From positions 1 through 64,000 of the forward strand of contig JABFSU010000017.1 in the NCBI GenBank assembly GCA_013140455.1: a stretch of 64,000 nt of DNA, in the 5' to 3' direction. Origin of the DNA: Nitrospira sp. GTDB lineage: Bacteria; Nitrospirota; Nitrospiria; Nitrospirales; Nitrospiraceae. The notes beneath the pieces were generated by a model. That model ran no database searches, was not told where the DNA came from, and saw only the letters and a list, made by a program, of their open reading frames with translations. Made by a program: the position numbers and the translations under genes. Below, piece after piece: positions 1-64,000 of this stretch. Each line of letters starts with the position of its first letter. The stretch's first letter is position 1.

Positions 1-675
1 ATGCCCGCCTACAAGATTGCTTCGGCGGACCTGAACAATATTCCATTGCAGAAATATATCGCAAAGTTAGGGAAGCCGATTTTTCTCAGCACCGGCGGTG
101 GAACGATGGCCGACATTCGCCGGGCTTGCAGCGCGATTCTCGAGCTGAACCCGCTGCTCACGATTCTGCACTGCACGGCCGCCTATCCGGTGGATGCGCA
201 AGACATGAATCTGAGCGTCATCCCGTCGCTGATGGCCGAGTTTCCCAAGCAGGTGATCGGGCTATCGGATCATGAAAACGGCATAGACGCGGCTTCTATT
301 GCATACATGTTGGGTGCGCGCGTATTTGAAAAGCACTTCACGCTCAATCGAGCGTTCAGAGGGAGCGATCACTCATTTTCTTTGGAGCCTGAAGGGCTGA
401 GGAAAATGATCAGAAACTTGAACAGAATTCCCGTCATGCTGGGCGATGGCAAGAAGTGGGTTTTGGAGAGTGAAAAGAAGCCACTCAAGAAAATGAGCAA
501 GTCTCTTGTGGCTTCGAGGAATTTGTCCCCGGGCCACACGTTGACGGAAAAAGATGTGGCGATTAAGTCTCCAAGCGGCGGACTCCCTCCGTTTGAGCTC
601 GAACGTATTCTGGGAAAGAGTCTTCGTGTTGCGCTAGCCGAAGATGACTTTATTCTTCTCGACAGCCTCGAATAG
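1..675 (+). CDS. N-acetylneuraminate synthase family protein (NeuB-like), 5'-truncated
   Basis: This is the C-terminal part of a NeuB/SpsE-type synthase, which condenses PEP with an acylamino-mannose-type sugar to give a nine-carbon nonulosonic acid. About 224 residues are visible. They include the NeuB-typical stretches TAAYPV, GLSDHE, FEKHFTL and a GSDHSFSLEP segment, then a C-terminal SAF/antifreeze-like domain (KSLVASRNLSPG onward, about residue 168 to the end). Full NeuB proteins have about 340-360 residues, so roughly 120 N-terminal residues lie upstream of the window. The ATG at base 1 is the window edge and probably not the true start. It is a paralogue of the complete NeuB at 11867-12943. 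It is followed by a PtmA-like SDR and, further on, a CMP-nonulosonate synthetase, so it probably serves a second nonulosonate pathway. The substrate is unknown. Confidence 0.88.
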   Translation: MPAYKIASADLNNIPLQKYIAKLGKPIFLSTGGGTMADIRRACSAILELNPLLTILHCTAAYPVDAQDMNLSVIPSLMAEFPKQVIGLSDHENGIDAASIAYMLGARVFEKHFTLNRAFRGSDHSFSLEPEGLRKMIRNLNRIPVMLGDGKKWVLESEKKPLKKMSKSLVASRNLSPGHTLTEKDVAIKSPSGGLPPFELERILGKSLRVALAEDDFILLDSLE

Positions 676-766
676 ACCGTGGCGGTTCATGCAGGTAGCA
701 ATGGGTCTGCAGGGATGTCCCATTTTCCGTTAAGCGTGTGAGCGAGATGATGAGCATGCAGGAGCG

Positions 767-1582
767 ATGCTGATGCCGGACTCCATTTTCTCCGTGGCGC
801 AAGAGACGGTTGTCATCACAGGCGTTTCCGGCCAGTTGGGTTCTCAATATGCGAGCGCCTTCTTGAAGGGGAATGCACGGGTCGTCGGTCTAGATCTGAC
901 GGCGTCTCCTTGCGTTGCTGCGCTGGCCTCTCAATTCGAAGGACGGTTTGCATTTTGTTCATGTGATGTGACTCAAGCGGGGAGTTTGCAGAATGCGTTG
1001 TTGATGACTCGTCAGTTGTTTGGAGCGCCTACGGTGCTGATCAACAATGCCGCGATAGATTCTCCTCCGAACGCGCCCATAGAAGAAACGGGGCCTTTTG
1101 AAGAGTATCCGGATGCTTCTTGGGACCGCATCATGGATGTCAATGTCAAAGGTGTGTATCTCGCCTCAAAAGTCTTCGGGGCCGCGATGGCCGCTCATCG
1201 GCGCGGGTCAATCGTGAACGTCTCGTCCATCTATGGCGTGGTATCTCCCGACCAAAGCATCTATGAATATCGCCGTCAACGCGGTGAGGTGTTTTATAAG
1301 CCTGCGGCCTATGCGGTGTCCAAATCAGCGTTGCTCAATTTAACGCGCTATCTTGCCGTGTATTGGGCGAAGAGCGGTGTCCGTGTGAACACGCTCGTGC
1401 TGGCTGGAGTTGAGAACAGCCAGGATCCGGAGTTCATGAAGGCCTATTGCGCACGCATACCCATAGGAAGGATGGCGGCGAAAGATGAGTATTGCGGCGC
1501 GGTTCTTTTTCTTGCCAGCCAGGCTTCCACGTATATGACCGGTGCACAACTCACCATGGATGGGGGCTGGACGGCGATTTAA
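767..1582 (+). CDS. SDR family oxidoreductase, PtmA-like
   Basis: A classical short-chain dehydrogenase of 271 residues. It shows the NAD(P)-binding TGVSGQLG motif (residues 18-25), NNAA (93-96), the catalytic Ser at about 153-154, and Tyr182/Lys186 in the YxxxK motif. The C-terminal half is clearly paralogous to the PtmA homologue at 15789-16616: both share SIYG, PD.xIYE, RVNTL, RMAA and a terminal DGG motif. PtmA proteins sit in flagellar legionaminic-acid loci of Campylobacter. The ATG at 767 has a GGAG ribosome site a few bases upstream; an ATG two codons in is an alternative. The gene overlaps the following aldehyde dehydrogenase by one base (TAATG), which suggests coupling. Its role here is inferred to be redox chemistry on a nonulosonate precursor; the substrate is unknown. 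Confidence 0.85.
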   Translation: MLMPDSIFSVAQETVVITGVSGQLGSQYASAFLKGNARVVGLDLTASPCVAALASQFEGRFAFCSCDVTQAGSLQNALLMTRQLFGAPTVLINNAAIDSPPNAPIEETGPFEEYPDASWDRIMDVNVKGVYLASKVFGAAMAAHRRGSIVNVSSIYGVVSPDQSIYEYRRQRGEVFYKPAAYAVSKSALLNLTRYLAVYWAKSGVRVNTLVLAGVENSQDPEFMKAYCARIPIGRMAAKDEYCGAVLFLASQASTYMTGAQLTMDGGWTAI

Positions 1583-3042
1583 TGGATACGCGGCAGATTT
1601 ACAATTGGGTTGATGGGAAAGAGTCGCCGGCAACAAGTGGGATCCGCCTCAAGAAGATCAACCCCCACACCGGGCTGGTTGACTCAGAGTGTATCGCGTC
1701 GTCACCCGAGGACGTTCGGCAAGCGGTCACTGCGGCCGAAGCAGCTTTCCCTGCGTGGTCTGAATTAACGCCGGTCGGCAGGGGTGGCATATTGAGTGCC
1801 TGGGGCAGGCTCTTGCGGGAGCGCCAGCAAGAACTGACCGAAATTATCGTGCGGGAAACTGCCAAGCCGCCGCAGGACGCGGGCGGGGAAGTTCATGCGG
1901 CACTGGCCCAGGGTGAGTATTTCGCGGGCGAAGGCATGAGGCTATATTCCCGTTCGCTGACATCAGGGACTCCGGGTAAGTACAGTCATACCGTCAGGCA
2001 GCCGCGCGGGGTTGCCGGTTTGATTGTCCCGGCCAATACACCCCTCGCAAATATTGCCTGGAAAGTCTTTCCTGCTCTGATCTGCGGCAACACCGCAGTG
2101 CTGAAGGCATCAGAAGATGCGCCGGAACTTGCTGTCGCTGTGGCGAAGCTTGGAAAACTTGCCGGATTGCCGGATGGAGTGCTGAACGTTCTGCAAGGTG
2201 GCGGAGATCCAACCGGCAGAGCGCTTGTGGAAGATGCTCGCGTGGCGGTGATTAGCTTTACCGGATCGACTGCTGTCGGGCGCTGGATCGCTGAAGTCGG
2301 CGGCCGGCGGTTGGCTCGAATCTCCTTGGAGTTGGGTGGGAAGAACCCGTTTGTCGTCTGTGATGATGCGGATCTCGATATGGCCGTACATTGGGCCAGT
2401 CTGTCGGCTTTTAGCAACGCAGGGCAGCGATGCGCCGCCGGGAGCCGTATTCTTATATTCGAGGGCATATATGAGGCGTTCGTCGAGAAACTCGTTGCCA
2501 AGGCGACGTCGCTCAAGCTTGGAGTCGATCAAGGATGCGATCTCGGCCCGGTTATCACGGCTCAGCAGCAATCGAAGATTCTCGCGGCGATTGAGCGGGC
2601 GAGACAGGCCGGTGGAAGAGTGCTGTGTGGAGGCAAGGTGCCCGGTGCGGAAAAACTGAGGAACGGATTTTACATCGAGCCGACACTGATAGACGGCCTG
2701 CCCGATGACGCCGAAATGTGCACCCGTGAAATGTTCGGCCCGGTCGCGAGTGTGCAACGGGTGCGTGACGTGGCGCATGCGCTGCAGGTTGCAAACGCCT
2801 CAGAATATGGTTTGACAGCTGCCATTCACACCAGGAATGTCGACCGGGCTATGTGGTTCGCCCAACGTGTGCGGGCGGGCGTGGTCAATATCAACATTGG
2901 AACATTTGGCAGTGAACCGCATATGCCGTTCGGGGGATTTCGCGCATCCGGAAATGGCACCCGGGAGCCTGGAGTTGAAGCGTTGGACGTCTATAGTGAA
3001 CTCAAAAACATTTCATTCTTGGTTCGCGACGCATTGATCTAA
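1582..3042 (+). CDS. NAD(P)-dependent aldehyde dehydrogenase
   Basis: Aldehyde dehydrogenase superfamily, 486 residues, the normal length. Hallmarks are PANTP with the catalytic Asn (about 152), the cofactor Lys in VLKASED (about 175), FTGSTAVG (226-233), the general-base Glu in LELGGK (about 250) and the nucleophilic Cys in GQRC (about 284). The start was placed at the ATG overlapping the previous stop (TAATG); an earlier in-frame start at 1492 would lie inside the SDR gene. The enzyme would oxidise an aldehyde, possibly an aldose or a sugar aldehyde, to an acid. An aldehyde dehydrogenase directly before an enolase-superfamily dehydratase suggests an oxidation-then-dehydration route to a 2-keto-3-deoxy sugar acid. 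That is inference from the gene order only. Confidence 0.87.
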   Translation: MDTRQIYNWVDGKESPATSGIRLKKINPHTGLVDSECIASSPEDVRQAVTAAEAAFPAWSELTPVGRGGILSAWGRLLRERQQELTEIIVRETAKPPQDAGGEVHAALAQGEYFAGEGMRLYSRSLTSGTPGKYSHTVRQPRGVAGLIVPANTPLANIAWKVFPALICGNTAVLKASEDAPELAVAVAKLGKLAGLPDGVLNVLQGGGDPTGRALVEDARVAVISFTGSTAVGRWIAEVGGRRLARISLELGGKNPFVVCDDADLDMAVHWASLSAFSNAGQRCAAGSRILIFEGIYEAFVEKLVAKATSLKLGVDQGCDLGPVITAQQQSKILAAIERARQAGGRVLCGGKVPGAEKLRNGFYIEPTLIDGLPDDAEMCTREMFGPVASVQRVRDVAHALQVANASEYGLTAAIHTRNVDRAMWFAQRVRAGVVNINIGTFGSEPHMPFGGFRASGNGTREPGVEALDVYSELKNISFLVRDALI

Positions 3043-3092
3043 GTGAGGCTCAATTATGATTCCTTTCCGGGGTGAAGATTGTAAGGTCTGCC

Positions 3093-4268
3093 GTGAAAAT
3101 AGATAAAGTCGAAATATTGCATGCAGATGCCGGTTGGCGGCCGTGGTCGTTCGTCAAGATTACGACGAATGACGGGCTTATTGGATGGAGTGAATGTACC
3201 GATTCGCACGGCTCCCCTCTGGGAATGGAGGGAGTTGTGAAAGATCTATCGCCTTTGTTGGTGGGGCAGGATCCGGGGAAAATCGAAAGACTCTGTTCGG
3301 ACATGCATGCTCGCACGCGCCAAAGTCCAGGTTCAGTCATTCAGAAGGCGATAGGCGGAATTGAAAATGCTTTGTGGGATATTAAAGCCAAGGCCTTGGG
3401 CGTCCCCGTCTACGAACTTTTTGGCGGGCCGGTTCGCGAGAAAATTCCGCTCTATTGGTCTCATTGCGGAACGTCACGTGTTCGCGCGTGGGATTTGGTG
3501 AAAAAGCCCGCTATTAGATCGCTCGAGGATGTGAAGGCATTTGGTGCAGAGGTGTGTGCGTCTGGCTACAAGGCACTCAAGACGAATATTGCGATTCTCG
3601 GCGAGAACCCGCATGTTTTCATGCCGGGGTTTTTCAAGAGTCCGGGCGGTCCTGAGTTGAATGCCGATCGCGGTATTCTGGCGGCGGTTGATCGGTGGGT
3701 TGGGGCGTTACGAGACGCAGTGGGGGGGCAGATCGACATTGCCCTCGATCTGAATTTCAACTTCAAGACAGAAGGCTATATTAAAATCGGGCGAGCGCTC
3801 GAACAATACAATCTCTTGTGGCTCGAGATTGATTCCTACGATTCCGAAGCGCTTCGCCAGATCAAAGATTCCGTACGGACGCCCGTCGCATCGTGCGAAA
3901 ACCTGTATGGGCTGCGCCAATACCGCCCGTTTTTCGTGAGTCACGCCATGGATATCGCATCCATAGATGTGATCTGGAACGGATTCTCCGGTTCCAGGAA
4001 AATCGCCGATATGGCAGAACTCTATGAAATGAATGTGTGTCCGCACAATTATAACGGCCATTTGTCGACGTTTATCAGCATGCAATTTTGCGCGCTGGTG
4101 CCGAATCTCCGGTTTGCGGAAATTGATGTGGATGACGTGCCGTGGCGGGATGAGCTATTCACCCACTCCCCTGAAGTCGAAAATGGATACCTAAACGTGC
4201 CGACGAGGTCCGGCTGGGGCGCGGATGTGAACGAAAAGACTTTGGCTAAACATAAATGGCCCAGATGA
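3093..4268 (+). CDS. Enolase-superfamily (mandelate racemase type) sugar-acid dehydratase or epimerase
   Basis: Mandelate racemase/muconate lactonizing enzyme family, about 391 residues. The family signature GIENALWDIKAKALG (89-103) followed by ELFGG is present. Likely metal ligands are Asp219 (in LDLN), Glu245 (in WLEID) and Glu269 (in SCEN). Asp292 and His318 (in CPHNYNG) match the Asp-His dyad of the MR subgroup, and Lys163 lies in the second-strand catalytic position. Members commonly dehydrate aldonates to 2-keto-3-deoxy acids; some epimerise. I chose GTG 3093 because AAGG lies six bases upstream; GTG 3072 is possible. The end overlaps the next gene by ATGA. A member inside a surface-sugar locus with NeuB and a CMP-sugar synthetase is unusual. 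The substrate cannot be read from the sequence. Confidence 0.82.
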   Translation: MKIDKVEILHADAGWRPWSFVKITTNDGLIGWSECTDSHGSPLGMEGVVKDLSPLLVGQDPGKIERLCSDMHARTRQSPGSVIQKAIGGIENALWDIKAKALGVPVYELFGGPVREKIPLYWSHCGTSRVRAWDLVKKPAIRSLEDVKAFGAEVCASGYKALKTNIAILGENPHVFMPGFFKSPGGPELNADRGILAAVDRWVGALRDAVGGQIDIALDLNFNFKTEGYIKIGRALEQYNLLWLEIDSYDSEALRQIKDSVRTPVASCENLYGLRQYRPFFVSHAMDIASIDVIWNGFSGSRKIADMAELYEMNVCPHNYNGHLSTFISMQFCALVPNLRFAEIDVDDVPWRDELFTHSPEVENGYLNVPTRSGWGADVNEKTLAKHKWPR

Positions 4269-5209
4269 AAGCGTGCGAACGTGTTGCAGTGCTCGGGCCC
4301 GGAGCGGTCGGTGGTTTGCTCGCGGCGTTGTGTTGGAAGGCCGGATATGACGTGTTGTGCATTGGACGAAAAGAATCCGTCCGTGCAATCCAACAGGATG
4401 GAATTCCGGTCGAGAGCCCTGTCTATGGAAATTTTATCGCCCGACCACGGGCGAGCGAAGAGTTCGTCGGTCCGGTCGATGTTCTCTTTATTACGGTCAA
4501 ATCTCCGCACTTATCGAACGCGATAGGACGGCTCGCTGTCGGGCAAGTGGGAAATGCGGTGGTGGTTCCCTTGTTGAACGGCGTCGGCCATCGAGAGGTT
4601 ATTCGAGCACGTCTCGGGTCTTGCGTCGCGGTCGGTACGATTGGCTTGGTCGAGGCTATTCGTGAGGAGGATGGCCGCATTCGCCATCATTCGAAAGGCT
4701 ACCCGCATATTGATATCGCGTCTGACAACGATGTCGCGCCGAGCGATTTGGATTGTGTCGCGAAGATGATTCAAAAAGCGGGTATCCCGACGTCCGTGCA
4801 TCGAACTGAAGCTGAGGTGATCTGGGGGAAGCTCGTTCGACTGAGCGCCGTCGCATCTTTAACCGCCGCGTTTCAAGAGCCCCTGGGGGCCATTCGCTCT
4901 GATCCTGAAAAGAGAGTGCTGCTGGAGGAAACCGTTCGTGAAGCGGCGTCGGTGGCTTCCCATGACGGGGTGGACATCGATCCCGGGAAGGTGATCGCCC
5001 AAATCGAGTCGTTTCCGTCCAGGCTCACGACCTCGCTCCAACGGGATATTGCCGCGAGCCATTCATCTGAAGTGGAGTCGATTACGGGAGGGGTCATACG
5101 CCTGGCGAATTCGTATGGCATTGCAGTTCCGGCACACGTGCGACTGTATGAAATGATCGCCGGGCGCTCCCGCCATGCCGCGATTGTCGGCGAGCGTAGC
5201 GTGTCGTGA
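4265..5209 (+). CDS. Ketopantoate reductase (PanE/ApbA) family protein
   Basis: About 314 residues with the N-terminal nucleotide-binding GPGAVGG (11-17), a LLNG motif (about 103-106) and a C-terminal helical domain. The conserved Lys in VIWGK (about 189) matches the catalytic Lys of 2-dehydropantoate 2-reductase. The family reduces 2-keto acids with NADPH. Here it lies between an enolase-superfamily enzyme, which could produce a 2-keto-3-deoxy acid, and a CMP-sugar synthetase. It may therefore act on a sugar-derived keto acid rather than on ketopantoate, though a displaced panE cannot be excluded. The ATG at 4265 overlaps the previous stop (ATGA); an ATG three codons upstream (4256) is the alternative. 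Confidence 0.8.
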   Translation: MKACERVAVLGPGAVGGLLAALCWKAGYDVLCIGRKESVRAIQQDGIPVESPVYGNFIARPRASEEFVGPVDVLFITVKSPHLSNAIGRLAVGQVGNAVVVPLLNGVGHREVIRARLGSCVAVGTIGLVEAIREEDGRIRHHSKGYPHIDIASDNDVAPSDLDCVAKMIQKAGIPTSVHRTEAEVIWGKLVRLSAVASLTAAFQEPLGAIRSDPEKRVLLEETVREAASVASHDGVDIDPGKVIAQIESFPSRLTTSLQRDIAASHSSEVESITGGVIRLANSYGIAVPAHVRLYEMIAGRSRHAAIVGERSVS

Positions 5210-5955
5210 TGGCTGCTGTGAATGCGCGCTTACACATCATGGGGATTGTCGGGATTCGGTCTGGCTCGAAAGGAGTGCCTGACAAGAATATTCGTCCGTT
5301 GGCGGGAAAACCCCTCGTCGGGTGGATTCTTGATGCTGCGAGTAAGTCGAAATACCTGAACCGCACGGTTGTTTCAACCGATTCTGAAGCGTATGCGGCG
5401 ATTGCCAAGTCATACGGTGCGGATGTCCCGTATCTTCGTCCGGCTGAACTCGCCGCCGACGACTCTCCGGAATATGAATATGTGAAGCATATGGTGGAGT
5501 GGCTGGAACGGAATGAGGGATATCGTCCGGACATCGTGGTTCGCATGATGGCAACGGTTCCATTGCAATCAACGCAGGACATCGACGCCGTCATCCGCAC
5601 ACTTCTTGACGATCCGAAAGCGGATTCGGCCGTCGCGATTGCCGAAGCGCGCCAACATCCCATGAAAGCGCTCAAGCTCGTCGAGGACGGAGACGGCAGC
5701 AAGAAGCTTGTCTCATATTTTTCTGAATCCGGACGCGAGGTCACTCCGATTGCCAGGCAGGGGTATGAAAAGGCGTACTTTCGGGCCAACATCATCGGAT
5801 GTCGGCGACGGGTTATCTTTGAGACGAATTCTTTGACCGGGGATCTTGTGCGCCCTCATATCATTCCTCAGAATCGTGCGGTCGATATCGATAACGAAAT
5901 AGATTTTTATGTGGTCGAGCACCTTCTGCGGTCATTGTCCCAGTCAAAGCGTTAG
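5209..5955 (+). CDS. Acylneuraminate cytidylyltransferase family protein (CMP-sugar synthetase)
   Basis: About 248 residues of the NeuA/PseF/LegF family, which activates nonulosonic acids as CMP-sugars. The nucleotide-binding loop reads IRSGSKGVPDKN (about 16-27), where the usual form is ARGGSKG, so Arg and Ser replace the first positions. The C-terminal acidic motif DIDNEIDF is present, as in the family. It starts at the ATG of a TGATG junction with the KPR gene (a GTG one codon earlier is possible). It is a paralogue of the LegF homologue at 15091-15792. It likely activates the product of the first module (the NeuB-like gene at the left edge or the enolase-superfamily branch). Confidence 0.85.
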   Translation: MAAVNARLHIMGIVGIRSGSKGVPDKNIRPLAGKPLVGWILDAASKSKYLNRTVVSTDSEAYAAIAKSYGADVPYLRPAELAADDSPEYEYVKHMVEWLERNEGYRPDIVVRMMATVPLQSTQDIDAVIRTLLDDPKADSAVAIAEARQHPMKALKLVEDGDGSKKLVSYFSESGREVTPIARQGYEKAYFRANIIGCRRRVIFETNSLTGDLVRPHIIPQNRAVDIDNEIDFYVVEHLLRSLSQSKR

Positions 5956-6012
5956 TGTGTATATGGTCACGCGGCGTCGGCAGTTGCAGCGTGTCATTTT
6001 CAGGAGTTAAGC

Positions 6013-7956
6013 ATGGGCGAACAAGTCACTCATAGTGTATCGGAGGCGGTTGAATCAACGACGGCAGGTATCGAGCTGTCCTACTTTGAGAAGGCTGCGT
6101 TTGATATCGTTCTGCAAGCCTCCGCTCCGCCGAGGCTGAAAGCCGAGTTGTTTGCCCAGATGGCGCGTTTTAATGCGTTGTATATGGTCGCACGCGCCGG
6201 CTCCGGGCATTTGGGGAGCAGCTTTTCCAGTCTTGATATCGTTGCTTGGCTGTACCTGAACGTGTTGCAGCCAGAGGATCGATATTATTCTTCCAAAGGG
6301 CACGACAGTCCCGGTTTATATGCGACTCAGGCCGCATTGGGAGTTATTCCGTTCGAGAAAATTCACGGGCTGAGGCGCTTTGGCGGTTTGCCAGGCCATC
6401 CGGATGTACAGACTCCCGGAGCGTACACAAATACAGGCTCTCTGGGGATGGGTGTATCCAAGGCAAAAGGATTTCTCTTTGCCGACAAGTTTTTGGGGCT
6501 GTCCAACGGGAGAGTCTTTGTCCTTACCGGTGACGGTGAATTGCAGGAAGGGCAGTTCTGGGAGTCGCTCATCAGCGCTTCGCGACGGTGGGACGGGCGT
6601 CTGACGGTTATTGTTGATCATAACAAGATTCAATCAGATACCTATGTTACCGATGTCAGTGATTTAGGTGATCTTGACGCAAAGTTCAGCGCATTCGGCT
6701 GGGATGTGGTCCGGTGTAATGGCCATGATGTGATTTCCCTTGAGAAGGCGTTTGCCGTGCCTAATTTGGAGGGGAAGCCCAGAGCGATTATCGCAGACAC
6801 GATTAAAGGGCGCGGCGTATCGTTTATGGAGCACACGGCGATGTCCCAGACCCAAGAATACTATCGGTATCATTCAGGAGCTCCGACGCCAGAGGATTAC
6901 TGCAAGGCATCACAAGAATTGCTGGCCGATATCCGGACTCGATCCAGCCTATTGGGGATTGCTGCGCCGGTAGTTGGTAAAGTGATCGTCCAGCCAATGA
7001 GTCTGCCGGCTGCTTCAGAGCGGATGATCCCAGCCTATGCGGCGGCAATTCTGGAAGAAGGTCACTTTAATCCTCATGTGGTCGCATTAGATGCGGATCT
7101 TGTGCTTGATACCGGTCTGATTCCTTTTAAGAGTGAACTTCCAGGGCAGTTCATCGAGTGTGGAATCGCTGAGCAGGATATGGTGTCTCAGGCCGGTACG
7201 ATGGCGTTGAGTGGTCTGCTACCGGTTGTTCACTCGTTTGCCTGTTTTCTCACCTCCCGCGCGTTTGAGCAGATTTACAACAATTGCACCGAGCGCACGA
7301 AGATTATCTACGTAGGATCGCTGGCCGGCGTGCTGCCCGGGGGACCCGGCCACTCGCATCAAGCGGTTCGCGACGTCACCGCCATGTCCGGGATGCCCGG
7401 CATGCGGATTGTGGAGCCGGTATGCTCGGCTCAAGTCAGGCCGGCGCTGCAGTGGGCTGCTCGTGTTCATAGGGGAAGCACCTATCTGCGATTGACCTCA
7501 ATTCCTCTTGAAGGGCGTCTTGAATTGGCCGAGGTGAATCACTTGGCAGAAGGGCGTGGACACATCCTGCGCCGGGGGAAGGATCTTACATTGGTGGCGG
7601 CCGGGGCGATTATGACGATCCAAGCGCTGAAGACGGCGAAGCAACTGGCAGACCAGGGGCTAGAGGCTCAGGTGGTAAGTACTCCCTGGCTGAATTGTAT
7701 TGACCTGACTTGGTTTGCGGGGTTGTTGACGGGAGTGCAGCCGGTGGTCACGCTCGAAAACCACGGCGTGGAAAATGGGTTCGGCTGTTTTCTTGTGAGC
7801 CAGTTGGCCATGGCGGGTTTGTTGGGCCAGCGGAAGGTGTTGATTGAGGGGATACGGGGTATCCCTGCCTATGGCCGTAATGAAGAAGTGCTCGCACACC
7901 ATGGGTTGGATGAGAGCGGCTTGGCGAAAGCCATCATGCAGGCCGTGAGAGGATGA
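6013..7956 (+). CDS. Transketolase, single-chain
   Basis: A 647-residue thiamine-diphosphate enzyme. The N-terminal TPP domain has GSGHLGSS (about 63-70), KGHDSPG (95-101) and the GDGELQEG motif (173-180) completed by the HNK at 203-205. The pyrimidine-binding half contains CGIAEQDMVSQAG with the activating Glu, and a C-terminal transketolase domain follows. It looks like a fusion of the two half-transketolases often found as separate genes, preceded by about 45 extra residues. A CAGGAG site lies upstream of the ATG. Transketolases move two-carbon ketol groups and can make sedoheptulose-7-phosphate, so it may feed the heptose-like module C or build a branched or elongated sugar for module A. 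Neither has been shown. Confidence 0.87.
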   Translation: MGEQVTHSVSEAVESTTAGIELSYFEKAAFDIVLQASAPPRLKAELFAQMARFNALYMVARAGSGHLGSSFSSLDIVAWLYLNVLQPEDRYYSSKGHDSPGLYATQAALGVIPFEKIHGLRRFGGLPGHPDVQTPGAYTNTGSLGMGVSKAKGFLFADKFLGLSNGRVFVLTGDGELQEGQFWESLISASRRWDGRLTVIVDHNKIQSDTYVTDVSDLGDLDAKFSAFGWDVVRCNGHDVISLEKAFAVPNLEGKPRAIIADTIKGRGVSFMEHTAMSQTQEYYRYHSGAPTPEDYCKASQELLADIRTRSSLLGIAAPVVGKVIVQPMSLPAASERMIPAYAAAILEEGHFNPHVVALDADLVLDTGLIPFKSELPGQFIECGIAEQDMVSQAGTMALSGLLPVVHSFACFLTSRAFEQIYNNCTERTKIIYVGSLAGVLPGGPGHSHQAVRDVTAMSGMPGMRIVEPVCSAQVRPALQWAARVHRGSTYLRLTSIPLEGRLELAEVNHLAEGRGHILRRGKDLTLVAAGAIMTIQALKTAKQLADQGLEAQVVSTPWLNCIDLTWFAGLLTGVQPVVTLENHGVENGFGCFLVSQLAMAGLLGQRKVLIEGIRGIPAYGRNEEVLAHHGLDESGLAKAIMQAVRG

Positions 7957-8070
7957 TCCGACCAAGGCCCGCTGTCGTGTCATTCACCGGCAAGCTGTTG
8001 AGCCTATGATCCAGTTGTCGCTCGCGCATTCACGAGATCGCTATCAGTACCGGCTTAAGTAAGGGACATA

Positions 8071-9438
8071 ATGGAAAAGCCTCACATCATCATTGTCATT
8101 ACGGCCTACATGTATTTGAGAGATTGGGTGAAGGCCGGTGCGTTTGAAGCCCTCAATGACCACTATACTGTTCATTATGTAGCGGTGCGCAGCGACTGGG
8201 ATCCTCGCGAGTTTGAGAAGTATGGTATTCCGCAATATCGGGTCATTTCACAGCCCAGCTATCGCCAATTTCTGTTGCGCAGGTTGCTGACCGTCACCAT
8301 GTATAAGCACGCGAGAATGTCTCGTGCATTCAGGATCAAGCTCGATCTCGTCCGGCCGAAGACGAGGTTTCTGTATCGAGCGCTTTCTCTTCCCGGTCTG
8401 TACGATCTGCTGTTGTGGGCGTACAACAGGCTGTTGCCGAAATGGACGGAGTTTTCCGATCTGGTGCGGGAAGTAAGACCGGTGCTGGTATTGGCTCCAT
8501 CTCTCGCGGCAGACAGCTACACCATCGACATGACGTATTCCGCAAGGCGGTTGGGCATTAAATCGCTCATGCTTATTAATAGTTGGGACAATCTTGTCAG
8601 CAAAGGGGTCTTGCCGATTCCGCCTGATTCCTTGGCCGTGTGGGGACCGCAGGGTGTCAATCAAGCGACACACGTGCAGAAAGTACCGAGAGACCGGATT
8701 GTGCAGCTCGGGGTTCCACGATTCGAGTCCTATTTTGACGACCGGCAGACGACCCCGACCGCACATATTCATTCGTTCAACAGGATACCCGAAGGGAAGA
8801 AAGTCATATTGTATGCCACCACGTCGATGCCGTTTGACGATATTCAAGCGCTGAAGCTCCTCGACCAGGAGATCTCCTCCGCTTATCCGGAATATGTCAT
8901 CTTGTTTCGGCCGCATCCAGGTATGCAGCGGCGCGTGGGCGAAGTGAATGCGACGGAGTGTGGTTTCAGGAATGTATACATCGACCAACAGCTAGCCGGA
9001 TATTATGCGGCAAGATTTACATTGCAGACGGGGAATTATCCCTCGTTTGATGCCCCGTTGGATTATTATCCTGCGCTGATGAAAAGCGTGGTCGGGATGA
9101 TCTGTCCTCCGACAACGCTGTCGCTGGAAGGCGCGCTCAATGGGGTGCCTTGTTTGATGATCTGCTATGGAGACGGCCGGAACAAGTGGCTTTCCCCGGA
9201 TCTTGTAAGTCAGTATGAAAATGTTGAAGAGGTGTTACAGTTCCCAGGAGTCGTCCCGTGTTACAGCGAAACGGAATTGTTGTCTTGTTTTCAACGGATC
9301 GTCGAGTGCAGCAAGGATGACGAGCTGAGGCGCAGGCTGGTGGAGGCGACGCGGTACGTTGTGTATCGGGATGAGAAGCCTTATGGCAGGCGACTCTCTA
9401 ACCTCGTCGATAATCTCCTGGTCGCTGAGGCTCCGTAA
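8071..9438 (+). CDS. Putative surface-carbohydrate transferase, GT-B-like, family unassigned
   Basis: 455 residues. I do not recognise a named family with confidence. The pattern is like proteins distantly related to CDP-glycerol glycerophosphotransferases and polysialyltransferases. The middle has an INSWDN segment, then WGPQG and QLGVPRFESYF, which is the usual 'tag at the end of the acceptor domain' pattern. The C-terminal half has YATTSMPFDD, LFRPHPG and a late PPTTLSLEGALNGVP segment typical of the nucleotide-binding part of GT-B folds. No membrane segment is evident. An AAGGGA ribosome site precedes the ATG. Its position right after a CMP-sugar activation module makes it a candidate nonulosonate transferase. 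That is inference. Confidence 0.55.
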   Translation: MEKPHIIIVITAYMYLRDWVKAGAFEALNDHYTVHYVAVRSDWDPREFEKYGIPQYRVISQPSYRQFLLRRLLTVTMYKHARMSRAFRIKLDLVRPKTRFLYRALSLPGLYDLLLWAYNRLLPKWTEFSDLVREVRPVLVLAPSLAADSYTIDMTYSARRLGIKSLMLINSWDNLVSKGVLPIPPDSLAVWGPQGVNQATHVQKVPRDRIVQLGVPRFESYFDDRQTTPTAHIHSFNRIPEGKKVILYATTSMPFDDIQALKLLDQEISSAYPEYVILFRPHPGMQRRVGEVNATECGFRNVYIDQQLAGYYAARFTLQTGNYPSFDAPLDYYPALMKSVVGMICPPTTLSLEGALNGVPCLMICYGDGRNKWLSPDLVSQYENVEEVLQFPGVVPCYSETELLSCFQRIVECSKDDELRRRLVEATRYVVYRDEKPYGRRLSNLVDNLLVAEAP

Positions 9439-9494
9439 GGGATGTCCGTGAGTTGGGATGGCGTCAGTTTAAGAATGCGGAAGTCGGTGCTCAT

Positions 9495-10490
9495 TTGAAG
9501 ATTCTTGTCACGGGGGCTGACGGGTTTATCGGGTCGCATCTGACCGAGGCCCTGGTGCGAGCCGGCCATGAGTTGCGTGCCTTCGTGTTCTACAATTCCT
9601 TCAACTCATGGGGATGGTTGGATCATTGTGGTGAGGATGTCCGGGGAAAGTTCGAAGTCTTTGCCGGGGACATTCGAGATCCCAACGGAGTTCGTACGGC
9701 GATGAAGGGATGCGATGCAGTTCTCCACCTGGCCGCATTGATCGCGATCCCATACTCCTACCATTCGCCGGATACCTACATCGATACGAATATCAAAGGG
9801 ACGCTGAATATTGTTCAGGCGGCTCGAGATTTGGATGTGGCGAAAGTGGTGCACACGTCCACAAGCGAGGTCTATGGCACTGCGAAGTTTGTCCCGATTA
9901 CAGAAGATCATCCGCTGCAGGGTCAGTCGCCCTATTCGGCAAGTAAGATCGGCGCAGATCAGATCGCGATGTCATTTTTTACCTCATTCGGGACACCGGT
10001 GACTCTCGTGCGTCCATTCAATACGTACGGCCCTAGGCAATCCGCCCGGGCGGTGATCCCTACCATCATTACGCAAATTGCCAATGGGAAACGACAGATT
10101 AAGCTGGGAGCGGTGCGTCCCACGCGCGACTTCAATTATGTGACCGATACGGTGGCCGGCTTTATGGCCGCACTGAATGCAGCTCAAGGCGCGGGCGAAG
10201 TCGTCAATCTTGGGAGTAACTTCGAGATTTCTATTGGCGATACGGCGCACCTCATCGCAGAGATCATGGGGGCGGAGGTCGAGATCCTGACTGACCAGGT
10301 ACGATTGCGTCCTGAGAGTTCCGAGGTGGAGCGGCTTTGGGCGGACAACGGGAAAGCTTACAAACTGTTCGGTTGGAAGCCCGCCTATGGCGGGCGAGAC
10401 GGATTCACGCGCGGGCTAGTGGAAACGGTCGAATGGTTCCGGCATCCAGCCAATCTCGTTAACTACAAGGCGGATCGCTACAATATCTGA
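9495..10490 (+). CDS. legB: Nucleotide-sugar 4,6-dehydratase, LegB-like
   Basis: Extended SDR of about 331 residues. It has the TGADGFIG Rossmann motif (6-13), TSTSEVYG (121-128) with Glu125 in the dehydratase position, and Tyr147/Lys151 in PYSASK. The stretches RPFNTYGPRQS and VRPTRDFNYVTDT are typical of LegB-type enzymes. In Campylobacter legionaminic-acid synthesis LegB converts GDP-GlcNAc to the 4-keto-6-deoxy sugar. The start is uncertain: TTG 9495 gives the usual MKILVTG N terminus, while TTG 9453 adds 14 residues and has AAGGGATG upstream. The downstream LegG-, LegI- and PtmE-like genes support the assignment. Confidence 0.8.
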   Translation: MKILVTGADGFIGSHLTEALVRAGHELRAFVFYNSFNSWGWLDHCGEDVRGKFEVFAGDIRDPNGVRTAMKGCDAVLHLAALIAIPYSYHSPDTYIDTNIKGTLNIVQAARDLDVAKVVHTSTSEVYGTAKFVPITEDHPLQGQSPYSASKIGADQIAMSFFTSFGTPVTLVRPFNTYGPRQSARAVIPTIITQIANGKRQIKLGAVRPTRDFNYVTDTVAGFMAALNAAQGAGEVVNLGSNFEISIGDTAHLIAEIMGAEVEILTDQVRLRPESSEVERLWADNGKAYKLFGWKPAYGGRDGFTRGLVETVEWFRHPANLVNYKADRYNI

Positions 10491-10695
10491 TCGGGGCATG
10501 GCGCGGAGGGTATTCGACCAGATGTTCAATTGGGTGGCTGGAGGGGATGAGCATGACCGCGGGTGAGCCATCCATGTTGGTGCACACGTTGGCCATGTAT
10601 AGCGACGGGTTCCGCATGCGGCTGCAAGCGGCGGAGCCATTCTGTATCCGCCCCGGCTATCCTCTAAACAGCACAAGATCGGTAGGCCTGCTGCG
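10491..10695 (+). other. Gap between legB and legG with possible gene relics
   Basis: This 205-base gap holds no convincing gene. Two short open stretches read like protein: a 22-codon frame from the ATG at 10498, and a 50-codon frame from the ATG at 10547 that ends in an ATGA overlap with the next gene. An ATGA junction is the style of real genes in this locus. The pathway's aminotransferase (LegC) and acetyltransferase (LegH) steps are missing from this module. The gap could be the remnant of a deleted gene, a small leader peptide, or chance. I could not match it to LegC or LegH. Confidence 0.25.
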
Positions 10696-11865
10696 ATGAC
10701 CCCCGCACGAAAGATTTGTATCGTGACCGGTAGCCGTGCCGAGTACGGACTGCTCTACTGGCTGATGAAAGAGGTCAGGGCGGATGTCGATCTGCAATTG
10801 CAAGTTGTCGTGACCGGTGCGCACCTCTCGCCGGAATTCGGACTCACCTTCCAGCAGATCGAAACCGATGGCTTCACGATTGACGCCAAGGTTGAGATGC
10901 TGCTCTCCTCCGACACGGGGGTGGGCATTGCAAAGTCCATGGGGGTTGGAGTTATCGGTTTCGCCGATGCGCTGGACCGGCTGAAGCCGGACATCTTGGT
11001 GGTATTGGGCGATCGGTTTGAAATGCTGGCGGCAGCTCAGGTGGCCCTGGTTTTACGGATACCCATTGCGCACATTCATGGTGGGGAAACAACCGAAGGC
11101 GCGTTCGATGAAGGTATCCGCCATGCGATTTCCAAACTGGCGCAATGGCATTTTGTCGCTGCGGAGCCCTATCGAAAGCGGGTCATCCAACTGGGGGAAG
11201 CCTCAGAGAGAGTATTCAATGTCGGCGCGCCGGGGTTGGATGCCATTCACCGCCTTGAGTGGCTGGATAGACCGTCATTGGAACGCGCGTTAGCGGTAAA
11301 ACTTGTCCCGCCCGTAATGCTGGTTACCTACCACCCTGCGACATTGGGCCAACGTGATCCTATTACTCCAATGAATGAGTTGCTGGCAGCCTTGGATGAG
11401 TTTTCAGAGGCAACGGTGGTTTTCACATATCCGAATGCCGATACCGGAGGGCGCTCGTTGATCGAGCGACTCAATCAATGGGTTTCGGCGAATAAGCATC
11501 GCGCCACAGCCTGGGATTCATTAGGGCAGCAGCGGTATTTGAGCCTGATGCGTGAGTCCGATGTTATTCTTGGCAACTCGTCAAGCGCGCTGACTGAGGC
11601 GCCTGCCCTGAAAAAGGCTACGGTGAATATCGGCGATCGTCAGAAGGGCCGCCTCAAAGCAACTTCCGTGATCGAGGCCGAGGAGAAGAGGAAGGCCATT
11701 GCCAGCGCGATTCGTAAAGCGTTGTCAGACGACTTTCGAGCGGCATTGCCGGCCACCACATCGCTGTACGGATCGGGAAACGTTAGTCGGCGGATCAAGG
11801 ATACGTTGAAGGTCGTGGCTATCGGGACGCAAAAATCCTTCTTCGATATCGCGCATGGGCACTGA
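10696..11865 (+). CDS. legG: Hydrolysing UDP/GDP-sugar 2-epimerase, NeuC/LegG family
   Basis: 389 residues. It has the NeuC-type N terminus TGSRAEYGLL (11-20), GDRFEML (105-111), HIHGGE (126-131) and DEGIRHAISKL, then GAPGLD and the C-terminal GNSSSALTEAP segment. The family epimerises C2 and hydrolyses the nucleotide, releasing a free 2,4-diacetamido-trideoxymannose-type sugar for the NeuB step. It is followed one base later by the NeuB homologue and preceded by LegB, the order expected for legionaminic-acid synthesis. LegG acts on a UDP-linked sugar in Legionella-type pathways and on a GDP-linked one in Campylobacter; the sequence alone does not decide this. Confidence 0.88.
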   Translation: MTPARKICIVTGSRAEYGLLYWLMKEVRADVDLQLQVVVTGAHLSPEFGLTFQQIETDGFTIDAKVEMLLSSDTGVGIAKSMGVGVIGFADALDRLKPDILVVLGDRFEMLAAAQVALVLRIPIAHIHGGETTEGAFDEGIRHAISKLAQWHFVAAEPYRKRVIQLGEASERVFNVGAPGLDAIHRLEWLDRPSLERALAVKLVPPVMLVTYHPATLGQRDPITPMNELLAALDEFSEATVVFTYPNADTGGRSLIERLNQWVSANKHRATAWDSLGQQRYLSLMRESDVILGNSSSALTEAPALKKATVNIGDRQKGRLKATSVIEAEEKRKAIASAIRKALSDDFRAALPATTSLYGSGNVSRRIKDTLKVVAIGTQKSFFDIAHGH

Positions 11866-11866
11866 T

Positions 11867-12943
11867 ATGAAGACATTCATCATCGCTGAAGCCGGCGTCA
11901 ATCACAACGGCGATCTGCATCTCGCGAAGCGACTGGTTGAGGCTGCGGCTGACGCAGGGGCCGATGCCGTGAAGTTTCAAACATTTCGCGCCGAGCAGGT
12001 CGTGAGCCGTCACGCCCCGAAAGCGGAATATCAGACTCGAGTGACGGACCAGGCTGAAAGCCAGTTCGACATGATCCGTAAGCTTGAGCTGAGTGAGACT
12101 GCGCACGATGAGTTGATAGCCCATGCCAATATGCGCGGGATCGCGTTTCTCTCAACCCCCTTTGATGTGCCGAGTCTGCACCTCCTTACCAAGCGATTCG
12201 GCTTGCAGACCATCAAGATCCCGTCAGGAGAAATTACCAACGCTCCATTTTTACTGGCGATTGCCCGCGCTGCTTCGCGGGTAGTGATGTCTACCGGCAT
12301 GAGCACGCTTGCGGAAGTCGAAGCTGCGTTGGGTGTGTTGGCCTATGGATTTGTCGGGACGGCCGCCGCAATCCCCCGGAGCGGAGAGTTTGAGCAGGCC
12401 TTCAGCTCTGACGCAGGGCAAGAAGCGCTGCGCAATCGCGTGACACTGTTGCACTGTACTACCGAATATCCTGCGCCGTTTAGCGAGGTAAATTTGCGCG
12501 CGATGGACACCATGGCCGAGGCATTTGGGTTGCCTGTCGGCTACTCGGATCACACCATGGGGATCCATATCTCGTTGGTTGCTGTGGCTCGGGGGGCTCG
12601 GGTGATTGAAAAGCATCTCACGATGGATCGCACTTTGACGGGCCCGGATCACAAGGCGTCGTTGGAGCCGGAAGAGTTGAGACAGTTAGTGCGTCAAATT
12701 CGTGAGGTTGAGCTGGCTCTGGGTAGGGGGATCAAGTATCCCACCTTATCGGAGCGGAAGAATCGCGCTGTGGCACGGAAGAGCCTGGTTGCGGCACGGG
12801 CTGTTCGTGCGGGAGAGCTGTTTACCGAAGAAAACCTGACCAGTAAAAGGCCAGGCACCGGGGTGAGCCCGTTTGCGTACTGGCAAACCTTAGGGCAAGC
12901 GGCACGCCGTGATTACAATCCCGACGAAGCGCTGGATGCGTAA
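11867..12943 (+). CDS. legI: Legionaminic acid-type synthase, NeuB/LegI family
   Basis: A complete NeuB-type synthase of about 358 residues. It has an N-terminal TIM-barrel region (IAEAGVNHNGD at about 5-15, ADAVKFQTF, FLSTPFD, KIPSGEITN, STGMST, HCTTEYP, GYSDHT, EKHLTMD, GPDHKASLEP) and a C-terminal SAF domain (KSLVAAR onward). It condenses PEP with the LegG product to give a nine-carbon 2-keto acid. The ATG at 11867 lies just after the legG stop; an in-frame ATG at 11855 overlaps legG. It is a paralogue of the truncated NeuB at the left edge. A gap of 190 bases follows before ptmE. Confidence 0.9.
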   Translation: MKTFIIAEAGVNHNGDLHLAKRLVEAAADAGADAVKFQTFRAEQVVSRHAPKAEYQTRVTDQAESQFDMIRKLELSETAHDELIAHANMRGIAFLSTPFDVPSLHLLTKRFGLQTIKIPSGEITNAPFLLAIARAASRVVMSTGMSTLAEVEAALGVLAYGFVGTAAAIPRSGEFEQAFSSDAGQEALRNRVTLLHCTTEYPAPFSEVNLRAMDTMAEAFGLPVGYSDHTMGIHISLVAVARGARVIEKHLTMDRTLTGPDHKASLEPEELRQLVRQIREVELALGRGIKYPTLSERKNRAVARKSLVAARAVRAGELFTEENLTSKRPGTGVSPFAYWQTLGQAARRDYNPDEALDA

Positions 12944-13133
12944 GCGAGGGCCAGACTGGCAGGGTTGGATTTGCTTGAAGTGGTCCGGGAAGTAGCCTGT
13001 AAGAGGGCTGACTCTGGGCGGCTGGTTCGAGCGCACTACAGGCCTAGCAAGAGCGGCAGTGTTGTAAGTTGAGGGACGAACGACGGCTGGATATCCGGCG
13101 TAATGCCACAGCCTAAATCGGAATGAGCACCTA

Positions 13134-14183
13134 ATGGCGGATTGGAAAGATGTGATTGTTTCTCCCGACACGACGTTGGGCGAGGCGATTGCCAAGGTTG
13201 ATTCGGCGGGACTGCAGGTCGCTCTGGTGCTGGCCGCAGATACCTCTTTGCTCGGAATTCTGACGGATGGAAATATCCGTCGTGCCATTTTGGCCGGCAA
13301 GGATCTTCAAGTTCCCGTTTCAACAGTGATGAATGTGCGACCAACGACGGTCACAGCATCCACCCCTCGCGATGAAATGCTCGCGCTCATGCGGAGGAAA
13401 GTGCTCCATCATCTCCCTGTGGTGGATGATGCGGGGCGAATCGTCGGACTGGTGACGCTTGACGAGATCATCGGCGCTTCGCACCGTCCCAATTGGGTCG
13501 TGCTCATGGCCGGCGGGTTAGGAACGCGGCTGCAGCCTCTGACCGATGATTGCCCTAAACCGTTACTGGAGGTTGGCGGCAAGCCGATCCTGGAAACCAT
13601 CCTTGAGAGTTTTGCCGAACAGGGGTTCAAACAGATCTTTCTGTCCGTCAATTACAAAGCTGAGATGATCCGTAATCACTTTGGCTCGGGGGATCGCTGG
13701 GGCGTGCAGGTAGAATATTTACACGAGGGCCCTCGTCTCGGTACTGCCGGCGCGTTGTCGCTCTTGCCTAAAAGGCCCACAGCTCCAGTGGTCGTCATGA
13801 ACGGCGATCTATTGACGCGCCCGAACTTTGAAAACATCTTGCAGTTTCATCTGGCTCAAGGCGCCGTTGCCACCATGGTCGTTCGCGAATATGATTTTCA
13901 GGTGCCGTATGGCGTGGTTCGGCTCAATGGCACGCGGATCGAAAGCATCGAAGAAAAACCGGTACAGAAGTTTTTCGTCAATGCCGGCATTTATGTGCTG
14001 TCGCCGGAAGCGCTCGAGTACCTGCCTGCAGGGACATGTTTTGATATGCCTGTTCTGTTCGAGCACTTGGTTGCTGCAGGCAAGACCGTTGCCGCCTATC
14101 CCTTACGTGAATACTGGCTGGATATCGGGCGACTGGATGATTTCGAACGGGCGCAGCGAGAGTGGGTCAAAGATAAGGCATGA
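13134..14183 (+). CDS. ptmE: CBS-domain sugar nucleotidyltransferase, PtmE-like
   Basis: 349 residues in two parts: a pair of CBS domains (about 5-115) and a nucleotidyltransferase domain (about 120-345). The latter carries AGGLGTRL (126-133), the PKPLLEVGGKP loop, VVMNGD with the metal-binding Asp, and FVNAGIYVL. This architecture matches PtmE of Campylobacter jejuni (Cj1329), which makes GDP-linked glucosamine at the start of the GDP-type legionaminic-acid pathway. The order here (NeuC, NeuB, PtmE, PtmF-like, PtmB, PtmA) resembles that locus. The CBS pair could bind a nucleotide and regulate activity. It overlaps the next gene by ATGA. Confidence 0.85.
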   Translation: MADWKDVIVSPDTTLGEAIAKVDSAGLQVALVLAADTSLLGILTDGNIRRAILAGKDLQVPVSTVMNVRPTTVTASTPRDEMLALMRRKVLHHLPVVDDAGRIVGLVTLDEIIGASHRPNWVVLMAGGLGTRLQPLTDDCPKPLLEVGGKPILETILESFAEQGFKQIFLSVNYKAEMIRNHFGSGDRWGVQVEYLHEGPRLGTAGALSLLPKRPTAPVVVMNGDLLTRPNFENILQFHLAQGAVATMVVREYDFQVPYGVVRLNGTRIESIEEKPVQKFFVNAGIYVLSPEALEYLPAGTCFDMPVLFEHLVAAGKTVAAYPLREYWLDIGRLDDFERAQREWVKDKA

Positions 14184-15094
14184 GAGCCTTGGTGCTTGGC
14201 TACGGGTCTATCGGTGCCCGACATACTCGTTTATTGGGCGAGGCAAAGTGTTCCGTGGCTGTGCTGAGTCGCCGCTCAATCGATGTGACCCCCTGCTATT
14301 CGGAGTTGGCGCACGCGCTTTCCGACTGGAAGCCGGAGTATGTGGTGGTGGCAGAGCGAACGAGTGAGCACCATCTCACGCTTGATGGGTTGATTCATTG
14401 CGGGTTTCGGGGGCGGGTATTAGTTGAGAAACCTCTCTTCGATCGTGTCGTGCCGCTTCCCTCTCATAACTTTTCGGTCGCCGCGGTCGCGTACAATCTC
14501 CGCTGTCATCCTTTGTTAGTCAGGTTAAAGTCACTACTGGAAGACGCGGGCGGTTTGGTTGCGGTGAATGTGTATGTTGGGTCATATCTCCCGGCGTGGC
14601 GACCGAAAAGTGATTATCGTCAAAGCTATTCTGCAAGCAGGGAGCAGGGCGGCGGTGCCTTGCGGGACCTCAGTCACGAAATAGATTATACGCAGTGGCT
14701 TTTCGGCTCATGGCGCCGTCTGACGGCCTCGGGTGGCCACGTGAGCGATTTGGATATTGACAGCGACGATGCCTATAGTCTGCTCATGGAGACTCAGCGG
14801 TGCCCATTAATCACGGTCCATATGAATTACCTTGATCGCGTACCACGCCGGGAAATCAGCGTGCATACGAATCGGCATTCAATTCAAGTCGATTTGATCA
14901 AGAACACGATCCTGGTTGATGGGGACCAGGAAATAATCAGTGTTGCACAAGATGATACCTACCGTGCCGAGCATCACGCTATGTTAACGGGCGATGCGAA
15001 GGAGCTCTGCACGTTGGAGGAGGGCCTGGAAACAGTTATGACCATTGAAGCGGCAGAGCGGGCCGCCGCCTCTCACGTTTGGATCACCCGATGA
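14180..15094 (+). CDS. Gfo/Idh/MocA-type oxidoreductase, PtmF-like
   Basis: 304 residues. It has an N-terminal Rossmann motif GYGSIGARH (7-15), an EKPLF motif with the conserved Lys typical of Gfo/Idh/MocA enzymes, and a C-terminal substrate domain with a GGALRDLSHEIDY segment, which in this family carries substrate-binding residues. Genes of this type commonly lie between PtmE-like and CMP-sugar-synthetase genes, so I call it PtmF-like from context. PtmF is linked to supply of the glucosamine precursor in Campylobacter, but I am not certain of its reaction. ATGA overlaps exist at both ends, so it is in one operon with ptmE and legF. Confidence 0.72.
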   Translation: MRALVLGYGSIGARHTRLLGEAKCSVAVLSRRSIDVTPCYSELAHALSDWKPEYVVVAERTSEHHLTLDGLIHCGFRGRVLVEKPLFDRVVPLPSHNFSVAAVAYNLRCHPLLVRLKSLLEDAGGLVAVNVYVGSYLPAWRPKSDYRQSYSASREQGGGALRDLSHEIDYTQWLFGSWRRLTASGGHVSDLDIDSDDAYSLLMETQRCPLITVHMNYLDRVPRREISVHTNRHSIQVDLIKNTILVDGDQEIISVAQDDTYRAEHHAMLTGDAKELCTLEEGLETVMTIEAAERAAASHVWITR

Positions 15095-15792
15095 GGCGAA
15101 TCTGTACGATCTGTGCTCGGGGAGGGTCCAAGGGTGTTAAGAATAAAAACATTCGAAATCTGATGGGGAAGCCCCTGATTGCGTATACGCTCGAACAGGC
15201 GCAGGCCAGTCAGTTATTTGAGATGATTGCGGTCAGTAGTGATTCCCCGGAGATTCTCGATCTGAGTCGACGGTATGGGGCTGACCTTCTCGTCGAGCGA
15301 CCGGCGGAGTTAGCGACGGATACGGCCGCGAAACTACCGGTGATTCGACATTGCGTGGAGGAGGCGGAGCGGATTGCCGGGAAGACGTTTGATTGCATCG
15401 TTGATCTCGATGTGACCTCCCCGCTGCGATTCGTAGAGGACATACAAGGAGCCGTCGCCCTCTTAGAGAAAGAACAGGTTGCCAATGTTATCACGGGGGC
15501 TCCGGCTCACCGCTCGCCGTACTTTAACCTGGTGGAGCTGGGGAATGACGGTGTCGTGAGACTTTCGAAGTCTCTCGAAAAACCCATCGTGCGCCGCCAG
15601 GATTCTCCGCAGTGTTTCGATATGAATGCCTCGATTTATGTGTGGCAGCGGGCGGCGTTGTTTGAATCTCCGGGGATCTTCAATGCCGATACCCGCCTGT
15701 TTGTGATGCCGAAGGAACGATCGATCGACATCGACGATGAACTGGATTTCGAGTTCGTCGAATTCTTGATGAGGAAGCGATGTGCCTCATGA
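15091..15792 (+). CDS. legF: CMP-legionaminic acid synthetase, LegF/PtmB family
   Basis: About 233 residues of the acylneuraminate cytidylyltransferase family. It has the canonical loop ICARGGSKGVKNKN (7-20), SSDSPEIL, a central DLDVTSPLR motif, NASIYVW and a C-terminal DIDDELDFEF acidic motif. It activates the LegI product with CTP. The start at 15091 overlaps the previous stop (ATGA); an ATG four codons earlier lies in the ptmF-like gene. It differs from the paralogue at 5209-5955, which has IRSGSKG in the loop, so the two probably activate different acids. Confidence 0.88.
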   Translation: MRRICTICARGGSKGVKNKNIRNLMGKPLIAYTLEQAQASQLFEMIAVSSDSPEILDLSRRYGADLLVERPAELATDTAAKLPVIRHCVEEAERIAGKTFDCIVDLDVTSPLRFVEDIQGAVALLEKEQVANVITGAPAHRSPYFNLVELGNDGVVRLSKSLEKPIVRRQDSPQCFDMNASIYVWQRAALFESPGIFNADTRLFVMPKERSIDIDDELDFEFVEFLMRKRCAS

Positions 15793-16616
15793 GCGAGTTG
15801 TCGTATCGAAAGCTGTATGCCTTAGAGGGAAAGGTTGCGGTGGTGACTGGCGGGGCCGGCATCCTTGGTCAGCACTTCTGTTCGGGGCTGGCGGAGTCTG
15901 GCGCCAGAGTTGCGATTGTCGATATGCTTGAGGACAAGGCAAAGGCGTTGGCCGGTGTGCTGGCTGACCGATACAAGGCCGATGTGATCGGCATCGGGTG
16001 TGACGTGTCGAGTCCAGCATCAGTGCACGAGATGGTTCGGTGTGTGGTCGCAGAGTTTGGAGAGCTCAATGTGCTCCACAATAATGCGGCGGCAAAGTCC
16101 GACGATCTGGATGCGTTCTTCGCACCCTTTGAAGAATACAGTCTCGACCAGTGGCGCAAGATCATGGCGGTCAATCTGGACGGGATGTTTCTGGTTGCAC
16201 AAGCAGTGGGGAAGCAAATGGTGGCGCAAGGAAAAGGCGGCAGCATGATCCAGACCGCATCCATCTATGGCATGATGGCGCCCGACCACCGAATTTACGA
16301 AGGGTCGTCGTATCGTGGGCGCGCCATCAATACTCCGGCGGTGTACAGCGCGTCCAAAGCCGCGGTAATCGGGTTAACAAAATACCTCGCCACGTACTGG
16401 GCCGATAAGGGGATTCGGGTGAACACGCTGACTCCAGGAGGCACGGAAAGCGGTCAGAACGAGGAATTTAATCGTCGCTACTCGGCCCGTGTTCCGATGA
16501 ATCGGATGGCGGCTGCGCACGAGATGGTCGGTGCACTGCTGTACCTTGCCTCGGATGCATCAAGTTATGTGACCGGCCAAAACATCATTGTAGATGGTGG
16601 TTTGAGTGCGTGGTAG
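15789..16616 (+). CDS. ptmA: SDR family oxidoreductase, PtmA
   Basis: A classical SDR of about 275 residues with TGGAGILG (20-27), HNNAA (98-102), Ser158 and the YSASK motif (Tyr186/Lys190). It sits directly after the LegF gene (ATGA overlap) as ptmA follows ptmB in Campylobacter jejuni. PtmA is needed for the precursor segment of legionaminic-acid glycosylation; its exact redox substrate is not visible in the sequence. A close paralogue, the SDR at 767-1582, is found in module A. An upstream ATG at 15780 is possible but less likely because of the overlap. Confidence 0.83.
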   Translation: MSELSYRKLYALEGKVAVVTGGAGILGQHFCSGLAESGARVAIVDMLEDKAKALAGVLADRYKADVIGIGCDVSSPASVHEMVRCVVAEFGELNVLHNNAAAKSDDLDAFFAPFEEYSLDQWRKIMAVNLDGMFLVAQAVGKQMVAQGKGGSMIQTASIYGMMAPDHRIYEGSSYRGRAINTPAVYSASKAAVIGLTKYLATYWADKGIRVNTLTPGGTESGQNEEFNRRYSARVPMNRMAAAHEMVGALLYLASDASSYVTGQNIIVDGGLSAW

Positions 16617-16662
16617 TTCGGTACAGTTATTTATTTTGTCGCAAGAGAAAGTGTCGTGACCA

Positions 16663-17991
16663 ATGAGCGTAGAGAATCTGCTGCCCTACCCGCACCGACG
16701 TCCATTCGACATTGAGCCATTCCGGAAAGATAGCGGTTCAAGCGAGCCGCGCTATGGCCTTCCAGAAAACATCGCCTTCTGTAAGACGTGTGTCATTTCA
16801 AATCAAAGGCCGAACTCCGCTGTTGAATACGTTCATACAAAGGACAGCAAGAAGAAGACCATCCACTTCGACGAGCATGGCGTATGCGATGCCTGTCGGG
16901 TTGCTGAACACAAGAAAGAGATCAATTGGCCCGAACGAGAGGATCAATTAAAAGCCCTGTGCGATCGCCACCGAAGCAAGAGCGGATCGTATGATTGCAT
17001 TGTGCCGGGGTCAGGCGGGAAAGACAGTTTCTACGCGGCGCACCTCCTGAAATACAAGTATGGCATGCACCCGCTCACGGTAACGTGGGCGCCGCATGTC
17101 TATACCGATTGGGGGTGGAAGAACTTCCAGAGTTGGATTCACGCTGGATTCGACAATCTTTTGTGCACTCCCAACGGGCGGGTGCATCGCCTGCTAACCA
17201 GGCTGGCGGTGGAGAATTTATTCCATCCCTTCCAGGCTTTCATGTTCGGGCAAAAGGCCTTGGCGCCGAAGATGGCGATTCTGCATAAGATCCCGCTGGT
17301 GTTTTATGGAGAAAATGAAGCGGAGTATGGCAATCCGATTGCCGATTCGAGCGTTGCCAAACGAGACTGGTCATATTTTACGGCTCAAGATCGATCCCAA
17401 ATTTATCTTGGGGGCACCTCGATTGCAGCCCTCCAAGAGCAATTCGGGGTGGATACGCATGAGTTGCAACCGTATCTACCGCCCGATCCAGGGCAGATCC
17501 ATGAGCAGAAAATCGAAGTGCACTATCTCGGGTACTATCTGAAATGGCATCCGCAGGCGTGCTACTACTACGCGGTCGAGCAGGGTGGTTTTCAGGCTTC
17601 CCCGGAACGGACACCGGGAACGTATAGCAAATATAACAGCATCGACGACCGCATCGATGACTTTCACTACTACACCACCTATGTGAAGTTCGGGATCGGT
17701 CGAGCCACCTATGATGCTGCGCAAGAGATCCGGTCGGGTGACATTAATCGGGAGGAGGGAGTCGCGCTCGTCAGGCGGTTCGATGGCGAATTCCCTGAGC
17801 GGTTTGCCGATGAGATCTTCCGTTACTTGAGTATCCCTTCGAAAGAGTTTCCCGAGGCGTCAAAGATGTTTGAGCAGCCGGTTATGGATCGTGCCTATTT
17901 CATGCATCTCGCCGATACCTTTCGTTCGCCGCATCTGTGGAAGCATGAAAACGGCGAATGGAAACTGCGACAGACGGTCTGGCATCGGTAA
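16663..17991 (+). CDS. N-acetyl sugar amidotransferase (PseA/PtmG/WbpG family)
   Basis: 442 residues. The N terminus has two Cys pairs (C40/C43 and C75/C78), a probable zinc site. These are followed by a PP-loop ATP-binding motif SGGKDS (117-122) and YGENEAEYG. This is the family that converts an acetamido to an acetamidino group on nonulosonic acids or amino sugars, using ammonia from a HisH/HisF-like pair. The pair follows immediately at 18000-19411, as with WbpG, HisH2 and HisF2 in Pseudomonas. The predicted role is to make an acetamidino derivative of the legionaminic-type acid. The ATP-binding and zinc motifs are intact, so it should be active. Confidence 0.88.
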   Translation: MSVENLLPYPHRRPFDIEPFRKDSGSSEPRYGLPENIAFCKTCVISNQRPNSAVEYVHTKDSKKKTIHFDEHGVCDACRVAEHKKEINWPEREDQLKALCDRHRSKSGSYDCIVPGSGGKDSFYAAHLLKYKYGMHPLTVTWAPHVYTDWGWKNFQSWIHAGFDNLLCTPNGRVHRLLTRLAVENLFHPFQAFMFGQKALAPKMAILHKIPLVFYGENEAEYGNPIADSSVAKRDWSYFTAQDRSQIYLGGTSIAALQEQFGVDTHELQPYLPPDPGQIHEQKIEVHYLGYYLKWHPQACYYYAVEQGGFQASPERTPGTYSKYNSIDDRIDDFHYYTTYVKFGIGRATYDAAQEIRSGDINREEGVALVRRFDGEFPERFADEIFRYLSIPSKEFPEASKMFEQPVMDRAYFMHLADTFRSPHLWKHENGEWKLRQTVWHR

Positions 17992-17999
17992 GACGAACG

Positions 18000-18767
18000 A
18001 TGTCTCCTATCCGTCTGATTGCTCGCCTCGATATCAAGGGGCCGAATCTTATCAAAGGGGTCCATCTCGAAGGACTTCGTGTTGTCGGTGACCCGCGGGA
18101 GTTTGCCCGCCGCTATTATGAAGCTGGCGTTGATGAACTCATTTACATGGATGTTGTCGCGAGTCTGTATGGCCGGAACAGCCTGCACGAGATAGTTCGC
18201 CGTACCGCGCACGACGTATTTGTTCCTTTGACTGTCGGCGGTGGCTTGCGGTCAGTGGACGATGTGAAGGAGATTTTGCGGGCGGGTGCGGACAAAGTGG
18301 CGATCAATACCGCAGCCGTGGCTCGGCCGGAATTGATTACTGACGTCTCTCATCGCTTCGGGTCGCAAGCGATGGTGTTGTCGATTGAAGCGAAACAAGT
18401 GGCTGTCAGTAAGTGGGAAGCCTATACGGATAATGGGCGTGAGCGAACAGGCTTGGATGTGCTTGAGTGGGTGCGGCGCGGTGTTGAGTTAGGCGCCGGC
18501 GAAGTGCTGGTGACCTCGGTGGATCGGGAGGGCACTCGTAGGGGGTTTGATCTGGACCTCATTCGCCGGGTCAGTCAAGCGGTCTCGGTTCCGGTAATTG
18601 CGAGCGGTGGTATGGGCTCAATAGAGGATCTGGTCGCTGCCGTTCATGAAGGCTGTGCTGATGCGGTGGCTATGGCGGATGTGCTTCACTATCAGCGCAT
18701 GAGTCTCGGAGAAATCCGGCAGGCTGCCTTAGCCGCCGGACTTCCGGTGCGAAAGATTGAGCCATGA
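18000..18767 (+). CDS. HisF-like amidotransferase partner (HisF2)
   Basis: 255 residues of the HisF (imidazole glycerol phosphate synthase cyclase) TIM-barrel family. It is paired with the HisH-like gene by an ATGA overlap and placed right after an N-acetyl sugar amidotransferase. Asp11 of the cyclase active site is kept (RLDIK). The second catalytic Asp (position 130) is Glu here (in LSIEAK), and the usual CLD before it is RLD. This fits a protein that channels ammonia to the sugar amidotransferase rather than making histidine. I chose the ATG at 18000, which begins the usual MSPIRL-type N terminus; an upstream frame from 17958 overlaps the previous gene. Confidence 0.85.
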   Translation: MSPIRLIARLDIKGPNLIKGVHLEGLRVVGDPREFARRYYEAGVDELIYMDVVASLYGRNSLHEIVRRTAHDVFVPLTVGGGLRSVDDVKEILRAGADKVAINTAAVARPELITDVSHRFGSQAMVLSIEAKQVAVSKWEAYTDNGRERTGLDVLEWVRRGVELGAGEVLVTSVDREGTRRGFDLDLIRRVSQAVSVPVIASGGMGSIEDLVAAVHEGCADAVAMADVLHYQRMSLGEIRQAALAAGLPVRKIEP

Positions 18768-19411
18768 GTTCCAAGGTTACGTTGATGGATTACGGTATGT
18801 GCAACCTGCTGAGTGTGGCTCGTGCCTTTGAGCATTGCGGTGCTGACGTCGAGATGACGGAAGATCCCGGTGTGGCCGTGAGGGCTGAGAAATTGGTTGT
18901 GCCGGGCGTCGGGGCCTTCCGGGACAGTATTGATGAGGTAGAAAAAAGAGGTTTTGGGGATGCTATCAGGCGTTTTGTTGACGCCGGGCGTCCGCTGCTC
19001 GGCATATGCGTCGGGATGCAGATGCTGTTTGAGACGAGCGAGGAGTTTGGCGATCACCCGGGATTGGGAGTGTTTGCTGGACGTGTCGCGGCCATTCCGA
19101 GAGTTAACACCGACGGAGTTCTGCAGAGAGTACCGCATATCGGCTGGAATCATCTCATGGCACCTGAAACCGGGCGAAGCTGGCGGGGAAGCATTCTTGA
19201 CGGATTTGAAGGGACACATCCGGCGTTCTACTTTGTGCATTCTTATTCGGCGGTGCCGGCCGATCCTGCTGTCCGCCTTGCGGATGTTTTCTATGGGGGA
19301 CATCGGATTTGTGCTGCCGTCCAGAGAGAGAATGTCATGGCAACCCAGTTCCATCCGGAGCGTAGCGGGGAGTTGGGGTTGAGCTTAGTGCGCCAATTCA
19401 TTTCACTGTAG
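18764..19411 (+). CDS. HisH-like glutamine amidotransferase subunit (HisH2)
   Basis: 215 residues of the class I glutamine amidotransferase family. The triad is intact: Cys82 in LGICVGMQ, and His197 and Glu199 in FHPERSG. It has the HisH-type oxyanion region VPGVGAF (46-52). It should hydrolyse glutamine and release ammonia, which its HisF-like partner passes to the N-acetyl sugar amidotransferase. It starts by an ATGA overlap with the HisF-like gene. No histidine-biosynthesis genes are present in the window, so it is assigned to the amidino-sugar pathway. A stem-loop lies just downstream (19419-19444). Confidence 0.87.
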   Translation: MSSKVTLMDYGMCNLLSVARAFEHCGADVEMTEDPGVAVRAEKLVVPGVGAFRDSIDEVEKRGFGDAIRRFVDAGRPLLGICVGMQMLFETSEEFGDHPGLGVFAGRVAAIPRVNTDGVLQRVPHIGWNHLMAPETGRSWRGSILDGFEGTHPAFYFVHSYSAVPADPAVRLADVFYGGHRICAAVQRENVMATQFHPERSGELGLSLVRQFISL

Positions 19412-19418
19412 TCTGACG

Positions 19419-19444
19419 CCTGATCAAATGCTCCGGTGATCAGG
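19419..19444. terminator. Stem-loop after hisH-like gene (possible terminator-like structure)
   Basis: Perfect 8-base inverted repeat: CCTGATCA at 19419-19426, a 10-base loop, then TGATCAGG at 19437-19444. It lies 8 bases after the hisH-like stop, at the boundary between the legionaminic module and the radical SAM module. There is no run of T after it, so it is not a standard intrinsic terminator. It could be an RNA-stabilising hairpin or a protein site instead. Confidence 0.3.
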
Positions 19445-19593
19445 GCAGATAGAGGCCGGGATAATGCCCCTTAGTAAATCAAAGTCGTGCGTGACGGAGG
19501 TCAGGTTGAAATGCCTATCTGGCGCGGCGTATTTTCGTGAGCAAACAGCGGTGATTCATGTGTCAAACTCCCGAATAGAAATGTGGGGGAGCC

Positions 19594-20697
19594 ATGTCCG
19601 ATCTTTTTCGAATTGACAGCCATAAACTCATTTTTCATCCTGGTCGGGTTGCGCAGTTCCTTGAGGCGGGGGACGAGTGGGAAAAAGCCAAGAGTGTGTA
19701 CCCCATCTATGTCGAGATGTCCCCGGTCGGAGCCTGTAATCACCGGTGTACCTTTTGTGCGGTCGATTACATCGGGTACCAAAGTCGAATGCTGGATGCT
19801 GATATGTTGGCCGAGCGCTTGCCTGAGATGGGCCGGCTCGGGGTCAAGAGCATCATGTACGCGGGCGAGGGCGAGCCGCTTTTGCACAAGAAGATCAATG
19901 AAATTGTAAAGTCCACAAAAGACGCAGGGATCGACGTGGCGTTTACCACCAACGCCACGGTGTTTAACGATTCTTTCATTGAGGAATCGCTGCCGAGGAC
20001 ATCGTGGATCAAGGTGTCGCTCAATGCCGGGGTCGCGGCGACCTATGCGAACATTCATCAAACTCATGAGCGTGATTTCGATCGTGTGATCACCAACCTC
20101 AAGCGCGCCATAAAATCTCGGGAAGAGCGAGGACTGAACTGCAATATCGGAGTTCAGTCTTTGTTGCTCCCGGAGAATGCGGGAGAGATGGAAACATTGG
20201 CTCGTATATGCAGGGACGATATCGGCTTGGACTACTTGGTGGTCAAGCCGTATTCTCAGCATTTGTATAGCGAAACGCATCTCTATGAGAATGTCGATTA
20301 TAGCGCGTATCTGACTATGGCCGAGTCGTTGGCTAAGCTTAATACGGACAAGTTTCACGTCGTGTTCCGTGAGAAGACTATGAAGAAATATATGGAAGAT
20401 GAGGGGGAGCGCTATAAAAAATGCAACGCCACTCCGTTCTTCTGGGCCTACGTCATGGCTGACGGCGCGGTGTACGGGTGTAGCGCGTACCTCTTGGATA
20501 AACGATTTGAGTATGGCAATTTAAACGAGAAGTCTTTTCAGGACATCTGGGAAGGCAGCAGCCGGCAGGCCAACTTTCATTTTGTGAGAAACGAACTGAA
20601 CATCCATGAATGCAGAAAAAATTGCAGAATGGATGAAGTAAACCGCTACCTTTTTCAGATGCGCGAAGGTCTTGTTGACCACGTCAATTTCATCTAA
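19594..20697 (+). CDS. Radical SAM protein with C-terminal Cys motif (RSAM1)
   Basis: 367 residues. It has the radical SAM CxxxCxxC at Cys48/52/55, then GEGEP (91-95) like the SAM-binding GGE motif. Four Cys follow near the C terminus (277, 296, 340, 344), like a shortened SPASM/twitch domain binding a second Fe-S cluster. A good GGGGGAG ribosome site precedes the ATG. The C terminus (HVNFI) and N terminus (DSHKL) match the second radical SAM gene at 26270, so the two are paralogues that flank a sugar-nucleotide gene set. The substrate is unknown; epimerisation, dehydrogenation or dehydration of a sugar intermediate is plausible. It may instead act on a peptide. Confidence 0.82.
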
Positions 20698-20715
20698 CGC
20701 AGCCGTAGACTTCAT

Positions 20716-21711
20716 ATGAAAACTCTTGTAACGGGCGGTGCCGGATTCATCGGAAGCCATTTGGCGGAATTGCTGATCGCGAAGGGGCATGAGGTTCTCG
20801 CCGTCGATAACTTGACTTCAGGCCGACTCGAAAATTTGAAGGGGGTCGTCAGTCATCCTCGATTCAAATTTGCGCAGGCTGATATTCGCGATCCGTCGGC
20901 GCTCCAGCCGTTATTTGAAGGGGTCGATTGGGTGTTTCATCTTGCGGGCCTGGCCGATATCGTTCCGTCGATTGAAATGCCTGCCCAATATTACAGTACG
21001 AATGTGTCCGGTACGTTTAATGTTCTCGAGTGCGCCCGTAGCAGTGGGGTACAGCGGTTTCTGTATGCCGCTTCGTCATCGAGTTATGGCATTCCAGCAC
21101 TGTACCCGACTCCGGAGTCCTCGCCGATTCAGCCGCACTATCCTTATGCGCTGACGAAATACATGGGAGAGGAACTCGTCCTCCACTGGGCGAAGGTCTA
21201 CAAGTTTCCCACTGTCTCATTGAGACTGTTCAACGTATTCGGAACCCGTTCGCGCACGACCGGGGCCTATGGCGCGGTCTTCGGAGTGTTTCTGGCGCAA
21301 AAACTGAACGGTCGTCCATTTACCGTGGTTGGTGATGGCACTCAGACAAGAGACTTTACCTATGTGACAGATGTGGCCGAGGCTTTTCTGTGCGCGGCGC
21401 AATCGAGCGTGTCCGGTGAAGCGATGAATGTCGGGAGCGGAAATCATTACAGCGTGAACCGGCTGGTTGAGTTGCTGGGAGGCGCTGTTGAATTTATTCC
21501 GAAGCGACCGGGAGAGCCTGATTGCACCTATGCCGACGTAGAGAAAATTAAGAGGCTGCTTGGCTGGATGCCCCGTGTCTCGTTTGAGGAGGGAGTGCGA
21601 TTGATGCTGGAGAGAATTGCTGACTGGAAAGATGCCCCGGTATGGAATCCCTCTACCATCGATCGGGCAACCGCAACCTGGTTCCACTACCTGGGAGATG
21701 CGAAACCGTGA
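20716..21711 (+). CDS. NAD-dependent epimerase/dehydratase (GalE/HldD-like)
   Basis: An extended SDR of 331 residues with TGGAGFIG (6-13), a Ser-rich AASSSSYG segment (118-125) and YPYALTK with Tyr144/Lys148. It is similar to UDP-glucose 4-epimerase-like and ADP-heptose-epimerase-like nucleotide-sugar modifying enzymes; I cannot assign the substrate. It is coupled to the following SIS-domain gene (GTGA overlap). Within this module it could act on the nucleotide sugar made by the fused kinase/nucleotidyltransferase at 22310, as HldD does after HldE. Confidence 0.75.
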
Positions 21712-22313
21712 TACCTGCTACGAAGAATCTTTCCCTGGACTTCTGTGTGGCTGAATTCGGCGCACTGCTTGGTCGCTCAGAAATCACCGGAAAGAACGGG
21801 GCCGCGTTAGGGATAGAGCCGGGGATGGCGGCTGCTATGCAGCTGCTTGGGCAAGCGCGGAGAGACAAGCATAGCGTGTACGTGATCGGCAACGGAGGAA
21901 GTGCCTCTATCGCAAGTCATACGGTCAACGATTTCGTCAATGTCGCAAAGTTGCGGGCCTATACTCTCCACGACTCCTCGCTCCTGACATGCATGGCCAA
22001 CGATTACGGATATGAGAATGCCTTTGCTCGAATACTCGCGGAAGTCGCAAGTCCCAAAGATGTGCTCGTTGCGGTGAGTAGCTCGGGGAATTCGAAGAAT
22101 ATCCGCAATGCGGCTGTGCAGGCTGCGACCGGTGGAATGTTCGTCGTCACGCTCAGCGGATTTGCGCCCGATAATCCGTTGCGATCGCTCGGTGATATCA
22201 ATGTGTGGCTGGATTCACGAAGTTACGGCCAGGTGGAGATCGGACACCAGTTTATTTTGCACAATCTGGCGGACCGGTTCGGGGCCAGTGGCGGAGAGCC
22301 GGTGAGGCCATGA
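21708..22313 (+). CDS. SIS-domain sugar isomerase, GmhA-like
   Basis: About 201 residues of the SIS family. Motifs GNGGSAS (61-67), NDYGYENAF and SSSGNSKN resemble GmhA (sedoheptulose-7-phosphate isomerase), as does the C-terminal GHQFILHNL. GmhA isomerises sedoheptulose-7-phosphate to heptose-7-phosphate. The start was set at the GTG overlapping the epimerase stop (GTGA); an ATG at 21642 lies deep inside the epimerase. It is followed by a nucleotidyltransferase-kinase fusion similar to HldE, so the pair likely makes a heptose-like or modified sugar phosphate. Confidence 0.8.
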   Translation: MIPATKNLSLDFCVAEFGALLGRSEITGKNGAALGIEPGMAAAMQLLGQARRDKHSVYVIGNGGSASIASHTVNDFVNVAKLRAYTLHDSSLLTCMANDYGYENAFARILAEVASPKDVLVAVSSSGNSKNIRNAAVQAATGGMFVVTLSGFAPDNPLRSLGDINVWLDSRSYGQVEIGHQFILHNLADRFGASGGEPVRP

Positions 22314-23833
22314 CGACTCACAAGATCATCAGCGTCAAAGAACTCGCGGAGCGCTCGCGGCGGTTACGCGCGGAAGGGAAGCGCGTGGTTCTCTGTCACG
22401 GCACTTTTGATCTGATGCACACGGGGCACATTCGGTACCTGCAACGAGCGAAGCAGGAAGGCGACGTGTTGTTCGTGACGGTGACCGGTGATGCATTCGT
22501 CAATAAGGGCCCAGGGCGCCCTGTGTTCAGTGAGCATTTGCGCGCGGAAAATCTTGCCGCATTGGCCTGTGTGGATGGTGTGGCGATTAATCATGCGGTG
22601 GCGGCGGTCGAAGCGTTACACGACATTCGACCGAACATCTATGCAAAAGGGAGCGACTATCGTTCGCACGGCGATGATGTCACTGGAAACATTGCGCGAG
22701 AGCAGGCGGCGGTCGAAGCCCACGGCGGCCATATTTTTTATACCGATGAAATCACTTTCAGTTCGAGTAGCCTGCTGAATGAGCATTTCAACGTATTCCC
22801 CCCTGAGACAAAGGAATTTCTGCAGGGGTTTCGTTCGCGCTGGTCGGATAAAGACCTTCACCGTCAGATCGCATCTCTTTCCGACCTGAAGGTGTTGGTC
22901 GTCGGGGATGCGATCATTGATCAGTATCACTATACGGTGCCACTCGGGCAAACCGGCAAGGGTAATGTATTTGCCGTGCGGTACGATTCCGAAGAGCAGT
23001 TTGCCGGCGGTGCGATTGCGGTCGCGAACCATGTGGCGGGCTTCGCGAATTCCGTGACTCTGGTCACTGGCTTGGGTGCCGTTGATAGCCATGAGCAGTT
23101 TGTTCGTGACAAATTGCAGAAGAATGTGACTCCGGAGTTCTTCTACTTTGAGGATGCGCCCACGGTCACGAAACGGCGCTTCGTCGATGCGGATTTGGCC
23201 AAACTCTTTGAGGTGTATTTTTTCAGAGAAGATCCTCTGTTAAAGGAAGCCGAGGGCAGTGTGTGTGAGTGGCTTCAGGCCCATGTCAGTTCGTACGATG
23301 TGGTGGTCGTGCCGGATTTTGGCAACGGGTTCATTACGCCGCCGATGATCGAGGTCCTGGTTAAGAAGGCAAAGTTTCTGGCTGTGAATACCCAGATTAA
23401 TAGCGGCAATCGCGGGTACCACGTGATTCACCGCTATCCTCGGGCTGATTTTGTGTCTCTGAATGAGCCGGAGTTACGTATGGCGGCTCACAACCGGCAT
23501 GACCCTCTTGAAGTTATCGCGAAACAGGTTGGGGAAAAGACTCAGGTCAAGCAGCTGGCCGTCACACGGGGAACCAAAGGCGTCATGATGTTTGATCGGG
23601 TGAGCAAGGTATTTTACAAGGTCCCGGCCTTATCGACCAGAGTGGTCGACCGTATCGGTGCGGGAGATGCCTTCTTGTCATTGGCGGGGCTCTGTGCGGC
23701 CAAAGGATTGGATGCGGAAGTGGCGGCGTTTGTCGGCAGCGTTGCCGCTGCGATGGACGTCCAGATTGTGTGCAATAGAGAACCGGTTGATCCGGTGGCG
23801 CTGAATAAGTATGCGGCGACTTTGTTGAAATAG
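22310..23833 (+). CDS. Fused nucleotidyltransferase (N-terminal) and PfkB-type kinase (C-terminal), HldE-like with reversed domains
   Basis: 507 residues. Residues about 25-160 are a HldE-C/RfaE2-like nucleotidyltransferase with the HxGH motif in GTFDLMHTGH (31-40). From about 190 a PfkB/RfaE1-like kinase begins (KVLVVGDAIID, FAGGA at 231-235, PDFGNG at 335-340, GAGDAF at 450-455). In the usual HldE of Escherichia coli the kinase is N-terminal and the adenylyltransferase C-terminal; here the order is the reverse. Both active motifs look intact. It would phosphorylate and activate a heptose-like sugar phosphate from the SIS-domain enzyme just upstream (ATGA overlap). The nucleotide used (ATP, CTP or GTP) is unknown. 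Confidence 0.87.
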   Translation: MTTHKIISVKELAERSRRLRAEGKRVVLCHGTFDLMHTGHIRYLQRAKQEGDVLFVTVTGDAFVNKGPGRPVFSEHLRAENLAALACVDGVAINHAVAAVEALHDIRPNIYAKGSDYRSHGDDVTGNIAREQAAVEAHGGHIFYTDEITFSSSSLLNEHFNVFPPETKEFLQGFRSRWSDKDLHRQIASLSDLKVLVVGDAIIDQYHYTVPLGQTGKGNVFAVRYDSEEQFAGGAIAVANHVAGFANSVTLVTGLGAVDSHEQFVRDKLQKNVTPEFFYFEDAPTVTKRRFVDADLAKLFEVYFFREDPLLKEAEGSVCEWLQAHVSSYDVVVVPDFGNGFITPPMIEVLVKKAKFLAVNTQINSGNRGYHVIHRYPRADFVSLNEPELRMAAHNRHDPLEVIAKQVGEKTQVKQLAVTRGTKGVMMFDRVSKVFYKVPALSTRVVDRIGAGDAFLSLAGLCAAKGLDAEVAAFVGSVAAAMDVQIVCNREPVDPVALNKYAATLLK

Positions 23834-23846
23834 CACGGGACTGGCG

Positions 23847-24809
23847 ATGAAAAAAACTGATCAAACAGCATTGTTTCGCTCGATGTTGAGAGTCAGGCGG
23901 ATCGAAGAAGCCCTGGCCGATCGGTACGCTGAGCAGGAAATGCGCTGTCCGATGCACTTGTGTATCGGGCAGGAGGCGATCGCCGTAGGCGTCTGTGCCG
24001 CTCTTTCGTCTCACGACGTCGTATTCGGTAATCATCGGGCGCATGGGCATTACCTTGCCAGAGGCGGCAACTTGAACGCCATGATCGCCGAGCTGTACGG
24101 GCGGGTGACGGGTTGCTGCGGCGGGCGGGGCGGTTCGATGCACTTGATCGACTTAGGGGTCGGGTTTATGGGGGCGACGCCGATTGTCGGAGGCACGGTT
24201 CCGTTAGCCGTCGGGTCCGCGTGGGCGGCCGCGCTCATGGGAGAGCCGCGGGTCAGCGTGGTGTTTTTTGGCGACGGGTGTTTTGAAGAAGGTGTCGTAC
24301 ACGAATCGCTCAACTTTGCCGCGTTGCACAAGCTTCCGGTCGTGTTTGTTTGCGAGAACAACGAATTTTCCGTCTACACGCGTTTGACCGAAAGGCAGCC
24401 GGATCGGCCGATTTATCGAGTCGCTGAGGCGCACGGGGTGGCGGCCTGCGCGGGTGATGGCAATGACGTTGAAGCCGTGTTGTCCATCGCGCAAGCTGCG
24501 GTCGCCAAGGCGCGGCAGGGGGAGGGGCCGCAGTTTATTGAATTGAAAACCTACCGCTGGCGGGAACATTGCGGTCCCAGTTTTGACGACGACCTCAACT
24601 ACAGATCCAAGCCTGAAATCGAGAGCGGGCTGAAAGATTGCCCGATCGCGAAGCTCTTAACGAGGTTGAAGCACGGGAACGTCATCGCTTCTTCGGAGGT
24701 CAGCCGTTTCGAAGCGGAGATCCGCGAAGAAATCAAGGAGGCCTTCCAATTCGCCCTTGCCAGTGCGACGCCATCACCCAAAGCGGCAGAGGAACGGCTC
24801 TATGCTTGA
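23847..24809 (+). CDS. TPP-dependent dehydrogenase E1 component, alpha subunit
   Basis: 320 residues, similar to the E1 alpha subunit of pyruvate/acetoin-type dehydrogenases. It has HRAHGH (63-68), GGRGGSMH (92-99), the TPP motif GDGCFEEG (142-149) and ENN (170-172). It is followed, with an 8-base overlap, by the beta subunit. No lipoyl E2 or E3 gene is nearby, so the pair may work as a stand-alone TPP decarboxylase or carboligase on a sugar-related keto acid. Its place between a heptose-like kinase/nucleotidyltransferase and a radical SAM gene supports a biosynthetic role. Confidence 0.82.
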   Translation: MKKTDQTALFRSMLRVRRIEEALADRYAEQEMRCPMHLCIGQEAIAVGVCAALSSHDVVFGNHRAHGHYLARGGNLNAMIAELYGRVTGCCGGRGGSMHLIDLGVGFMGATPIVGGTVPLAVGSAWAAALMGEPRVSVVFFGDGCFEEGVVHESLNFAALHKLPVVFVCENNEFSVYTRLTERQPDRPIYRVAEAHGVAACAGDGNDVEAVLSIAQAAVAKARQGEGPQFIELKTYRWREHCGPSFDDDLNYRSKPEIESGLKDCPIAKLLTRLKHGNVIASSEVSRFEAEIREEIKEAFQFALASATPSPKAAEERLYA

Positions 24810-25890
24810 TTCGGCAGAGCGGGATATCACCTTCGCGCAGGCGATTCGTGAAGGCATCGACCAGGCGATGGAACGGGATCCCCGGGTCATTGTGATAGGA
24901 GAGGGCGTCCCCGATCCCAAGGCCATCTTCAACACCACGGCCAAATTGCAGGGGAAGCATGGCGCGCGTCGCGTTTTTGATATGCCGTTGTCGGAAAACG
25001 GAGTCACCGGCGTCTGCATCGGTGCCGCCTTGTCGGGCATGCGTCCCGTCATGATCCACCAGCGGATCGACTTTGCCTTGCTGGCGATGGACCAGTTAGT
25101 GAATAACGCGGCAAAGTGGCATTACATGTTCGACGGGAAAGCCTCAGTGCCGATGGTCGTGCGCCTGATCGTGGGACGCGGTTGGGGGCAGGGGCCTCAG
25201 CACTCGCAGAGTCTTCAGGCGATGTTTGCCCAGGTGCCCGGCTTGAAAGTGGTTATGCCCACAACGGCCTATGATGCCAAGGGGCTGCTGATTGCCGCAA
25301 TAGAAGATAACAACCCGGTCGTGTTTATTGAACATCGGTGGCTGCACCAAATTAAAGACCATGTTCCGGAAGCCTACTATCGAGTTCCGATCGGTCATGC
25401 AAAGCTGTTGCACGAGGGCGATGCCGTGACGGTCGCGGCATTTTCTTATATGGCGGTTGAGGCTTTGATCGCGGCGAAGGCGTTGATGTCCACTATGGGC
25501 ATTGGCATCGACGTTCTGGACATGCGTAGCGTGCGGCCGCTTGATCTGGGGAGTGTGTTAAGTTCCGTTCGGAAAACCGGACGGTTAATTGTCGCGGACA
25601 CGGGATTTCGAACCGGCAGTATTGCCGGAGAAGTAATCAGCCAGGTTGTCGAGCAGGCGTTTGGCGCACTCAAGGCGCAACCGGTGCGCGTCGCATCACC
25701 CGATCACCCGGTACCCAGCTCTCCTTTCATGGCGGAGGAGTATTATCCTTGGGCTCAAACAATTGCCGATCACGTGCTTGATCTACTCCAGGCCGACAGG
25801 AGCACTTCTCTGTATCAAGAATTATGCGGTCGGATGGCCAGAAAGGGGCCGCACGACACGCCGAATCTTGGATTCACCGGGCCGTTTTAA
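24802..25890 (+). CDS. TPP-dependent dehydrogenase E1 component, beta subunit
   Basis: About 362 residues similar to E1 beta subunits: TFAQAIREGIDQAM, VIGEGV, RVFDMPLSENG with the TPP-activating Glu, and a C-terminal transketolase_C domain (about 220-340) with the DMRSVRPLD segment. The ATG at 24802 overlaps the end of the alpha subunit. With the alpha subunit it forms a TPP-binding heterodimer or heterotetramer. The missing E2/E3 components suggest a carboligation, aldehyde-forming or acyl-transfer reaction in sugar biosynthesis rather than a complete 2-oxoacid dehydrogenase complex. The substrate is not known. Confidence 0.82.
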   Translation: MLDSAERDITFAQAIREGIDQAMERDPRVIVIGEGVPDPKAIFNTTAKLQGKHGARRVFDMPLSENGVTGVCIGAALSGMRPVMIHQRIDFALLAMDQLVNNAAKWHYMFDGKASVPMVVRLIVGRGWGQGPQHSQSLQAMFAQVPGLKVVMPTTAYDAKGLLIAAIEDNNPVVFIEHRWLHQIKDHVPEAYYRVPIGHAKLLHEGDAVTVAAFSYMAVEALIAAKALMSTMGIGIDVLDMRSVRPLDLGSVLSSVRKTGRLIVADTGFRTGSIAGEVISQVVEQAFGALKAQPVRVASPDHPVPSSPFMAEEYYPWAQTIADHVLDLLQADRSTSLYQELCGRMARKGPHDTPNLGFTGPF

Positions 25891-25934
25891 TGGATTCCCT
25901 CAAGGTTGTAACCGGGGCTATAGGATAGAGAGTT

Positions 25935-26273
25935 ATGGCTGGCACGATTCAGTATGCGAATGCAGATACGCCCGTACCGGGGCCTGCCTGGAGCCGGCTG
26001 CGTGATGACGAGCGGCTACAGTTGGTGAAGAGCACTGTGGGCGGGAAGTTGGGTCCCGCGGGCGATATCTTCATATTCGGGGAAGCAAAAATGGATGGCC
26101 AGATCATTCTTGCTTTCCGTGAGCCCGTTTCCGCGGATAAGCGCGGGACGCTGTTGCTCGATCTTGAATCCTTCTTGAAAGATTCGATCGATCCGGGCCT
26201 TGTCGTATGGCTTGAGCCGCTGGGTGATCGTAACTCGCTGCGAAATCTGCGCGGGATTGAGGTGAAAGCATGA
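25935..26273 (+). CDS. Small conserved-looking hypothetical protein coupled to radical SAM gene
   Basis: 112 residues, no family recognised. It has no Cys and only three His/Trp-type features of note, many Asp/Glu, and a pattern of short beta-strand-like stretches (GDIFIFGEA, QIILAFREP, GLVVWLEPLG) ending in NLRGIEVKA. It reads like a small folded domain. The ATG follows the E1 beta gene by 44 bases, and its stop overlaps the radical SAM start (ATGA), so it is probably made together with that enzyme. It could be a partner or chaperone, or an independent enzyme subunit. Without a Cys it is not an obvious radical SAM substrate peptide. Confidence 0.6.
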   Translation: MAGTIQYANADTPVPGPAWSRLRDDERLQLVKSTVGGKLGPAGDIFIFGEAKMDGQIILAFREPVSADKRGTLLLDLESFLKDSIDPGLVVWLEPLGDRNSLRNLRGIEVKA

Positions 26274-27409
26274 GTGTTGCCGTTCAGACGCGGGAAGGTG
26301 CGTTGATCCTCGACTCCCACAAGCTGTCATACCATATGGATCGTGTCGAAGCCTGGGAGGCAGGCGAGCGCATCGCCCCGGTCAGTGTGGATATGGCGTT
26401 GACCAGGGCATGCGGAGCCATGTGTTCATTCTGCTATGCCATGATGCAGGAATCCCAGGCGCGGAGCAGCGTCAGCGTTCCCCGCGCCCTCAACCTTCTG
26501 GATGATTTCGCGACGGTCGGCATACGGAGCGTCTCGTTGGTTTCGGACGGGGAAAGCACCTTATCGAATGCCTATGTGCCGTTCATTCAACACGCAGCCA
26601 AGCTGGGCATTGATGTCGGCAACGCGACCAACGGGTGGGAGTGGGAGCCTGAAAAGATCGAGCAGGTCCTGCCCCATCTCACCTGGGTTCGTTTCACGGT
26701 TGCTGCCGGCAGACCGGAAAGTTATGCGGACATCATGTACAAAGGGCCTGAGCATACGAAGGTCTTTGACCGGGCCATGGAGCACATCCGGTATGCGGTG
26801 GAGTTGAAGCGACGCAAGTCTCTGCCCGTCACGCTCGGCATCCAGATGGTGCTGATGCCGAGTTTGCGCGAGGAGATTATTCCCTTCGCCCAGCTCGGGC
26901 TTGATCTCGGGGTGGATTATGCCGTGATCAAGCACTGTTCTGATGATGAACAGCATACCTTGGGAATTGACTACAGCCAATATGAGAGCCTTCACGACCT
27001 GCTTGTGCAGGCAGAGTCCATGAGCAACGAGCGCACGAAGGTAATCGTCAAATGGAACAAAATCAAAGACGGGGATAAGCCCTCGTACAAGCGTTTTTAT
27101 GGTCCCCAATTTCTGCTGCAAATCAGCGGAAGCGGGCTGGTGGCTCCTTCGGGGATGTTTTTTAATGCCCGGTATTCCAAACTCCATATCGGCAACTTTA
27201 CGGAAGAGCGGTTCATCGACATCTGGAAATCCGAGCGCTATTGGCGGGCAATGAATTACCTGGCGTCTCCCGCGTTCGATGCGCAGACGATGATGGGGAC
27301 CTTGCCGATTCAGCACTATGTCAGCGTGGCGCTCGACAATCATGCCAAAGGCATCGCGCGGATACAGCCAGGTATCGGGGAAAAGCCGCTACACGTAAAT
27401 TTCCTGTGA
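26270..27409 (+). CDS. Radical SAM protein lacking C-terminal Cys cluster (RSAM2)
   Basis: 379 residues. Radical SAM Cys motif CGAMCSFC with Cys48/52/55, at the same positions as in the paralogue at 19594-20697; both proteins share an N-terminal DSHKL and a C-terminal HVNF. Where RSAM1 has Cys277 (in KKCNATPF) and Cys296 (in YGCSAY), this protein has YGPQFLL and APSGMFF, and the later Cys pair is also gone, so it probably has only the SAM-binding cluster. The gene overlaps the 112-residue unknown protein (ATGA). A modifying step on a sugar intermediate of this module is likely, but the reaction is unknown. Confidence 0.82.
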   Translation: MSVAVQTREGALILDSHKLSYHMDRVEAWEAGERIAPVSVDMALTRACGAMCSFCYAMMQESQARSSVSVPRALNLLDDFATVGIRSVSLVSDGESTLSNAYVPFIQHAAKLGIDVGNATNGWEWEPEKIEQVLPHLTWVRFTVAAGRPESYADIMYKGPEHTKVFDRAMEHIRYAVELKRRKSLPVTLGIQMVLMPSLREEIIPFAQLGLDLGVDYAVIKHCSDDEQHTLGIDYSQYESLHDLLVQAESMSNERTKVIVKWNKIKDGDKPSYKRFYGPQFLLQISGSGLVAPSGMFFNARYSKLHIGNFTEERFIDIWKSERYWRAMNYLASPAFDAQTMMGTLPIQHYVSVALDNHAKGIARIQPGIGEKPLHVNFL

Positions 27410-27561
27410 AGATACTTCAGGCTATTGTATTTTCTGGTGCACGGTGTGCTTTTAAACGCTTTTGCGGGCCACCCGTTGGCCATCAAGATCTCACTGTTCG
27501 TTCATGTCCTCGCACTGCATGAGAATGATTTGTCCGCTGTAGATTTCTGTATGGCTTGATC

Positions 27562-28491
27562 ATGTCAGAGTGTACCGTAACAACATTCGATTTTGGCGGT
27601 ACCAATATGCGAGCGGCTACGGTTTCCGTCAAAGGGTTTGAGTGGCGCGTATTGGATCGGCAGCATCGGCCTACTCCGAATTATCTCTTGGCCCCTCATA
27701 TTTCTGCAGGACAACGCCTCGATGACCTGCTGGATTTTTTAACCGGCTACGCAAGTTCCTCACGTCTACGATTCGGGGCTGAAGCGGTTGTTGCTGCGAT
27801 TCCAGGCCCTATTCAAGGAGCTGGAACTGTTCTTGCGCTCGCGACTATTTTGGGGCCGGATAGCCAGGCTCTTTGCCCTATCGATCTCGCCGCGCAGATT
27901 TCCTCTCGACTGCCTGAAATGCAGGTGAAAGTAATGAATGACGTGAGCGCAGCGGGGTACCGGTTTGTGCCAAAGGGTGATGATTTTGCCATCTTTACGC
28001 TTGGTTCAGGCATTGGGCTCAAGGTGTTTCTTGACGGCCAGCCGCGTGTGGGCCCACATGGATTAGGTGGGGAGCTCACGCACATGGTATTCGACGCACG
28101 TCCTGGCGCACCGCTGTGCGATTGCGGAGGACGAGGACACCTGGGTGCGTTGGCTTCAGGGCGAGCTTGGGTTCGCGTGGAGACCGGAGCGCATGAAGCG
28201 AATTGTGCCCCCGATCTCGCCGGGTTTACTGAGCCGCTTGCGCGAGCCGTCGCCATGTTGCATTTTTCATTGGGATTGGAACGTTTCATTTTTGCCGGTG
28301 GGCTCACTGAAAAGCTCGGTGAAGTATTGCGGACCTCCATCGTTGAAAACTTACCCGCTCAAGGTTGGAACGTCGGCCAGGACTGGAATGCCATGGTGCA
28401 ATTGGCTCCAGCTGATGATGCTCACGCATTGATTGGCGGGGCGCTTGCCTATAGGTGGAGTGTGATGCGGAGCAAGGACAGAACGTGTTGA
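27562..28491 (+). CDS. ROK family sugar kinase
   Basis: About 309 residues with the ROK phosphate-binding start TTFDFGGTN (7-15), AIPGPIQ, a MNDV segment with the catalytic Asp127, and LGSGIGLK. The ROK zinc region is HMV...CDCGGRGH (174-193): the His and two Cys are present, but the third Cys is His193. ROK kinases phosphorylate hexoses such as glucose or N-acetylmannosamine. A start codon ATG 27562 is preferred; TTG 27556 is an alternative. It begins after a 152-base gap and is followed 16 bases later by a GT2 gene. It may recycle or activate a sugar for this locus. Confidence 0.82.
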   Translation: MSECTVTTFDFGGTNMRAATVSVKGFEWRVLDRQHRPTPNYLLAPHISAGQRLDDLLDFLTGYASSSRLRFGAEAVVAAIPGPIQGAGTVLALATILGPDSQALCPIDLAAQISSRLPEMQVKVMNDVSAAGYRFVPKGDDFAIFTLGSGIGLKVFLDGQPRVGPHGLGGELTHMVFDARPGAPLCDCGGRGHLGALASGRAWVRVETGAHEANCAPDLAGFTEPLARAVAMLHFSLGLERFIFAGGLTEKLGEVLRTSIVENLPAQGWNVGQDWNAMVQLAPADDAHALIGGALAYRWSVMRSKDRTC

Positions 28492-28507
28492 AGGAACTGC
28501 GGCGCTG

Positions 28508-29593
28508 ATGACGATTTCTACCATAGGGGACACCGTCGGGCGCGACGTGGTGAGCGTAATTGTCCCTGTCTATAATAGTGCCAGTTATATTCATCGATGT
28601 ATTGATAGTATTCTCGGCCAAAATTATAGAGCGATTGAAGTCATACTTGTCGATGATGGGTCAACCGATAGCAGTGGCGAGATCTGTGACTCGTATGGCA
28701 GGAAGGATAGCAGAGTCAGGGTAATGCACACTCCCAATCGGGGCGTATCGTGTGCAAGAAATGCCGGGTTGGAATGTTCCAGCGGCAGTTTTGTTTGTTT
28801 TGTTGATTCCGATGACTTCCTTGAGAGCTATGCGGTCAAGGCGCTTGTTGAAGGGCATAAGCGCTCCCGCGCCGATCTGGTGGTGGGCGGCTTTAATAAA
28901 GTCAAAAGCGACAAGACGGCGCTGCAAATACGAGACTTTCCTCTTGATCAACTGTTAACGAGGGCAGAGCTAGAAGAGTACACCCTCGCGTACTTGCACA
29001 ATCCAAGACAGCGTCAATTGCTGATGAGCTCGTGGGCGAAACTCTTTCGTTCGTCCATCATACGAGACCGGAAGGTGACCTTCAGAGAAGAATTACGTGT
29101 CGCCGAAGATGTGGCATTCAACTTTGACTATTTGCAAAGTGTTGAATCGGTCTTGTTCATCAAGGAGATCATATACAATCATCAGAAGCTGGGTACCTAC
29201 GACTCACTTAGCATGAAGCTGGTAGAGGAGCAGCCCAGAGGCTTGTTCGGATATATTCCAGCGCTAGAGAGTGTAAGCAACTTTCTCCAGCGCAGTAACT
29301 CTGAAACGGTGATTAGCCGGGCGATAGGGCAGTGCTATGTGTACCACGTTGCGCTTTTCATGATTCGGGCTTGCGGGCAAATCAATAGGCGCAATATTAT
29401 TAAAATATACAGGCTCATCAATGAATTGATCAGCGGTTCAGATTTTAGAACCTACGTGAAGGCGTATGTTCCAGCGGAAGGGAATTATAAATTAATTCCT
29501 TTTTTGATGAGAATGAAATTTGTCTGGTTGGTCATGGGGGTTAGTTGGTATGAAGCCTACAAGCTATATGGGACAGGAGGGAATATAAAATGA
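28508..29593 (+). CDS. Glycosyltransferase family 2
   Basis: 361 residues. N-terminal GT-A domain with VSVIVPVYN (about 15-23), VDDGSTD, and a VDSDDF metal/nucleotide-sugar motif near residue 97. The C-terminal ~140 residues are not membrane-spanning and have no recognised domain. It should transfer a sugar from a nucleotide-sugar donor on the cytoplasmic side of the membrane during repeat-unit assembly. It is translationally coupled (ATGA) to the radical SAM protein at 29590. The acceptor and sugar are not predictable. Confidence 0.85.
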   Translation: MTISTIGDTVGRDVVSVIVPVYNSASYIHRCIDSILGQNYRAIEVILVDDGSTDSSGEICDSYGRKDSRVRVMHTPNRGVSCARNAGLECSSGSFVCFVDSDDFLESYAVKALVEGHKRSRADLVVGGFNKVKSDKTALQIRDFPLDQLLTRAELEEYTLAYLHNPRQRQLLMSSWAKLFRSSIIRDRKVTFREELRVAEDVAFNFDYLQSVESVLFIKEIIYNHQKLGTYDSLSMKLVEEQPRGLFGYIPALESVSNFLQRSNSETVISRAIGQCYVYHVALFMIRACGQINRRNIIKIYRLINELISGSDFRTYVKAYVPAEGNYKLIPFLMRMKFVWLVMGVSWYEAYKLYGTGGNIK

Positions 29594-30834
29594 CTGTGAA
29601 TGTTGCCGATAACACGACGAGCATGAATGCAGCGGTAGAGTCTCTCAAGAGAGACGCTGCCCCGAAAATAATATTCGGCGCGGGTGTGATAGGTGAAGTG
29701 TTGTTTCAGGCCTGTAGTGCGGCAGGAGTTAAGGTCGATTGCTTTTGTGATGACAAGGTAAAGGGGCCCGTGTGCGGGCGAAAGGTGCTTCACTCGTCTG
29801 AGCTGAGAGGTAATTATCAGGACGCGATATTTTTCATCGCATCCGCCAACATTAAAGACATGGTTGATCGTCTCAAGGATCTGGGTTATTCAAAATGGCA
29901 TTCGTGCGGTCTGTTGTTGCGGGACTTCAAAGCATCTCAAGAGTCGGTCGGGTCATCGGCCTTTACGCCAGAGCATGTGGAGTACAAAGTGAGTACGTGC
30001 GTGCTGTGCCACGATAATTATATGAACCCCGATCGTCTCTTTGTTCAAAGCGTCGACATCATCATTACAGAGAAGTGCTCTATGAAGTGTACTGATTGCT
30101 CAAATCTCATGCAGTACTACGAGAAGCCGGAAAACGTTGAGCTGGATGAAACGCTGAAGACCATAGAAGCATTTTGTCGAAATATGGATGACATCTACGA
30201 GTTCAGAATTATCGGGGGTGAACCTTTTATGAATAAGGAGCTTCACCTTGTTGTCGAGAAATTGATTCTTGAACCTAAGGTGAAAAAGATTGCCATTTTT
30301 ACAAATGGTACGATCCTCCCCCGCGAGACTCAAATACCTAGCCTGCAAAATAGCAAGGTCACACTATTCATAACGGATTATGACGAACTCTCCAGGAAAC
30401 TGGCCGAGTTGACCCAGCTGCTCGATGAGCGGGGGATTGCCTATTTTTCTCAGAAAGCTCAAGGATGGACGGATTGCGCTTCGCTTGAGAAGCACAATCG
30501 GACGCTTGAGCAGGGAGTGGAGGTCTTTAAGGAATGTTGTGCCAAAAATCTTGCCACGTTGTCGGAAGGGAGGCTCTATCGATGCCCTTTCCACGCAAAT
30601 GGTGCGCGGTTGAAGGCTATTCCAGATGTTGAGGAAGATTTTATCGACTTTCTTGAAAAGCCATTGAATGAGATTGATTCTACAGAAATGAGAAAGCGGC
30701 TTCGGTCGTTTCTTGTTGAGAAGACATACATAGAAGCCTGTGACTACTGCAATGGGAGGCCTTACGGGGCACCAAAGATCATCCCGGCCATTCAGATAGA
30801 CAAGCCACTTCCTTATAAGAAAGTGATGAACTAG
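29590..30834 (+). CDS. Radical SAM protein with N-terminal Rossmann-like domain (RSAM3)
   Basis: 414 residues in two parts. About 20-120: a nucleotide-binding-like region with FGAGVIG (29-35), similar to the N-terminal domain of sugar acyltransferases such as PglD. About 150-390: a radical SAM domain with CSMKCTDC (Cys163/167/170) and IGGEPFM. Further Cys in CCAKN, RCPF and CDYC near the C terminus could hold an auxiliary cluster. It overlaps the GT2 gene by ATGA, so the two are co-expressed. Its substrate is unknown; chemistry on a nucleotide sugar or on the growing glycan is plausible. It is more distant from RSAM1 and RSAM2 than those are from each other. Confidence 0.8.
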   Translation: MTVNVADNTTSMNAAVESLKRDAAPKIIFGAGVIGEVLFQACSAAGVKVDCFCDDKVKGPVCGRKVLHSSELRGNYQDAIFFIASANIKDMVDRLKDLGYSKWHSCGLLLRDFKASQESVGSSAFTPEHVEYKVSTCVLCHDNYMNPDRLFVQSVDIIITEKCSMKCTDCSNLMQYYEKPENVELDETLKTIEAFCRNMDDIYEFRIIGGEPFMNKELHLVVEKLILEPKVKKIAIFTNGTILPRETQIPSLQNSKVTLFITDYDELSRKLAELTQLLDERGIAYFSQKAQGWTDCASLEKHNRTLEQGVEVFKECCAKNLATLSEGRLYRCPFHANGARLKAIPDVEEDFIDFLEKPLNEIDSTEMRKRLRSFLVEKTYIEACDYCNGRPYGAPKIIPAIQIDKPLPYKKVMN

Positions 30835-30902
30835 TTTATCTCTCTATAGCAGATCAATGCGCTGCGTTTCCGTTCTAAGCGCTTCATGTGTGGGAATCCA
30901 AG

Positions 30903-32312
30903 ATGTTCTTCCGTTCCAGGAAGTCGCCTGCCGAATTGGCGACTGACTACGAGATTTATCCGGATTCACTGCTCTATCGACTATGTGATTGGATCGGCAG
31001 GCGTACAGAAACAATTATCCTGACCCCGCATCTGTCGGCGGTCGGGAATTGCGCCGAAGATGTATATTTTGGATTGCTGAAAGCCAGAAGAGAGGGGAAG
31101 AGATTAGTCATCTTGTGGCCGTATGAGCTGCCGTGGACGTTGAGATTCCGCTTGACCAATGTTGAGGTCGTGAACGTCGAGTCGAAATATAGAGCGATTG
31201 CTCATGACAGCATTCTTAACGTTGTCGGCCGCGTGCTGCTTACCGCCTACTTTGCTGTTTTTCGCGCTCTCAGCCTGGTTCGAAGATTTATGGTCGGGGC
31301 GCACCTGAACAATGTCTATCGAATACCGATCATCGGGGAAAGTACATTGTGGAATCCGGAACGGGTGGCGGAGTTTTCCTGGGATGTGGTCAATCAATAT
31401 GATTGGTCGAGCCAGCTGCAAACCCCGCTTCAAGTATCGCTCACAGCGAAGAAGCGATCGTTGGCAGAGCGTCAGCGGGTATTGATGGGGTTGCCTGCAG
31501 ACGCGTGGTTTGTTTGCCTGCATGTACGGGAATCAGGTTTTCACAACGACCGGTATTCCGAGCGGAATGCCAATATCCTTAACTATGTCGGCGCAATAGA
31601 GGAAATCACCAGCAGGGGAGGCTGGGTGGTGCGAATGGGCGACGCGACGATGCGGAAAATGCCGGTTATGGAGCGGGTGATTGACTATCCGTTTACCGGG
31701 GCAAAGAGCGCATTGATGGATGTGTATTTGATCAGCGAATGTCGGTTTTATCTTGGCATGATATCCGGGATCTATGACGTGGCAAGATTGTTTCAGCGCC
31801 CGATCATCATGACCAATATGGCTATTTGGATGGTAGGATTCCCTATCAGAAAATGCGATCTTGGAGTGGTGAAACACGTCTATTCGAAGTCGAGGAACCG
31901 ATTTCTTACGACACGTGAATGGCTTGCCGAGCCGTGGGATTCAGTGGCCTACGTGCACAAGCTGGGCGATGATTACATGTTTTATGAAAATACCCCTGAG
32001 GAGCTGAGAGCGGTGGTGAAGGAGTATTTTGATCGCCGGGAGGATTGGGAACCGACTCCGCTGCAGCGGCAGTTCAACGAAGCCCGTGTTCAGAGAGGGA
32101 AAGAGCTCCTGAGCAAAAAGATTTATTCCGCAGACGACGTTCAGCTGTACTACCGCAAGAATGTCGTGGATTACGATTTGGTCGAACGGTATCGGTTGGC
32201 GTCACGCCTAGATTCTGCTGCCGGCATGCTGGGGGCAGAGTTCCTAGAGCAGAATTGGGACTCCAGCGTTGGGAGCCGGAAACTTGCGGATTTTTCTGAG
32301 TGCTCCCGCTAG
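30903..32312 (+). CDS. TIGR04372-like glycosyltransferase
   Basis: About 469 residues, similar in pattern to glycosyltransferase family TIGR04372, a GT-B-type family in surface polysaccharide loci. I see a CLHVRESGF segment (around residue 200), a long central domain and YLISECRFYLGMISGIYDVA toward the C terminus. No classical GT4 motif is present. The ATG at 30903 is preferred over the GTG at 30888. Its role is addition of an unknown sugar to the repeat unit. The family assignment rests on recognition of the HVRESG-type segment and overall layout, so it is moderately sure. Confidence 0.6.
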   Translation: MFFRSRKSPAELATDYEIYPDSLLYRLCDWIGRRTETIILTPHLSAVGNCAEDVYFGLLKARREGKRLVILWPYELPWTLRFRLTNVEVVNVESKYRAIAHDSILNVVGRVLLTAYFAVFRALSLVRRFMVGAHLNNVYRIPIIGESTLWNPERVAEFSWDVVNQYDWSSQLQTPLQVSLTAKKRSLAERQRVLMGLPADAWFVCLHVRESGFHNDRYSERNANILNYVGAIEEITSRGGWVVRMGDATMRKMPVMERVIDYPFTGAKSALMDVYLISECRFYLGMISGIYDVARLFQRPIIMTNMAIWMVGFPIRKCDLGVVKHVYSKSRNRFLTTREWLAEPWDSVAYVHKLGDDYMFYENTPEELRAVVKEYFDRREDWEPTPLQRQFNEARVQRGKELLSKKIYSADDVQLYYRKNVVDYDLVERYRLASRLDSAAGMLGAEFLEQNWDSSVGSRKLADFSECSR

Positions 32313-32608
32313 AGGTTTTGGATCAGTTTGCGGATCGTCGTATGTCGCTGTCACGCCACTTCGTCAACGTACGGATAGCCGGCTTCTAAAAGTAGGCGAC
32401 GCGGTACTTTTCAACAACAAGCCGCTATTTCTTCACGGTCCCCCTTTCGACTGCTTGAGTTTTCCCTGGGTTGTGTGGGCGTCATAAAGGGTGTCTGACG
32501 CATTGCATGCCAAGCCCGGTGTTTGCCTCCGTCGTGAAGAAAGCGATCCTTGGTTCAACGCCGTCGCGGTTCTCTCCTGTTAAGTCTGACTAGAAAATAG
32601 ATCACATC
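32313..32608. other. Intergenic gap (296 bases), nothing recognised
   Basis: Between the TIGR04372-like gene and the 611-residue unclassified transferase. I see no gene, RNA gene, repeat or clear promoter. The short frame at 32269-32487 overlaps the previous gene and looks like a shadow. Confidence 0.6.
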
Positions 32609-34444
32609 ATGATTCGCGAAGGCCTAAAAAACACGTATCGTCATATTCTGATCCTGGAGTCCAGGGATTGGTGGCCAAGCTGTCGAAATCAGTTTGATCC
32701 CGCGCATGACCTGGTGCTGACCTATGATTTCGGGCTTCGGCAGGAGGTGGAGCGCTTGGGCGGACAAGCGTTATACATTGACCATCTCCTGAGCCAGGCG
32801 GTCATGCAGGAAAACAATTTCCTGGCCTACCGGTTTTTTCGCGACTGGCATTTGGATCAAACTGGGGCAGATATCTTCACTTATCAGGGAGTTCCATTCG
32901 GCTTGGCTTTTCGCCTTGAGATTTGGAACGACTTCATCTTTTACGTCCGCAATCGAATCTCTCTCGAGCAGCTCAAGGGGCTGAATGCGGAGCAGCTGTT
33001 TGTGGGGACTCGGCTTGGACTTGTTGAGGACATTCTCGTGGAAATCGGGCTGCCGTTCTCTCCGGTTGCCCCAAGTGGCACTGGGGGACAGACGGCGTAT
33101 TTCTTTCCCATTCATCGCTGGATGGATGAGCGGATACGCCATCGGAGCCTCAAACACCACTTTCGTGATTTTGTCACGGCTTGTCAGGGCATCGTCATGG
33201 CGTGGATTGATCGAGTCTTTTGCCGGCAAGAAAAACCAGCCGTCTTTATCCAGGAATATTATCCGACTCGTGATGTGGTGCAGCGTCTGAAAACCGATGG
33301 CCGTGTCAGACTCGTGCTCGCGCACTTCTCTTGGGCCGCCGGATGGGTCAAGTATCTCGCTGAGCGCCCTATCCCCGTATGGGGAAGACTGAAGAAGTTT
33401 CAGAATGAGGCAGATCGTTTGATGCAAGCATTTCGCGAGAGGCGTACGGCAAGCTTGATATTGACGGGCAAGGTCGACGTCACGGCTAACGTGTACAGAA
33501 TTATTGAAGAGCGAGTTTCCAGCCGCGTCACGGAATACCTGCGCGCATTGGATCGCGTGATTCGCTATCTGCTGCGCAGTCCGGTCAAGCTGACGGTGTT
33601 GATCGCAAATCTCGGGCAGATCGCCACCTTGGTGGATTGTGTGTCACGAGCCCGAGGTATTCCCAGATATTTGATCATCAACGGCTGGATGTCAGGCGAC
33701 TTTTTGGATGAGAGTAAATACGCGACCGTCATCAATGCCTACTCCAGCAGTATTCGTGAACATTACTATCGCGGGATGGACAATATTGTCTGTCTCGGTG
33801 ATCCGCGGATGGATCACTACGTGCGGGATTGCCCGCCACGTCTCCTCAATAGAGAGAGTCCGACCGTCACGATTGGAACATCGGCGCACAGCATTATCGA
33901 TTTGAATTCCTACCTCGCGGTGGAGTTTGACTTCATGAACGATGTGTTGTCGGCCTTGCGGATCGTGAAGGAGCAAGGCGTCAATCTGCGCATTGTCCTC
34001 AAGGTGAGGTCGAATGGCTACCGCGAACAGTATCGCGCCTTTACGGATGAATTGTTCCCCGGGATGGTCGATGAGATTCTGGACACGGTGCCGATTAGTT
34101 CCGTGCTGGCGAGGACCGACTTTTACATTTCCCTCTATTCTCAGACTCTTTTCGAGGCGTCCTGTCTGGGAATTCCCTGCCTCTATTATAAGAATGATCG
34201 GGAGGTTCTGGATCCTCCGTTCGATGGCAAATCTGAGCTTGTCACCGTCGATAGTGTCGGTGCGCTCGTGACCGCGTTTGCCGATTTCCGTTCCGGCCAT
34301 GAGCGCTTCGATCCATTCTTGAAGCGCGCAGTGATGGAGCGATATATCGGGCCTCTTGACGGGGGCAACCTCGAACGAAACGTGGCCTTCATCTATGAGC
34401 TTCTCTTGCAGGATCAACAGGATCAAACGAGGAACGGGGCATGA
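32609..34444 (+). CDS. Large putative surface-carbohydrate transferase, GT-B-like, unclassified
   Basis: 611 residues, with no family I can name. The C-terminal half (about 350-600) looks like the GT-B type seen in polysaccharide transferases: LIINGWMSG, then [11 protein letters not shown], a VLKVRSNG region, and a late [13 protein letters not shown] segment, as in enzymes where the nucleotide-sugar binding Glu precedes a GIPC motif. The N-terminal ~300 residues ([26 protein letters not shown]) may bind the acceptor. It is followed at once, with an ATGA overlap, by a hexapeptide acyltransferase. It resembles the gene at 8071-9438 in overall plan but not closely. A role as a transferase for an unusual sugar is inferred. 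Confidence 0.5.
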
Positions 34445-35103
34445 TCCCAGGCCTCGATCTAGTTAGGCGAGTGCTTTCCGAGTATCGGGTACGCAACCGC
34501 TTCCCTCGAAGTGTGATTCACCGAGGGGCCATGGTGGATCAGGAGAGTTGGCTGGGGGAGTTTTCCGTACTGTTCAGCGACGTGACATTACAGGACTCGC
34601 GTGTGGGGGCCTATAGCTATGTGCAGGCTGGTTCGGTCATCTGCAATGCGGACATCGGTGCGTTCTGTTCGATCGCCGGGAATGTGAGCATAGGTCTCGC
34701 GGCGCATCCAACCTCGATGGTGAGCACCAGTCCTGTGTTCTACGATAGCGCGCAGCCTTTGCCGAAGTTTTTCGTCAGGAATCGACTGTTTCCACACAAT
34801 CTTCCTAAAACGTCTATTGAGGCCGATGTCTGGATTGGTCAGGGAGTGCTGATCAAGGCCGGCACCAGGATTGGAGTCGGTGCTGTGATCGGTGCCGGTG
34901 CGATTGTGACAAAGGATATTCCCCCCTATGTGATTGCCGCTGGTAATCCGTGCCGACCGATCCGCCCCCGATTCTCAGAGAGTATTTCCCAAAGACTACT
35001 TGATTCACGATGGTGGGAACTCAGTGAGGCGGAGCTGGAGAAGCTCGCCGCATTGTTTGTCGACCCCGAGTCCTTTCTCGCGGCGCTGGAGTCTTGCAAG
35101 TGA
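34441..35103 (+). CDS. Left-handed beta-helix (hexapeptide) sugar O-acyltransferase, CatB-like
   Basis: 220 residues. Repeated hexapeptide turns (about 30-170) with a HPTSMVST segment and [16 protein letters not shown], then [16 protein letters not shown], as in acetyltransferases of the CatB/WbbJ type. It would acetylate (or otherwise acylate) a sugar or sugar chain from an acyl-CoA donor. It starts by an ATGA overlap with the upstream transferase. A second, different hexapeptide gene overlaps its end (GTGA), so the pair may add two acyl groups. Confidence 0.82.
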
Positions 35104-35696
35104 TTCCATATGGTTCCCGCTTCTTTTCCAAGCTTGGCAGGATATGGTTCTGGCTTTATTTCCGGTCTGCGTTCCGTGTGCTTGGGAAAGAGGCGTTTAT
35201 GTATCGTCCCTTTCGAATCGATGGTCCGGAGGGGATCGAGCTCGGAGCGGCGGCTACCATACAACGTGGCAGCTGGTTGTACTGTGTCGGGCTTGAAGGG
35301 ATTCCTGCGTCCCTGAGGATCGGTAAGGGGTGCGTCCTGGGCTACAACAATCACATCACTGCAGTGCGTGATGTAGTGATTGGGGACCATGTCCTTACCG
35401 CGAACAATGTCTATATTTCAGACAACCTTCATGAGTATGAGGACATTTCCCGCCCTATCGTGCATCAGCCGGTTCGATTCAACCGAGGGGTCTCTATCGG
35501 AGACGGTTCTTGGATCGGCGAGAATGTCAGCATTCTTGGCGCTCGGATTGGGAAAAATTGCGTGATCGGGGCGAACGCGGTAGTCACTCATGATATTCCA
35601 GACTATTCCGTGGCCGTGGGTGTTCCTGCCGTTGTGATCAGAGCATTTGATCCGCAGTTGCGACGATGGGTCGCCTGCCCACGGGCTCACGCATAA
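35100..35696 (+). CDS. Hexapeptide sugar acyltransferase (second copy)
   Basis: About 198 residues of left-handed beta-helix repeats, with [40 protein letters not shown] and [17 protein letters not shown], typical of O-acetyltransferases such as WcaF. The start was set at the GTG that overlaps the upstream stop (GTGA); TTG 35094 is possible. It is different in sequence from its neighbour, so it is not a recent duplication. The acceptor is unknown. Confidence 0.8.
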
Positions 35697-35709
35697 TCCC
35701 GGAAACGAT

Positions 35710-36846
35710 ATGGCACAAAATATTTTGATTACCGGTGGCGCTGGTTTTATCGGGTCCAAGTTATCCCTTCGCCTGCTTGCCAAAGGGCACCATGTGCGGG
35801 TACTCGATACCCTCTCCGCTCAAATTCATGGGGCCGATGCGGAGACCTCGGCGCTGTTTCGTTCAATTCAAGGCAAGGTCGAGTTTTTCCGCGGCAGCGT
35901 CACAAACCGTGAAGATCTGATGAAGGTCCTGCCGGGAGTGGATACGGTTGTGCATCTGGCCGCAGAAACAGGGACCGGGCAATCGATGTACGCCATTCGA
36001 CACTACTCCGATGTCAACATCGGGGGGACGGCATTGCTGCTGGATGTGATTGCCAACGAACCTGTTCCTGTCCGCAAGATTGTTGTGGCTTCTTCGCGTG
36101 CCGTCTATGGAGAAGGGAAGTACGAGTGCGTGGAGCATGGGTATGTGTTTCCCCTGTCACGTTCTGCCCGGGATATGGCAAGGGGTGATTTTGACGTCCA
36201 TTGTCCCGTGTGTGGCGTGCCGGCTCGGATGGTCTGTACGGATGAGGAATCGCCTGTTCGCCCCGCTTCCGTATATGGAATCACCAAATTGACTCAGGAA
36301 CAATTGGTTCTTACCGTTGGCAAGGCGCTCGGGGTTTCCGCCATCGCGTTTCGCTACCAGAACGTCTATGGGCCGGGCCAGTCACTTTCCAATCCGTACA
36401 CCGGCATTCTGTCCGTGTTCTCAACAAGAATTCGGAACGGAGGGAACATCAACATTTTTGAAGACGGCAAGGAAAGCAGAGATTTCGTATTCATCGACGA
36501 CGTGGTCTCGGCGACAGTGCAGGGCATTGAGCATGAGGCGCCGGTGGTGGATGCGTTCAATGTTGGATCTGGTAAGGCCACCGACGTAGGGACTATGGCT
36601 CAGATGCTGCAGCACAACTTGGGAAAGACGGTGCCGGTTGCGGTCTCCGGGCAGTTTCGGATCGGAGACATTCGTCACAATGTGGCGGACCTTAGGAAGG
36701 TGCGGGCTGCCTTTGGATTTGAGCCGGTGGTCTCCATCGAAGCCGGTCTTCGTCTGTTCACCGAGTGGGTGGGCAGTGAACGAGTTCAGGAAGATCGTTA
36801 TGAAGAGAGCCTGAGAGAGCTCGGCGCCAAAGGACTGCTGAAGTGA
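35710..36846 (+). CDS. NAD-dependent epimerase, dTDP-L-rhamnose 4-epimerase-like
   Basis: 378 residues, extended [11 protein letters not shown] (about 8-15), ASSRAVYGEG, and SVYGITK in place of the usual YxxxK. Between them is an insertion with HCPVCG and a further Cys in MVCTDEE, which resembles a metal-binding knuckle and is typical of dTDP-L-rhamnose 4-epimerases (product 6-deoxy-L-talose). Such enzymes could use the dTDP-sugars from the rmlA/rmlB/rmlD genes at 56674-59275. The ATG at 35710 begins the MAQNILITGG N terminus; the long upstream frame is not needed. It overlaps the next GT2 gene (GTGA). Confidence 0.75.
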   Translation: MAQNILITGGAGFIGSKLSLRLLAKGHHVRVLDTLSAQIHGADAETSALFRSIQGKVEFFRGSVTNREDLMKVLPGVDTVVHLAAETGTGQSMYAIRHYSDVNIGGTALLLDVIANEPVPVRKIVVASSRAVYGEGKYECVEHGYVFPLSRSARDMARGDFDVHCPVCGVPARMVCTDEESPVRPASVYGITKLTQEQLVLTVGKALGVSAIAFRYQNVYGPGQSLSNPYTGILSVFSTRIRNGGNINIFEDGKESRDFVFIDDVVSATVQGIEHEAPVVDAFNVGSGKATDVGTMAQMLQHNLGKTVPVAVSGQFRIGDIRHNVADLRKVRAAFGFEPVVSIEAGLRLFTEWVGSERVQEDRYEESLRELGAKGLLK

Positions 36847-37832
36847 GCCGTTCCGTGAAACCAGGTTGGGTAACGGCGGTCGTGGCCAGCTATAACCACG
36901 CTGAGTTCCTCGCGCAGCGGATGGACACCTTGCTTGCCCAGACGTATGAGAATCTAGAGATTCTGGTCATTGATGATTGCTCGACCGACCATAGTCTCGA
37001 AGTCCTTCGCCGGTATCAGTCTCATTCGAATGTCACTCTAATCGTGCGGGAAGTGAATGGGGGCTGGGCGGCGGTGAGCAATCAGGGCCTTGACATGGCG
37101 ACGGGAGAGTTCGTCATTTTTGCCAATTGCGATGACGCGTGCGATTCCCAAATGATTCAGCGTCTGGTCGACGCAATGACCGGCAATCCCACGGCCGGCA
37201 TCGCGTTTTGCCGCAGCCTGCTGGTTGACGAACACGATACGGTATTGGGGGATGACTTTGTCATACGGGAACCGTCTTTTCGTGCCAGATGTGCGACCGA
37301 TACACTGTTGACCGGTTCGGAAATGGGCCGGTTTCTGCTGCATTCGTGCGTGATTCCAAATTTGAGTGCGGCGCTGATTCGAAAAGCCTGCTTTTCGCTG
37401 GTCGGAAATCTCTCGCCGTCCTATCGTGTCTGCTGTGACTGGGATCTGTATTTCAGGATCGTGGCCCACTACGATGTGGTCTATGTCTCGAAGGCATTGA
37501 ACAAGTTCCGGCAACACCACGCCACGATTCGCAGTACCACCAAGGAACGAGTGATTTACGAAGAGTACTTCCGGCTCCTGCTCGGCCAGATTGGGGTATT
37601 GGACCTTACCTTCCGTGAGCGGTGCCGCTTCCGGTTGCACGTCATGTATTTATGGGCGATGCACCTGCTCGCTCCCTCGCTGAACGGGTTGCGAAATTTC
37701 CCGTATCACCTGCGGCGGGTAGTCGCCTTGGACCCGTTCGCTACTCTCTTCCTGTTGCCCGGTCTGCTAATCCGTATGGCTATTCTAGGCGCCAAGGCCT
37801 TCCCGCTGCAGGCCAAATCAGGATGCGCGTGA
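36843..37832 (+). CDS. Glycosyltransferase family 2
   Basis: 329 residues with a GT-A domain: TAVVASYNHAEF, VIDDCSTD and a FANCDDACDS region that supplies the metal-binding Asp residues. The last 60 residues have a hydrophobic stretch (VVALDPFATLFLLPGLLIRMAIL) that may associate with the membrane. It probably adds a sugar to the lipid-linked repeat unit. Coupled to the epimerase by GTGA. The sugar is not predictable. Confidence 0.83.
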   Translation: MSRSVKPGWVTAVVASYNHAEFLAQRMDTLLAQTYENLEILVIDDCSTDHSLEVLRRYQSHSNVTLIVREVNGGWAAVSNQGLDMATGEFVIFANCDDACDSQMIQRLVDAMTGNPTAGIAFCRSLLVDEHDTVLGDDFVIREPSFRARCATDTLLTGSEMGRFLLHSCVIPNLSAALIRKACFSLVGNLSPSYRVCCDWDLYFRIVAHYDVVYVSKALNKFRQHHATIRSTTKERVIYEEYFRLLLGQIGVLDLTFRERCRFRLHVMYLWAMHLLAPSLNGLRNFPYHLRRVVALDPFATLFLLPGLLIRMAILGAKAFPLQAKSGCA

Positions 37833-37908
37833 GGGCAAGGTGTTGGTGCAGGGATAAGGAGCACGAATGAGCAGCCTGGGTACTAAGGCGGTTTCCCTAC
37901 GATCTCGA

Positions 37909-37941
37909 CGTCACATGGTTCGGAGAGAGAGCAATGTGACG
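37909..37941. other. 8-base inverted repeat between two GT2 genes
   Basis: CGTCACAT (37909-37916) and ATGTGACG (37934-37941) form perfect 8-base arms around a 17-base centre, in the 141-base gap before the next GT2 gene. No T run follows the second arm, so it is not a clear terminator. It could be an operator-like site or a hairpin. A chance occurrence cannot be excluded. Confidence 0.25.
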
Positions 37942-37973
37942 GGCCTTATGGATTTTCATACTCAGACTCCCCT

Positions 37974-38909
37974 GTGACGAAGCACATTGTAAACCCGCTC
38001 GTATCGGTCATCGTTCCGACATACAACCGTGAAAAACAGTTGCGACGATGTCTTGATTCGCTGGTCGCGCAAACTCTCGGAGAGTTTGAAGTGGTCGTGT
38101 GCGATGACGGGTCGACGGACAAGACCGCGACGGTAGTCGAAGACTATGTCTCAGTCCTTGATATTACCTATGACTATGCTGAGAATTTCGGCGGTCCGGC
38201 GCGACCTCGCAATCGAGGCGTGAGGTTGGCCAGGGCTGCGTATGTGGCCTTTCTTGATTCGGATGATTGGTGGGCACCGGCGAAGTTGGAACGGAGTGTG
38301 TGTGCTCTCAATGCCGGAGCTGACGTCGTTTTCCATGATCTATGGAATGTCCTGTCCGAGGATCAGAAGGTGTTCAAATCCCGACTGAGGACCAGTCGAC
38401 CTGTTCCGCCGATGCTGGAGAGTTTGCTTTGCTCCGCCCATTCAATACCCAACTCGAGTATTGTTGTGAGGCGCGGCACTCTGCGGATGATAGGGGGGAT
38501 ATGCGAAGACAGGGAGCTCATTGCGGTTGAGGATCTTGACATGTTGCTTCGTCTCTCAAAGGTCACGGAGAAATTCGTCAAGATTCCCGAGTGTCTGGGC
38601 TATTACTGGAACGGGGGAGGAAATATTTCCAGGGCATCCTCGGAGCAGATTCGTCGAATTGAAGCGGTGTATGCCCGTCACCTGCCTAGCCTGGACGAGT
38701 CTGGCAGGCTGAGGGCCGAGGCGTTGCGGGCCTATCGAGTCGGTCGCATCGCACAACTCCACGGGGACTGGAAGGTGGCAGCGCCTGCTTTACGGACCGC
38801 TCTCCGTGGGCGTCTTGATCTGCCCTATAAACTGAAAGCTGTGTGGTTGCTTTCGGTGCAACGGGTGCGGGCTCTGCTTCACGGCGATAACGCGGAGTCA
38901 ACAACTTGA
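37974..38909 (+). CDS. Glycosyltransferase family 2
   Basis: 311 residues. GT-A features are SVIVPTYNREKQL (near residue 10), VCDDGSTD and LDSDDWW (about 88-94), the donor and metal-binding region; the Glu-rich VEDLDMLLR segment around residue 185 is typical of the acceptor/catalytic side. GTG is the start; there is no overlap upstream. The enzyme probably transfers a sugar in repeat-unit synthesis. Confidence 0.85.
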   Translation: MTKHIVNPLVSVIVPTYNREKQLRRCLDSLVAQTLGEFEVVVCDDGSTDKTATVVEDYVSVLDITYDYAENFGGPARPRNRGVRLARAAYVAFLDSDDWWAPAKLERSVCALNAGADVVFHDLWNVLSEDQKVFKSRLRTSRPVPPMLESLLCSAHSIPNSSIVVRRGTLRMIGGICEDRELIAVEDLDMLLRLSKVTEKFVKIPECLGYYWNGGGNISRASSEQIRRIEAVYARHLPSLDESGRLRAEALRAYRVGRIAQLHGDWKVAAPALRTALRGRLDLPYKLKAVWLLSVQRVRALLHGDNAESTT

Positions 38910-39134
38910 ACGGCTACGTACTCCCACGCTTCCAGGTCTCTGCTGCTCGATCTACAGGGATCTCGCGGTTCCGCCGAAATCCTCTCACGTGCAGATTCTA
39001 GCGATAGTTAGAGCTGAGAACTCTCTTCATTCTTCCGCGTGGGATTAGCCGGGGTGAAGGGGATTTTCTTTGTGTTTTCTTGTTCAGCTTTTCGACGGCC
39101 GCCAAGCCAGCCCTAATTCCTTCCCCTCCAAAGC

Positions 39135-40070
39135 ATGCAGATTTCTGTCGTCATCCCTGTGCTGAACGAAGAGTCGGCCTTGCCTGGCCTGCTGGAAGCC
39201 TTGCTGAATCAGACGAGGCCGCCGGAGGAGATTTTAGTCATTGATGCCGATTCAACCGACGGATCGATGAACATCGTTCGCGAGTGGGGCCGGAAAGATC
39301 AGAGAGTTCGTTATCTGAAAGGGCGGCGCGGCGGGTGTGGGATCGGACGGAATATCGGAATTCAGGCGGCTGCCTGTGAATGGATCGTCATTCTCGATTG
39401 TGGAATGATTCCCATTCGCTCCTGGCTAGAGAGTCTGGAGGAAACTCAACAGCGGGCCGGAGTTCACGCGGTGTTCGGGACCTGCCTCTATCAGCCGGTG
39501 TCAGCCTTCCAAAAAGCCCTCTGTGCGGTCGCGTGGGGGAGTCGGCCGGTTCCGGTTGTGCCCTGCTCGTTGTTTCACCGGTCGGTATTCAATTCCGTCG
39601 GGCTATTTCGTGAAGATCTTGAGGCAGTGGAAGACCGAGAATGGACCAAGCGGTTCCTTGAACACTTCACCTCCCGATGTGTGATGGACGATGCGGTGAC
39701 GCCGCATTATGACGTTCCCGGAGACATCGGAGCTGTCTACGGGAAATGGTTTCGGTACTCCCGTTGCGTTGTCCGTGCCGGAGTTCTGGGAGATGCACAG
39801 GCCGTATACTTTCTTGGGATACCCCTGGCGATCATGGCAGCCGCCTATTCGTGGAAGGTGGCCGCAGGGCTGATCATTCTGTACGCCGGCCTTCGCGGGA
39901 TTGTGATGCCCATCAGAAAAGGAGTGTCATTTGTTTGGCTTATTGAGCCTGCGAATTTTGTCAGGATTTTGACGATCGCGAGCGTAATTGATGTGGCAAA
40001 AGCTTTGGGGTTTGCGGTGGAGCGGTACCACATGATTCGAAGAATAGGATTTTGGCAGGATCGCAGTTGA
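39135..40070 (+). CDS. Glycosyltransferase family 2 with C-terminal membrane segments
   Basis: 311 residues. N-terminal GT-A domain with QISVVIPVLNEESAL (2-16), IDADSTDGS and a late AVEDREW motif. The last ~90 residues contain two hydrophobic segments (AVYFLGIPLAIMAAAYS and AGLIILYAGLRGIVM) that would anchor it in the inner membrane. Similar proteins act on undecaprenyl-linked acceptors. It follows a 225-base gap without clear features and precedes the polymerase/flippase fusion. The donor is unknown. Confidence 0.83.
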   Translation: MQISVVIPVLNEESALPGLLEALLNQTRPPEEILVIDADSTDGSMNIVREWGRKDQRVRYLKGRRGGCGIGRNIGIQAAACEWIVILDCGMIPIRSWLESLEETQQRAGVHAVFGTCLYQPVSAFQKALCAVAWGSRPVPVVPCSLFHRSVFNSVGLFREDLEAVEDREWTKRFLEHFTSRCVMDDAVTPHYDVPGDIGAVYGKWFRYSRCVVRAGVLGDAQAVYFLGIPLAIMAAAYSWKVAAGLIILYAGLRGIVMPIRKGVSFVWLIEPANFVRILTIASVIDVAKALGFAVERYHMIRRIGFWQDRS

Positions 40071-40275
40071 TGTGGGGCCCGATCAATGCCTAATTATCGG
40101 CCTACGGATTCTCTTCGCAGCAAACTCAGAGAGCGCTCTCGTCGCGTGAATTTTGTCTCACATCGTTTGAGGTCTAGTGCAATGATTCGGCAATGGCTCG
40201 GTTTTTGCTGTGGTGCTTGGCAGGCATTGCAAGCATCTCAATCTGTCGCAGGAACGACAGCAGCAAGAACTAGCT

Positions 40276-43185
40276 ATGGCATTATTTCGACTCGATCGAA
40301 AAAATCAGTTTGCAAGTCCGACCTTGGTGTGGGGCCTCTCGTTTCTTTACGCCATTGTGGTGGGGTTGACCTTACAGAAATTAGTGCTGCCGCTCGTCCC
40401 ATCGTTACACGCCGGCCATGGTTTGCTGCATCAGGATGCCCTGCATTATCACCTCGTGGCGGTCCAGCTCGCCGAGCGCATTCAGACCATCGGCTGGTCG
40501 GAATGGAGGCTCTTTCCGGCAATCGGAGGGGGAACGGGAAATGTAGGGTTGTTATCGGCGCTGTACGTGTGGTTTGGCCCCAATCCTGCCTGGTTTCTTC
40601 CTTTCGCTGCAGCGGCACACGCCACCGGAGCTACGGTCTTGTACCTGCTTGGGTCGGTGTTGTGGCCTGGTCGTGTGGGCCGGGTAGGTGGATTGGCGGC
40701 AGCGGCTCTCTTTGTGCTGTACCCTTCATCGATGTTGTCGTATGGACAAAACTACAAAGATCCCTTCTCAATCGCCGGAACGTTGCTTGTCGTGTACGGC
40801 TTTCTCTGCGCGGTGACCGCTTCTCATCCGGTCCGGTCAAAGCGGATTCTCGCGGCGATGATCGCAGGGACTCTGCTGATTTGGTGCATGCGTCCCTACG
40901 TACTCTTCGTTGTCTCCGGCGGGCTTGTAGCTGCCCTGGTGATCATGGCCGCCAACGCCGGTCTCCGCCATCGATGGGTCAGTGAAAGAGGCGCGCTCGC
41001 CAGAGGCCTGGTGTCTATCGTTCTGATCCTGGCCGCGGCGTTTGTGTTGCCACAAGGGCGCAACCAAGAAACCTTTAATTCTCAGTCCATTGTCAACAGT
41101 CTTGCTGCCAGTCCGTATCAGGGATGGGAGTGGAAATCCTCCGGGTGGGTTCCCGCACTAATCGAAGAGGGCCTGAAGCGATTGTCGGTTCTTCGGGTAG
41201 GTTTTGCAGCCCACGGAGCCTCTGTGGGAGCCGGTTCGCAGATTGATGCTGATAGAGTTCCAGACAGCGCCGGGAGCGCACTTGCCTATATGCCCAGAGC
41301 GGCGATAGTCGGATTGCTCGCACCTTTTCCTTCTTCCTGGATGGACAAAATGAGCCTGTTCCGTGTGGTGGGGGCCATGGAAACCGCACTGTGGTACCTG
41401 CTCATTCCAGGGCTGCTCTGGGCCATCACGGCACGTCCAAGTTCGGCGATGCTCTCCGGCATGATCGTCTGTGGAATCATGATCATGTTTTACAGCTATA
41501 TCCAGCCGAATGTCGGCACGCTCTATCGGGTTCGTGGGGGGCCACTGTTCTTCTTCATCCTCTGCGGTGCCATCGGGTGGGCACGTATCGGACTCACCTT
41601 GTTGTCGTCGGCTCATCGGCGATGTCGAGATGACGTGTCGTCGGGAGTACTCTCCACTGAGTCGAAAGTTATCCCATCGATAACCGACGTGTCCGCTGCT
41701 GGAATTGCGGTGGTGTTTCTCACCGCTGTCTGGTACTTCGGTTTTCTGGTGCGCGATCTGGTGCTGGTCAACATGTATGGATTAGGCGGGCAGTTGGATG
41801 GTTTCTTGTCGGCTTCCATGATTCCCATGTTTCTCGTCGGGGTGTTGGTGTTGCCGTTGGCAGATGCCATGACGGCACCGTTCATCCAGGCCGGAGGCGG
41901 GGGTGTCAGCGAAGAGGCTGCGCGATTGGCTCGATCGTTCATATCTTTCGCGGCCATAGTCGTAGGGGTGGCGGCGGTCGGTCTTGTGGCGGCGGCCGAG
42001 TGGATTGCTCCGTGGTTTGTCTCCGGCCGAGCGCCTCACGATGTGCACGAGGCTGTTACGATGTTGCGATGGTTTTCTGCGCTGCTGGCGCTGTCTGCCT
42101 GGACAGTCGTGGGGAACGGAGTGCTGAATGCGGTGAATCGTCCGCTGGCGGCCTCGATTGCTCAGCTATGCGTTCCGGTCGTCACGATTGTCTCGATTCT
42201 TGTGTGGTCTGAAACATTCGGACTTCGTGCGGTGATTGCGGGAATGATTGCGGGCACGCTTCTGAATGCGTCAATTGCCTGGTATTTCACCCGCCGGGTC
42301 GGGGCTTCGCTTGTGCCCTTCTTCCCTGGCAGGTGGTCCGACCTGTCGTCTGTGTATCGAAACTACATCATGCTTGTGATGGTTGCGCTTCTGGTCGGCC
42401 TGACCATCCCGATCAATTTTGCCTTCGCGGCCAGGCTTGAGCCTGGGGCTGTGACGGCATGGGCGTTGGGGGGGAAGCTTGTCCAACTCTTGGCAGGTCT
42501 GGCGGCAGTGGCGTCGGCTGCCGTATTGACGCCGCACTTCGGCCGCCTCTTGGCCTTCCGGCGATCGTCTCAATTAGCCGGTGATGTCTATTTCATCGTG
42601 ACGGTTTGTACCTGGCTGTCGATCTTGATGGCCCTCGTACTCTTCGCGTTTTTCGAACCCCTCGTACTGGCGTTGTTTCAAGGTGCCGAAAGCAGCGAGG
42701 GACAGGCAAGACATCTGGCGGGTATTCTTCGGGTGGGGAGCTTACAGATCCCTTTCGTCGTGGCCATGACGCTTATTATCAAGATTGCTGCGGTCTCCAG
42801 GCAGTCCTCTCGGGCTGTGGCAGCGGTCGGGATCGGCGTGGCAATCAACCTGATGTTGAACATGCTCTTGGTGCCGGTGTACGGCCTCTATGGAATCGCT
42901 GTTGCGACGGTAGCAGGATCAGCCTGTTCTGCGGCGTGTTTGATGATCACCGTACGCCGGTGCTGTGGACTCGATTGGGCACAGGTGTTGTTACTGAATG
43001 GGAGCTGGCTCACGATGTTTGGATTAGCCGTCGGTCTGTCTTATCAGAGTAGTGTGGCTATTGCCGTCGCGTGTATCTCGATGCTGGTCGTGCTTGTCGC
43101 GCAATGGCACGCATGGCAACGAGGAGGCGAGCCTTCTTTGCGGCACCCGATTGCTGATTCAAAGACCGCGGAACTTGCTGCATGA
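40276..43185 (+). CDS. Fused integral membrane protein: GT-C/polymerase-like N-terminal half and MurJ/MviN-like flippase C-terminal half
   Basis: 969 residues, mostly hydrophobic, with roughly 20 or more predicted membrane segments. The first ~440 residues look like a GT-C or Wzy-like membrane protein, with HQDALHYH (52-59) in a first loop and GQNYKDPF (157-164). From about 465 on the sequence resembles MurJ/MviN/Wzx flippases (DGFLSASMIPMFLVGV, PLADAMTAPF, many Gly/Ala helices). A flippase linked to a polymerase or glycosyltransferase in one chain is unusual. The ATG at 40276 was chosen; a longer frame from 40210 has no clear ribosome site. The likely job is to flip, and perhaps to modify or polymerise, the lipid-linked glycan. 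Confidence 0.75.
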   Translation: MALFRLDRKNQFASPTLVWGLSFLYAIVVGLTLQKLVLPLVPSLHAGHGLLHQDALHYHLVAVQLAERIQTIGWSEWRLFPAIGGGTGNVGLLSALYVWFGPNPAWFLPFAAAAHATGATVLYLLGSVLWPGRVGRVGGLAAAALFVLYPSSMLSYGQNYKDPFSIAGTLLVVYGFLCAVTASHPVRSKRILAAMIAGTLLIWCMRPYVLFVVSGGLVAALVIMAANAGLRHRWVSERGALARGLVSIVLILAAAFVLPQGRNQETFNSQSIVNSLAASPYQGWEWKSSGWVPALIEEGLKRLSVLRVGFAAHGASVGAGSQIDADRVPDSAGSALAYMPRAAIVGLLAPFPSSWMDKMSLFRVVGAMETALWYLLIPGLLWAITARPSSAMLSGMIVCGIMIMFYSYIQPNVGTLYRVRGGPLFFFILCGAIGWARIGLTLLSSAHRRCRDDVSSGVLSTESKVIPSITDVSAAGIAVVFLTAVWYFGFLVRDLVLVNMYGLGGQLDGFLSASMIPMFLVGVLVLPLADAMTAPFIQAGGGGVSEEAARLARSFISFAAIVVGVAAVGLVAAAEWIAPWFVSGRAPHDVHEAVTMLRWFSALLALSAWTVVGNGVLNAVNRPLAASIAQLCVPVVTIVSILVWSETFGLRAVIAGMIAGTLLNASIAWYFTRRVGASLVPFFPGRWSDLSSVYRNYIMLVMVALLVGLTIPINFAFAARLEPGAVTAWALGGKLVQLLAGLAAVASAAVLTPHFGRLLAFRRSSQLAGDVYFIVTVCTWLSILMALVLFAFFEPLVLALFQGAESSEGQARHLAGILRVGSLQIPFVVAMTLIIKIAAVSRQSSRAVAAVGIGVAINLMLNMLLVPVYGLYGIAVATVAGSACSAACLMITVRRCCGLDWAQVLLLNGSWLTMFGLAVGLSYQSSVAIAVACISMLVVLVAQWHAWQRGGEPSLRHPIADSKTAELAA

Positions 43186-43271
43186 AGCCATCTTACCCGT
43201 GCGTGTGATGAGGTAAACAGACTCTCCCGCTCCAAATTCACGGACTCATGCCTCAGATTTGTACTTGAGGG

Positions 43272-43964
43272 ATGAACCGGGCATGCGAGTGCGTGTTTCG
43301 GGAAACGTGTAATCACGCCGACCTATTTGTGTGGACTCGAAGAAATTTCACTCTCATTGTTTCGGCAATTTGCCTAGCGGGCCTTGTGTTTGCGACGTTC
43401 TGCTTCGTCTATGCGGCATCTTTCCTGGTTGCCGAGACCCCTCCAAAACAGGCGGATGTCGGGATCGTCCTGGCCGGTGATTTCAGCCGCGCACTCTATG
43501 CATCCGACTTGTATCATCAAGGATTTGTGCCAAGAGTCTGGCTTTCCCGGCCGGAGCGTGAGCGGTCTCTGCGGCAGTTGGATGCTCTCGGTGTGCCGTA
43601 TCCCCGCCAAGAGGAAGTGAGTCGCGCAGTGCTTTTGCAAAAAGGGGTGCCTGCCGATCGTATCGAGCTAATCGGTAACGGGGTGGTCAGTACGATTGAG
43701 GAGGCGCGGGCTGTGGCCGAATTTCTAGGGCAACGCCCGGACATCCGTTCCCTCTTGTTGATTACGAGCCGGTTTCATGTGCGTCGGGCCGAGGCGATCT
43801 TTCGCTCGATCCTTAAAGATCATCCGCATCTCGAGATCCATGCAGTCGGGTCGCCGTACGACGGGTTTGTCGTCGATCGATGGTGGAAGGATCGGGATTC
43901 CGCCAGGCAGGTGGTCCTCGAGACGGCTAAGTGGCTGCTCTTTTGGATCTACACGGAGTTTTGA
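43272..43964 (+). CDS. YdcF/SanA-like DUF218 membrane protein
   Basis: 230 residues. One N-terminal membrane segment (about 26-50, LIVSAICLAGLVFATFCFVY) anchors a periplasmic domain of the DUF218 family: DVGIVLAGD, GVVSTIEEARA, LLLITSRFHVRRAEAIF. Relatives (YdcF, SanA, ElyC) are linked to envelope and lipid-carrier processes. The ATG at 43272 has a GAGG site only one base upstream, which is too close, so the start may be a later GTG. It lies between the membrane fusion and a GT4 gene. Exact role unknown. Confidence 0.78.
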   Translation: MNRACECVFRETCNHADLFVWTRRNFTLIVSAICLAGLVFATFCFVYAASFLVAETPPKQADVGIVLAGDFSRALYASDLYHQGFVPRVWLSRPERERSLRQLDALGVPYPRQEEVSRAVLLQKGVPADRIELIGNGVVSTIEEARAVAEFLGQRPDIRSLLLITSRFHVRRAEAIFRSILKDHPHLEIHAVGSPYDGFVVDRWWKDRDSARQVVLETAKWLLFWIYTEF

Positions 43965-44013
43965 TGTTTCCGCATTGGCATGTGAAAGGCGATCGACAAG
44001 GGGCGGGGTTCTA

Positions 44014-45192
44014 ATGGGGAAGAATCGGCCGATTCGTGTTCTGCACGTGTGCACGATCTTCTTGACGGCACAGACGTTCATTGCGCCGGTCCTACGCTAT
44101 TTGTCTCGACATGGCTACGAGGCGGCTGTCGCGTGCTCTCAGGAGTCAGCGGCGGATGGGCCGGTTTCTTCGGGGAGTCGGGACATCGAAGGATGCAAAG
44201 TGTTTTCAGTTGCGATCCCACGGACGATTCGGCCGTTCCAGGATCTTCTGGCTATTCGGCGACTGTGCCAGGTGATCCGCGAATTCAAACCCGATGTGAT
44301 ACATACGCAGACCTCTAAGGCCGGTATTGTAGGACGGCTGGCTGCCCGGTTGGCCGGTGTCCCCGTCATCATTCATACGGCCCATGCGTTTCCCTTTCAC
44401 GCCTATCTGCCGTGGCCGGTTCAGTGGGCCTATATCTGGATCGAGCGATGGGTCGCGAGCTGGACGGACCTACTCATGGTAGACACCGAAAGTGTGCGAA
44501 TGGATGGGGTGCGGCAGCGGATCGTTCAGGACGCGAGCCGAATCGTGACCGTGCCGATGGGCGTGGACCTGATGCGATTCTCGCCTTCTCTTGGCGGACC
44601 TGGTACTCTCCGTGACGCGCTTGGTTTGGGGAGACAAGCTCTGGTGGTCGGGACCGTGGCCCGGTTAGTTCCCGATAAGGGGCTGGAATGTTTTCTTCGG
44701 ATGGCCGCCATCATTCGTGCTGAACGCGCGGATGTGAAATTCCTGATCGTCGGGGAGGGGCCGCTCCGCCAAAGTCTTGAGCAGATGGCCGAGTCGATCG
44801 GTATCGGACCGGATGTGGCGTTTGCCGGTCATCGGACGGATATACCCGAGATGATGCAGGCCATGGATCTGTTTGTGTTGCCGACGAGACGCGAGGGCTT
44901 CGGCGTGGTATTTGCCGAAGCGATGGCTATGGAGAAGGCCACGGTCGGAAGCGACATCGGCCCCATAGCCGAGGTTTTGGAGGATGGAGTCACCGGCTAT
45001 CTGGCTCCAGCCGATGACCCCAAGGTGTTCGCGGCGCGTGCCCTGGAGTTGCTGCGCGATGAATCCAAACGGCGTACATTCGGGACCGCCGGCCGATGTC
45101 GTGTCGAGCGACTGTTTAGTCAGTCCCGGATGTGTGAGTCGATCGAAGGACATTATCGGCGTCTGCTGGCGCAAAAAGGAATAGTCCTGTGA
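44014..45192 (+). CDS. Glycosyltransferase family 4 (PglA-like position)
   Basis: About 392 residues, GT-B fold. The N terminus is IRVLHVCTIF, then HTQTSKAG, HTAHAFPFH, and the nucleotide-sugar binding motif EGFGVVFAEAMAMEKA near residue 300. GT4 enzymes of this kind add the second sugar to an undecaprenyl-linked bacillosamine. The next genes are PglC-, PglD- and PglE-like (GTGA overlap), the order seen in initiation clusters. I chose the ATG at 44014; the longer frame starting at 43777 lies over the DUF218 gene. Confidence 0.85.
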   Translation: MGKNRPIRVLHVCTIFLTAQTFIAPVLRYLSRHGYEAAVACSQESAADGPVSSGSRDIEGCKVFSVAIPRTIRPFQDLLAIRRLCQVIREFKPDVIHTQTSKAGIVGRLAARLAGVPVIIHTAHAFPFHAYLPWPVQWAYIWIERWVASWTDLLMVDTESVRMDGVRQRIVQDASRIVTVPMGVDLMRFSPSLGGPGTLRDALGLGRQALVVGTVARLVPDKGLECFLRMAAIIRAERADVKFLIVGEGPLRQSLEQMAESIGIGPDVAFAGHRTDIPEMMQAMDLFVLPTRREGFGVVFAEAMAMEKATVGSDIGPIAEVLEDGVTGYLAPADDPKVFAARALELLRDESKRRTFGTAGRCRVERLFSQSRMCESIEGHYRRLLAQKGIVL

Positions 45193-45815
45193 GTCGGGGC
45201 GCTCAGCTGATTCTGAAGCATGGATGTGATCGTGCGGCGGCAGCCCTGCTTCTCCTCCTGCTTTCCCCATTTCTCATCGGAGTGTCACTCCTCATTCTCG
45301 TCAGCAATGGGTGGCCGGCGTTGTTCATCCAGGAACGGGTTGGGAAAGACGGGCAACTCTTTCGGTTGTATAAGTTCCGTACGATGGTGCGTGATGCGGT
45401 TCATCGCGGGCTTGGTACGACGGTCGGGCAGTCGGATGATCGGATCACCTGGGTGGGCGGGTGGCTGCGGACTTGGAGCTTGGATGAGCTGCCGCAGGTG
45501 TTGAATGTGTTGAAAGGCGACATGAGCCTCGTCGGGCCGAGGCCGACATTGGAGTACCAGGTGGCAGAGTACTCGGCCTTTCAACGGCGGAGGTTGGAGA
45601 TGAAGCCCGGGATTACCGGTTGGGCCCAAGTGAACGGCCGGAACGCTCTACCATGGCCTCAACGCATCGAACTGGATGTCTGGTACGTGGATCACTTTTC
45701 GCTCTGGCTTGATCTCCGGATCTTGTGGCGTACGGTCGGGGTGTTTCTCCGCCGCGAGGGGCTGTACGGTGCCGGGGGCGTCAATGATGATTTCGGTTCT
45801 CCGAGGCAGCCGTGA
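45189..45815 (+). CDS. pglC: Bacterial sugar transferase (phosphoglycosyl transferase, PglC-like)
   Basis: 208 residues of the monotopic phosphoglycosyl transferase family. One N-terminal membrane re-entrant region (about 15-40) is followed by the conserved KFRTM (62-66), the Asp-Glu catalytic dyad in DELPQ (99-103), and GPRPT (116-120). It transfers a phospho-sugar from a UDP-sugar (here probably UDP-diNAc-bacillosamine) to undecaprenyl phosphate, starting the repeat unit. GTG start with GTGA overlaps on both sides. It is the only initiating sugar transferase in the window. Confidence 0.9.
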   Translation: MSRGAQLILKHGCDRAAAALLLLLLSPFLIGVSLLILVSNGWPALFIQERVGKDGQLFRLYKFRTMVRDAVHRGLGTTVGQSDDRITWVGGWLRTWSLDELPQVLNVLKGDMSLVGPRPTLEYQVAEYSAFQRRRLEMKPGITGWAQVNGRNALPWPQRIELDVWYVDHFSLWLDLRILWRTVGVFLRREGLYGAGGVNDDFGSPRQP

Positions 45816-46471
45816 AGAAGAAGCGCATCATTGTATTTGGGGCAGGCGGGCACGCCAAAGTTGTGGTGGATGTCCTCGAGCAGATGGGGATCTATCAGAT
45901 CGTGGGACTCGTTGATGATAGCGTGGAGCTGAAAGGAACGGTCCGAGGCGGCTACTCTGTGCTCGGGAACAAAGACGATCTCGCCGGAATGAGCGGAGCA
46001 GGCATCGATGGCGTCATCGTGGCTTTAGGCGACAATTATCGCCGGAAACTTGTGCACGAAGAGGTCGAGCGGATGGGGTTCAGGCTTATTTCGGCGATTC
46101 ATCCGTCAGCCGTCATCGGCAGCAGGGTCAGGATTGGAGCGGGAACCTTGGTGGTGGCCGGTGTTGTCGTGAATGTGGATACTGAAATTGGCGAGAATGT
46201 GATTGTGAATACCGGGGCCACCATCGATCACGATTGCCGGATCGCGGCCCATGTGCACCTGTCTCCCGGTGTCCACCTGGCCGGTCGTGTATCTATTGGA
46301 GAAGCTTCCCATCTCGGGATAGGCGCTGTGGTCCTACCCAATATCTCTGTGGGGAGGCATTGTATCGTCGGGGCGGGAGCGGTGGTGCGGGAAAATCTGC
46401 CCGACAAGGTGGTGGCCGTAGGCAATCCTGCCAGAATCATCAAACAGAATGAGGTGGCCCTTGGGTTCTGA
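45812..46471 (+). CDS. pglD: Sugar acetyltransferase, PglD/NeuD-like
   Basis: 219 residues. N-terminal Rossmann-like GAGGHAKVVVDVLE (about 9-22), then left-handed beta-helix repeats. The segment IDHDCRIAAHVHLSPG (about 137-152) carries the conserved His of PglD-type enzymes. PglD acetylates the 4-amino group of UDP-4-amino-4,6-dideoxy-GlcNAc. It is followed by the aminotransferase PglE-like gene after four bases. NeuD-type proteins are also similar, so the assignment depends on the neighbours. Confidence 0.85.
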   Translation: MKKKRIIVFGAGGHAKVVVDVLEQMGIYQIVGLVDDSVELKGTVRGGYSVLGNKDDLAGMSGAGIDGVIVALGDNYRRKLVHEEVERMGFRLISAIHPSAVIGSRVRIGAGTLVVAGVVVNVDTEIGENVIVNTGATIDHDCRIAAHVHLSPGVHLAGRVSIGEASHLGIGAVVLPNISVGRHCIVGAGAVVRENLPDKVVAVGNPARIIKQNEVALGF

Positions 46472-46475
46472 TGGA

Positions 46476-47606
46476 ATGAAAATCCCGCTGTCTCAACCCG
46501 ATTTGACGTGGGTTGAACGGAAAGCCGTGCTCGATGTCATGGAATCGACGTTTCTGAGCTTAGGGCCGAAATTGCCGGAGTTTGAGCGCGCGATGGCGCA
46601 GTATGTCGGCGTCAAGCACGCGATCGCCGTGAACAGCGGGACGAGCGCCTTGCACTTGATCGTCCGTGCCCTCGGAATCGGTCAGGGGGATGAGGTGATC
46701 ACCACGCCGTTTAGTTTCATCGCATCGGCCAACTGTATCCTGATGGAAGGGGCTCGACCGGTGTTTGTCGATATCGATCTCGAGAGCTACAACATTGACC
46801 CTGCGAAGATTGAGGCGGCGATCACGCCACGGACCAAGGCTATTCTGGGAGTCGATGTCTTCGGCCGGTGTGCGGAATGGGATCGCATTGAAGCCATTGG
46901 GAAACGCAGAGGACTGCTGGTGATCGAAGATTCTTGTGAAGCGATCGGGGCTGAGGCGTTCGGGAGAAGGGCTGGAACATTCGGCGAGGCGGGCTGCTTT
47001 GCGTTCTATCCGAATAAGCAGATGACCACCGGCGAAGGCGGGATGATCCTGACCGATCGCGATGACCTCGCAGCCCTCTGCAAGAGCATGCGAAATCAGG
47101 GGCGAGACGAAGGGCAGGCCTGGTTGGAACATGCCAGATTGGGGTTCAATTATCGGCTCAGCGATATTCAGTGCGCGCTCGGCATTGCCCAGCTTTCGCG
47201 GTTGGAGGAACTCTTATCGAAACGGGCGGCGGTCGCCGAACTGTACGGCAACAGGCTGGGGACGCTAGAGGGGCTCATCATCCCGAAGAGGCCGACACAA
47301 GGCCGGATGAGTTGGTTCGTCTATGTGGTGCGGTTGGCCGACCGGTTTTCCCGTGAGGACCGGGATGCCATCCTGCGCGGGCTGAAGGACCAGGGAATCG
47401 GATGCAATAACTATTTTGCCCCGATTCATTTACAGCGGCACTATCAGAGCACGTTCGGGTTTAAGGCGGGGGATTTCCCCATCACCGAGCATACGAGCGA
47501 TCGAACCATCGCCTTGCCGTTTCATTCTGCGATCACCGCCGATCAGGTCGATCAGGTGGCGGTCTGTCTCACTGAGCAGATCCGACTGGTACGGGAGCGC
47601 AAGTAA
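46476..47606 (+). CDS. pglE: DegT/DnrJ/EryC1/StrS aminotransferase, PglE-like
   Basis: About 376 residues, PLP-dependent fold type I. SGTSALH (54-60), VIEDSCEAIG with the PLP-binding Asp152, and the Schiff-base Lys181 in YPNKQMTTGEGG are present. It would convert the UDP-4-keto-6-deoxy sugar from the dehydratase at 54641 to the 4-amino sugar. The start ATG 46476 is just after the PglD stop. In module B the aminotransferase step (LegC) is missing, so this enzyme could also serve that route if it uses the same keto sugar. Confidence 0.88.
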   Translation: MKIPLSQPDLTWVERKAVLDVMESTFLSLGPKLPEFERAMAQYVGVKHAIAVNSGTSALHLIVRALGIGQGDEVITTPFSFIASANCILMEGARPVFVDIDLESYNIDPAKIEAAITPRTKAILGVDVFGRCAEWDRIEAIGKRRGLLVIEDSCEAIGAEAFGRRAGTFGEAGCFAFYPNKQMTTGEGGMILTDRDDLAALCKSMRNQGRDEGQAWLEHARLGFNYRLSDIQCALGIAQLSRLEELLSKRAAVAELYGNRLGTLEGLIIPKRPTQGRMSWFVYVVRLADRFSREDRDAILRGLKDQGIGCNNYFAPIHLQRHYQSTFGFKAGDFPITEHTSDRTIALPFHSAITADQVDQVAVCLTEQIRLVRERK

Positions 47607-47732
47607 GTCTGCGCATTCCTCGTCCTCGGGGTGAGGTTGCGGGATGTTTGGTGTTGCAGGCCTGTCCAGGAAGCCTCCTGCGGGTCGTGTGAGTTGAAGC
47701 GTGCATGATGGAAGGATGTCCTCGGCGCCTTG

Positions 47733-48464
47733 ATGGATTCTCTGAATCGTGATGAGCCAGCCTCGTGGTCGCTTGACGGGATCCTCGTCATCAATCCGAG
47801 GGATTTCGTCGATCGCCGGAGGAGCATTGAACGGCAACTGCAGCCGCTCGGATTAGCCTATGAGTTCATCCATTCCTACGATGTCGCCGATTTGGACGCC
47901 GCGATTACGGCGCGATACTTTACGGGCGAACTGCTCAGTCCCGGGCAGCGGTCCTGTGCGCTCAAGCATCTTCAGGCGTTGCGTCTCGTTGCCGAACGCC
48001 AATGGCAGCGTGCGCTGATCCTGGAAGATGATGCACTCCTCGCCGTGCAATTTGTTCCTCGGCTCCAGGCGGCGCTCCAAGAATCTGCGTCCATCGCTTC
48101 TCCGCATGTGCTCTTCATCGGCAGTGGGGGGAACCTCTATACACCCAGGCGGATGCAGGTCCCGGGCCGGCATTTGTACAAGTCCACTCGCGGACGCTTG
48201 GGAGAGGCCTATGTGCTCGGGAGCCACGTGGCTCGTCAGCGGATCGAGTGGATTGAAGCCCATGGGATCCCCTTGCCGATCGATAATCTGTTTGAGCAGA
48301 TTGACCGGGAATGTGGCATCGATCTCTATTGGCTCGAGCCTCCGATTGTCGAGCAGGGGAGTAAGAACGGGCGGTTTCAATCGGTGTTGGAGCCTGCGCC
48401 TCCCAAATTCGTTCGGCGGATCACGGCGGCTCTGCAGAAGATTCGTCGGAAGTATCTCTACTAA
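47733..48464 (+). CDS. Glycosyltransferase family 25 (LPS core type)
   Basis: About 243 residues. Features of GT25 are INPRDFVDRRR (20-30), the acidic LEDDALL motif that binds metal and nucleotide, and a later Glu-rich FEQIDREC segment. These enzymes add galactose or similar sugars to LPS core or O-units. The start at ATG 47733 follows a 126-base gap. It is probably in the same transcript as the O-antigen ligase. Confidence 0.83.
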   Translation: MDSLNRDEPASWSLDGILVINPRDFVDRRRSIERQLQPLGLAYEFIHSYDVADLDAAITARYFTGELLSPGQRSCALKHLQALRLVAERQWQRALILEDDALLAVQFVPRLQAALQESASIASPHVLFIGSGGNLYTPRRMQVPGRHLYKSTRGRLGEAYVLGSHVARQRIEWIEAHGIPLPIDNLFEQIDRECGIDLYWLEPPIVEQGSKNGRFQSVLEPAPPKFVRRITAALQKIRRKYLY

Positions 48465-48502
48465 TCGGGCATCTCGTTCCCGTACAAGCAGGTATTGAGG
48501 GT

Positions 48503-49747
48503 ATGTTTAAAATCGAGTCCGACCATCTCATCGATTTTGCGCGGATCGCAGCGATTATTGCCTGCGTCGGACTCTTGTACTCGCCGTCAGTCGGGACTGT
48601 GGGCCTGGTTGGCGCGGTCGTGGCCTTCCTTGCCAGCGGTCAGGCGGTGGTTCGTCTCAAGCGAGTCCTTTCGAGGCCGTCGGTCTATTGGGCGATTCTT
48701 TTTTTAGGGATGGTCCTGATCGGGACGATGTATGCGTCGGTGCCCTGGGCGGTTCGATGGATGGATCTGTTCAAGTGGCGCACCATTCTCTGGTTTATTC
48801 TGGTTCTGGCGATTTTTGATGAACGTCGCTGGAGAGAGCGACTGCTGATCATATTTCTTGCGGGGACGGCCGTGGGAGCCGTCGTCTCGTCTGCCGCCGC
48901 CGCCGGGTGGATTACGCTGTGGCGCGCGCCCGAGCATCTGCTCAGAATTTCCGGTACCCAAGGGATGGCCTTTGCGTGTGCGGCCTTGATCTGTGTCTGG
49001 GCCGTCTTGGAAAAAGAATTAATGGGACCGGTTCCTTGGGTCTGGCCGCTGCTCGGAGGGGTGTATGTGACCAATATTGTTTTTGTGACCGACTCCCGAA
49101 GCGGGTACGCCATCTTGGGCCTGGGCCTGTGTGTGCTGCTGTCATGGAAGGCGTCCTGGAGAGGCCGGTCGCTGATCGTCGCGGGTTTGTTGTTGGCGTT
49201 GGGTCTCGCGCTGACCGTCTCGCCGCGGATGTATGGCAAGGTGCAGCTCGCCGTCACAGAGTGGGCGCATGAATCTGAACTTTCGGGCTTGACCAGCTTC
49301 GGCATCCGGCGTGTGTGGTATCTCAATACAGTCGAAATCATCGGCGAGCATTGGCTGGCAGGGGTCGGCACCGGCGGGTTTCCGGAGGCCTATCGAGAGC
49401 ACATCGCCGGAAAGTACCCTGCAGATGATTGGCGGTCTCTGGCGACGACAGATCCTCACAATCAATATCTGGGAATCTTTACGCAGCAGGGGATCGTTGG
49501 ACTCGCGGTCTTTCTCGCCTGGTTGGTGGCGGTCGGCCGCGACCGGTCCGGTCCTCCGGTCTATCGAAACCTGGCGGTGGCTATTCTCTGCGGGTGGTGT
49601 GTGACCAGTTTGTTCAGTTCACACTTCCGGACGTTTGTCGAAGGTCATCTGCTGGCTACTTTTCTGGGGGTGCTTTTGGCCGCTGAGAGTCATCCGCGGC
49701 TGGAGCCGCCCGTGGAACCTAATATTATTCAAGGAGCAATAGGGTGA
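48503..49747 (+). CDS. waaL: O-antigen ligase family membrane protein
   Basis: 414 residues with about 10-12 hydrophobic segments. The large periplasmic loop has GVGTGGFPEAYREH and a DPHNQYL motif containing the His typical of O-antigen ligases (PF04932). It would attach the completed glycan to the lipid A-core on the periplasmic side, or polymerise it (Wzy and WaaL share this fold). Its last codons overlap the WaaE-like gene (GTGA). Ligase is favoured because core-type transferases follow. Confidence 0.82.
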   Translation: MFKIESDHLIDFARIAAIIACVGLLYSPSVGTVGLVGAVVAFLASGQAVVRLKRVLSRPSVYWAILFLGMVLIGTMYASVPWAVRWMDLFKWRTILWFILVLAIFDERRWRERLLIIFLAGTAVGAVVSSAAAAGWITLWRAPEHLLRISGTQGMAFACAALICVWAVLEKELMGPVPWVWPLLGGVYVTNIVFVTDSRSGYAILGLGLCVLLSWKASWRGRSLIVAGLLLALGLALTVSPRMYGKVQLAVTEWAHESELSGLTSFGIRRVWYLNTVEIIGEHWLAGVGTGGFPEAYREHIAGKYPADDWRSLATTDPHNQYLGIFTQQGIVGLAVFLAWLVAVGRDRSGPPVYRNLAVAILCGWCVTSLFSSHFRTFVEGHLLATFLGVLLAAESHPRLEPPVEPNIIQGAIG

Positions 49748-50544
49748 AGGTTTCGGTCTACATCATTGCCTATAACGAGGCGGGTAAAATTGCCGATACC
49801 ATCAAGAGCGTGCTGTGGGCGGACGAGATTATCTTGGCGGACTCAGCCAGCACAGACGGAACAGATCGGATTGCGGTGGAGATGGGGGCGCGGGTCGTCC
49901 AGATTCCGTTTGAAGGGTTCGGTCATCTGCGCAACCGGGCCATCGCCGCGTGCTCGCACGAGTGGATTCTAAGTATCGACACCGATGAGCAGTGCACGCC
50001 GGAAGTCCGCGATGAAATACTCGCCTTGCTGGCCGGATCCCCCGCGCATGATGCCTACCTCGTCCCCCGGCGGAATTACTTCATGGGGCAATGGGTGGCG
50101 CATTCCGGCTGGTATCCGAATTTCAGGCAACCTCAATTCTTTCGCAAGGGCGCGATGACGTATGTGGAGTCTCCCGTTCATGAAGGCTATGAATTGCTGA
50201 CTTCCAAGGCGGTGGGGCGGCTGACGCATGCGATCTGGCAGGTTCCGTTCAGAAACTTCGAAGAAGTGCTCAAGAAGGCGAACCGCTATTCCACGCTTGG
50301 GGTGCTGAAGATCGCCGACAAACGTGTGTCGATGGGGCAGGCTCTGGCGCATGGCCTGTGGTCGTTCATCAAGCACTATGTCTTCAAGAAGGGATTCCTG
50401 GACGGCTGGCCTGGATTTGTGATTGCGTTCGGGAATTTCGAGGGCACGTTCTACCGGTATGCCAAGCGATATGAAGCGCAAGAACATTGGCCGCTCCCCA
50501 CGCAGGCTCCGCTGCGCCGGCCAGGCGGGTCTCCATCGGCATGA
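49744..50544 (+). CDS. WaaE/KdtX-like glycosyltransferase family 2
   Basis: 266 residues. SVYIIAYNEAGKI (3-15), ADSASTDGT, and a SIDTDEQ motif (about 77-83) identify GT2, and the overall pattern matches WaaE-type LPS core beta-glucosyltransferases. It probably adds a sugar to the heptose of the core. GTG start, coupled to the ligase gene; ATGA overlap with the next GT2. The sugar is a guess. Confidence 0.82.
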   Translation: MKVSVYIIAYNEAGKIADTIKSVLWADEIILADSASTDGTDRIAVEMGARVVQIPFEGFGHLRNRAIAACSHEWILSIDTDEQCTPEVRDEILALLAGSPAHDAYLVPRRNYFMGQWVAHSGWYPNFRQPQFFRKGAMTYVESPVHEGYELLTSKAVGRLTHAIWQVPFRNFEEVLKKANRYSTLGVLKIADKRVSMGQALAHGLWSFIKHYVFKKGFLDGWPGFVIAFGNFEGTFYRYAKRYEAQEHWPLPTQAPLRRPGGSPSA

Positions 50545-51362
50545 AAACTGCGGTCATTGTTACGACTTATAACCGACCCGATGCCTTGGATGCAGTCTTG
50601 TCTGGCTTTGAGGCGCAGACCGATCAGGGTTTTGAAGTTGTGGTGGCCGATGACGGGTCGACATCCGAGACCGCTGCGGTCATTCACGATTATCAGCGTC
50701 GGAGCAAGGGGTCTGTTCGGCATGTGTGGCAGGAGGATCGAGGCTTCCGTGCCGCGGCCATTCGCAATCGAGCGGTCGCCGCCACGACAGCGGACTATAT
50801 TATCTTTACAGATGGGGATTGTATTCCGTCCCGACAGTTTGTTCAGGCACACAAGCGCTTGGCGGAGCCGGGCTATTTTCTCGGCGCGAATCGGGTGCTG
50901 TTGTCTGCCGGGTGTACGCAGCGAGTCCTGCGCGAGCAGCTTCCTGTTCAGCAATGGTCATGGGTGCAATGGGCTCACGCCTGGGCCGGTCGCGATATCA
51001 ACCGCCTCTTGCCGCTCCTGGCATTGCCGGATGGCGAATTTCGTAAGCGGGCTCCGAACCGATGGGAAGGGATGAAGACCTGCAATTTGTCAGTCTGGCG
51101 GAGCGATCTCTTGCGCGTCAATGGCTTGGATGAGTCCTATGAAGGCTGGGGGCTGGAGGATTCCGATCTGGTTATCCGACTGTTACGGATCGGGGTCAAA
51201 CACAAGTCTGCGCGCTATGCTGCGCCGGTGTTTCATTTGTGGCATCAAGAGCAGGCGAGAAGCCGGCTGGAAGCGAACCGGACGCGATTGGATCAGGTAC
51301 TGCGAACACAGGACACAGAAGCTGTGGTCGGACTCAGCCGGTATCTGATGGAGGCCAGATGA
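50541..51362 (+). CDS. Glycosyltransferase family 2, chondroitin-synthase-like
   Basis: About 273 residues. TAVIVTTYNRPDAL (2-15), ADDGST, FRAAAIRNRA and the FTDGDC metal-binding motif, then a C-terminal WGLEDSDLVIR segment. This combined pattern is like the catalytic domain of polymerising GT2 enzymes (galactosyltransferase_7 C-terminal type). The start was set at the ATG in the ATGA overlap. It probably acts in the core or repeat unit. Confidence 0.83.
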   Translation: MKTAVIVTTYNRPDALDAVLSGFEAQTDQGFEVVVADDGSTSETAAVIHDYQRRSKGSVRHVWQEDRGFRAAAIRNRAVAATTADYIIFTDGDCIPSRQFVQAHKRLAEPGYFLGANRVLLSAGCTQRVLREQLPVQQWSWVQWAHAWAGRDINRLLPLLALPDGEFRKRAPNRWEGMKTCNLSVWRSDLLRVNGLDESYEGWGLEDSDLVIRLLRIGVKHKSARYAAPVFHLWHQEQARSRLEANRTRLDQVLRTQDTEAVVGLSRYLMEAR

Positions 51363-52255
51363 GCCGTATCAAGGGCAGAGACGCTGGTCAGGTTGTGAGC
51401 GGGCGGTTGATTGAATGCTGCCCGGTCGGGTGTTCGGACACATTGGCGGAAACAACGATTGTCTTGCCGGAAGGGCCATTGCGGCGCTGCCAGGCGTGCG
51501 GCCAGCTCGTGAGCCAAATTACGGCAACGGCGTATGCCAGCTCGATGAAAGAGTTTGATACGCCGAGAGGGACGCTCCCGACTCTGCGCACGCAGCGCAG
51601 ACACGATGCGCGGGCTGCCAAGTTGTTTGGGATGGTGAACACACTCATTCGTTCCGAGTCGGGAACGGGTGTCAGGCTTCTCGATATCGGATGTTCCAGC
51701 GGGGCGTTGCTTCGAAGCGCGATGATGCATGGGTTCGATGCCGAAGGGGTCGAGCCTGCGGCGCAAGCGGCGGAGTTTGCCAAGAGCACAGGGTTGAAGG
51801 TCTTTCACGGGTATCTTGAGGCGGCACGCTTCCCGGAATCGAGTTTCGATGCGGTGACCTTGATGGAGGTCATCGAGCATCTTCCGGATCCCAGTGTGCT
51901 GTTAAGAGAGGTTGGGCGGATACTCAAGCCGAATGGTGTGCTCGTAGTGGGAACGGGCAATGGCGCGAGTTGGACGGTCCGGTTGGTCGGCGCCCGCTGG
52001 GGATATTTTCAGGTGGCGGAGCATGGCGGCCATATCAGCTTTTTTAATCCGTTGTCGCTGGCCATATTGGCGCAGCGGTGCGGATTTGATGTAGAGCGGA
52101 GCGAAACCAGGCGGGTCTCTCTGGCGGAGCGGAAGGAGGCTGGTTACCTGTCGTATCGTCTGCTCAGAGTTGCGACAGAAGTCTTGGCGATGCCGGCTCG
52201 CATGTTCGGTAAAGGCCACGACATGCTGGTATTTCTTCGAAAGCGTCCAATATAG
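51359..52255 (+). CDS. Class I SAM-dependent methyltransferase with N-terminal zinc-ribbon-like Cys pairs
   Basis: About 298 residues. The N terminus has Cys21/25 and Cys44/47, a possible zinc ribbon. The methyltransferase core has LLDIGCSSG (107-115), MEVIEHL and a LKPNGVLVVG segment. It may methylate a sugar or cap the chain, but the substrate is unknown. The start at 51359 overlaps the upstream GT2 stop (ATGA). An earlier in-frame start would lie inside that gene. Confidence 0.83.
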   Translation: MSRIKGRDAGQVVSGRLIECCPVGCSDTLAETTIVLPEGPLRRCQACGQLVSQITATAYASSMKEFDTPRGTLPTLRTQRRHDARAAKLFGMVNTLIRSESGTGVRLLDIGCSSGALLRSAMMHGFDAEGVEPAAQAAEFAKSTGLKVFHGYLEAARFPESSFDAVTLMEVIEHLPDPSVLLREVGRILKPNGVLVVGTGNGASWTVRLVGARWGYFQVAEHGGHISFFNPLSLAILAQRCGFDVERSETRRVSLAERKEAGYLSYRLLRVATEVLAMPARMFGKGHDMLVFLRKRPI

Positions 52256-52258
52256 GCG

Positions 52259-53494
52259 TTGTCATTGGTGGATCCCCTTCCCGGACTCAAAATTGCCGTG
52301 CTAATCAAGCGCTTCCTGAGTACCGGCGGTGCCGAGAAGTATGCGATGGAAGTGATTCGGCGCCTGGCGTCAGAGCATGAGGTGCATGTGTTCGCGCAGG
52401 AGTGGTCGTTTCACGGGCCTGAACCTATTACGTTTCACAAGATTGCGAGGGTCTGTCGCAAACCGGCCTGGTTGAATCAGCTTTTCTTCTCCTGTTTCTG
52501 TCGCAGGGCGGTGGGGCAGGGGTTTGATGTGGTGCATTCGTTCGAAAAGGTTGCGTCATTCGATGTGATGACGGTGCAATCGCCGTGTTTCAAATCTTCC
52601 GGTATCGCAGCCGACAAATCGTGGAACCGGATGCTGGGCTGGATGAGGCTGGCATTCAGTCCTCGCAAACTTGCGTGGCTGTGGCTGGAGCGGGAACAGT
52701 TTTCTGACGATCCGGCACGAGTCCTGATTGCCGTGTCGGGGTATGTGAAACGAAATGTGCAGGCGCAGTATCCCCTTCCTGATGACCGGTTTAGACTCGC
52801 CTACACCGGAGTTGAGGTTTCACAGGCAGCCGTGACTGCTTCGAATCACGAGAGGGATGAGCTCCGAGCTCGATGGGATATCGGTATCAACGACCTGGTT
52901 GTCTTGTTTGTCGGGACGGAGTTCAAGCGGAAGGGATTGGATGCGCTCCTGCAAGGTTTTGCCAAGGTGCCGCGTGCGCGATTCAAGCTGCTCATTGCCG
53001 GCGGCGGGGGAGAGCGACTCGAATTTTACAAGAATCTTGCCGATCGGTTGCAACTGGATTCCGAGGTTCGGTTTCTAGGGTTGATCGACGGTATTGATCG
53101 GATCTATCCGATCGCTGATATCTACGTTCTGCCCACCCTGGCTGATCCCTGTCCGCTTGCCCCCCTTGAGGCCATGGCAGCTGGAGTGGCCTCAGTCATG
53201 AGTTCATCGACGTATAACGGGACGGCCGAACTGATTCGACAGGGAGAGGCCGTGATTCTGTCGAATCCTCATGACCCGGAGGAGATCGCGGCGGTCTTAC
53301 TCAAACTCATGAACCCTCATGTCCGACAGCAGGTGGCGGAGAGGGGACAGCAATTAGTGCGTCAGCTCACCTGGGATAATACCGCTGCGGTGACAGCAGC
53401 GGCCTACCAAGACGTCATTCAATTGAGGCGTGTAAATAGACATGTTGCAGGAATAGTCAAAGGTGCTCACGGTTGCTCGGCAACGATCCGGTAG
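52259..53494 (+). CDS. Glycosyltransferase family 4
   Basis: About 411 residues. GT-B fold with KRFLSTGGAEKYAMEV near the N terminus (donor-loop-like), GTEFKRKGLDALL, and PTLADPCPLAPLEAMAAGV near residue 300. The first codon is not ATG: TTG 52259 or GTG 52268 are both possible. Similar proteins transfer sugars to LPS core heptose. It precedes the GT9 heptosyltransferase by three bases. Confidence 0.82.
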   Translation: MSLVDPLPGLKIAVLIKRFLSTGGAEKYAMEVIRRLASEHEVHVFAQEWSFHGPEPITFHKIARVCRKPAWLNQLFFSCFCRRAVGQGFDVVHSFEKVASFDVMTVQSPCFKSSGIAADKSWNRMLGWMRLAFSPRKLAWLWLEREQFSDDPARVLIAVSGYVKRNVQAQYPLPDDRFRLAYTGVEVSQAAVTASNHERDELRARWDIGINDLVVLFVGTEFKRKGLDALLQGFAKVPRARFKLLIAGGGGERLEFYKNLADRLQLDSEVRFLGLIDGIDRIYPIADIYVLPTLADPCPLAPLEAMAAGVASVMSSSTYNGTAELIRQGEAVILSNPHDPEEIAAVLLKLMNPHVRQQVAERGQQLVRQLTWDNTAAVTAAAYQDVIQLRRVNRHVAGIVKGAHGCSATIR

Positions 53495-53497
53495 AAG

Positions 53498-54619
53498 GTG
53501 ACGGTGAAAAAAACGTATCACAGTGTGCTAGTGGTGTGCACCAGGCGAATCGGCGACGTGTTATTGGCCACACCGGTCATCCGCTCGCTGAAGGTCGCTG
53601 CCCCTCATGCCGCGATCGATATGCTGGTGTTCAGCGGGACGGAGGACGTTGTCACCGCCAATCCCGATATCCGTCGAGTGTGGACCGTATCCCCCGGGGC
53701 TTCTGTACGAGAATCGTTGACGATGCTGTCGCAGATTTGGCGTCGGTATGATCTTGCCTTGTCAGTTCTGCCCGGCGACCGGCCTGTGTTCTATGCCTGG
53801 GCGGCCGGGCGGCATTCGATGGCGACCGTCACTCCTGAACGGAAGTCGTGGTGGAAGCGGTTGTTGCTTGACGGCCAGGAATCATTCGACAATTACGATA
53901 CGCATACGGTGGTCATGAATCTGCGGTTACTCAGGGTGCTCGAGGTGGCCGCGATTTCGACTCCGGTTGTGACCTGGACATCTGAAGACGAGGTGGCTGC
54001 GCGAAGTGTGTTTCCGGGTATGGAGGGAAGCGAACGCTACGCCGTCCTTCATGTGACCCCCAAGTTTGTCTATAAGGCGTGGACCGCATCCGGCTGGGCC
54101 ATGCTGGGCCGATGGATCAGGAATTGTGGGGTAACGGTTGTGGTGGTGGGAGGGACTTCGCCGGACGAGCGTGTTACAGTCTCCCGGATATTGGATGGAC
54201 TGCCTTCCGATGTTATCGATCTGACCGGCCGGGTCACATTGCGCGCGCTCGGGCCCATACTGAGCCGGGCGGCGCTCTATGTTGGGACTGATACCGCCGT
54301 GACCCACATGGCTGCGGCGCTTGGTGTGCCGACCATTGCATTGTTCGGCCCCTCGAATCCGGTCAAGTGGGGGCCATGGCCGAGCCATTGGCCTGCAGAT
54401 TCCCCAAGCCCTTGGAAGAGGGTGGGGTCTCAGCGACAGGGCAATGTGTATGTGTTGCAGGGGGAAGGCGATTGTGTGCCGTGCCTCCACGAGGGCTGCG
54501 GACGCCACGTCAGCAGTGTGAGCGATTGTCTGCAGCAGCTACCGGTGAGTCGGGTCATCGAAGTTGCAGAACAGTTGCTCCAGCAGCAACACAGGCGTCC
54601 GGCCATAGTGGATGCGTGA
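53498..54619 (+). CDS. Heptosyltransferase family protein (GT9)
   Basis: 373 residues. The ADP-heptose:LPS heptosyltransferase pattern is present: VVCTRRIGDVLLATPVIRSL at the N terminus and YVGTDTAVTHMAAALGVP with FGPSNP near residue 270-290. It transfers a heptose to the LPS core. This fits with ADP-heptose-like chemistry in module C, but a conventional hldE elsewhere is possible. GTG start at 53498 (an in-frame GTG two codons later is also possible). Confidence 0.87.
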   Translation: MTVKKTYHSVLVVCTRRIGDVLLATPVIRSLKVAAPHAAIDMLVFSGTEDVVTANPDIRRVWTVSPGASVRESLTMLSQIWRRYDLALSVLPGDRPVFYAWAAGRHSMATVTPERKSWWKRLLLDGQESFDNYDTHTVVMNLRLLRVLEVAAISTPVVTWTSEDEVAARSVFPGMEGSERYAVLHVTPKFVYKAWTASGWAMLGRWIRNCGVTVVVVGGTSPDERVTVSRILDGLPSDVIDLTGRVTLRALGPILSRAALYVGTDTAVTHMAAALGVPTIALFGPSNPVKWGPWPSHWPADSPSPWKRVGSQRQGNVYVLQGEGDCVPCLHEGCGRHVSSVSDCLQQLPVSRVIEVAEQLLQQQHRRPAIVDA

Positions 54620-54640
54620 CGAAAACCTGAGGGGAAGTTT

Positions 54641-56533
54641 GTGAGGCGTCTGGCAATTACGCTGTTTCAATGGGCTGTACAGAGGTATGGCCAGCTTGTG
54701 CTGCGATCTCGATCGCTCCTCGTGTTGGCCACTCATCTGGGCTTAATTGTGGGCGCGCATCTGAGCGCATTTGCCCTTCGATTTGAAGGGGAGGTGCCGC
54801 CCCCCTTTGATCGCATGATGTGGCGGTATCTGCCTCTTGTGTTGGTGATCTATTGGGGTGGGTTGTGGCTATTTGGCATCCAAAGCGGGTTATGGCGTTA
54901 TGTCGGGTTGCATGATCTTCGGCGGATCTTTTGGGCCTCTCTTGCGAGTTCTGGAGCGTTTTGGGTTTTCACCCACGTTGCCCTTGGTCAGATCCAATAT
55001 CCTCGATCGGTCATTGTCCTTACGGGCCTCCTGAGCGGAGTCTACATTGCCGGCATCAGATTGGTGGTTCGCTGGTTTCGGGAATGGCTTCAGATCGTAG
55101 GTCCCACAGCGAGACGGGTTCTCATTGTGGGGGCTGGCCATGCCGGAGAACTGTTAGCCAGAGACATGTTGTCAGACCCCAGCTTCAACAGCCGTCCGGT
55201 GGGATTCATCGATGATGATCCCGTGAAGCGAAAGATGAAGATTCACGGGGTGCCCGTGGTTGGAACGATCGCTGATATCAAGCGTGCCGCAGATCGGCTG
55301 GAAGTCCACGAGATTATTGTGGCGTTGCCGTCTGCCGGGACCGGTACCAAGCAGAAGATTCTCGCTGCGTCTGAAGGCTGTACGGCGCCGATCAAGATCT
55401 TGCCCAATGTGAAGCAATTGCTGGGAGATCCTGTGTCTCTTCAGCAGGTGCGGGCGATGAGTTTGGAAGACTTGCTTCAACGGGAACCGATCCAGACTGA
55501 TCGGCAGGAATTGCATCCGCTGATTGCCGGCAAGACCGTGCTCGTGACAGGGGCGGGAGGATCGATCGGATCGGAGTTGTGCCGCCAGATCGCATCCTAT
55601 CGGCCGGAGTCTTTGGTGTTGTTTGAACGCTATGAAAACTCCCTTCATGCGCTGCTGTTGGAGTTGCGCGCGACATTTCCCGCTGTTGGTGTTCTTCCAA
55701 TCATCGGCGATGTCACGGTCCCTGAACGGGTGGCCGAAGTGTTTCGTCAGACGGGGCCTGACCTCGTCTTTCATGCGGCAGCCCACAAACATGTGCCATT
55801 GATGGAGCTGAATCCGAAGGAGGCAGTCCGGAACAATGTGCTGGGCACCCGTATCGTCGCTGAAGCGGCATTGGCGGCGGGAGTCGATCGGTTCGTGTTG
55901 ATTTCAACGGACAAAGCCGTCAATCCCACGAGTGTGATGGGCGTGACCAAGCGCATTGCGGAGCAAGTCATTCAGGGGTTTAATCACCGGGGTCGGACCA
56001 AATATACCGTGGTGCGCTTTGGGAATGTCTTGGGGAGTAACGGCAGTGTTGTGCCATTGTTTACGGAGCAGATTCGCAAAGGCGGTCCGATCACGGTGAC
56101 GGATCCGGAGATCAAACGATTCTTCATGACGATTCCTGAGGCCGTTCAGCTGGTGTTGCAGGCGAGTGTGATCGGGCAAGGCGGGGACGTGTTTGTGCTG
56201 GATATGGGTGAACAGATCAAGATTGTGGATTTGGCTCGGAACATGATCGTGCTGTCCGGCTTGGTGCCGGGGAAGGATATCGAAATTCAGTTCACCGGGT
56301 TGCGCCCTGGAGAGAAGCTCTACGAGGAGCTGTTTGATGAAAGTGAACAGACCGAATCAACGGCACATGAAAAGATCAATCGTGCGGTCAGCCCACTTGC
56401 GCAAGCCGATCTCGACCAATGGTTGGATCAGCTAGGGGCGAATCTTCTGCAGTGGAATGAAGACGACCTCCTGCTGCAACTCCGGCGGCGTATCCCGAGT
56501 TTCACGCCGACGGTTCCTCAACGGGTCTCCTGA
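54641..56533 (+). CDS. Membrane-bound nucleoside-diphosphate-sugar dehydratase (PglF/WbpM/CapD family)
   Basis: 630 residues. The N terminus (about 20-145) has four hydrophobic segments, then a nucleotide-binding-like domain (VLIVGAGHAGELLARD), and from about 290 a short-chain dehydrogenase domain with TGAGGSIGSE, STDKAVNPTSVMG and Met in place of Tyr in the MGVTK motif, as in PglF/WbpM/FlaA1 enzymes. It probably makes UDP-4-keto-6-deoxy-GlcNAc, feeding the PglE/PglD-like pair at 45812-47606. It could also feed the nonulosonate genes. GTG start; 21 bases after the GT9 gene. Confidence 0.87.
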   Translation: MRRLAITLFQWAVQRYGQLVLRSRSLLVLATHLGLIVGAHLSAFALRFEGEVPPPFDRMMWRYLPLVLVIYWGGLWLFGIQSGLWRYVGLHDLRRIFWASLASSGAFWVFTHVALGQIQYPRSVIVLTGLLSGVYIAGIRLVVRWFREWLQIVGPTARRVLIVGAGHAGELLARDMLSDPSFNSRPVGFIDDDPVKRKMKIHGVPVVGTIADIKRAADRLEVHEIIVALPSAGTGTKQKILAASEGCTAPIKILPNVKQLLGDPVSLQQVRAMSLEDLLQREPIQTDRQELHPLIAGKTVLVTGAGGSIGSELCRQIASYRPESLVLFERYENSLHALLLELRATFPAVGVLPIIGDVTVPERVAEVFRQTGPDLVFHAAAHKHVPLMELNPKEAVRNNVLGTRIVAEAALAAGVDRFVLISTDKAVNPTSVMGVTKRIAEQVIQGFNHRGRTKYTVVRFGNVLGSNGSVVPLFTEQIRKGGPITVTDPEIKRFFMTIPEAVQLVLQASVIGQGGDVFVLDMGEQIKIVDLARNMIVLSGLVPGKDIEIQFTGLRPGEKLYEELFDESEQTESTAHEKINRAVSPLAQADLDQWLDQLGANLLQWNEDDLLLQLRRRIPSFTPTVPQRVS

Positions 56534-56673
56534 CCAGGTGTCTTTCCTGCTTTCATCGTGGAAATTAAATCAGGTAGGAAAAACAGCTTCTTCCCTCTAT
56601 AGTTCGAACGGGTATCAACCGATATAAACGGGGCAGAGGCGGCGAAGATGACTCAGATTGGGAGGGGCTGATT

Positions 56674-57411
56674 GTGAAAGGCGTTGTGCTTGCCGGTGGG
56701 CTGGGAACCAGGCTCATGCCCCTCACGAAAGTCACGAATAAGCATCTTCTGCCGATTTATGATCGGCCCATGATCTATTACCCGATCCAGGCGTTGGTCA
56801 ATGCAGGGATTCGAGACATCATGCTGGTCACCGGTGGAAACAATGCCGGTGATTTTCTCAGGCTTCTGGGGAACGGCAAGGAATTCGGGCTGAGGCATCT
56901 GAACTATACCTATCAGGAAGGGGAAGGCGGGATTGCCGATGCCCTTCGTCTGGCGGAACATTTTGCGGACGGCGAGGCGATCTGCGTGATTCTTGGCGAT
57001 AATATTATTGAAGGCAATATTGCCATTGCCGCCGAGGCTTTTCGGCAGCAGAAGATCGGGGCAAAGATTCTCCTGAAAGAAGTGAAAGACCCGCAGCGAT
57101 TCGGTGTGCCCGTGTTGGAAGGCGAGCGTGTGCTGAAGATCGAGGAGAAGCCGGCCCATCCAAGATCGGCCTATGCGGTGACAGGGTTGTATTTCTATGA
57201 TGCGCAGGTGTTCGATATTATCAAAACGCTGAAACCGTCAGGGCGAGGTGAATTGGAAATTACCGACGTCAACAATGCCTACATTGCAGCGGGGACGCTG
57301 ACGTGGGATCTGCTTGAGGGCTGGTGGACCGATGCCGGCACCATTGAGTCTCTTCATCTCGCCAACCAATTGGTCAGTCGGACCGGGGCAAACAAGCTGA
57401 GCACTGAATGA
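56674..57411 (+). CDS. rmlA: Glucose-1-phosphate thymidylyltransferase-like, short form
   Basis: 245 residues, about 45 shorter than usual RmlA (about 290). AGGLGTRLMPLT (7-18), DRPMIYYPIQAL, LGDNI, EEKP and GWWTDAGTI are all typical. It would make dTDP-glucose (or another NDP-glucose). The shortened C terminus lacks the part involved in oligomer contacts and allosteric binding in full RmlA. GTG start after a 140-base gap; it overlaps rmlB (ATGA). Confidence 0.84.
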   Translation: MKGVVLAGGLGTRLMPLTKVTNKHLLPIYDRPMIYYPIQALVNAGIRDIMLVTGGNNAGDFLRLLGNGKEFGLRHLNYTYQEGEGGIADALRLAEHFADGEAICVILGDNIIEGNIAIAAEAFRQQKIGAKILLKEVKDPQRFGVPVLEGERVLKIEEKPAHPRSAYAVTGLYFYDAQVFDIIKTLKPSGRGELEITDVNNAYIAAGTLTWDLLEGWWTDAGTIESLHLANQLVSRTGANKLSTE

Positions 57412-58436
57412 AGATCCTCCTCACCGGCGGCGCCGGATTTATCGGATCCCATCTCGTTCGGCGATTGCTGACCCGGCCGGAGCATCAGGTCGTCAACCTC
57501 GACGCCCTTCGGTATTCCGGCAATCTGGCCAACCTCGAATCTGTGCAACAGCATTCCCGCTACCGGTTTGTCCAGGGAGATATCTGTGATCAGCCGCTCG
57601 TGGAGTCGGTGATCCGGGACCATCAGATCGACGGGGTCATCAATTGTGCTGCGGAAACGCACGTCGATCGATCTATTCTCGATCCGGGCAGCTTTGCACG
57701 GACCGATGTGGTCGGGACGGGCGTGTTGTTGGAAGCGGCACGCCAGGCAGGGGTCCGCCGATTTCTCCAAGTCAGCACCGATGAAGTCTATGGCAGTGTT
57801 GAAACCGGGACATCGAGCGAGACCGATCGTCTGGCGCCTCGTAGCCCGTATTCCGCGAGCAAGGCAGGCGGGGAGTTGCTGGCGCTCAGCTATTGGACGA
57901 CCTATCAATTTCCCGTGGTCGTGACCAGGGGGAGCAATACCTATGGTTCTCACCAGTATCCGGAGAAATTCATTCCGCTCTTTGTCACCAATGCCATCGA
58001 TGCGCAGCTTCTTCCGCTCTATGGGGATGGCCGTCAGTGCCGCGACTGGCTTGCTGTCGAGGACCACTGTGCGGGGATCGAGCACGCATTCCTGCACGGA
58101 GAGCCTGGGACGGCCTACAATATCGGCGGGGGAAATGAGCGCGAAAATCTCGCGGTGGCTGAGATGATTCTCGACTCTCTAAGAAAACCGAAGACCCTTC
58201 TGCGGTATGTCAGTGACCGCCCAGGCCATGACCGCCGGTATGCGGTCGATTGCAGCCGCCTGCGGGAACTGGGCTGGAAGCCGGCCGTGTCGTTTGCAGA
58301 TGGGCTCCGTGAAACAGTCCGGTGGTACCAGGAACACGAATCCTGGTGGCGGCCGATCAAGTCGGGTGAGTTCAAGCGCTATTACGAAGAGCAGTATCGT
58401 CGTCGTTTGGAAGAAGGGACGGCATGCGGATCCTGA
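57408..58436 (+). CDS. rmlB: dTDP-glucose 4,6-dehydratase
   Basis: 342 residues, standard length. TGGAGFIG (6-13), the dehydratase signature STDEVYG, and the PYSASKAGG motif with catalytic Tyr and Lys are present, plus a C-terminal GGGNERENL segment typical of RmlB. It makes dTDP-4-keto-6-deoxyglucose. Overlaps with rmlA (ATGA) and with rmlD (13 bases) place all three in one operon. No rmlC gene is present between them. Confidence 0.9.
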   Translation: MKILLTGGAGFIGSHLVRRLLTRPEHQVVNLDALRYSGNLANLESVQQHSRYRFVQGDICDQPLVESVIRDHQIDGVINCAAETHVDRSILDPGSFARTDVVGTGVLLEAARQAGVRRFLQVSTDEVYGSVETGTSSETDRLAPRSPYSASKAGGELLALSYWTTYQFPVVVTRGSNTYGSHQYPEKFIPLFVTNAIDAQLLPLYGDGRQCRDWLAVEDHCAGIEHAFLHGEPGTAYNIGGGNERENLAVAEMILDSLRKPKTLLRYVSDRPGHDRRYAVDCSRLRELGWKPAVSFADGLRETVRWYQEHESWWRPIKSGEFKRYYEEQYRRRLEEGTACGS

Positions 58437-59275
58437 TCACCGGTGCCAACGGGCAATTGGGGTGCGAATTACGTCGGGTATTCGCCTCCGAAACTCTCAT
58501 TCTGAAGGATCTTCCTGATTTCGACCTGACAGGATCGCAGGTAGAAGAGGATGTCGCAGAGGCAAGGCCCGATCTCATTATTCACGCAGGAGCCTATACC
58601 GATGTTGATGGTGCCGAGCGCGAGCCCGATCGGGCGATGGCGATCAACGCGTTCGGAACCGCGCAGGTGGCACGGGCGGCAGTGCGAGTCGGCGCCCGGT
58701 TGCTGTACATCTCGACGGACTATGTCTTTCCAGGGACTCAGCGACACCCCTACAGCGAAGACGATGTGCCGGCTCCCATCAATGCCTATGGGCTGTCGAA
58801 ATGGCGAGGTGAGCAAGTGGTGGCGGAGTCGGGGGCGGATGCCCTGATCGTTCGGACGGCATGGCTATACGGTTCGATGGGGAAAAACTTCGTCAAGTCG
58901 ATCATGCGTGCAGTTCAGACGCAATCCTCCCTCCGGGTGGTCGACGATCAACGAGGATCCCCCACTTCAGTTGAAGATCTGGCCGCAGTCATCAAGGCGA
59001 CGGCTGCAGGATCGGTGCGAGGCATTCTGCATGTGACCAACCGGGGAGATTGTACCTGGTATGAATTCGCTCGGGCGATTGTGGATGAAATGAATCTCGA
59101 AATTCCGGTCGTTCCCATCTCAACGGTAGAAGCCGGGCGACTGGCTCCGCGCCCACCCTATTCGGTGCTCGGACAGCAGCGGTTAGCGCGGCTGGATCTT
59201 GTTCCTCGTGACTGGCGTGAGGCCCTGAACCAGTTCGTCAAGGCTGAGCGGGCATTGGTTGCGGTCCATCCGTAG
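58424..59275 (+). CDS. rmlD: dTDP-4-dehydrorhamnose reductase family protein
   Basis: 283 residues, SDR of the RmlD family. ITGANGQLGCEL (5-16), STDYVFPG, NAYGLSKWRGE and a VRTAWLYG segment are typical. It reduces the 4-keto group of a dTDP-6-deoxy sugar. Since rmlC is absent here, the product could be dTDP-L-rhamnose if rmlC lies elsewhere, or a D-configured 6-deoxyhexose. It overlaps the end of rmlB by 13 bases. Confidence 0.87.
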   Translation: MRILITGANGQLGCELRRVFASETLILKDLPDFDLTGSQVEEDVAEARPDLIIHAGAYTDVDGAEREPDRAMAINAFGTAQVARAAVRVGARLLYISTDYVFPGTQRHPYSEDDVPAPINAYGLSKWRGEQVVAESGADALIVRTAWLYGSMGKNFVKSIMRAVQTQSSLRVVDDQRGSPTSVEDLAAVIKATAAGSVRGILHVTNRGDCTWYEFARAIVDEMNLEIPVVPISTVEAGRLAPRPPYSVLGQQRLARLDLVPRDWREALNQFVKAERALVAVHP

Positions 59276-59319
59276 CGTCGTTGGCTATCCCCTCGTTCTC
59301 CGTCCAAATCATTTTTCCT

Positions 59320-59347
59320 TTGTAACAAGCAGGTGAATCGGTAAGAT
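59320..59347 (+). promoter_or_regulatory. Possible sigma70-type promoter for kdsC-like/manC genes
   Basis: TTGTAA at 59320-59325 and TAAGAT at 59342-59347, spaced by 16 bases, in the 123-base gap after rmlD and before the KdsC-like gene. It is a plausible -35/-10 pair for the following genes. There is no further support. Confidence 0.3.
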
Positions 59348-59398
59348 GGGATACAAGGCTTCTGCCATCAGTAGCTTTTGCTAGGTGAGAGGACGTTC

Positions 59399-59929
59399 AT
59401 GTCTGGGAATGAGAATACTGTGAAAGAGAAAGGTTCCGAGCGAAGTCGGCTAAGTGAAGTTCGTCTGTTTGCGACGGATGTCGATGGGGTGCTGACGGAT
59501 GCGGGTATGTACTATGCCGAATCGGGCGATGAATGGAAGAAGTTCAACACGCGCGATGGGATGGGGATCAAGCTGCTGCAAAAGGCCGGCTATGTGACGG
59601 CGATTGTCACGCAGGAACGAACGAAGATTGTGGCGCGGCGCGCTGAAAAGCTCGCGATCCCAGAGCTGCATCAGGGTGTGATGGATAAGCTCACGGTGAT
59701 TCGCGAGATGGCCAGCCGCCATGGTTTATCATTGAGCCAGGTTGCCTATATTGGTGACGATGTGAATGACCTTGAGGCGCTGCGCGCGGTCGGGTTCTCG
59801 GCGGCTCCGGCTGATGGCATGCCGATCGTATGCGACGCCGTGCACTATGTGTGTCGAAAAAAAGGTGGAGAAGGGGCCGTGCGTGAAATTGCAGAGATGC
59901 TGCTCAGTGCTCGTGTGGATGTAGCTTGA
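59399..59929 (+). CDS. KdsC-like HAD phosphatase
   Basis: About 176 residues, HAD-IIIA type. The metal/catalytic motif is FATDVDGVLTDAG (about 24-36), then TQERT and GDDVNDLEAL near residue 120. This matches 3-deoxy-D-manno-octulosonate-8-phosphate phosphatase (KdsC) and related sugar-acid phosphatases such as the nonulosonate type. It starts at ATG 59399 with a GAGAGGA site upstream. It could release Kdo, a nonulosonate or a heptose phosphate; the sequence does not decide. Confidence 0.8.
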   Translation: MSGNENTVKEKGSERSRLSEVRLFATDVDGVLTDAGMYYAESGDEWKKFNTRDGMGIKLLQKAGYVTAIVTQERTKIVARRAEKLAIPELHQGVMDKLTVIREMASRHGLSLSQVAYIGDDVNDLEALRAVGFSAAPADGMPIVCDAVHYVCRKKGGEGAVREIAEMLLSARVDVA

Positions 59930-59960
59930 ATACGGTGTGTTGAGAATAAGGGGATCGCTT

Positions 59961-61415
59961 ATGAAGGCGCGAATGCACAATCTGTATCCGGTGATCATGG
60001 CCGGGGGAAGCGGGACCAGGTTTTGGCCTTTGAGCCGGCAATTGTTTCCCAAACAGTTGCTGAAAATCGGAGGAGATCAGACGCTGATTCAGCAGACGAT
60101 GCAGCGGGTACTGGGGTGTGCGCCGTCGTCTCAGGTGCTTATCTCGACGAACGCGGCTCAGGCGGAGTTGATTCGAGGTCAGCTGGGCGAGTGGAAGAGT
60201 GAGCTGAAAGACGGATTTATTTTAGAGCCTGAGGGGCGGAATACCGCACCGGCGATCGCGTTGGCGGCGCTCGAAGTCGTGCGGCGCGATCCGAACGGAC
60301 TGATGCTGGTAGTGCCGGCCGATCATGTGGTGTCTGGGCAAAGGGAATTTTCTGCTGCAGTGGCGCTGGCTTCGCAACTCGCGGATGAGGGCTATCTCGT
60401 CACATTTGGAATCAAACCGATCAGGCCGGAAACCGGCTATGGCTACATCAAGCCGAATGGACGAAAGCTGTTGGGCGCGCGGGGAACGCTCAAAGGGTAT
60501 CGCGTGGATAAATTCGTGGAGAAGCCGAACGCTGCCAAGGCCGCACAGTATCTCAAGGCAGGACAGTACTATTGGAACAGCGGGATGTTTGTGTGGCGCG
60601 CCGCGACGATCCTCGAGGAAATTCGGACGCACCAGCCTGCGCTTGGGAAAGTCGTGGATCGCATCGCCCAATTGCAGACCTCAGGCGCTCCCAAGCAGAC
60701 GATCGATGAAGTCTACCGATGGGCGATGTCGGTCTCCATCGACAACGGCGTCATGGAACTCTCGTCCAAGGCGGCCGTCGTTCCCGTGAAATTCCGGTGG
60801 TCTGATGTCGGGAGTTGGGGAAGTTTGGACGAAGTGGCCGAGAAGGACAAGTCTGGGAATGTGCTGGTCGGGCGGGTCATCGACCTCGAAAGCTCACGCT
60901 CGATCGTGTATGCCGATCGGCGGGTCGTGGCCACGATCGGCCTTGAGGACATGGTGGTGGTGGATACGCCCGATGCCACGCTGGTCTGCCCGAAGTCTCG
61001 CGCGCAGGATGTCAAGAAGGTGGTGGAGATTCTCAAGCAGCAGAAGGCGCCGGAACATCTCGAGCATCTGACCGTCCATCGTCCCTGGGGATCCTACACG
61101 ATTCTCGAAGAGGGAGCCGGCTTCAAGGTGAAGCGAGTGACGGTGAATCCAGGCGGGCGCCTCTCGCTTCAGTTGCACCACAAGCGGAGCGAGCATTGGG
61201 TCGTGATTGCGGGAACTGCACGGGTCACGAGAGGTGAAGAGGTGTTTGACCTTCAGGTCGGACAGAGTACCGCGATTCCCGTCCAGACCAAGCATCGGTT
61301 GGAAAATCCAGGCAAAGAGACCGTTCATATTATCGAAGTTCAGAATGGTCCGTATCTTGGGGAAGACGACATCGTGCGATTTAAAGATGATTACGGACGA
61401 ACCGCTAACGCGTAG
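59961..61415 (+). CDS. manC: Mannose-1-phosphate guanylyltransferase / mannose-6-phosphate isomerase (bifunctional)
   Basis: About 484 residues. The N-terminal nucleotidyltransferase has MAGGSGTRFWPLSR (about 13-26) and FVEKPN, and the C-terminal cupin domain (from about 365) has HRPWGSY, a VTVNPGGRLSLQLHHKRSEHW segment and GQSTAIP, typical of type II phosphomannose isomerase. It makes GDP-mannose with the phosphomannomutase that follows. ATG 59961 has an AAGGGG site upstream. Confidence 0.9.
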   Translation: MKARMHNLYPVIMAGGSGTRFWPLSRQLFPKQLLKIGGDQTLIQQTMQRVLGCAPSSQVLISTNAAQAELIRGQLGEWKSELKDGFILEPEGRNTAPAIALAALEVVRRDPNGLMLVVPADHVVSGQREFSAAVALASQLADEGYLVTFGIKPIRPETGYGYIKPNGRKLLGARGTLKGYRVDKFVEKPNAAKAAQYLKAGQYYWNSGMFVWRAATILEEIRTHQPALGKVVDRIAQLQTSGAPKQTIDEVYRWAMSVSIDNGVMELSSKAAVVPVKFRWSDVGSWGSLDEVAEKDKSGNVLVGRVIDLESSRSIVYADRRVVATIGLEDMVVVDTPDATLVCPKSRAQDVKKVVEILKQQKAPEHLEHLTVHRPWGSYTILEEGAGFKVKRVTVNPGGRLSLQLHHKRSEHWVVIAGTARVTRGEEVFDLQVGQSTAIPVQTKHRLENPGKETVHIIEVQNGPYLGEDDIVRFKDDYGRTANA

Positions 61416-61432
61416 GAGATAGAGGAGCGGCT

Positions 61433-62833
61433 ATGGGATTGTTTCGCGAATACGACTTGCGCGGCATCGTTGGGAAAGAACTGACCGTGGACATTGCCGA
61501 GCTGGTGGGGCGTGCGTATTGTACGCATGTGCGAGGGCGCGGTGCGAAGACGGTCACCGTGGGGCGAGATGGCCGGCTGAGTTCTCCGGAGTTGTACCAC
61601 GCGCTGGTCAAGGGGTTGCTGGCCGGCGGCCTCAATGTGATCGATATCGGGATCTGTCCCTCTCCGTTGGTCTATTTCTCGTTGCACACCTTGCCGGTCG
61701 ACGGCGGGATCATGATTACCGGGAGCCATAACGCCGCCGAGTACAACGGGTTCAAGATTTGTGTCGGGAAAGAAGCGATTCACGGTGACGAGATTCAGGC
61801 CCTGCGGCGTGTGATGGAGCAAGGGCAGTTTGTCTCCGGTCGGGGAACGCTGACCGAGCATCCCATCATTCCCGACTATCTGGCCTATATCAAGAAAAGC
61901 TTCGCCGGAGTGGATGCGAAACGATTGCACGTGGTCATTGATTGCGGCAGCGGTGTGGCGGCGCTCATTGCGAAGGATGCCTTGGAATTATTGGGTTGCA
62001 AGGTGACGGGACTGTATTGCGAATTGGATGGTCGATTCCCGCATCATCACCCGGATCCCACGGTGTTGGAGAATCTTGCGGACCTTATGCACGCGGTCAA
62101 GGAGCACAAGGCGGATGTGGGTATCGGCTATGATGGCGATGCGGATCGGATCGGGGCCGTGGATGAGCATGGGCAAGTGTTGTGGGGCGATCGATTACTG
62201 GTGATCTATTCTCGTGATATTCTGGCGGTCAAGCCGGGCAGCACGATCATCTCCGAAGTGAAAGCGTCACAGAGCCTCTACGATGATATTGCCAAGCATG
62301 GCGGCCGTCCGGTGATGTGGAAGACGGGCCATTCGCTGATCAAGGCGAAGATGAAAGAAGAGAAGGCCGTCTTGGCGGGTGAAATGTCCGGGCACATGTT
62401 CTTTGCCGATCGGTATTTTGGTTATGACGATGCGGTCTACGCCTCTTGCCGGCTCGTGGAGATTCTTGCCAAGGGCGTGAAGCCGCTCTCTGCGTTGGTC
62501 GCCGATCTTCCGGATACAACAGTGACGCCGGAAATTCGTGTGGATCTTCCCGACGCGATCAAATTCGATGTCGTCAAGCGGGTTCGTGATCGGTTCGAAA
62601 CGTATGCCAAGACCAAGCAGGGGCTTGGTCCGGAACAGCGCCGGGTTCGTGAGCTGGTGACGATCGATGGAGTGCGCGCGGTCTTCGACGATGGCTGGGG
62701 GTTGATTCGGGCGTCGAACACTCAGCCGGCATTGGTGCTGAGATTCGAAGCCACGACGCCCGCAAAACTTGATGCGATTCGTGCGATTGTGGAAGGCGAA
62801 TTGGCCGATGTGCGTCGGGAACTCGAGCGATAG
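61433..62833 (+). CDS. Phosphomannomutase/phosphoglucomutase
   Basis: 466 residues. Alpha-D-phosphohexomutase with the phosphoserine loop TGSHN (96-100, Ser98), metal-binding GYDGDADRI (about 236-244), the sugar-binding GEMSGHM and the C-terminal phosphate-binding RASNTQPALVLRFE. It interconverts the 6- and 1-phosphates of mannose or glucose and supplies GDP-mannose with ManC. It starts 17 bases after manC with a GGAG site. Its stop overlaps a GTG codon that could start the next gene. Confidence 0.9.
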   Translation: MGLFREYDLRGIVGKELTVDIAELVGRAYCTHVRGRGAKTVTVGRDGRLSSPELYHALVKGLLAGGLNVIDIGICPSPLVYFSLHTLPVDGGIMITGSHNAAEYNGFKICVGKEAIHGDEIQALRRVMEQGQFVSGRGTLTEHPIIPDYLAYIKKSFAGVDAKRLHVVIDCGSGVAALIAKDALELLGCKVTGLYCELDGRFPHHHPDPTVLENLADLMHAVKEHKADVGIGYDGDADRIGAVDEHGQVLWGDRLLVIYSRDILAVKPGSTIISEVKASQSLYDDIAKHGGRPVMWKTGHSLIKAKMKEEKAVLAGEMSGHMFFADRYFGYDDAVYASCRLVEILAKGVKPLSALVADLPDTTVTPEIRVDLPDAIKFDVVKRVRDRFETYAKTKQGLGPEQRRVRELVTIDGVRAVFDDGWGLIRASNTQPALVLRFEATTPAKLDAIRAIVEGELADVRRELER

Positions 62834-62862
62834 TGCCGAGGTTGCTGTATTCGCCTCGTCGG

Positions 62863-63654
62863 ATGCTCCTTTCCAATACAACGTGCGCTCTAGCCTGGTT
62901 ACTCTGCTTGCTTTCAGCCTGGGTCTCCGGCCCGGCCTATGCCGATGAGAGCGTTCTTTCTCCAGCTCGCCCGTTCAGGGTGGGTGAGCGGCTGACCTAC
63001 GATATTACCTTTCTCAATATCAGTGCAGGAACGGCTGTGATGGAGGTCGGTTCAGGCGATGCCGCCGGCGATCATCCATCCGGGAAATTCATCACGACAG
63101 CTGTGTCGAGCCCAAAGGTCACCAGATTTTTCCCTGTCGATAATCGTGTCGAATCCCTGACGGATCTGACGACGCTGTTGCCGGAACACATGACCTTCCG
63201 GAGGCGAGAGGGGAAAAAGAAGGAGGATATCGAGTACGTCTTTCATCGGAAAGACAACACCGTCTCAGCCACCCGAGGCGGGATCACGGAAGTCCTTCCG
63301 ATTCCAGCCGATACCCAGGATCTGATTTCCTGTCTCTATTATGTGCGAAGCCTGTTGTCGCTGAAGCAGGGCGCATCCCAGGCCTTGACGGTCTACCACG
63401 ATAAGAAGATTCGCCAGGTTGAAGTGCGGGTCGAGAAGATTGAGATGCTGGATGGGCCTTGGGGAAATCTAGAAACGGCGCAAGTCCTTGTGGTCATGCC
63501 GTTTCAAGGGATCTTTCTGAATCAGGGGAATATCCGCGTGTGGTTTACGACTGATGACCGACGGATTCCGTTGCGCATGAAGGCCAAAGTGATTATCGGA
63601 TCAATTGTGGCCGACTTGGTGAACGGAATTTCGGAGGTCACTCACTCGAAGTAA
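62863..63654 (+). CDS. DUF3108 secreted protein
   Basis: About 263 residues. A Sec signal peptide is visible: hydrophobic CALAWLLCLLSAW followed by AYADES, a likely cut after Ala. The mature part is DUF3108-like (VGERLTYDITFLNISAGTA near its N terminus, then FHRKDNTVSATRGG). These are periplasmic, beta-rich proteins of unclear function. The start ATG 62863 gives a good signal peptide; GTG 62833 is possible. It may be outside the polysaccharide operon in function. Confidence 0.78.
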   Translation: MLLSNTTCALAWLLCLLSAWVSGPAYADESVLSPARPFRVGERLTYDITFLNISAGTAVMEVGSGDAAGDHPSGKFITTAVSSPKVTRFFPVDNRVESLTDLTTLLPEHMTFRRREGKKKEDIEYVFHRKDNTVSATRGGITEVLPIPADTQDLISCLYYVRSLLSLKQGASQALTVYHDKKIRQVEVRVEKIEMLDGPWGNLETAQVLVVMPFQGIFLNQGNIRVWFTTDDRRIPLRMKAKVIIGSIVADLVNGISEVTHSK

Positions 63655-63669
63655 GAGAGCGAACTTTCG

Positions 63670-63698
63670 TTGCCGGGATCAGGTAAACCCGCTATACT
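63670..63698 (+). promoter_or_regulatory. Probable sigma70-type promoter for fbp
   Basis: TTGCCG at 63670-63675 and TATACT at 63693-63698, with a 17-base spacer. The expected transcription start is about base 63705, only a few bases before the ATG at 63708, and there is no ribosome-binding sequence in front of that ATG. This predicts a leaderless or nearly leaderless mRNA. Confidence 0.5.
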
Positions 63699-63707
63699 GC
63701 CTGCACT

Positions 63708-64000
63708 ATGGGCCAATTTCCCCTTACATTAAGCCGCTTTATCATTCGCAGTCAGGCTGAGCACCCCGGCGCGACCGGTGAATTTTCAAGCCTGCTGAGT
63801 CAGATCGGACTCGTTGGAAAAATCATTGCTCACGATCTGCGACGCGCCGGCCTGATTAATATTTTGGGCTCGACCGGAGAAACGAATGTACAAGGCGAAA
63901 CCGTCAAGAAGCTGGACGAGATTGCCAATGATACCTTTCTCCGCGCGTTCCAGGGCGACGGTCTGGTCTGTGCGTTAGGTTCTGAGGAAATGGAGCAGAT
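63708..64000 (+). CDS. fbp: Class I fructose-1,6-bisphosphatase, 3'-truncated
   Basis: The frame is open from ATG 63708 to the end of the window, about 97 residues. It reads MGQFPLTLSRFII, then GEFSSLLSQIG, DLRRAGLINILGSTGETNVQGE and VKKLDEIAND, matching the start of class I fructose-1,6-bisphosphatase (gluconeogenesis and Calvin-type carbon flow). The rest is outside the window. It is the first gene of a probable separate unit with its own promoter. Confidence 0.88.
   Translation, partial: MGQFPLTLSRFIIRSQAEHPGATGEFSSLLSQIGLVGKIIAHDLRRAGLINILGSTGETNVQGETVKKLDEIANDTFLRAFQGDGLVCALGSEEMEQ

Follow-up and report, generated by a model that had tools for sequence, protein, structure and literature searches.

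A run of seven genes at the edge of a Nitrospira sp. contig probably represents a real and hitherto undescribed means by which a sialic-acid-like sugar is made or decorated. The genes lie at positions 1 to 7956 of the window, a term that we use for the whole 64,000-nucleotide stretch of DNA analyzed (contig JABFSU010000017.1). They combine a PEP-dependent ulosonate synthase (NeuB1) with a PtmA-like short-chain dehydrogenase (SDR), an aldehyde dehydrogenase (ALDH), a mandelate-racemase-type (MR) dehydratase of the enolase superfamily, a ketopantoate-reductase-family (KPR) 2-ketoacid reductase, a CMP-ulosonate synthetase, and a transketolase (TK). Pfam and NCBIfam matches bear out these seven families as they were named in the first-pass annotation.

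Organization and enzymes of the seven-gene run

Table 1. Features in the first part of the window and the matches that identify them
Feature	Position	Strand	Evidence
NeuB1, PEP-dependent ulosonate synthase, C-terminal 224 aa	1..675	+	PF03102 + SAF (PF08666)
PtmA-like SDR	782..1582 (alternative start 767)	+	PF13561, YAVSK motif
ALDH	1582..3042	+	PF00171, E=6.6e-148
MR sugar-acid dehydratase, enolase superfamily	3072..4268	+	MR_MLE_N/C
KPR 2-ketoacid reductase	4256..5209	+	ApbA N + C domains
CMP-ulosonate synthetase, PseF/NeuA-like	5206..5955	+	PF02348 (CTP_transf_3)
Single-chain TK	6013..7956	+	Transketolase N/Pyr/C
GT-B-like transferase (Glyphos_transf, weak), candidate glycosyltransferase for the CMP-sugar	8071..9438	+	PF04464, 2.6e-7
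Separate legionaminic-type module: LegB, LegG/NeuC, LegI, PtmE, PtmF, LegF, PtmA	9489..16616	+	Set homologous to cassettes in related genomes, e.g. L101

The tightness of the run is evident from its gene junctions. MR and KPR overlap by 13 bases, KPR and the synthetase by 4 bases, and the SDR stop and ALDH start share bases (TAATG). Because the seven genes overlap or nearly abut, we read them as one operon, in which ALDH, MR, and KPR stand in pathway order. The earlier description of this run as a second module is apt, given that a distinct legionaminic-type set with its own NeuB lies downstream. That adjacent set, to which the 4,6-dehydratase-like and NeuC-like genes belong, is followed by an amidotransferase-like gene and then by further glycan genes.

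The NeuB1 gene is incomplete in the window, where base 1 is the edge of contig C93. A search for the sequence upstream of base 1 led to contig C109, which supplies the NeuB1 N terminus (L005:2-511, minus strand) and whose end overlaps the window exactly over 127 bases. The two contigs likely join across NeuB1, with the 127 shared bases corresponding to the size left by an assembler k-mer. Upstream of NeuB1, C109 carries genes for an ABC transporter and a NusG-type antiterminator along with heptosyltransferase- and lipid A (lpx)-like genes, the last group named by eye from the sequence, and these neighbors mark an envelope-glycan region.

The Asp-His dyad that was said to be intact in the MR protein is indeed present (D299/H325), as are the metal ligands D226/E252/E276 and K170. 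These Asp/Glu/Glu ligands and His-Asp dyad place the protein among the MR-subgroup acid-sugar dehydratases. Members of the PDB 2oo6 family retain the same residues, and MR matches 2oo6 itself at 379 bits. The best score of MR against the named acid-sugar dehydratase families, such as those for galactonate, gluconate, and mannonate, is 164.8 bits versus a cut-off of 311, and it falls under the cut-off of every curated dehydratase family. We found no tested activity for any MR-family member and no relevant paper on the 2oo6-type enzyme.

Among the other proteins, ALDH has the catalytic Cys and the ELGGK Glu, and its nearest curated families, the 2,5-dioxovalerate and alpha-ketoglutaric semialdehyde dehydrogenases, are matched far under cut-off. 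KPR belongs to its superfamily by a TIGR00745 score of 177 bits (cut-off 141), and SDR has the YxxxK motif. The predicted CMP-sialate/CMP-ulosonate synthetase joins the CTP_transf_3 domain to a DIDxExDF metal motif (AVDIDNEIDF), and its closest solved relatives are NeuA enzymes.

Recurrence of the module and its parts

To find related loci, we scanned one genome per species with the MR protein and kept the best 80 loci; the scans were pattern-based, and their counts are lower bounds. The top match is a contig from Candidatus Giovannonibacteria (L014), on which NeuB, MR, KPR, CMP synthetase, and ALDH genes are contiguous in an order unlike that of the window. Five of the seven families whose co-occurrence had been suggested as a check are therefore found together in another genome. 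The L014 contig ends within ALDH, and upstream it encodes an FkbM-type methyltransferase and a transferase similar to that at 8071..9438 of the window. Identity between the two loci is 67% for MR, 43% for the synthetase, and only 30% for KPR, with the catalytic residues N108, K192, and E272 of the window KPR conserved in that of L014. NeuB and CMP synthetase were absent from the other 79 of these best 80 loci.

Among 384 genomes of L014's class, one more locus was found (L222 in genome G982), in which an MR with 59% identity lies directly beside NeuB. This locus also carries a gene similar to the window transferase at 8071..9438, and a CMP synthetase 76 to 77% identical to that of L014 is located at the edge of another G982 contig. 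Co-occurrence is thus partial in G982, wherein MR adjoins NeuB and the synthetase is present in the genome, whereas KPR was not found in this draft assembly. Because L014 repeats five families in another order and G982 has MR beside NeuB, the combination of ALDH, MR, and KPR with NeuB is not a chance assembly.

At the thresholds used, 295 other sampled genomes of the window's phylum yielded a single distant MR match (30% identity), and the other 174 genomes of its family yielded none. The CMP-synthetase relatives in this family belong to typical legionaminic-type clusters or to similar nonulosonate ones, with no MR, KPR, or ALDH matches, and no transketolase homolog at E<=1e-80 was present in the same 174 genomes. 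In viral contigs, a two-sequence MR profile found nothing, and a three-sequence profile found one phage contig (L230) with an MR of 60% identity and no NeuB within its 15.7 kb. Several plasmid candidates were also rejected. The plasmid MR homologs inspected had no adjacent NeuB or KPR, with some located beside GntR and ABC-transporter genes; a Roseovarius plasmid was set aside since transposase genes lie between its MR and its CMP synthetase, which are approximately 10 kb apart; and the one Streptomyces locus examined for a plasmid KPR match had no CMP synthetase.

In a tree of 89 MR sequences made with FastTree, the proteins from the window, L014, G982, and the phage contig form one clade (support 0.988). 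The pairing of the window protein with that of L014 was unstable across successive trees, with support of 0.998 and then 0.88 before it was broken by the addition of the phage sequence. The clade is distinct from relatives in nonglycan settings, and three of its four members reside in NeuB loci; in all three nonphage members, a complete NeuB adjoins MR or lies within the same short operon.

These data bear on the possibility that catabolic sugar-acid enzymes were placed among glycan genes by accident, which we consider highly improbable. Such an origin would suit the fact that neither NeuB nor CMP synthetase accompanies most of the fetched MR relatives, several of which are located beside GntR and ABC-transporter genes. 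However, the MR clade is separate from those nonglycan relatives, the same association occurs with another gene order in distant genomes that include small CPR genomes, and the module is not adjoined by genes for a transporter, a regulator, an aldolase, or another dehydratase. The very small size of the CPR genomes and the glycan genes around the module likewise make a catabolic role unlikely, which is the outcome that the first-pass annotation had named as refuting its proposal.

The remainder of the module also exists on its own. On a Streptomyces plasmid (L100), NeuB (52% identity), SDR (45%), and transketolase (49% over 635 aa) are encoded in a row in a setting that resembles a natural-product cluster, with HAD and aminotransferase genes present. 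Viral contigs L119 to L122, of which L121 and L122 are near-identical copies, carry NeuB, SDR, CMP synthetase, and transketolase in that order, followed by an FkbM-type gene in the same stretch. Among the 80 NeuB loci kept from a scan of viral contigs, CMP synthetase was found at 54, FkbM at 28, SDR at 27, and transketolase at 8, and MR, ALDH, and KPR were found at none. NeuB with CMP synthetase but without the trio is therefore a common arrangement in phage contigs. Because the phage and Streptomyces cassettes lack the trio and the window holds both parts, the core can be separated from the ALDH-MR-KPR branch.

NeuB1 and the candidate routes

NeuB1 has the catalytic and SAF domains of its family and the conserved DH and EKH motifs in alignment. 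It looks functional, and by itself would account for the 3-deoxy-ulosonic acid. In the SAF domain, alignment places Ser311 (KSP) of NeuB1 at the position of NmNeuB Arg314, a residue reported to position the N-acetyl group of ManNAc and to be essential, as judged by its change to Ala (PMC6795526). Of 91 aligned NeuB sequences, 39 carry Ser here, those of L014 and L100 among them, and approximately 30 lack this part of the SAF domain. The G982 NeuB likewise has KSP, whereas all five LegI-type sequences have Arg (KRP), as is seen in LegI of the neighboring module. NeuB1 thus lacks the SAF Arg of HexNAc-type (Neu5Ac/Pse/Leg) synthases. Since Ser replaces the Arg that contacts the N-acetyl group, the substrate of NeuB1 is probably not an N-acyl sugar but an unacylated one.

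Our tentative preference, to which we give somewhat less than an even chance, is for a composite locus in which a PEP-dependent NeuB core makes a CMP-ulosonate and an ALDH-MR-KPR branch makes a decorating 3-deoxy sugar acid. All substrates, the sequence of reactions, and what becomes of the branch product are inferred. In the core, SDR and transketolase would prepare a non-N-acylated (shortened) aldose, roles that we assign by analogy to the aminoDAHP route of rifamycin-type clusters, which the combination of an SDR, a transketolase, and a PEP aldolase parallels. NeuB1 would join this aldose to PEP to give a 3-deoxy-2-ulosonic acid, the synthetase would convert the acid to a CMP-sugar, and the nearby transferase would add the sugar to a surface glycan. 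In the branch, ALDH would convert an aldose to an aldonate, MR would form the 2-keto-3-deoxyaldonate, and KPR would reduce the 2-ketone to a 3-deoxyaldonic acid (2-hydroxy, 3-deoxy) that would decorate the ulosonate or a partner sugar.

The composite reading is favored by the separability of core and branch, by the contiguous set in L014, by the single MR clade that takes in the NeuB-linked G982 protein, by the pathway order of ALDH, MR, and KPR in the window, and by Ser311 of NeuB1. For the branch, KPR comes after MR both in L014 and in the window, and it does so again in L075 and L083, which have the adjacent pair without NeuB; this suggests that KPR acts on the MR product, which is the simplest reading of the arrangement. 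Decorations of the 3-deoxyaldonyl type are known, such as the 2-methoxy-4,5,6-trihydroxyhexanoyl group on the flagellin nonulosonate of Treponema denticola and the 3-deoxy-L-glycero-tetronyl group of Vibrio cholerae O1. A scan of neighboring genes, which covered part of those in the window, yielded neither an acyl-CoA ligase nor a GNAT-type acyltransferase, and this weakens the decoration model. In addition, the MR found beside NeuB without KPR in G982 is not well explained by a side-chain branch, and the 30% KPR identity between the window and L014 also counts against the model.

The G982 arrangement would be explained if the trio acted before NeuB. ALDH would make a distal carboxylate, MR would dehydrate beside it, and KPR would reduce the resulting keto acid, such that a uronic acid is remodeled at its acid end and NeuB then adds PEP at the aldehyde end. 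The product would be a CMP-deoxy-ulosaric acid with carboxylates at both ends, a kind of CMP-sugar not described before. This route gives each of the five shared enzymes a consecutive step, and KPR precedes formation of the C2 ketone and so does not clash with CMP activation. However, it leaves no clear role for SDR and transketolase, and we know of no precedent for MR-type uronate dehydration en route to a NeuB substrate. We regard this proposal as the main rival to the composite reading, although an unlikely one.

The first-pass annotation had favored a different order, wherein ALDH oxidizes an aldehyde, MR dehydrates the resulting acid to a 2-keto-3-deoxyaldonate, and this compound is CMP-activated either in place of the NeuB product or alongside it. 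Its view that the genes constitute a single biosynthetic module within a glycan locus holds. The chemistry also has merit, in that MR yields 3-deoxy-2-ulosonates, compounds of the class on which CMP synthetases act, and MR and synthetase share genomes (L014 and G982). However, the notion of ALDH and MR as a replacement for NeuB or a way around it conflicts with the complete, apparently functional NeuB beside MR or in its operon at three nonphage loci. Direct transfer from MR to the synthetase is not sustained either, since NeuB and synthetase suffice without the trio in many phage contigs, and KPR would have no role. Indeed, KPR would remove the needed ketone: its reduced product could not be CMP-activated at C2 unless KPR acts elsewhere. 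We therefore disfavor this linear route and regard it as quite improbable.

Relationship to known pathways

The seven-gene module is a member of neither the legionaminic nor the pseudaminic pathway, because the nucleotide-sugar steps and the substrate Arg are lacking. It has in common with these pathways (Campylobacter leg/ptm and pse) a NeuB-type PEP condensation, a PtmA-like SDR, and a PseF/LegF-like synthetase. However, none of the seven genes encodes a 4,6-dehydratase, aminotransferase, acetyltransferase, or epimerase/hydrolase such as NeuC, and ALDH, MR, KPR, and transketolase are added. The NeuB of both pathways has the Arg that NeuB1 lacks, and a separate legionaminic-type set is encoded next door. 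In its KxQK and YGxTYGEHR motifs and its lack of the SAF Arg, NeuB1 is like the Kdn/N-acylneuraminate-9-phosphate synthase (NANS), but no kinase or phosphatase gene is adjacent to NeuB1.

The MR protein shares its fold family, metal ligands, and His-Asp dyad with galactonate/gluconate-type dehydratases (PDB 2oo6/3sn1 family), yet it belongs to a small clade that is mostly NeuB-linked (three of four). The 3-deoxy-L-glycero-tetronate set for the V. cholerae O1 O antigen likewise provides a 2-hydroxy-3-deoxy sugar acid that decorates a surface sugar, as proposed here, although by different enzymes (acyl carrier, ligase, and reductases) and on an acceptor that is not an ulosonate. The core is similar in logic to the kanosamine/aminoDAHP branch of AHBA (rifamycin-type) clusters, which employs an oxidoreductase, a transketolase, and a PEP-condensing aldolase, and the Streptomyces plasmid cassette joins NeuB, SDR, and transketolase with HAD and aminotransferase genes. 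In contrast to the window module, the AHBA branch uses a DAHP synthase rather than NeuB and yields an aromatic amino acid unit rather than a CMP-sugar. A literature search, which covered mainly openly available papers, found nothing linking nonulosonic acid clusters, MR-type dehydratases, and glycosylation.

If our interpretation is correct, enolase-superfamily dehydratases, whose known roles lie mainly in the breakdown of sugar acids, have been drawn into surface-glycan synthesis beside NeuB. This recruitment would span the host of the window, small-genome CPR bacteria, and, for the dehydratase alone, a phage. The replacement of the substrate Arg by Ser would likewise define a recognizable NeuB subgroup, and the module would offer a testable enzyme set for an undescribed CMP-sugar acid.

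Viral-contig homologs

A cassette comprising NeuB, in some cases an SDR, a CMP synthetase, in some cases a transketolase, and FkbM is present in many viral contigs (L119–L122 and L142–L220), and portal-, protease- and capsid-like genes lie downstream of it in L119 and L120. Among the matches listed from these contigs, NeuB identity to the window protein is at most 55%. The transketolases of L119–L122 are much shorter (~420 aa versus 647 aa in the window), and their match to the window protein ends at about residue 500, so that the viral proteins apparently lack the C-terminal domain. The 15.7 kb covered of another viral contig, L230, carries a mandelate-racemase-type (MR) dehydratase and no NeuB.

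Related features on other contigs
Feature	Location	Remarks
MR dehydratase	L230:8019-9188	Viral contig; same clade as window MR, 60% identity
NeuB-SDR-transketolase cluster	L100:14135-21449	Plasmid, Streptomyces sp. NBC_01237
Divergent additional NeuB-family match	G000:C83:486-1070 (L004)	Short contig, same genome as window

The break within neuB

The neuB gene is split by an assembly break (window 1 / G000:C109:1), at which two ~95 kb contigs share an overlap of 127 identical bases, perhaps reflecting strain variation at the locus.

Associated genes and possible products

The Streptomyces plasmid cluster also contains hydroxyphenylglycine-type glyoxalase, FMN-dehydrogenase and aminotransferase genes together with HAD, RmlD and class III aminotransferase genes; its product is possibly a natural product with an ulosonate-derived unit.

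In the window, a gene resembling WbpG/PseA-type amidotransferases by eye, for which a Pfam search returned zero matches, is followed by a HisF-like gene (16663-18767). This pair adjoins the legionaminic-type module and suggests an acetamidino substituent.
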